Of a DNA stretch of 21,633 bases, positions 1-21,633 are shown in pieces. The position numbers and the translations under genes were made by a program. The stretch is from the IMG/VR virus record IMGVR_UViG_3300027782_000414, positions 1 through 21,633 of that record; one strand, written 5' to 3'. The notes under the pieces are model-generated. The model was not told the origin of the DNA. It did not search any database and saw only the letters and a list, made by a program, of their open reading frames with translations. The first letter of the stretch is position 1, and every line of letters starts with the position of its first letter. Source of the DNA: a virus.

Positions 1-188
1 CCACGCTCTTCTGCTTTCTTATAATCAAGACTACAAAAATTATTAATAGGATCCACAGGCACTTCTTGAAAGTACACACCAGTTTTGTGTTTCTCTACAT
101 CTTCATCTTTGATAATAGCTGCAGGCACATGTTTAAAAAGTTTCAGTGCTTGTTCTCTATTTGCAAAATCTATATCTACATCAGGCAT
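1..188 (-). CDS. DnaE-like (C-family polymerase) fragment, 3' end outside window
   Basis: The first 62 codons of a minus-strand gene that runs off the left edge. It starts MPDVDIDFANREQ, which resembles the PDxDIDF catalytic-palm motif of bacterial DNA polymerase III alpha (DnaE). The later part (TGVYFQEVPVDPINNFCSLDYKKAEER) recalls the region just before the conserved K-x-D-F-L segment of DnaE. T4-like marine phages carry short proteins of this type, far smaller than a full DnaE, so this is probably a stand-alone palm-like relic or an accessory protein, not the replicative polymerase. The start ATG (188-186) overlaps the stop of the upstream gene as TAATG, implying coupled translation. The DnaE resemblance is by motif only; the missing C-terminus prevents a check of the rest of the active site. 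Confidence 0.5.
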   Translation of the reverse strand, partial: MPDVDIDFANREQALKLFKHVPAAIIKDEDVEKHKTGVYFQEVPVDPINNFCSLDYKKAEER

Positions 189-394
189 TAGTTGTACTTC
201 CTTCGATTAGTTGCCGATCTTATTAACGCACCCTTTTCTCTATCAATAAATTCTAATATATCTAAAGTTAATTTGTAACCCTTGCTCTCTTGTGCAGGGT
301 TATTAACTTCTGGCAATATCACCTGACCAATAGAACCGTCTTCTTTGATCACTATAATAGAATCTCCCACTGCCACATCTATGCCTTCTTCCAT
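188..394 (-). CDS. Small conserved phage protein of unknown function (68 aa)
   Basis: A 68-residue protein with no recognised domain. The N-terminal half (MEEGIDVAVGDSIIVIKEDG) reads like a small beta-barrel with alternating hydrophobic residues; the C-terminal half (LTLDILEFIDREKGALIRSA) is probably helical and ends in a basic NRRKYN. An in-frame ATG lies further upstream at 451, but using it would put 47 bases inside the preceding gene and add a basic, unstructured leader, so I chose the ATG at 394-392, 10 bases after the preceding stop. Its stop overlaps the start of the next gene as TAATG. Its place in a run of replication genes suggests a role in DNA metabolism, but that is inference only. 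Confidence 0.6.
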   Translation of the reverse strand: MEEGIDVAVGDSIIVIKEDGSIGQVILPEVNNPAQESKGYKLTLDILEFIDREKGALIRSATNRRKYN

Positions 395-404
395 TGTAAC
401 TTTA

Positions 405-1091
405 TTACTCAATTTTGGCCTCCCGTGCTGTCTCTTGCACAAATAGAGCATCTGCCATATTGGTTTTAAATCTGTTTGACCAAAACTCTGGATTAATAAA
501 TCTTTGTACCATTTGTAATTGTTCGTCTGTAAATGATTTTAACATTTTTTTGCCAGCTGAACAACCAAGCACTAACCACGGAGATAATTTGCCTGTTTGT
601 ATATGTTGCACTGCTCTCGGAGTATTAACTAAACGAAAATAATCTGCCCATTGTACATTCTGTTCTTCTGCCCAGTCCATCATGGTTTGTATACTTCTTT
701 GTAGAGCAGCTTCCACTGGTTCTGTTTTAAGTGTATCAATAAGATAAGTTTCATAAAGATCATCTCTAGCCCAATTATCCAATTTAATTCTAGAACGTAC
801 CACATAATCGACATATTTTTCTGGATACAAAGGACTAACATGCATAATGTATCTGCCAAATTTTACAAAAGCATTGTAGTAGGCACTCTTACAAAAGTCC
901 TCATAGGTTTTTGGTTTTCCGTTGTTTTGATGCACTTGATAAAATCTTTGAAATACTAAGAAAGCATTCTGTACCCATTTCTCATTTTTTTGTAAATGTC
1001 GGCGTTTAGGTTCACACACGTGAACTTGTAGAGTTCTTTCTTTTGTAAAACTCTTGCCGCAAAACGTACAAGTATTAAGATTGCTTTCCAT
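405..1091 (-). CDS. Zinc-finger protein of unknown function (228 aa)
   Basis: Residues 8-26 hold a short zinc-binding motif, C8-x2-C11-x12-H24-x-C26, of the C2HC/C2H2 type. It is followed by a basic patch (PKRRHLQKNEK), which suggests nucleic-acid or protein binding. The rest is mixed alpha-helical with many aromatic residues and no catalytic motif I recognise. The position next to the clamp-loader-like gene suggests a DNA-replication accessory, but no function can be assigned. The gene overlaps the upstream gene by 17 bases, so the ATG at 1091 lies inside the end of that gene, as is common in this genome. The start is supported because the first Cys of the finger lies only eight residues in and no later start would keep it. 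Confidence 0.75.
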   Translation of the reverse strand: MESNLNTCTFCGKSFTKERTLQVHVCEPKRRHLQKNEKWVQNAFLVFQRFYQVHQNNGKPKTYEDFCKSAYYNAFVKFGRYIMHVSPLYPEKYVDYVVRSRIKLDNWARDDLYETYLIDTLKTEPVEAALQRSIQTMMDWAEEQNVQWADYFRLVNTPRAVQHIQTGKLSPWLVLGCSAGKKMLKSFTDEQLQMVQRFINPEFWSNRFKTNMADALFVQETAREAKIE

Positions 1092-1521
1092 GATCCTCTA
1101 GCAGTTGTTCTAGTTCGCTGTCGGTTATAATCTTATCCAGTGTTTCTAAATCCGATTGTTTAGTGTTAGGATAGATATCCATTAGAGTTTGTAAAGACTT
1201 GTTGGGAGTTTTCTTCATGGGTTTAATCCACGGATGAAACTGTTGTTTTAGTCCACCACACATGGAAGTTAACTGCCAGCAAAGTTTTTTATGCTTGCCA
1301 CTTAATGTAAAAAGATGTTTATTAACAAACTCATTAATCATTTCTACATAATGTTCTTGAAAAAATCTATCTCCTGATACAGCAGAAGCATAACGCATAA
1401 TCATATAAGGACTGTACAAAGATCTTTCATGATCGTCAATTCTATCGTAATAATCTTTGTTACGAAAGTCTATAGCTTTCATACCGTTTCTTAATTCAAA
1501 AAATTTCTTCTTTTCACTCAT
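1075..1521 (-). CDS. 62: Clamp-loader small subunit, gp62-like
   Basis: A 148-residue protein that I match to the small clamp-loader subunit of T4-like phages (gp62; 187 residues in T4, shorter in marine relatives). In T4, gp62 joins a gp44 tetramer to load the gp45 sliding clamp for gp43 DNA polymerase. The resemblance is overall: an N-terminal YSPYMIMRYASAV segment matching the Y-N-x-F-x-x-N-R region of marine gp62, a central W-rich segment (residues about 81-103) and a C-terminal helical end like that of marine gp62. There is no catalytic motif, as expected, since gp62 is not an ATPase. It overlaps the upstream 80-residue gene by 8 bases and the downstream zinc-finger gene by 17. gp44 is not adjacent, which lowers certainty. 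Confidence 0.6.
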   Translation of the reverse strand: MSEKKKFFELRNGMKAIDFRNKDYYDRIDDHERSLYSPYMIMRYASAVSGDRFFQEHYVEMINEFVNKHLFTLSGKHKKLCWQLTSMCGGLKQQFHPWIKPMKKTPNKSLQTLMDIYPNTKQSDLETLDKIITDSELEQLLEDHGKQS

Positions 1522-1756
1522 CTTCTTTCCATGTTAGTGCAAACACCGATGCGTGTTTGGGATTCTTAAAAGTTATTTCTATGTTTTTGCCTTTTAATTG
1601 GTAGCCTTGTATGCTTAATTTCTTTTTTTTAGCATGTTCCATAATCCAATTAATATAATGTCTATTCATTAACACAGGTATCTCTCGGTCTTGTTCGTCT
1701 GGAACCATAATAACCGGTGCTTCCATGCGAACCACATTGTCTTTTGTTTTTACCAT
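1514..1756 (-). CDS. Small unknown protein (80 aa)
   Basis: An 80-residue, compact, charged protein. The middle (MNRHYINWIMEHAKKKKLSIQGYQL) looks like an amphipathic helix ending in a basic run, followed by two beta-like strands (KNIEITFKN, ASVFALTWK). It is too short for RegA (about 120 residues), which often lies near gp62 in T4-like phages, and shares no clear RegA motif. It overlaps the upstream gene by 7 bases and the downstream gp62-like gene by 8, so it is embedded in a tightly coupled operon. An internal ATG at Met11 is a possible alternative start. Unknown function. Confidence 0.6.
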   Translation of the reverse strand: MVKTKDNVVRMEAPVIMVPDEQDREIPVLMNRHYINWIMEHAKKKKLSIQGYQLKGKNIEITFKNPKHASVFALTWKEDE

Positions 1757-2253
1757 ACTGCTCCATATTCTAGAAATTCTGATTGTCTAGATATGTCTTT
1801 AACAAAATAAGCACACGGGGGGTTGTCATCGTCTGTAAGAGGCACAGCTAATATCTGTCCTGATTTAATTTTAGGGAAATACCATTTAACTTCTTGATAT
1901 ATGTCCACAATGTCTACTTCAGCAAAAGAGGGTTTAGAATCTGATATTGGATTAAACATAAATGCATTGAATCCTCTGTCGTTCAAACTGGTCAGAGGCA
2001 ACACATGCAATTCTCCCTGCTCTGGATCTCCTATGATCATTTTCCAGTCTAAAGGCATTTTAATTTTATAAGGACCGATCTGTAACACTGCTGCTGGAGC
2101 ATTGAACGATTCTAAGAATATTAATGGTATAAAGAAATAATCTGGATCAGCTGGGTTAGAATTATCCAGCACTGCAAATCTTAATTTGTCGTCCACATAT
2201 TCTGGTATCTTTTCCAGTACGTATGTTTTATTTTCTAATGTAAGGATTTTCAT
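1750..2253 (-). CDS. Conserved phage protein of unknown function (167 aa)
   Basis: A 167-residue, beta-rich acidic protein with no signal peptide or membrane segment. Hydrophobic strands alternate with acidic turns (LDNSNPADPDYFFIPLIFLE, LTDDDNPPCAYFVKDI). I recognise no catalytic motif. Proteins of this type follow uvsW in T4-like marine phages, and here the start lies 26 bases inside the end of uvsW, so the two are translated together. A link with recombination or replication is therefore likely but unproven. It does not resemble the gp45 sliding clamp in length (about 225 residues) or in repeat structure. Confidence 0.6.
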   Translation of the reverse strand: MKILTLENKTYVLEKIPEYVDDKLRFAVLDNSNPADPDYFFIPLIFLESFNAPAAVLQIGPYKIKMPLDWKMIIGDPEQGELHVLPLTSLNDRGFNAFMFNPISDSKPSFAEVDIVDIYQEVKWYFPKIKSGQILAVPLTDDDNPPCAYFVKDISRQSEFLEYGAVW

Positions 2254-3697
2254 AATCTATCTTTTCTATATTATACGGATAATTGGCCTCTTTGTAAAAC
2301 TTTTTTCTTTGTCCTAAGTGTCTTTTTGCAAATTTACAACTGGAAGTTATGTCCCAAATGTTAACGTGATCTTTATCTTCTGCTTTTCTAATACCTCTGC
2401 CGATGCTCTGTATCACACGCACAAAACTCTTACCAGGTTCTATTAATACCAAATTAAAGATTCTAGGTATGTTTATTCCCACAGCAGCCACACCATAGGT
2501 AGCAATAATAACTTTGTGTTGTGCTATAGAAACTTCGTCGTAGTGTTCTTTTCTTTCAGTATTCTTTGTAGAGCCAGATATAAACACACTGTCTGGTATT
2601 TTCTTTTCTAACAACTCACCAGCAGATATTCTATCCACTAGAATCATTGTATTGCCTGTTGTTGCAATATCTTCTATAGTTTTTGCAATCCACGACATTC
2701 TAGTTTCATCGGTAGTTAACCATTTTAATTCTTCTTGATAATTTTTAAATTCTGGATGATCCTGTGTTTGTAACACATTAACATTACATTGTGCTAATAC
2801 TCCTTTGTCTTGTAATTCCTTGGCTGCTATCCGGTTAGTCACTTCTCCTATGCTGCATTTTAATCCAAAAAATTCATAATCGGCTTTCGGCACTGTGCCT
2901 GTAAGTCCCCAACGTATACCACATCGGGCAAACGGCCCTGTTAACATTCTTTTTAACACATCTGCTTTCGCCATGTGTACCTCATCTACTATTATAGTAT
3001 TGATATTTTCTATGGCTTCTAAGAATGCTGTGGTTTCATCATCACGACTTTTCTTTTCTAACACATTCAATGATTGCCAAGTAGCAATAGTGTTCTGTCG
3101 ACCCAATTCTTTTCTATCACCATAGTATACTCCCACATCTAAATTACAGGCTAGGAAATCATCTTCCGTTTGTGTAACCAAACTTTTATTGGGTACAATG
3201 GTTAGAGTACGTCCATAGTTCTCAACCAATTTACATAGAGCTGCTGTGATAATGGTCTTGCCTGCTCCTGTGGCAATCTCTTGAATACACTGAGGATTCT
3301 CTAGGAACTTGTTTATAGTTTCCACCTGATAATCTCTCAATAGTATAGATTGTCCAGCATTAGGATGATTTTTGGGCCAGTTAATATCTGATAGATAATT
3401 TTGATCTATTAATTTAAATTCAAAGTTGTGAGGAGTTCTTTGATCTTCTAATTCTACATACACTCCAGCGTCTTCCAATATAGGTAATATTTGTCCAACT
3501 AGAGCTAGGTAGGTATTGCCGCCCAATCCAAAGAAGCTGACTTTGCCATCCCATCTGCCAAGTTTTACTGCTGGTAGATGTCGAGCATATGGTATTTCAA
3601 ATTTAAATTTATTACTGAGATGTTTTCTATGTTCTAGAGAAAGATTTTCAAATTTGACGTTTACTTCGTCTCGAATTACCAGTTTACATGAACTCAT
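2228..3697 (-). CDS. uvsW: UvsW-type SF2 DNA helicase
   Basis: A 489-residue superfamily-2 helicase, close to T4 UvsW (about 500). Motifs in order: RDYQ at 121-124 (Q-like), Walker A ATGAGKT at 142-148, DEVH (motif II) at 238-241, LTGT (motif III) at 265-268, and QSIGRGIR (motif VI) at 430-437 with the arginine finger. The first 110 residues match the small N-terminal DNA-binding domain of UvsW, including the KLGRWDGKVSFF segment. In T4, UvsW unwinds branched DNA and R-loops, regresses forks and helps switch from origin- to recombination-dependent replication. The start overlaps the stop of the upstream HARP-like gene as ATGA, so the two products are probably made in fixed proportion. Confidence 0.92.
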   Translation of the reverse strand: MSSCKLVIRDEVNVKFENLSLEHRKHLSNKFKFEIPYARHLPAVKLGRWDGKVSFFGLGGNTYLALVGQILPILEDAGVYVELEDQRTPHNFEFKLIDQNYLSDINWPKNHPNAGQSILLRDYQVETINKFLENPQCIQEIATGAGKTIITAALCKLVENYGRTLTIVPNKSLVTQTEDDFLACNLDVGVYYGDRKELGRQNTIATWQSLNVLEKKSRDDETTAFLEAIENINTIIVDEVHMAKADVLKRMLTGPFARCGIRWGLTGTVPKADYEFFGLKCSIGEVTNRIAAKELQDKGVLAQCNVNVLQTQDHPEFKNYQEELKWLTTDETRMSWIAKTIEDIATTGNTMILVDRISAGELLEKKIPDSVFISGSTKNTERKEHYDEVSIAQHKVIIATYGVAAVGINIPRIFNLVLIEPGKSFVRVIQSIGRGIRKAEDKDHVNIWDITSSCKFAKRHLGQRKKFYKEANYPYNIEKIDYENPYIRK

Positions 3698-5028
3698 ATA
3701 GATTGCATTGTGTCAGATGGTTTCTGACTCATATAATACAATCTTTTTGGCAAATTTTCAACCAACTTATCTAACGTATTAGTAGACATAGGCCAGCTGG
3801 GATAATCCTGTAGCATGAATGCTATCTTGGGTTTAATACCGGATTTTAAAAGAGTTCTTGGTATTTTGTTTCTAACAAATATAATTTTTGTTGCTGAAGT
3901 AATTTTACGATTGTCAGCACTTAGATCATAGAGTTTTTTCCAATCGTTATATATTTTTGCTCGTTCTTCCATAGGAGTATCTACACCATAAAAGAAATCA
4001 GGAGATGGAAACTGCTCTACTTCAGGATTGGGATCAATGTTTATAGGACGATCAAATTCAAAACCAAAAGCGATATTATCTTTAGATATACCCACAGATT
4101 CAAATGCTTCCAACCATTCACGAATTGTAACAATCTCTTCTTTGGATTGTATCTCTCCGCTAAATGGGCAAAGTGCTGGCAAATCGTTCAGTGCTATAAC
4201 TGCTTCCAACAGTGTTTTTTTATCATAAACTTTTCTATCCACATACAGATTAGTATCCGATGCATAAGCTATTTTTTCTGCTAGAGTTGTAGCGGGTGCG
4301 GAATTATTTCTAACGTAAGTAATACAGAATTGTTTTAATTGGTCTCTCTGTTGAAGATATGAGAGCGATTGACAGTGTTCTTGCCAATACTCTGTCAGTG
4401 ATTCAGAAGCATTGATTAATCTTATAGAATTGTTATCTATATCAGCAACAACAGGTAGATATTTCTTTTTTTCTTGTTTAATTTCGTCGTAGTCTTTTAA
4501 TATTTTTGTGTTGAGTATTTTAAAATCATATCTCACAGCTATCAGTGCAGCATAGTAAGACACTGTGTCGGTGTAATTCATAGTCCATTTTTTGGTTTCT
4601 CCGTCATACAGCATAGGAACCAGCCCTTGCGTTTTCTTTTTAAGGCATCTTATCAATGCAATAAACTTTTCATTGTAAGGAAATCTCATTTCTAGAACTT
4701 CTCTACCATCCTCGGCTGCAAAAACATCTATACTCTTTTCAAAACTGATTGTTCTAAATGGTTGATCATAACGTGGATTGTTTATTAATTCATCCGTATC
4801 AAATCCAAATTTATCTACTAAAGTTTTATATCTCTTTAAGAACATCCTAGCTAGGTTGGCCTGTTTCTCAGTCCAAGCATAAGGAGCATCTGCAAGACTT
4901 TGTATAGTTTTAAAATCTTTATCATGCACCCCAGAATTCTGAAAAACACCTCCAGTATTATAGGCCAGTATTCTAAGAGCAGCCTCCATGGATTCTATCT
5001 TACGAAGCGGTGTGTTTGAATTTGTCAT
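3694..5028 (-). CDS. HARP-like domain protein paired with UvsW (444 aa)
   Basis: A large protein without a recognised enzyme active site. Residues about 111-172 (the MRFPYNEKFIALIRCLK segment, then YDGETKKWTMNY and a YYAALIAVRYDF tail) follow the pattern of the HARP domain of SMARCAL1/HepA-type annealing helicases: a strand, a helix, then Y-D-x-x-x-K-x-W. I see no Walker A or DExx motif, so it is not itself a helicase. It sits directly before uvsW with an ATGA overlap, which suggests a DNA-structure-binding partner for UvsW; this is inference. I chose the ATG at 5028-5026, not the in-frame ATG at 5055, because the -10 element at 5044-5049 falls between them and any transcript from that promoter would start after the longer reading frame's first codon. 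Confidence 0.65.
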   Translation of the reverse strand: MTNSNTPLRKIESMEAALRILAYNTGGVFQNSGVHDKDFKTIQSLADAPYAWTEKQANLARMFLKRYKTLVDKFGFDTDELINNPRYDQPFRTISFEKSIDVFAAEDGREVLEMRFPYNEKFIALIRCLKKKTQGLVPMLYDGETKKWTMNYTDTVSYYAALIAVRYDFKILNTKILKDYDEIKQEKKKYLPVVADIDNNSIRLINASESLTEYWQEHCQSLSYLQQRDQLKQFCITYVRNNSAPATTLAEKIAYASDTNLYVDRKVYDKKTLLEAVIALNDLPALCPFSGEIQSKEEIVTIREWLEAFESVGISKDNIAFGFEFDRPINIDPNPEVEQFPSPDFFYGVDTPMEERAKIYNDWKKLYDLSADNRKITSATKIIFVRNKIPRTLLKSGIKPKIAFMLQDYPSWPMSTNTLDKLVENLPKRLYYMSQKPSDTMQSI

Positions 5029-5051
5029 TTTTAAGATAATTACAGTATAGC
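5022..5051 (+). promoter_or_regulatory. Possible weak promoter for the sprT-like gene
   Basis: On the plus strand, TTGTCA (5022-5027) and TATAGC (5046-5051) are 18 bases apart and overlap the stronger minus-strand promoter. The -10 matches at four of six positions. A promoter is needed somewhere here, because the sprT-like gene is alone on its strand, but this exact assignment is tentative. Confidence 0.3.
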
Positions 5052-5071
5052 ACAAAGGACGAAAAAGTCAA
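5044..5071 (-). promoter_or_regulatory. Sigma70-type promoter for the uvsW/gp62 operon
   Basis: On the minus strand, TTGACT (5071-5066) is followed after 16 bases by TATACT (5049-5044), with TGC just before it as an extended -10. Predicted transcription starts near 5037, only about 9 bases before the ATG at 5028. This is a host-type early promoter, placed in one of the few real gaps of the window. Confidence 0.7.
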
Positions 5072-5087
5072 CAGTGTTGGAGCTTTT

Positions 5088-5492
5088 ATGAGAAGGAAAA
5101 GAGCAATAAAATTAAGACGTAAAATACAAGTGGAAACACTTAATGATCGAGGTCCTTATCTTACCAGTAGACGTGCTATAGATCTTTGGTTTCGTTATAT
5201 CAATCGAGCAGTGTTTGATAACCGATTGCCCGATTTTGACAAAATTATAATCAAAAAATGGTTGAAGCAGGCAATGGGGCAGGTGTGTGCATATCCAGAT
5301 ATTAATCCCACAAGATTTGAATTAGAAATGCTAAAAAAATATAAAACCAAGAGAGATTTTATAGAGACACTAGCACACGAAATGATTCATTTATACCAAA
5401 TGAAATTAAAGAAAGATAGCGGCAATCACAACAGTATATTCTATAGTTTTAGACCAAGATTTAAATTTATTGGTTTAGGACTTTCTTTGTAA
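5088..5492 (+). CDS. SprT-like zinc metalloprotease domain protein
   Basis: A 134-residue protein with the zincin motif HEMIH at residues 97-101 and a third ligand at His114 in GNHNSIF, the spacing seen in SprT/Spartan-type proteases. The N-terminus is very basic (MRRKRAIKLRRK), fitting a DNA-associated protein. Cellular Spartan cleaves proteins crosslinked to DNA; the role of the short phage versions is unknown, though DNA repair or removal of bound host proteins are natural guesses. A GGAG ribosome-binding site lies at 5079-5082, six bases before the ATG. It is the only gene between 1 and 12632 read left to right, and its last 26 bases are antisense to the end of the next gene. The C-terminal zinc ribbon found in some SprT proteins is absent. 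Confidence 0.85.
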   Translation: MRRKRAIKLRRKIQVETLNDRGPYLTSRRAIDLWFRYINRAVFDNRLPDFDKIIIKKWLKQAMGQVCAYPDINPTRFELEMLKKYKTKRDFIETLAHEMIHLYQMKLKKDSGNHNSIFYSFRPRFKFIGLGLSL

Positions 5493-6204
5493 ATTCCTCG
5501 TAAGTCATTAATTGAGTATTTTTTAAATCAGTACCACTCTGTAGATGATGCATTGGCAATGTGGGATTGTTATGTACAATTGTAAATCGACAATACGGTC
5601 TTTGTTTTATTAAGGTTCTAAATTGTTGTAACCAAGCATCAAAAATAACATCGCTGTTTCTTTCTCCATAAAATTCTGTGTCTTGATAGATATTATTAAG
5701 TTTACCTTTGCCATATTCTTGAAAATCAAAACCTATAAGATATATGTTTTTATGTCCGTGTACACAGGCTGTCCACATGGCTTGTTGACCGGATACCCAA
5801 TAAGGATTATTAGGTATAAGATTTATTTTTCCAGGATATCGATTAACTTCTAGAGAAGGAGCATAGCATATACATTTTTCATAAACTCGATCCTCTACTA
5901 TACCTTTAGTAATCTTAGAATCAACCATGAAAAGATAATCAGGTACAAAATCTCTATAGAGAGCATTACATCCATATGTTTGTCCAGATGCTTTTAAGAG
6001 AGTTAAATTAAATCCTTTTCTAGATGGGCCGTTACCAATTATATAAGCATTACCCTTAGACACAGCTTTAACTTGATCTTCATAGAATGTAGTTTCTTGT
6101 ATTTTTTTACCGCCCTTGATTGTTATTTTTGTTATTATTGTTTCTCCAGTGTATGGCTGCCACTCGATGGGTTTAATATCTTCTAATCTACCGATAATCT
6201 TCAT
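5467..6204 (-). CDS. DUF115/GT42-like protein, putative sugar transferase
   Basis: A 245-residue protein with a Rossmann-like N-terminus, AYIIGNGPS at 53-61, then a GCNALYRDF segment (78-86), a YLFMVD segment (90-95) and IYLIGFDF (154-161). The G-N-G-P-S plus G-F-D-F pair is typical of the DUF115 (MptE-like) family and of GT42 sialyltransferases, whose members act on sugar nucleotides or pterins. No membrane segment is visible. It is the last gene of the leftward carbohydrate block and overlaps the preceding putative glycosyltransferase as ATGA, which favours a glycan-related role. Donor and acceptor are unknown. Its end overlaps the opposite-strand sprT-like gene by 26 bases. Confidence 0.65.
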   Translation of the reverse strand: MKIIGRLEDIKPIEWQPYTGETIITKITIKGGKKIQETTFYEDQVKAVSKGNAYIIGNGPSRKGFNLTLLKASGQTYGCNALYRDFVPDYLFMVDSKITKGIVEDRVYEKCICYAPSLEVNRYPGKINLIPNNPYWVSGQQAMWTACVHGHKNIYLIGFDFQEYGKGKLNNIYQDTEFYGERNSDVIFDAWLQQFRTLIKQRPYCRFTIVHNNPTLPMHHLQSGTDLKNTQLMTYEEFTKKVLNQ

Positions 6205-7073
6205 TTAATATATTTCTCCTCAAGTCTTTGTCTTATTCTTTGCCATGGCAAGCCTTCTCGTATCTCTGGCACTGTCCATTCAGTATAAGCTAATTTATTT
6301 GCCCATTGCTGACGTTCAGGCATAACAGGATTTTCAATTGTTGTTAAAGAATGATTTCCTACGTCATAGCATAGGCTTGATTCACTTACAAATACAGGTA
6401 TACCGTTGATAACAGATTCCATTGCTGGATTAGAAGAATGATTAATTACTGCCCATGAAGAATTTAAAGTTTTTTTAAAATCTGTATCATCGTAGGTACT
6501 CTTATCTCTCTGTGGTTGTCCTATTTTAACATCTGTATATTTTTTTTCATTAAAATCAAATATATTTCTAGGATGTGGTCTTATTAATATAGGACGACTA
6601 CTATACTTTCTAATTTCAATTATTTGTTGCTCAATCCAGTCTGCCATGGTTGGTTTGCCTCTCCACTGATGACTGGTGTCATGTTGTCCACATACTATTA
6701 TAGTATCTCCGTTTTGTTTCCATGGTTTCATTTCTATATTAAACTTGGGCCAACGTTGAGCATCAAAATTATCATTTGCAAAGTCAGCATCTCTATTAAT
6801 TCCATTAATGCCCATCTTCCATGTGCTGTTTCTTTTAAGTCCTCCTACCTCCATTACCACAACAGGTTTTTTTCTTTCTTGAAAATTATTCCATATTTTT
6901 CTATTGGCAGACATTCTGCCAGACCATAACACAGACCAAATAACAGCAACATCACAATCTTCGTCTTTGTTAATAGATATTTTTTCTCCTTTTGCTCGTA
7001 GATGTTCTATGAAAGCAGCAAACACAGGCCTGCTATTAATGCTACCATTCTCTGGAAATACTGCTATTTTCAT
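6201..7073 (-). CDS. KpsS/RPHP-type putative glycosyltransferase, paralogue A
   Basis: A 290-residue protein with the features of capsule-export/Kdo-transferase-like (KpsS/KpsC) and CDP-glycerol transferase-like GT-B proteins: an IIVCGQHD strand mid-protein, RPILIRPHPRN, and a later AVINHSSNPAMESVINGIPVF that matches the sugar-nucleotide-binding N-S-x-x-x-E-x-x-x-x-G-x-P pattern. The C-terminus carries a WANKLAYTEWTVPEIREG tail shared with three other proteins here (9711-10694, 10684-11499, 12633-13445). I chose the ATG at 7073-7071, which overlaps the previous stop as ATGA and gives an N-terminus (MKIAVFPENG) like those of its neighbours; the ATG at 7115 would lie well inside the upstream gene. 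Donor and acceptor are unknown. Confidence 0.7.
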   Translation of the reverse strand: MKIAVFPENGSINSRPVFAAFIEHLRAKGEKISINKDEDCDVAVIWSVLWSGRMSANRKIWNNFQERKKPVVVMEVGGLKRNSTWKMGINGINRDADFANDNFDAQRWPKFNIEMKPWKQNGDTIIVCGQHDTSHQWRGKPTMADWIEQQIIEIRKYSSRPILIRPHPRNIFDFNEKKYTDVKIGQPQRDKSTYDDTDFKKTLNSSWAVINHSSNPAMESVINGIPVFVSESSLCYDVGNHSLTTIENPVMPERQQWANKLAYTEWTVPEIREGLPWQRIRQRLEEKYIK

Positions 7074-7978
7074 TTTATTGATGTTGGAGCTTTCTTCCAA
7101 TAATCCACGTCCCATACATTAACAGGAGCATCCTTCATTGGAGGTCTTAAATCTGCTTTAGCACTGCTGCCTAGTTTTTTTCTTTTGCCTTTCATGTGGT
7201 CCATATATAAACCCAATTCACTATTAATAAACACATGATGTCCTTTGACATTTTTTCCATATCCAATATCATTTACTTGTATGTTGTATTTCTCTTGAAA
7301 TTTTCTAGCTAGGTGCCAGAATACAAAACTATCATGCCATTCTAATAATTGAAATACTTCATTAGTAATATATAATTTTTCCCATTCAGCAACAAATTCT
7401 TGCGTGTTAGGATGTTGTAAATTATATCCTACAAATCCACACTCGGGATATTTGCCACCATCTTTTAATGCATATCTTTCTCTGCCTAAAAAAGTTAACA
7501 TAGTATCTCGAGGTAACAGAGTCTCAAGAAAATTTAATGGCAACGGTCTAAATGTAAAAGTATCAGCATCAATCCATAGTACATAATCATAATTGGGGGA
7601 ATTTCTCACAGCATTGATTACACAGAAAACTTTATTACTAAATCTCACAGCGTCCCAAAGAAAAGATCCTTTATTTTTATCCAATCCACCCTGTTGTTGT
7701 AGAACAGCAGGTCTTCTAACTCCCCCTGCAATCTCTTGTAATTCTCCACATGCCACAGGATCGTTTTTATGTTGATTTTTAAATTTTAATAATTCTGGTT
7801 CAGCTGAATTGAGATCAATCCATGTAATTCTAGGATGATCGTAATTGGGTTTAGGTTCTTCAAGATAAACCACAAGATCAATTTCGTTGGGCCATTGTTC
7901 AGCAATACTCTTAATACCTCTGCCAGAATAAAGATCCCATGTGCCTGGTTTGTAGGAAGTGATTACTTTGATTTTCAT
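7070..7978 (-). CDS. GT-A-fold glycosyltransferase with DxD motif
   Basis: A 302-residue protein opening with a strand-turn pattern typical of GT-A enzymes (MKIKVITSYKPGTWD). A metal/nucleotide-binding DxD motif lies in DYVLWIDADTF (DAD at 137-139). A His in LGLYMDHMKGKRKK near residue 260 may be the second metal ligand, as in GT8/GT77-like enzymes. A soluble enzyme is likely: there is no signal peptide or membrane segment. It probably transfers a sugar from a nucleotide-sugar donor with retention or inversion unknown. It lies 12 bases after asnB and couples to the next gene by ATGA. Confidence 0.75.
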   Translation of the reverse strand: MKIKVITSYKPGTWDLYSGRGIKSIAEQWPNEIDLVVYLEEPKPNYDHPRITWIDLNSAEPELLKFKNQHKNDPVACGELQEIAGGVRRPAVLQQQGGLDKNKGSFLWDAVRFSNKVFCVINAVRNSPNYDYVLWIDADTFTFRPLPLNFLETLLPRDTMLTFLGRERYALKDGGKYPECGFVGYNLQHPNTQEFVAEWEKLYITNEVFQLLEWHDSFVFWHLARKFQEKYNIQVNDIGYGKNVKGHHVFINSELGLYMDHMKGKRKKLGSSAKADLRPPMKDAPVNVWDVDYWKKAPTSIK

Positions 7979-7990
7979 ATTCTATTTAAT

Positions 7991-9709
7991 TTAATAAGTC
8001 ATTTGATATTTTTTTATCCAGTCTTTCATAATCCAAGCCGGAACTAGAGCTTTGCCAGCTTTTTGACTCACTGTAACTTGATCCAACATAGACTTTTCTC
8101 CCATGCTGCTTGTATAAAAGTTTTTTAAATTTTTATCGGAACCTCCTGCTAACCATTGTCCAAGTGGTACAGTCCATCCTGTTTTCGGTTTATTGATTAT
8201 TGCATCTGGCAGTAATCCTTTGTAAGCAATTTTGCTTAACATTTTAGTTTCATGTTTATTTTTACCTATTTTATAACTCGTTGGTATATCTAAACAATAT
8301 TGCATAAACATTTTTGTAGTTAACGGAAATCTTCCTTCCATACCAAATGCCATACCGTATTTGTCATTCCTAGAGAAGAATTCGTTGGGTGCTTGTGCCA
8401 CACAATCGAGTGCCATGTAAGACGCTACAGGATCTGCAGGATTCCATAAAGTATCGGGATACAATTTTATTAATTCTTCTCTCAGCACTGTGGCTGGCAA
8501 AGTTGGAACTCCTACTATTAATGGTCTTTTTATTCTTTGTAACCATTTGTCTATTATACTACTCCATGAATTAAACTTTTCATCTTTCATCTTCCAGTAC
8601 TTAGGATATCCTCCTATTATTTCGTCACCCATATCTCCTGCCATGGTTATGATAGTGCCTGCTTCGGATAATTTACGATTAGTATGATAATACATACTCA
8701 TGCTAGGATTGTATACAGGTTGCTCCATGTAATAGATGCTGTCTTCCCATGCTGCAATCACATCATTAGGAGTAATAATAACTTCTGTGTGATTAAATTT
8801 TTCTTTCCCCGCTAATATTTTTGCACAGGTAGCATCACTATTGTAATCTTCATCTGTTACAACATTGGGCTGCATTTTATTAGTAAATGTATTCACAGCG
8901 CCATGTATCTTCATCATTTCGTATGCTACTATACTACTGTCTAATCCACCGCTGAGGAACACTCCCATCTGTCTTCGTCCTATGCTGCACATCTGTACAG
9001 TCTTTCTAACTTTATCTCTAAACTCTGCAGGATTAAAAGAAGAGTTGGATCTAGGAGTGATATAAATTCTTTCTGATGATTTTATTTTTTTATTTGTACA
9101 ATCATAAGTGATTGTTTCTCCAGGCATCAATTGTTTTATGTTAGAGAAGAACGTGTTTCTGGTAGCATTAATACCTGTTAGACTCATACAACTGATTGCT
9201 AACTGATCTATCTTTCTAGAATTGGGTACTCGATCCAACATACCTTTTATTTCAGAACCAAATATTAATCCTTCTGCTGTTTCGGCATAGTATAAAGGTT
9301 TAATACCAGCGTGATCTCGACTTAATATTAAATGTCTTGTTTGAGTATTATAATAAGCAAAAGCATGCATACTATCAATCTGCTCAACAAATTTTCCACC
9401 ATAGCGGTCTAATCCCCACGCTAACAGTTCTGTATCACAGGTGGTCTTGGGTTGAAATTCTGTATATTTTTTTATTAAATCAAAATAATTAAAAATCTCT
9501 CCATTATAAATTAATATGTTACCTCTTTCGGTACGCCATGGCTGATGTGAAACTGTGGGTTGATCGGTTATGCTTAAAAGATTGTGTCCTAGAGTAACAT
9601 AGTCATCGTTCCAGATATCGTGTCCATCTGGTCCTCGATGTTCACAAATCTTTATATACTTTTCTATAAATTCTCTATCTCGTTTGGTTATACCATATAT
9701 GCCACACAT
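7991..9709 (-). CDS. asnB: Glutamine-hydrolysing asparagine synthetase
   Basis: A complete 572-residue class II amidotransferase/asparagine synthetase (E. coli AsnB has 554). Cys2 of MCGIYGI is the N-terminal nucleophile; HRGPDG (24-29) and NGEIFN (69-74) form the glutaminase site; SGGLDSS (253-259) is the ATP-binding P-loop, and GDMGDE lies further on. The synthetase releases ammonia from glutamine and uses ATP to make an amide, classically aspartate to asparagine. In bacterial polysaccharide clusters, AsnB-like enzymes often amidate sugar acids, and its place among glycosyltransferases favours such a use here, though host amino-acid metabolism is also possible. A ribosome-binding AGGA lies six bases before the ATG. 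The TATAAT directly beside the ATG is too close to be a -10. Confidence 0.93.
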   Translation of the reverse strand: MCGIYGITKRDREFIEKYIKICEHRGPDGHDIWNDDYVTLGHNLLSITDQPTVSHQPWRTERGNILIYNGEIFNYFDLIKKYTEFQPKTTCDTELLAWGLDRYGGKFVEQIDSMHAFAYYNTQTRHLILSRDHAGIKPLYYAETAEGLIFGSEIKGMLDRVPNSRKIDQLAISCMSLTGINATRNTFFSNIKQLMPGETITYDCTNKKIKSSERIYITPRSNSSFNPAEFRDKVRKTVQMCSIGRRQMGVFLSGGLDSSIVAYEMMKIHGAVNTFTNKMQPNVVTDEDYNSDATCAKILAGKEKFNHTEVIITPNDVIAAWEDSIYYMEQPVYNPSMSMYYHTNRKLSEAGTIITMAGDMGDEIIGGYPKYWKMKDEKFNSWSSIIDKWLQRIKRPLIVGVPTLPATVLREELIKLYPDTLWNPADPVASYMALDCVAQAPNEFFSRNDKYGMAFGMEGRFPLTTKMFMQYCLDIPTSYKIGKNKHETKMLSKIAYKGLLPDAIINKPKTGWTVPLGQWLAGGSDKNLKNFYTSSMGEKSMLDQVTVSQKAGKALVPAWIMKDWIKKYQMTY

Positions 9710-9710
9710 A

Positions 9711-10694
9711 TTATAATCCTAATCTCTGTTTAAATCTACGAAACACTGTGCCATTTTTAATTTCTTCTGTGGTCCACATCTTATATCCTAAGTCATTCAA
9801 CCATTGTGTTCTATCAGGCAGTTCTGGTGATTCTATTTTGGTTAAATCTCGATTAGCCACAGGCCAGCATATTGCTAGATCTGACGTACAGAAAGTAGGT
9901 ATACCTCTCACACAACTGTCTGTGCTAGCTGTTGAATTGTGTGTTACCACAGCATGACAATTAGCAATTGCTTCTTGAAAATTGAATCTATAAAATTTTT
10001 TATTATCTCCAGAAAAAAACTTAGGACCTATCACTAATTCAACATCGCTAGGAAATTCTTTTGCTCTTTCTGCTATAGCTGCCATATGATTAGGATGTGG
10101 TCTTACTAAAAACTTTCTAGCAGTTAATGGTCTTAATGTTTTATAAACTCCATTAAACCAATCAATTGGATCTAACTCGTTCATACTCCAGTTATCCTTA
10201 GGCTGTAGAACAAACAGTATTGGATCCTCTGGATTAGATTTTCTCCATGGATCATTTTTAATATTCCATAATCCTTTCATCATTTCCCAACGGTCTGGTG
10301 GAGAGTTATCTGACAAAAAGTTACCATTGTTCATGGGAGAATACAGAGCTACTCTCCAGTGATGACGAGGATGATCCACTGTGTTTCCAAAACTGCTCAG
10401 CAAACCACCATCAAATGTGATAATATAGATACCTTTCTTTTTGGCACGCTCCACAAGGTCTCTCCTTCTGCCCTTGGTGTGATGCATCTGTTTGTCTCCA
10501 CCATAACCAAACATACAACCAATCGGGGCGGTGGGTTCCATTTCATCCTGACGCCAATCTCCTGTGAGATGTTCATTAACAATCACAGGTTCATCACCAG
10601 ACTTTCTTACACCTTCGGCCATGTGTTGCAATAATTCCCAACTAGCGCCTCGACGTCTATCTTTTACTGTTCTTCGAAATATTTCAACTTTCAT
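9711..10694 (-). CDS. KpsS/RPHP-type putative glycosyltransferase, paralogue B
   Basis: A 327-residue member of the local family. It has KFLVRPHPNHM (RPHP motif), HAVVTHNSTASTDSCVRGIPTF (donor-binding N-S-T...G-x-P) and the shared tail WLNDLGYKMWTTEEIKNG near the C-terminus. The N-terminus (MKVEIFRRTVKDRRRGASWE) is basic and differs from the other three, suggesting a different acceptor. It overlaps the upstream paralogue by 11 bases and ends one base before the asnB start. No membrane segment is seen, so it would act in the cytoplasm, on a lipid-linked or nucleotide-linked acceptor. The exact reaction is unknown. Confidence 0.7.
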   Translation of the reverse strand: MKVEIFRRTVKDRRRGASWELLQHMAEGVRKSGDEPVIVNEHLTGDWRQDEMEPTAPIGCMFGYGGDKQMHHTKGRRRDLVERAKKKGIYIITFDGGLLSSFGNTVDHPRHHWRVALYSPMNNGNFLSDNSPPDRWEMMKGLWNIKNDPWRKSNPEDPILFVLQPKDNWSMNELDPIDWFNGVYKTLRPLTARKFLVRPHPNHMAAIAERAKEFPSDVELVIGPKFFSGDNKKFYRFNFQEAIANCHAVVTHNSTASTDSCVRGIPTFCTSDLAICWPVANRDLTKIESPELPDRTQWLNDLGYKMWTTEEIKNGTVFRRFKQRLGL

Positions 10695-11499
10695 CTAATA
10701 CCTTCCATGCCCAACCATTTCGCATTTCTTCTGCTGTGAATTGTCCGTATGCTAGAGAATAATAACAAGGTTCTCTATCTGCATACTTGGGTGTTTCTAT
10801 TTTTGCAAAATTTGTTTCTGCTATAGGAGCGCATGAGTTCATTGAATCTGTGTACACAGGTATACCTCTTGCTGTGGCTTCTATGGTTATGTTGCTGTTG
10901 AATGCTACTATAGCATGAGTATCATTCCAATCAATTGGCGTAATAGTATCTTCATTGTCACTAGGTCCAGGCATCAGTCGACCCAACTCATCTATTTTGC
11001 TGTCTGGGTTATATCCTTTGTTTCTCACAACTATCTCTCGATCAGTGTTTGCTCGTAGAGTTTCTAAAGTTTTAGATAACCAATCTTCCTGTTCGAACAT
11101 AACTGCTATGCTGTGTGTAGGAGGACATACCACAATTTTACGACCACTCTTTTTCCATGGTTCTATTTTAAATGGAAAATATTTTTTAAAACGATCATCG
11201 GGTCTAGATTCTAAAAAATTCTTTGTGTGGCCGTTTTTGGTTATTCTCATTAGATAAGGATTGCCTCGGCTCTCCCCCCAGTAAGGACGATCCATGAAAT
11301 AAAAATCAATCTTATTTTTTTGAGCCCAATGATATACCATGTTAGTGCCTCTCAATATTCCCATTAATATAACTTTCTCAGCATCTCTTTGTTGTATTAC
11401 TTGATCGTATGGTAAAATTTTTGATCCTGGTAATCCTTGCTGTGCCCATGTTATGTATTTCTCTGTAGCGGGTCTATCGGTTTTGCTGAGATATATCAT
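10684..11499 (-). CDS. KpsS-like putative glycosyltransferase, paralogue C
   Basis: A 271-residue protein most like the plus-strand paralogue at 12633-13445: both contain a FYFMDRPYWG / YWYTDTPYFG segment near residue 70, a P-[DS]-D-R-F segment, an IVVCPPTHSI / ILICPSSMGI strand and the tail YYSLAYGQFTAEEMRNG. The RPHP motif of paralogues A and B is replaced by REIVVRNKG, so the phosphate-binding loop is degenerate and activity is uncertain. The N-S-N-I-T-I-E-A-T-A-R-G-I-P-V donor-binding segment remains. It is first of the paralogues read on the minus strand, 21 bases downstream of the GT61-type gene. Confidence 0.65.
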   Translation of the reverse strand: MIYLSKTDRPATEKYITWAQQGLPGSKILPYDQVIQQRDAEKVILMGILRGTNMVYHWAQKNKIDFYFMDRPYWGESRGNPYLMRITKNGHTKNFLESRPDDRFKKYFPFKIEPWKKSGRKIVVCPPTHSIAVMFEQEDWLSKTLETLRANTDREIVVRNKGYNPDSKIDELGRLMPGPSDNEDTITPIDWNDTHAIVAFNSNITIEATARGIPVYTDSMNSCAPIAETNFAKIETPKYADREPCYYSLAYGQFTAEEMRNGWAWKVLDES

Positions 11500-11520
11500 T
11501 TGTTATTAATTATTCTATTT

Positions 11521-12597
11521 TTATAACCGGTTAATTAATTCAAATAGAGTAGATGTATTAACGGATATATTATTAAAATCTTTTTTTCTTTTAACTCCTT
11601 TAATTTTATTTCCTGCTATTGGTACTTTCTCTCCTAGTAATACATGGTGAGATAATCCCAAATGATGACTTAATACAGGATAAACTTTCTTCTCTAATAA
11701 TTCTGTTTGACTTATTTCTATTACTTTTGTTCCTGTTTGACACCATAATAGATTAGTTAATCCAGCACCGTGTGTGGATATCACATGTGAGGCTGCTGAA
11801 AAAAGTTCTATCTGTTTCTTTGTGCTCATACCAGTTAATGTTACTGTTTCCCAACCCTGCAGAGCCATGAATACTTCTTCGGCATTGATTAATTTTCTTG
11901 CAGGTGCATCATCTCTGCTAATAAAAATTTTTCTAGTAGGAGTTAATTTTTGTCCAAACTTGTGTCGTAACCATTTCACCATTTCAGGCACAGTTATACC
12001 ATCCTCATGATTGCTCATAGACGGTGTTAATAAATGTGAGAACTTCCATGTGGTATTTTTAGGCATTACATAATATCTTAATTCTGGGAATAACTCTTTA
12101 GCCACGCTATTAAAATATTCGCTTGGACTGCTCAACACATAGATAAAATCTGTATACTTGTGACTGAAATGTTTTTCAATTAATCTAAATTTTGATATTA
12201 CATCAATCCATATGTGCCAGGCATTATTAGCACTATGTTCATCAATGGGTAACCATACGTATTTGTAAGGCTCATCGAATTGTTTGCTAGGAGCAGGTAA
12301 CGATATATCAATGTTATCTCCCCATGCTTGCCATAATCCGTGTGTCTTCTGCGGTTTATATTTGGTGTTGTGTAACAGTGGCCAAACGTGAGAAGTAATA
12401 AGATGATTTTCGTTTGTGATTATTAAAGGTAAACTATGTGCAACGCAATCATGAAATTCAGCCAAGAATGTAGGATTAGTGGTAAAAGATTTTCGAGGAG
12501 CATCAGGGTGATAATCCACAGTGTATTGATACGGTACATCCATTATATCAAAACGTTCTTGGAAGTATTGTATAGCTGATATGTTTTTTACAATCAT
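11521..12597 (-). CDS. GT61-family (DUF563) glycosyltransferase
   Basis: A 358-residue protein with the GT61/DUF563 signatures: RKIFISRDDAPARKLIN (222-238) and VISTHGAGLTNLLWC (272-286), followed by GTKVIEI. GT61 enzymes transfer pentoses, GlcNAc or other sugars in eukaryotes and surface-polysaccharide sugars in bacteria. A central NNAWHIWIDVISKFRLI gives the conserved His/Asp region. I chose the ATG at 12597-12595, not the in-frame ATG at 12651, because a near-perfect promoter (TTAACA-17-TATAAT at 12611-12639) lies between them; the longer form would also begin inside the opposite gene and add a spurious hydrophobic leader (WLTFVLFYSIII) that could be misread as a signal anchor. It starts the leftward carbohydrate operon. 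Confidence 0.82.
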   Translation of the reverse strand: MIVKNISAIQYFQERFDIMDVPYQYTVDYHPDAPRKSFTTNPTFLAEFHDCVAHSLPLIITNENHLITSHVWPLLHNTKYKPQKTHGLWQAWGDNIDISLPAPSKQFDEPYKYVWLPIDEHSANNAWHIWIDVISKFRLIEKHFSHKYTDFIYVLSSPSEYFNSVAKELFPELRYYVMPKNTTWKFSHLLTPSMSNHEDGITVPEMVKWLRHKFGQKLTPTRKIFISRDDAPARKLINAEEVFMALQGWETVTLTGMSTKKQIELFSAASHVISTHGAGLTNLLWCQTGTKVIEISQTELLEKKVYPVLSHHLGLSHHVLLGEKVPIAGNKIKGVKRKKDFNNISVNTSTLFELINRL

Positions 12598-12610
12598 TGT
12601 ATTTTGAATA

Positions 12611-12639
12611 ATTATACTATAAAATAGTACAAATGTTAA
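12611..12639 (-). promoter_or_regulatory. Sigma70-type promoter for the leftward carbohydrate operon
   Basis: On the minus strand, TTAACA (12639-12634) is 17 bases from a perfect TATAAT (12616-12611). The start should fall near 12604, about 7 bases before the GT61 gene's ATG (12597). The -35 overlaps the first codons of the opposite gene at 12633. Confidence 0.75.
12613..12626 (+). promoter_or_regulatory. Possible -10 / late-type element for the rightward block
   Basis: The plus strand reads TATACTATAAAATA just before the ATG at 12633. TATACT (12613-12618) is -10-like without a clear -35. TATAAAATA (12618-12626) is one base longer than the T4 late-promoter sequence TATAAATA. A rightward promoter must lie here, because all five genes to 16346 follow with no gap; which element is used cannot be decided. 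Confidence 0.35.
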
Positions 12640-13445
12640 CCATATACGCACCTCTAGAAAATACCAAAAGCAAATGTTGGGAAGTATTCAACGGAATCAA
12701 ACAGTCTTGGCCTGCTGAAGTTAAAATAAACAGTAATTCAGAAAAGACAGCACAATCTCCTGCAATGTTTTGGGGATTTGTTAATAATAATATTAACCTT
12801 GTGCATCAGTTAGAACAGCAACAATTAGATTATTGGTATACCGATACTCCTTATTTTGGAAGATTTGATAATAATAATTTAAAAGAAGATAATCATTATT
12901 GGAGAATTTGTAAGAATCAAATACATGCTAGATACTGGAGAGATTGTCCATCAGACAGATTCAACAAATTTAATTTAAAAATTAAAACAAGAGATAAAAA
13001 TCAAGGAGAATATATTCTTATCTGTCCTAGCAGCATGGGCATACACACATATCTTAAAAAACCCAACTGGCTAAATGATACTGTTAAAGAAATAAAAAAA
13101 TATACTGATCGGCCTATTAAGATTAGAGAAAAACCTAGAAAGGCCGGCACATCTGGTCCTGCTGTGGCTGATATACCTTTAGAAAAAGATTTAGAAAATG
13201 CATGGGCATGCGTAACCAGTTGTAGTATCAGTGCAGTAGCAGCAGCACTAGAAGGAGTGCCTGTATTCAGTGACCCAAAAAGTTTTGCTTGGTCTATGTC
13301 ATCTGCGAGTCTATCTGAAATAGAAGATCCATTATATCTAGATCCTACACAATGGTTATACTCATTGGCATATCAACAATTTACTCCTCAAGAATTTGCC
13401 AATGGCACAGCTGTCAGTATTTTAAAAGAAATTAGAATGTTATGA
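12633..13445 (+). CDS. KpsS-like putative glycosyltransferase, paralogue D
   Basis: A 270-residue relative of the protein at 10684-11499, on the opposite strand: shared DYWYTDTPYFG (about 66-76), CPSDRF, YILICPSSMGIHTYL, and the tail WLYSLAYQQFTPQEFANG. The basic loop corresponding to RPHP reads RPIKIREKPRK, again degenerate. The donor-site segment is SCSISAVAAALEGVPVF, where the usual N-S is S-C. Both changes cast doubt on classical activity, or point to a distinct substrate. The gene heads the rightward operon and overlaps the next gene as ATGA. The divergent placement of two close paralogues around a shared 35-base spacer suggests duplication with inversion. Confidence 0.65.
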   Translation: MLTIYAPLENTKSKCWEVFNGIKQSWPAEVKINSNSEKTAQSPAMFWGFVNNNINLVHQLEQQQLDYWYTDTPYFGRFDNNNLKEDNHYWRICKNQIHARYWRDCPSDRFNKFNLKIKTRDKNQGEYILICPSSMGIHTYLKKPNWLNDTVKEIKKYTDRPIKIREKPRKAGTSGPAVADIPLEKDLENAWACVTSCSISAVAAALEGVPVFSDPKSFAWSMSSASLSEIEDPLYLDPTQWLYSLAYQQFTPQEFANGTAVSILKEIRML

Positions 13446-14077
13446 ACATAGAAAAAATAAACGGATTTTGGGTACCCAGCAACGACATACATGCGGAACA
13501 ATGGCGTCAAGGACAACCATTCACGCAGAATAAATGTCTTAAAGAATTTCTTGATTGGTGCCAAGCCCATAATCAAAAATTTAATACAGTATTAGATATT
13601 GGAGCATGGTGCGGAACATGGAGTGCAGAATTTGCACCATATTGTAAAAAGATATATGCTATTGAACCAGACCGAACACACGTTGAATGTCTTTTAAAAA
13701 ACCTTTCTTCATTTGATAATATAGAACTATTAGATTATGCTGTAGGAGATGTTGAAACCACGGTATCATTGACCGATGATGATTTTACACAAGCTAGAAG
13801 AATTTATTCAATAGGTACGATATCAATGAAGACTGTGGATTCTTTTCAATTTGAAAACGTTGATCTAATTAAAATAGATGTAGAAGGATTTGAAATGAAT
13901 GTGCTTCGTGGAGCAAAAGATACACTAAAAAATTGTAATTTTTTAATGATAGAATTAAACAATAATTCAAAAAAATATAATTCTAGCAATGCAGAAATAG
14001 AAAAATATCTACAGGAGTTGGGTTTTACCACATTAATAGACAAATGGCCAGACAAGGTCTTTATTAGGAATAATTAA
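13442..14077 (+). CDS. FkbM-family SAM-dependent methyltransferase
   Basis: A 211-residue class I methyltransferase. Motif I is VLDIGAWCGTW (50-60), the acidic residue ending strand 2 lies in YAIEPD (72-77), and the family hallmark LIKIDVEGFEMNVLRGA is at 142-158. FkbM-type enzymes usually O-methylate sugars or polyketides, often in surface-polysaccharide clusters. Here it would cap or modify a sugar of the glycan built by neighbouring transferases; the target hydroxyl is unknown. The start overlaps the preceding stop as ATGA; the next gene starts 6 bases after its stop. Confidence 0.85.
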   Translation: MNIEKINGFWVPSNDIHAEQWRQGQPFTQNKCLKEFLDWCQAHNQKFNTVLDIGAWCGTWSAEFAPYCKKIYAIEPDRTHVECLLKNLSSFDNIELLDYAVGDVETTVSLTDDDFTQARRIYSIGTISMKTVDSFQFENVDLIKIDVEGFEMNVLRGAKDTLKNCNFLMIELNNNSKKYNSSNAEIEKYLQELGFTTLIDKWPDKVFIRNN

Positions 14078-14083
14078 TATATC

Positions 14084-15085
14084 ATGAAGATTTTTATAAC
14101 AGGTGTTGCTGGATTTTTAGGATCGCATCTAGCAGATCTAATGATATCTAATGGTCATCAGGTTGCTGGTAATGACAACATGATAGGCGGTTATAATGAT
14201 AATATACCAGAGGGTGTGGAGTTCCATCAGATCGATTGTCGAGATTTAGATAAGATGACTGAAGCCATGCGAGGCAGTGATATAGTGTATCATTGTGCCG
14301 CGACTGCGTATGAAGGATTGAGTGTGTTCAGTCCGTTGTTAGTAACTCAAAATATATTTGAAGCATCAGTATCCACAGTAACAGCAGCAATTAAAAATAG
14401 AGTTAAAAGATTTGTTTATTGTAGTTCCATGGCAAGGTATGGAACCAATCAAGTGCCTTTCCGCGAAGAATATGAACCCAAGCCACAGGATCCATATGGT
14501 ATTGCCAAAGAAGCAGGAGAACGAGTGATTAAAAATTTATGTGATACACACGGTATAGAATGGAACATAGCAGTGCCACATAACATTGTGGGGCCTAGAC
14601 AGAAATATGATGATCCATTCCGTAATGTGATGAGCATTATGTTGAATAGAATGCTGCAAGGTAAAGCACCTGTGATATATGGAGACGGAGAACAGAAAAG
14701 ATGTTTCAGTTATATTGACGATTGTCTTTATTGTTTGAATGAATTAGCATTCAATGAAAATGTCAAAGGCGAAATAATCAATATTGGCCCAGACGAAGAA
14801 TTTGTAAGTATTAATGAATTATCAGCGTTGTGTGCTAATGAAACAGGCTGTAATCTAGATCCTATACACTACGAAGATAGACCCAAAGAAGTAAAACTAG
14901 CCACGTGTTCAGCTGATAAAGCTCGTCGATTATTAAATTATTCTACTACTACTAATTTAAAAACTGCTGTAAAGAAAACTGCAGATTATATACGACAAAG
15001 AGGCACACGAAAATTTAAATATCATCTTCCATTGGAAATAATCAGTGATAAGACTCCCAAGACATGGAAAGATAGATTAATATAA
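14084..15085 (+). CDS. NAD-dependent sugar-nucleotide epimerase/dehydratase
   Basis: A 333-residue extended short-chain dehydrogenase. The NAD-binding loop is GVAGFLGS (7-14), the catalytic pair is in YGIAK (Tyr138, Lys142), and the Ser region is CSSMARYG (113-120), equal to the S-S-x-x-x-Y-G of UDP-sugar epimerases. Length and motifs fit UDP-glucose 4-epimerase, dTDP-glucose 4,6-dehydratase or related C4/C5 enzymes, but the substrate cannot be read from these motifs. It supplies a nucleotide-sugar donor to the local transferases. It lies 6 bases after the FkbM-type gene and its TAA overlaps the next ATG as TAATG, which ties it to the methyltransferase genes on both sides. Confidence 0.85.
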   Translation: MKIFITGVAGFLGSHLADLMISNGHQVAGNDNMIGGYNDNIPEGVEFHQIDCRDLDKMTEAMRGSDIVYHCAATAYEGLSVFSPLLVTQNIFEASVSTVTAAIKNRVKRFVYCSSMARYGTNQVPFREEYEPKPQDPYGIAKEAGERVIKNLCDTHGIEWNIAVPHNIVGPRQKYDDPFRNVMSIMLNRMLQGKAPVIYGDGEQKRCFSYIDDCLYCLNELAFNENVKGEIINIGPDEEFVSINELSALCANETGCNLDPIHYEDRPKEVKLATCSADKARRLLNYSTTTNLKTAVKKTADYIRQRGTRKFKYHLPLEIISDKTPKTWKDRLI

Positions 15086-15618
15086 TGTTGTCACAACTCA
15101 ATAAAGAGACACAGAGTGATAAAGGCACACATCATAGTTACATTGATAGGTACTATGAAGAAACTTTAGCCAACTATAAAGATAAAACAATTACTCTATT
15201 AGAAATTGGAGTTAATGCTGGACGATCTTTAGAATTATGGGCAAAATATTTTAATGAAAGTAGTACAATAATAGGAATTGATAAAAAAATGACCGTGCCA
15301 TATAAACCATCTAAAAAAAATATGCATTATATTATTGGAGATGCTACCAAAGAAGAAATTGTAAAAAGATTTGATAAACTTGATATTATTATTGATGACG
15401 GTTCTCATAGAATACAAGACCAACTTAAATCGTTCAATCTTCTCTATCCTAAATTAAAAGAAGACGGAGTTTATATTATAGAAGATATACGAGATATAGA
15501 CAGTACTATAAAACAATTTAAAGATTTAGAAAACAGTCATAAAGTAAATGTTAAAATTTTTGATTTTAGGAATTTAAAAAATATAAAAGATGATGTTATT
15601 GTGGAGATAAGAAAATGA
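15085..15618 (+). CDS. SAM-dependent methyltransferase (macrolide O-methyltransferase/CmcI-like)
   Basis: A 177-residue protein with TLLEIGVNAGRSLELW (37-52) as motif I, an aspartate at the end of strand 2 (IIGIDKK), and IIIDDGSH (101-108), the metal-binding signature of the TylF/MycE and CmcI-like groups. The N-terminal SDKGTHHSYIDRYYE matches the D-K-G-x-x-H-x-Y start of those sugar O-methyltransferases. It probably methylates a sugar hydroxyl; the FkbM gene two places upstream is a different family, so two distinct methylations are likely. Translationally coupled to both neighbours (TAATG at its start, ATGA at its end). Confidence 0.75.
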   Translation: MLSQLNKETQSDKGTHHSYIDRYYEETLANYKDKTITLLEIGVNAGRSLELWAKYFNESSTIIGIDKKMTVPYKPSKKNMHYIIGDATKEEIVKRFDKLDIIIDDGSHRIQDQLKSFNLLYPKLKEDGVYIIEDIRDIDSTIKQFKDLENSHKVNVKIFDFRNLKNIKDDVIVEIRK

Positions 15619-16346
15619 TTTCAATACTATGTCCATCTAGAGGACGTCCTATGTTAGCTAAAAGAATGATAGACACCATCTATAAAACAGTTAGCCAACC
15701 TAAGAATGTAGAAATATTATTGTATCTAAACGAGGATGACCCAACACTAAATGATTATAAAAAGTACATCGATAAAAGACATTACACAATAGGACCCAAT
15801 CAAAGCACTTGTTATAGTTGGAATCAATTGGCTGAAGCAGCCAAATACGATATATTATTTTTAGCAGGAGACGACATACAGTTCATGACTAAAAATTGGG
15901 ATCTTAATATTATAAAAGTATTTGAAAAATTTCCAGATAAGATTTGTATGGCTGCTCCTTTTGACGGCAATGGCAAAGGCAACGGCACAGCATTATTAAC
16001 CAACGAAGAGCCTTATCAGTTAAAAGAAAGTGAAAGAGTTGGAAGTCCACATTTTGCCGTGCATCGAAACTGGATGAAAGTACTAGGGTATTTTGTTCCG
16101 CCATTTTTTTGGCACTGGTATGTGGACACATATAATCAAACTGTTGCTAAAAAACTTGGGAGATGTTTTTATCTAACCAAAACATTGATTCAAGCAAAGA
16201 AAGTTTTTGATGATACTGCTGTGTTAGTTAGAAAAAATTTAAATATTAACGTTAGAGATGATTATGTGTGGGATAAAATTAAAGATCGACACTTAGATGC
16301 TGACGTTAAAAAACTACAAGAATTTATAGACAATTATAAAGATTAA
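15615..16346 (+). CDS. GT2-like glycosyltransferase
   Basis: A 243-residue GT-A enzyme. It opens MISILCPSRGRP, followed by LLYLNEDDP (35-43) and a metal-binding DxD-like LFLAGDDIQF (GDD at 85-87). The later SPHFAVHRNWMK and FFWHWYVDTYN segments sit where GT2 enzymes bind the acceptor. No membrane segment. It is the last gene of the rightward block and its stop overlaps the stop of the opposite gene by 4 bases, so there is no room for a terminator between them. Donor unknown. Confidence 0.72.
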   Translation: MISILCPSRGRPMLAKRMIDTIYKTVSQPKNVEILLYLNEDDPTLNDYKKYIDKRHYTIGPNQSTCYSWNQLAEAAKYDILFLAGDDIQFMTKNWDLNIIKVFEKFPDKICMAAPFDGNGKGNGTALLTNEEPYQLKESERVGSPHFAVHRNWMKVLGYFVPPFFWHWYVDTYNQTVAKKLGRCFYLTKTLIQAKKVFDDTAVLVRKNLNINVRDDYVWDKIKDRHLDADVKKLQEFIDNYKD

Positions 16347-16804
16347 GATAATAATCTTTTTATTTTTTCATTAGTTGTTTTATCGAAGTAAAGTTCACAA
16401 AAAGGTCTTTGAGGTAACTCGTGTTTTCTAGGCAATACTGTAAAATTTTTCTCTGTTTCTAATATTAACATAGTGTTGTGCCAATAACTTAATGTTTTTT
16501 TATTAGTTCCGTTTGTAAGTTCTACTTCCCCACCTTTGCTTTTATCTGTACGTTGTTGAAAAAACCAGTAACCGATATATTCATTATTTTTTCGAGGAGT
16601 TAGCATATGAGTGAAGTCGTTATGGAAATAAACTTCAACACACATCTCATAAATGAAATTGGTCCAATGAGGATGTTCTATATTATTCCATTGTTCGTAT
16701 AGTTTATCATAGACATCTCTACGCACAAGAGTACTGGACCAAATATATGGTATGGGAGTTTTAAAACAATCAACTTTGGGTATTAACCAACGATCGTCGC
16801 TCAT
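16343..16804 (-). CDS. Unknown protein in the carbohydrate block (153 aa)
   Basis: I do not recognise this protein. It starts MSDDRWLIPKVDCFKTP and is rich in Trp, Tyr, Phe and His (HWTNFIYEMCVEVYFHNDF), as carbohydrate-active proteins often are, but it has no DxD, P-loop or methyltransferase motif. I chose the ATG at 16804-16802, which overlaps the previous gene's stop as ATGA, instead of the ATG at 16837. Its place directly after a GT8-like gene, coupled in translation, suggests a helper or a second domain split from a longer transferase. The end meets the opposite gene tail to tail with a 4-base overlap. Confidence 0.6.
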   Translation of the reverse strand: MSDDRWLIPKVDCFKTPIPYIWSSTLVRRDVYDKLYEQWNNIEHPHWTNFIYEMCVEVYFHNDFTHMLTPRKNNEYIGYWFFQQRTDKSKGGEVELTNGTNKKTLSYWHNTMLILETEKNFTVLPRKHELPQRPFCELYFDKTTNEKIKRLLS

Positions 16805-17475
16805 GATGAGAATAGATTTATTAATTCTTTCTTCCAAACGTCACTGTATTCACAATTTCTATAGTTTTCAAACCACGGTCCGCCTTCTGTATAATGTAAT
16901 ATTTTTGGAGCACCGTCTCGAGGTTCTTTATACCATCCTACTAACCAGTTATACTCATGAGGTAGAGATCCAATGTCAGAATCTTCTAACCAACTAAATC
17001 TATGTAAAAATTTGCCTGTTTCTTTGTTTAATAATTCTGGAGTAAGAATTCTATTTTTAGGATGAGCGCAATTCCATAATACCATGGAACTCCAGTTTTT
17101 TCTAGGATATGCTAGTTGCATTTGTCCGTCCATTTTAACACCCTCAGGAGGAGTGTAATCGTGTTGTACACACACCACTGCTTTACTATCATCACAGTAT
17201 TGTTTTAATTCGTCAGCATCTATCTGCCAAACAAAATCGCAATCACAGAACACTGCCCAACCTTGATAATTTTGTAGATACGGTATAAAAAATCTTGTGA
17301 ATGTAAATTCTGTGCTGGCTAGTTTATCTATTTCTCTAGTGTAAATTCCAGCTTCTCTAAGAGTTTTCATTTTTAAAGGTTCTACTTCGGTATTTCGATT
17401 TCTACGTTTGATTGAGTGCTCACATACTTGATACGTGATATCTTCTCGTGGATCGTAACCTACATATACTTTCAT
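16801..17475 (-). CDS. GT8-like glycosyltransferase
   Basis: A 224-residue protein with the GT8-like start MKVYVGYDPREDITYQVCEHSI, the DxD motif in AVFCDCDFVW (DCD at 78-80), and a C-terminal HYTEGGPWFENY, equal to the H-x-x-G-x-x-P/K metal and donor site of GT8. Length and motifs fit soluble retaining enzymes found in several T4-like marine phages. Donor and acceptor are unknown. It overlaps the upstream nucleotidyltransferase-type fragment by ATGA, so the enzyme that activates a sugar and one that could use it are translated together. Confidence 0.8.
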   Translation of the reverse strand: MKVYVGYDPREDITYQVCEHSIKRRNRNTEVEPLKMKTLREAGIYTREIDKLASTEFTFTRFFIPYLQNYQGWAVFCDCDFVWQIDADELKQYCDDSKAVVCVQHDYTPPEGVKMDGQMQLAYPRKNWSSMVLWNCAHPKNRILTPELLNKETGKFLHRFSWLEDSDIGSLPHEYNWLVGWYKEPRDGAPKILHYTEGGPWFENYRNCEYSDVWKKELINLFSS

Positions 17476-18077
17476 AGTTTTCCTTCCTCTCGCATCTTCT
17501 TTCTAATATCTGTAGCAGAAATTTTTTGTATATTTTCTGGCAAAACAATTTCTTCTATCTTATAACCAACTCCTCTACCATAACAAATATTAGTTATATT
17601 TGGTACTAAAGTTACTCGAATTCTATTTTTGTAAGGTTGTAATGCTTGTTCTATATTCTTTTTAACTGTTTCAAAATCAAATGGATTGTCTCCTACACCC
17701 TGTACATCTCGAACCTGTATGTTTACTTGTCCTGTCTTTTTAACTATTTCTTCAAATAGAGCCTGGTGTCCTTCGTGCCATGGTTGCCATCTACCCAACA
17801 TCTGAGCTGTGGGTCGACGATTATCCCAAACATACTCTTGTATTTCATCTGCTATTCTCAAAGACCATAATTCAGCATTTTGTGTGGGTACTCGAAAATC
17901 ATATTCTTGTGGTGGCACAAACATTTTATTAGTATCTTCAAATCGTCCTTCTTTGATAGTATCTACCCACACGATATAATCAGCAGCAAAGTCCTGTCTA
18001 GTTTTTTCTGTAGGACAAACAAAGTCTGCAATCACGTGTTTGCCACGGTCTAATCCTTCTTGTGCTAGGCGTTTCAT
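17472..18077 (-). CDS. C-terminal part of a split kinase/nucleotidylyltransferase
   Basis: The rest of a gene whose N-terminus is in another frame (17998-18246). Residues 1-80 continue an APS-kinase-like (CysC) fold: a KRLAQEGLDRGKHVIADFVCP strand and a FEDTNKMFVPPQEYDFRV end segment. Residues 91-201 form a nucleotidylyltransferase: MLGRWQPWHEGH (HEGH at 101-104, the HxGH motif) and ISATDIRKK (186-194). The sequence before the ATG remains open in this frame and reads VEQAER, which fits the kinase family, so the true protein started upstream. It may be made alone from this ATG, giving only the transferase half, or as a fusion through frameshifting. Substrate unknown; sulfate/APS, a sugar phosphate or a polyol are options. 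Confidence 0.6.
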   Translation of the reverse strand: MKRLAQEGLDRGKHVIADFVCPTEKTRQDFAADYIVWVDTIKEGRFEDTNKMFVPPQEYDFRVPTQNAELWSLRIADEIQEYVWDNRRPTAQMLGRWQPWHEGHQALFEEIVKKTGQVNIQVRDVQGVGDNPFDFETVKKNIEQALQPYKNRIRVTLVPNITNICYGRGVGYKIEEIVLPENIQKISATDIRKKMREEGKL

Positions 18078-18246
18078 TCGTTCTGCTTGTTCTACCCTCG
18101 GGAGAAAAATCCCAATCGTTGGCTTCTGCTCTTACTCGATCAGCATTTAGCCACACAGCACCCAGTAAGGTCGCTAGTTTATCAGAGAGATAACTCTTAC
18201 CCGAGCCTGGTAATCCCATTACTAATATTTTTTTATTTTTTACCAT
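17998..18246 (-). pseudogene. N-terminal APS-kinase-like fragment, frameshifted
   Basis: A reading frame of 82 codons; the first 51 or so are a P-loop kinase start: KKILVMGLPGSGKSYL (Walker A at 11-18), WLNADRVRAEANDWDFSPEGR (the D-x-V-R...D-F-S-x-E-G-R segment of APS-kinase-like enzymes). After the glycine near base 18096 the frame becomes nonsense (TSRTNETPST and on) and ends at 17998. The correct continuation is in the +1 frame from about 18095 and gives VEQAERMKRLAQ. A loss of 5 bases from a tandem GTAGA pair, an assembly error, or ribosomal shifting could explain it. It overlaps the HAD gene upstream by 14 bases. Confidence 0.65.
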
Positions 18247-18826
18247 GTATGATTTTATGTATGTGTTGCCAGTTATTTACTCGGGTGATATTTTCATGTT
18301 CTAAACCCTGGTTGTAATCATGATTATATAATAATGGTCGTAAACCATATTCTAATCCTTTTTTAGCATTGGTCCATTTATCTTCTACCCACCATAAATT
18401 TGTACCGTGAAATTCTGCCAGTGCTGCATCTTTATGATCTCCTGTTTCTAATATAAAGAAATTTGTAAACACAGTATCTCCAAATAATTCTGCCAATCTT
18501 CTTTTTCTTAATTCCTGTGCTGGTATATCTGATGTTTGTGATGTTATAGGTATAAATGTCCAGCCTTCTGCATGCAATAATTTTACCCAAGTCTGTGCAT
18601 CTGGCATGGGTTGTTGTGTACTCATCCATGCACTCTTATTAAATTCTCTAACTAATTCTCGAGAAAGATCTTTGTGTATGCCATATCGAATACTCATATC
18701 GTATTCATGATCTGTATTTTTTAATTGGGGAAATCCTTTGGTTGCCATCCATTTATTAAAATGGTCTTCCCATTCTAATAGTACACCATCAACGTCTGTA
18801 AGTATTATTCTATCTGATTGTGGCAT
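18233..18826 (-). CDS. HAD-superfamily phosphatase
   Basis: A 197-residue HAD protein. Motif I is LTDVDGV (10-15 region, Asp11 nucleophile, Asp13 acid/base), motif II is ITSQ (93-96), and the acidic motif IV is VEDKW (146-150). There is a helical cap between motifs I and II (about 22-80). HAD enzymes of this size remove phosphate from sugar phosphates or nucleotides. Lying directly before a kinase/nucleotidylyltransferase, it recalls the kinase-phosphatase-nucleotidyltransferase order of ADP-heptose synthesis, but the kinase family differs, so the substrate is open. It overlaps the upstream gene by 17 bases. Confidence 0.75.
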   Translation of the reverse strand: MPQSDRIILTDVDGVLLEWEDHFNKWMATKGFPQLKNTDHEYDMSIRYGIHKDLSRELVREFNKSAWMSTQQPMPDAQTWVKLLHAEGWTFIPITSQTSDIPAQELRKRRLAELFGDTVFTNFFILETGDHKDAALAEFHGTNLWWVEDKWTNAKKGLEYGLRPLLYNHDYNQGLEHENITRVNNWQHIHKIIHGKK

Positions 18827-19268
18827 CTTCCATACCAGCCACTCGGAGTTTAACTATGTTAGTTAACTGCCATTGTTTTTGATCTAAACCTTTGGTTATA
18901 CCTAACCATTTATTTCTTAATAGAGCAAACTCATTAATAATTTTTTCCATATCTACTACGTCAGATTCTCCGTCCACATACTTGTCTGCGTCTCTAGATG
19001 TCAATGCTCTATTATAATTTTCTAGGAATTTTTTAAATGTTCTTGATCTTAATCTTCGATTTTCGATATTAAGATACTCTAATATTGCTTCTATTTCTTG
19101 CAATTGATTGAATCTTTGCTCTACTACTCCTGGCAGCGATGCTGCTGCTTTTTCTAGATTACCAAATATATATATTTCTTTTCTTGCTGTTTCTAATTCT
19201 TGATCGAAATATTTTATGCAGTCAGGTATTAGACCAATATCCTGACTTACTTTAGTGTACCAGCTCAT
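18810..19268 (-). CDS. Conserved T4-like protein, possible UvsY-type recombination mediator
   Basis: A 152-residue, all-helical, charged protein (LPGVVEQRFNQLQEIEAILEYL, then a basic NRRLRSRTFKKF). The stretch TSRDADKYVDGE followed by a long helix and a KQWQLTNIVKLRVAG end resembles the layout of UvsY (137 residues in T4), where a basic KxR motif binds ssDNA and a C-terminal helix forms the hexamer. UvsY loads UvsX onto gp32-covered DNA, and both of those genes lie just upstream. I see no diagnostic motif, so the match rests on size, fold type and neighbourhood. Its TAATG start couples it to the 74-residue gene. Confidence 0.45.
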   Translation of the reverse strand: MSWYTKVSQDIGLIPDCIKYFDQELETARKEIYIFGNLEKAAASLPGVVEQRFNQLQEIEAILEYLNIENRRLRSRTFKKFLENYNRALTSRDADKYVDGESDVVDMEKIINEFALLRNKWLGITKGLDQKQWQLTNIVKLRVAGMEDATIR

Positions 19269-19492
19269 TATTCGTCGTATCCGTCTTCTTCTTCGTCATC
19301 AAACACGCTTTCAATAGCTTCTTCTAATTTCTCGTCATACTCTCCAGCGGATTTGATCACTTTAGTTGGGACGCCAATATCTACTAATGTTTTGATAAAG
19401 TCCACAGCACAGTCTACTTTCTGTCGATCAGGCACATAGTGATTGATTGAATTCCATATCTGTTCTATTTCTTCGTGTGTAAATTCTTGCAT
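19268..19492 (-). CDS. Acidic small protein of unknown function (74 aa)
   Basis: A 74-residue protein, helical, with a strongly acidic tail (EYDEKLEEAIESVFDDEEEDGYDE). The N-terminal part (FTHEEIEQIWNSINHYVPDR) looks like a helix-turn-helix-sized bundle without clear DNA-binding residues. Acidic tails in phages often mimic DNA or bind ssDNA-binding proteins; here the closeness to uvsX and gp32 makes that plausible, but it is inference. It overlaps the basic 33-residue gene upstream and the next gene downstream as TAATG on both sides, so the three are translationally linked. Confidence 0.65.
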   Translation of the reverse strand: MQEFTHEEIEQIWNSINHYVPDRQKVDCAVDFIKTLVDIGVPTKVIKSAGEYDEKLEEAIESVFDDEEEDGYDE

Positions 19493-19593
19493 TAATTTTT
19501 ATCCTGCCAAAGTTTTTTGAATATTCTTTTTTTCTTTTTACTATCCCAGTAACCGTAGTAACCTGTAATTTCTTTATTTTTTTTCTTTTTCAT
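19492..19593 (-). CDS. Very basic micro-protein (33 aa)
   Basis: A 33-residue peptide, MKKKKNKEITGYYGYWDSKK and on to KLWQDKN, with about 13 lysine/arginine residues. It lies in the longest otherwise empty stretch of this strand. Its ATG overlaps the stop of the 24-residue frame upstream (ATGA) and its TAA overlaps the start of the acidic gene downstream (TAATG). That double coupling, plus an aromatic core (YYGYW), argues for a real gene. A peptide this basic next to an acidic 74-residue protein suggests they may bind each other or nucleic acid; this is speculation. It is below the length at which coding is statistically secure. Confidence 0.5.
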   Translation of the reverse strand: MKKKKNKEITGYYGYWDSKKKKRIFKKLWQDKN

Positions 19594-19664
19594 AACTGAA
19601 ATATTGTAATAATTAAGTAGGTAATCAACGATGTTCCTCCTATCCATAAAACATCTAACCACAT
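19590..19664 (-). CDS. Tiny hydrophobic peptide (24 aa), possible single membrane helix
   Basis: The frame starts 4 bases after the uvsX stop and encodes MWLDVLWIGGTSLITYLIIT followed by IFQL, uncharged except for one aspartate, so it could span a membrane. It ends in ATGA with the basic 33-residue gene. An AAAGGA lies directly before the ATG, rather too close for a normal ribosome-binding site, and a strong AGGAGG is inside the frame. Coding status is uncertain; the overlap pattern is the main support. Confidence 0.35.
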   Translation of the reverse strand: MWLDVLWIGGTSLITYLIITIFQL

Positions 19665-19668
19665 TCCT

Positions 19669-20742
19669 TTATTTTTTTTCTTTTTTATTTTCTTTTTCAC
19701 TCTCTTCTTTTATTTCTGGTTTTTTAACATTTTGATAATCGTTCATTATCATTGTTAATTTATCTCCATCCCAGTCTTTTCTATATTCTAGATGTTCTTT
19801 GCCTTTACTATCCATATATTTTAATCTGTTACCAGATTGTACCAGCACTCCTTGTTTCTCAAACAAATCAACCAATCCCGAATAAGGATCCATACCTGTA
19901 TCATATGGAATCTTAACTTGTACACTTTCAAAAGGTTTGGCATATCGAGTCTTCATAACTTTACATGCTGCTCGAATACCTCTTACTTCTGAAATTTTAT
20001 TACCTGCTTCATCTTCTTTTAATTTTAATTTTTTCATTGCTATCACAATAGAAGAAGCATAGATAAATCCTTGACCTCCAGATATTTTGTCATCTGGATC
20101 AAACATATCCTGAGAAGCATACGTGTGATTGGTTGCAATTAATCCTACATTCCAAGAACCAAACATGTTTACACAATTTCTAACCAGTGCTGTTAGGGCT
20201 TTAGGTTTTCTACCCAAATCACCTTTCATCTCTCCTGCTTCAAACTGATTAACATCTGTGGGAGTTAATAACATACCCAAAGAATCTATAACAAATAGAA
20301 TTTTAGGTGCATTCTCTCTATTATCTGGATTCTCTTCTCTGTAACCTTTCATGAATTCTGATATTGTTTTAGCAACATCGTCTACCATTGAAAGACTCAA
20401 TTTTAATAATTTCTTCTCATCTGTGTCTACACCTAGTGCTTGTAACCAAGCCTCATCTAGTGCATTCTCAGTGTCGATTAGAATAACATAGATACCTTGT
20501 GCTTGTGCATTCTTGATTATATTGCCTGATGCTATGTAAGATTTACCTGCTCCTGATTCTCCTGCTAGTACAGATACTTTACCTAGTGGAATACCTTTGT
20601 TAAAGTCTCCTGATATTAAATAGTTTAATGCGTAGTTGCCTGTAGAGATCCAGTCAGTAGGATCATTAAATCCTAAACCCAAACCTTGAATTGATTTTGT
20701 AATACTTTTTCTAAACTTTGTTGCGTCAAATACTTTTGTCAT
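19669..20742 (-). CDS. uvsX: UvsX RecA-like recombinase
   Basis: A 357-residue RecA/Rad51-family strand-exchange protein (T4 UvsX has about 390). Walker A is GESGAGKS (61-68), the first catalytic Glu region is LIDTENALDE (88-97), Walker B is KILFVIDSLG (147-155), and the KISGGQGF segment corresponds to the L2 region that binds DNA. The C-terminus ends in a Lys/Glu-rich tail (KKPEIKEESEKENKKEKK), probably disordered and able to contact partners. UvsX forms the presynaptic filament on ssDNA, with gp32 and UvsY, in recombination-dependent replication. It has its own promoter in the gp32-uvsX gap and a moderate AGGA ribosome-binding site about 10 bases before the ATG. Confidence 0.95.
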   Translation of the reverse strand: MTKVFDATKFRKSITKSIQGLGLGFNDPTDWISTGNYALNYLISGDFNKGIPLGKVSVLAGESGAGKSYIASGNIIKNAQAQGIYVILIDTENALDEAWLQALGVDTDEKKLLKLSLSMVDDVAKTISEFMKGYREENPDNRENAPKILFVIDSLGMLLTPTDVNQFEAGEMKGDLGRKPKALTALVRNCVNMFGSWNVGLIATNHTYASQDMFDPDDKISGGQGFIYASSIVIAMKKLKLKEDEAGNKISEVRGIRAACKVMKTRYAKPFESVQVKIPYDTGMDPYSGLVDLFEKQGVLVQSGNRLKYMDSKGKEHLEYRKDWDGDKLTMIMNDYQNVKKPEIKEESEKENKKEKK

Positions 20743-20763
20743 TTTTTTTATTCCTATGTTCTT

Positions 20764-20792
20764 ATATTAACACTAATTGGCTCCAGTGTCAA
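20764..20792 (-). promoter_or_regulatory. Sigma70-type promoter for uvsX
   Basis: On the minus strand, a perfect TTGACA (20792-20787) is 17 bases from TAATAT (20769-20764), which has TGT before it as an extended -10. The start should fall near 20757, about 15 bases before the uvsX ATG. The -35 lies in the loop of the inverted repeat at 20769-20822 and the spacer is formed by its arms. Confidence 0.7.
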
Positions 20793-20822
20793 TATGCTGG
20801 AGCCAAAAGGGAAATTAGTGTT
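20769..20822. repeat. Two-tier inverted repeat between gp32 and uvsX
   Basis: An inner perfect 10-base arm, TTGGCTCCAG (20777-20786) and CTGGAGCCAA (20797-20806), has a 10-base loop. An outer arm, AACACTAATT (20769-20778) and AATTAGTGTT (20813-20822), is also perfect and shares TT with the inner one; the extra bases AAAAGGGA fall on one side only. The repeat includes the last bases of gp32. There is no U-tract after it on either strand, so it is not a standard terminator. It overlaps the uvsX promoter and could be an operator, or an mRNA stem at the gp32 3' end. Confidence 0.8.
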
Positions 20823-21633
20823 ATTTGCTTTGTCTTGATCTAATCAGTTTCAAGATATCTTCTGCTCTTTTAGCACTGTCAGTAGATGGTTGAGGTGCTG
20901 CCGCAGCAGGAGCCGCTTTTACCGCTTCTACTTTGGTAACAATCGCTTCTCCATCAACTGGAGCTGTTACTGATGCTGATCCGTTCGCAGAACCATTTGC
21001 TGTAGCTGATACTCCAGCTGGTCTGAAATACTGACCATATTTTTCTAGATCATAAGCTTCTCCTTCTACAGATTTTTCAAATAATTCTTTGATTATTTTT
21101 ACTTCTGCATCAGTGGGCTTCTTGGGTCTAAAGTCTGAAAGATTAAACAATCCAAACTTGTCAATAGCTGCTCTTTCTGCTTCGTCTAGAGCTCTTTCTC
21201 TTCTGCTCCATTTAGAAGTAGAGTAATCAGCATATCCGCCTTTAGATGTTTTGGTTATTCTAAAATCCACACCTCTTACAGCATCAGTTGGTAACTCTTC
21301 CATTTCTGGATCCAGTAACGCAGATCTGATTATGTTAAAAATTTGTGGACCAATAATGAATCTTCTAATTGGATTCTCTGGTGTTTTGTCATCTGACAAT
21401 GGATTTTGTAACACAAAACCTTGGAATATATAACTTTTCTTTTTCCAATATTTTCTGCCCATGTCTTCCATTGACTTGTCTTTAAACCAAGGTCTAACTT
21501 CAGTTAGCACTGGGCAAGTTTCTCCATACATTTCCATGCACGGTACTTGTACTTGCACTGGTCTTGAATCCGCTTGTCCTTTGATTCCAGCAAAAGGCAA
21601 TTTGATCATTGCTCTTTCAGTCCAGAAAAAAGT
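20821..21633 (-). CDS. 32: gp32-type ssDNA-binding protein, 5' end outside window
   Basis: The frame stays open to the window edge, adding TFFWTERA before the first internal ATG at 21609, so the gene continues outside. F-W-x-x-x-x-A-x-x-x-L-P fits the start of the OB-fold core of gp32. The core includes the PIRRFIIGPQIFNIIRSALL and GVDFRITKTSKGGYADYSTSKW segments typical of marine gp32. Only two Cys (CMEMYGETC) are near the T4 zinc site (His-Cys3), so zinc binding is doubtful. From about residue 205 the protein is an Ala/Ser/Pro/Gly linker, then a helix SAKRAEDILKLIRSRQSK. gp32 coats ssDNA in replication, repair and recombination and works with UvsX, whose gene follows after 78 bases. Confidence 0.85.
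   Translation of the reverse strand, partial: TFFWTERAMIKLPFAGIKGQADSRPVQVQVPCMEMYGETCPVLTEVRPWFKDKSMEDMGRKYWKKKSYIFQGFVLQNPLSDDKTPENPIRRFIIGPQIFNIIRSALLDPEMEELPTDAVRGVDFRITKTSKGGYADYSTSKWSRRERALDEAERAAIDKFGLFNLSDFRPKKPTDAEVKIIKELFEKSVEGEAYDLEKYGQYFRPAGVSATANGSANGSASVTAPVDGEAIVTKVEAVKAAPAAAAPQPSTDSAKRAEDILKLIRSRQSK

Follow-up and report, generated by a model that had tools for sequence, protein, structure and literature searches.

A 13-kb block of putative glycan genes in the recombination core of a jumbo-phage relative, with an uncatalogued GT-B family

The virus record studied here carries a sugar block of 13 kb, at 5467-18826, between uvsY on one side and the p453/uvsW core on the other. 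The window, that is the whole stretch of DNA analysed, is 21,633 nt long and corresponds to positions 1-21,633 of IMG/VR virus record IMGVR_UViG_3300027782_000414. The block contains nine candidate glycosyltransferases (A, B, C, E, F, G, H, L and N), AsnB, two methyltransferases, an epimerase, a kinase/nucleotidylyltransferase and a HAD protein. Four of the candidates (B, E, F and H) form one paralogous GT-B family, two in each of two motif classes, and this family is absent from catalogues and is new. We hold it quite plausible, at about even confidence, that the block is a phage-borne cytosolic assembly line of LOS-core type, probably using Kdo or another ulosonate, which remodels the surface of the host cell; its acceptor and its purpose are putative. 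The genes are as follows.

2228-3697, minus strand: uvsW helicase (PHROG 16, 8e-74), right-hand core flank in transcription order
3694-5055, minus: p453, core protein without assigned role
5088-5492, plus: SprT-like protease (weak PHROG matches, 5.8e-6)
5467-6204, minus: A, GT42-like (CstII-type) transferase (profile match to CstI/CstII, 1.6e-5)
6201-7115, minus: B, class 1 of the GT-B family (Q, RPHP)
7070-7978, minus: C, GT-A-like transferase (invariant D137/D139, DAD)
7991-9709, minus: D, AsnB-type glutamine amidotransferase, accessory (TIGR01536)
9711-10694, minus: E, class 1 of the GT-B family, modelled, resembling KpsC/KrkA/WbbB
10684-11499, minus: F, class 2 of the GT-B family (P, R-x-K)
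11521-12597, minus: G, GT61 transferase (PF04577, 6e-21)
12633-13445, plus: H, class 2 of the GT-B family (S, R-x-K-P)
13442-14077, plus: I, FkbM-family methyltransferase, accessory (PF05050, 8e-18)
14084-15085, plus: J, NAD-dependent sugar epimerase/dehydratase, accessory (PF01370, 4e-45; PDB epimerases, 9e-39)
15085-15618, plus: K, methyltransferase (Methyltransf_24)
15615-16346, plus: L, PHROG glycosyltransferase (phrog_14945, 1e-29)
16343-16837, minus: M, accessory
16801-17475, minus: N, GT8/WbbM-like transferase, skeleton gene (phrog_28018, 2e-53; WbbM, 0.0076)
17472-18246, minus: O, APS-kinase-like and NMNAT-like nucleotidylyltransferase fusion, in two ORFs (17998-18246 and 17472-18077)
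18233-18826, minus: P, HAD-type protein, skeleton gene (phrog_420, 7.5e-29; begins ..DVDGVL..)
18810-19268, minus: uvsY recombination mediator (phrog_231, 6e-15), left-hand core flank
19669-20742, minus: uvsX recombinase (phrog_97, 5e-67), separated from uvsY by a 74-aa ORF
20821-21609, minus: gp32 ssDNA-binding protein (phrog_1192, 9e-48)

ORFs, order and boundaries agree with the first-pass annotation, which had described a 13-kb carbohydrate block in the replication/recombination core. Profile matches confirmed the flanks it had named (sprT/uvsW and uvsY/uvsX/gp32) and its two unrelated methyltransferases (I and K), epimerase/dehydratase (J), HAD protein (P) and AsnB (D). Glycosyltransferases were present as it had stated, but nine candidates were counted instead of five to seven. 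Its kinase/nucleotidylyltransferase is gene O, rightly identified but not intact: relative to L082, a 98%-identical relative in which O is one ORF of 259 aa, a 5-nt loss within a short tandem repeat splits it into two frames. The view that the set is enough for activation, conversion and transfer of a sugar did not hold, as the window has no complete donor pathway, flippase or polymerase.

The same junctions were compared in relatives, a check proposed with that annotation, and the site was found empty or filled otherwise, not occupied by one unvarying block. It is empty in 16 IMG/VR relatives (about 1.2-2.0 kb between uvsY and uvsW), with p453 as the sole gene between the two in the empty relatives inspected. 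The sprT gene lies at the block edge in the close clade and is missing from empty sites. Close relatives share a fixed skeleton, P-N-H-G-F-E-C-B-A, whose order is kept across the jumbo-phage clade; O, M, L, K, J, I and D are variably present, and several relatives lack D or carry a truncated copy. Turnover is confined to sugar-modifying genes; the block as a whole is not exchanged freely. Amidation and two methylations, which had been taken to mark a specific glycan, are therefore a variable trim and not a defining feature, although their genes are indeed present. Mantel correlations with UvsW distances were 0.55-0.77 for A, B, C, E, F and G and only 0.18 for H, where the low agreement may partly reflect a paralogue mix-up. 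The skeleton was inherited partly vertically in the phage clade. For intact cassette genes dN/dS was mostly 0.02-0.2, and such purifying selection indicates real genes and not chance ORFs.

The closest named phages by UvsW and UvsX are the jumbo phages Phosso and Atu_ph07 (UvsW, 55% and 52%; UvsX, 68% to Phosso), and not Kyanoviridae or cyano-T4 phages, so the earlier "marine T4-like" framing is unsupported. A search for a close T4-like phage gave no nucleotide match among 50,697 phage records. The virus is probably large, uncultured, marine and a virus of bacteria.

Genes B, E, F and H of the window gave nothing significant against Pfam, PHROG or PDB sequences, and the family as a whole was too weakly conserved for a degenerate scan with its full alignment. 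E was the sole member modelled (pLDDT 91.7, pTM 0.90). Its top Foldseek PDB matches were KpsC (6mgb, 5.4e-8), KrkA and WbbB at TM about 0.5; TM-scores against known folds were only about 0.45-0.53. The nearest viral fold matches include several proteins of Tetraselmis virus 1, an algal giant virus. In the model, E has the modified GT-B fold of retaining beta-Kdo transferases (GT99, GT107 and GT140), for which the defining motifs are described in PMC12887879 and PMC10148158. The CMP-binding motif (K/R)XHP is present in B and E as RPHP, and among 56 class-1 proteins R198 and H200 are found in all and P201 in 54. Ser254 occurs in 100 of 101 sequences and Arg135 in 99 of 101. F and H have R-x-K instead, with Lys replacing His. 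The strict QXXXD motif is absent from B and E, which retain the Gln and have the Asp at +2 (B) or +3 (E); the exact motif was found in only 9 of the 56 class-1 relatives. On this ground B and E were left outside the retaining beta-Kdo transferases (GT99, GT107 or GT140). Since class 2 also lacks the HP histidine, donors may differ. The phage enzymes resemble KpsC (GT107), WbbB (GT99) and KrkA (GT140) in the fold of E and the (K/R)XHP of B and E, but differ from them in these motif changes, in giving no sequence match, and in being stand-alone proteins of 270-327 aa in sets of four.

Gene A appears to resemble the GT42 sialyltransferases CstI and CstII in its GNGPS region and modelled fold. Its profile match spans only about 30 residues; its AlphaFold model (pLDDT 89.9) had CstII as the top Foldseek matches (1.8e-5), but TM was only 0.47, and A has a conserved N-terminal beta extension. 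It also weakly matches MptE-like HPPK. No Pfam or PDB match was found for C. G passed the Pfam test for GT61 (PF04577, 75.6 bits against a cut-off of 27), and its start is likely the ATG at 12597, the listed ORF beginning at 12651. D passed that for AsnB (TIGR01536, 300.9 bits against 267.1) and begins MCGIYG, with the Cys2 nucleophile present. I scored above cut-off with both FkbM models (PF05050, 65.5 bits; TIGR01444, 81.2 bits). J is an extended SDR epimerase of ambiguous substrate assignment, and M had no significant family match in profile searches. P had no PDB profile match, and no claim is made for it as a KdsC-like phosphatase. O was rejected as a complete PAPS synthase, its APS-kinase and NMNAT matches being weak; as only a few relatives encode a sulfotransferase, sulfation is not claimed.

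CMP-sugar pathway genes were not found in the window. In a sister clade, KdsA and KdsB-like genes (CMP-Kdo synthesis) lie a few kb from an N-GT-GT-C-GT-uvsW array. Three of four scanned copies of KdsA, the Kdo-8-P synthase, exceed the TIGR01362 cut-off of 314 (326.6, 325.0 and 322.9 bits), and the fourth (L241, 313.5 bits) misses it by 0.5. The partner gene adjoins or is near KdsA in most sister loci inspected; its copies score 102-130 bits against the TIGR00466 cut-off of 155.2 and are therefore called KdsB-like, all having KdsB models as best matches. A KdsB-like gene also lies inside the cassette of one close-clade relative (L095), and in a further phage group KdsA and an A-like gene lie about 1 kb apart. 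KdsA was absent from all close-clade records searched, which are fragments.

The same gene families occur in chromosomal islands of low-GC Alphaproteobacteria. Two islands (G168 and G184) have N (56-58%), a class-2 transferase, C (30%) and a class-1 transferase in one stretch. A bacterial AsnB, 45-47% identical, is near a class-2 transferase, and one alphaproteobacterial island has a gene 41% identical to K. Phage and bacterial sequences are interleaved in the N tree. Bacterial islands and accessory sets also include 2OG-Fe(II) oxygenases, FkbM methyltransferases and TPR-like proteins. One bacterial record, L323, is the uncultured Alphaproteobacteria SAG AG-365-O06.

When the block of the window and the cassettes of 14 relatives were put through a simple hydropathy scan, no protein had two or more predicted spans, and no flippase, polymerase or transporter was seen in these cassettes. 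This does not fit a Wzx/Wzy or ABC O-antigen/capsule locus. Because flippase, polymerase and initiating transferase are absent, the likeliest acceptor would be the lipid A-Kdo/LOS core on the inner side of the host membrane. Judging from motifs and folds, A and the class-1 enzymes B and E may have a CMP-activated ulosonic sugar (CMP-Kdo or a related one) as donor, supplied by the host or by phage KdsA/KdsB. The class-2 enzymes F and H, with N, C, G and L, would attach other sugars, and I, K, J and D would methylate, epimerise or amidate them. Host machinery would later export the modified LOS, and the changed surface may keep the same phage or others from adsorbing again, or protect the cell in a long infection.

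The glycan might instead decorate the virion or other phage proteins, the skeleton building a structural particle glycan with variable outer sugars. Giant algal viruses decorate their virions with glycans, and several Tetraselmis virus 1 proteins are among the nearest viral fold matches. The fixed skeleton with variable trim, the all-soluble enzymes and the partly vertical inheritance would fit such a role, and glycans are known on the virions of mycobacteriophages (cited in PMC12619734). We nevertheless consider it unlikely, given homologous bacterial islands without phage context and KdsA/KdsB, which indicate an LPS-type sugar. Glycosylation of host surface proteins of pilin, flagellin or S-layer type in the cytoplasm, and not of LOS, appears more doubtful still. 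In its favour, the enzymes are all soluble, and TPR-like proteins and the other island genes, including FkbM methyltransferases and 2OG-Fe(II) oxygenases, could mean protein glycosylation; the Kdo pathway genes and the LOS/capsule-enzyme folds (GT42, GT61, KpsC-like and one GT25) argue against it.

Two further readings are both very unlikely. Some phages have glycosyltransferases that act on DNA (cited in PMC12619734), and the block adjoins replication genes, so the transferases could hypermodify phage DNA against restriction; the methyltransferase/AsnB/epimerase context, the KpsC-like and GT42-like folds and the homologues in bacterial surface-type islands make this highly improbable, and of 20 records only 2 had a thymidylate-synthase-family enzyme, though most records are fragments. 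No more credible is a passenger block of host genes caught at a recombination-prone site with no benefit to the phage: accessory genes do turn over and O is broken in the window, but the low dN/dS of intact genes and a skeleton constant over a wide clade speak against it.

Phage sugar genes are often catalogued as scattered LPS genes without known use. Under the LOS-remodelling reading, the gene layout here is specific enough to point to a CMP-Kdo-type donor, to LOS core as the probable acceptor and to a candidate host group, and the lineage would maintain a surface-glycan pathway over long evolution. The uncatalogued family with two motif classes is amenable to assay, and the defined core site permits comparison of empty and filled alleles. 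Tentatively, and at clearly less than even confidence, we suggest that this jumbo-phage lineage has a largely self-contained Kdo-type glycan machine, combining KdsA/KdsB-like supply (sister clade) with a constant 2+2 GT-B set (the window's clade), as a portable version of the low-GC Alphaproteobacteria surface-glycan island; the family might then found one or two new CAZy families, the His-to-Lys switch marking a donor change.

Like the pelagimyophages and cyanomyophages, which carry LPS-type glycosyltransferase genes and a hypervariable host recognition cluster (PMC7029224), this is a large, probably marine phage with several glycosyltransferases and a proposed host-surface change blocking co-infection. 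In those phages the genes are found beside tail fibres in the structural region, or as clusters of two or three, whereas the jumbo-phage lineage studied here has one large ordered block with a conserved skeleton in its recombination core. The moraphages (PMC12619734) are aquatic jumbo phages whose core genome includes four groups of putative glycosyltransferases; they are mostly freshwater, with predicted Bacteroidota hosts. Pelagibacter phage Mosig (MT647606) has two GT-B family members, an N homologue (47%), methyltransferases and a sulfotransferase, in a smaller set adjoining ribonucleotide reductase/RuvC genes and not uvsY-uvsW. KdsA and KdsB have been reported in marine viruses as single auxiliary genes (PMC5332604, PMC10653327), whereas here KdsA and the KdsB-like gene are syntenic with a glycosyltransferase block.

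The window, a virus record of 21.6 kb from IMG/VR, carries its sugar genes inside the recombination core. On the minus strand the order is gp32, uvsX, a 74-aa ORF, uvsY, the sugar block, sprT (on the opposite strand), p453 and uvsW, and beyond uvsW lie four more small conserved genes. ORF order and family matches confirmed the carbohydrate block that the first-pass annotation had observed at this place. Its genes are as follows.

5467-18826: the sugar block, genes A to P
A, B, C, E, F, G, H, L, N: nine candidate glycosyltransferases (GTs)
D: AsnB
I, K: two methyltransferases
J: epimerase
M: no named function
O (17472-18246): kinase/nucleotidylyltransferase
P: HAD protein

Gene O is split in the window record by a 5-nt loss inside a short tandem repeat (mutation or assembly error). 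It is intact, with 259 aa, in a 98%-identical locus (L082), and the fused ORF is intact in relatives.

Over 200 loci were collected by searching with UvsW, UvsX and UvsY, and the uvsY-uvsW interval was compared only in loci with both flanks. This interval was 9.7-19 kb in all such relatives with UvsW at 76% or above. At UvsW of 56-65%, it was 7.7-12.5 kb in some relatives and only about 1.2-2.0 kb in sixteen, and the short intervals inspected held one p453-like ORF alone. Therefore, the sugar block is an insertion between uvsY and p453. The comparison of core junctions suggested by the first-pass annotation thus found the site empty in these sixteen and its filling variable elsewhere. p453 (window 3694-5055) is retained between uvsY and uvsW whether the site is filled or empty, but it is fast-evolving, with a mean identity of about 46% within the close clade (the window's nearest relatives with a filled block).

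In the close clade, sprT accompanies the block and the order P-N-H-G-F-E-C-B-A-sprT-p453 is largely conserved; gain, loss or relocation is seen for O, M, L, K, J, I and D. Most skeleton genes tracked UvsW distances (Mantel r 0.55-0.77); gene H gave only 0.18, to which paralogue mix-up may contribute. The dN/dS of cassette genes was mostly 0.02-0.2. Accessory genes found additionally in relatives encode methyltransferases, mannose-6-P isomerase/cupin, cytidylyltransferase-like protein, 2OG-Fe(II) oxygenase, sulfotransferase, SufB, radical SAM and GT25. Two close relatives have the SufB-type Fe-S assembly genes within their sugar cassettes (L226:14750-16180 and L229:5440-6870). Between P and N in the cassette of a relative (L236:13228-14433) lies the gene of a radical SAM protein with a Twitch domain (302 bits against the NF033640 cut-off of 170). 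Phage surface-sugar genes are of a known kind; a skeleton conserved at a defined core site is new, as is an uncatalogued two-class GT-B family linked to KdsA-KdsB and bacterial islands.

This family comprises B, E, F and H, which are paralogous (BLASTP 1e-11 to 1e-26); sequence matches of the four window proteins were not found in Pfam, PHROG or PDB. E was modelled with confidence (pLDDT 91.7) after 101 family members, taken from the retrieved loci, had been aligned. Its top PDB matches were KpsC, KrkA and WbbB, all retaining Kdo transferases, and its top viral matches included capsule-type proteins of Tetraselmis virus 1. The 101 rows showed perfect covariation, with Gln164 and His200 in 56 and Pro/Ser164 and Lys/Arg200 in 45. 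Retaining Kdo transferases bind CMP by (K/R)XHP and have the nucleophile in QXXXD (PMC12887879, PMC10148158). Class 1 (B, E) has (K/R)XHP, but exact QXXXD occurs in only 9 of its 56 rows and in none from the window, whereas in class 2 (F, H) Lys replaces the His of (K/R)XHP. Two copies of each class were present in 8 of 9 complete close-clade cassettes. In the ninth (L233) three copies were called, and the fourth was probably missed through ORF overlap, because B matched there in the cassette comparison. Most records of the window's lineage have 3-5 copies; family members are absent from the jumbo phages Phosso and Atu_ph07. Two 'hypothetical' genes of Pelagibacter phage Mosig (12641-13471 and 14085-14903), on either side of a sulfotransferase, also belong to the family.

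When genomes were scanned with AsnB, a single close relative (47%) came up, in an uncultured alphaproteobacterial single-cell genome, where it adjoins a class-2 member with a K homologue nearby. Among 162 genomes of that order, 62 have a family member, mostly in single copy, and 91 an N homologue. Two low-GC genomes (G168 and G184) have a single island with N (56-58%), a class-2-like GT, a TPR-like protein, C (30%) and a class-1-like GT. The islands have a GC of 24-28%, and the genomes are 0.9-1.6 Mb. Phage and bacterial rows are interleaved in the N tree with at least three label changes, which fits gene exchange; the long branches leave its details unsure.

Viral kdsA/kdsB have already been listed (PMC5332604, PMC10653327). 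In the 357-kb relative G001, two genes lie about 1.5-3.5 kb past uvsW: one for a Kdo-8-P synthase (326.6 bits against the TIGR01362 cut-off of 314) and one for a KdsB-like cytidylyltransferase. With this KdsA as query, at least 589 viral relatives of the protein were found in IMG/VR, and 80 were retained. More than half of these 80 loci are from a sister clade with KdsA at the orf167-orf148 site, a number that is not a frequency because the loci were selected by KdsA. Where upstream sequence was covered, they read N, class-2 GT, class-1 GT, C, class-1 GT, uvsW. A KdsB-like gene lies directly or closely 3' of KdsA in most of 15 inspected loci (adjoining it in L224:3802-5900, L242, L250, L278, L306 and others). 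At the same site, beside KdsA, a uroporphyrinogen decarboxylase-like gene (HemE, 202 bits, below cut-off) and, recognized by eye only, a MetK-like gene were seen (L254:10764-11738, L256:8618-9709). KdsA was not found in the close-clade records searched; in one close-clade cassette (L095) a KdsB-like gene adjoins a class-2-type GT. In a different phage group (L245, L248, L265, L270), an A-like/GT42-like gene (GNGES) lies about 1 kb from KdsA, and a HAD-type gene a few kb further on. Gene A of the window matched GT42 sialyltransferases by profile (1.6e-5, over the GNGPS region), and its model (pLDDT 89.9) had CstII as top PDB match (1.8e-5, TM 0.47). CMP-sugars are also the donors of GT42 enzymes.

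In the filled cassettes examined, no gene product was predicted to span the membrane twice or more, and therefore the block supplies no flippase, polymerase or polyprenyl initiator. Soluble GT42, GT61, GT8-like, GT25 and KpsC-like-fold enzymes, with CMP-Kdo synthesis, would suggest assembly on lipid A-Kdo at the inner membrane face, in the manner of LOS outer core, and the finished glycan would be exported by the host. The interpretation of the first-pass annotation is supported in part and sharpened; superinfection block and cell masking are candidate purposes. Alternatively, the glycan may decorate the virion, or the enzymes may glycosylate protein. DNA modification by the block's transferases is the least likely.

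The window had no nucleotide match in the phage collection. UvsW was nearest to those of jumbo phages (Sinorhizobium Phosso 55%, Agrobacterium Atu_ph07 52%, PA5oct-like phages 51%), and UvsX was 68% identical to that of Phosso, so the earlier T4-like label is valid in the broad sense only. By match coordinates, the uvsX-uvsW gap is about 1.5 kb in Vibrio 2.275.O, CBB and XbC2, 2.4 kb in GAP32, 3.6-3.7 kb in Phosso and about 11 kb in Atu_ph07.
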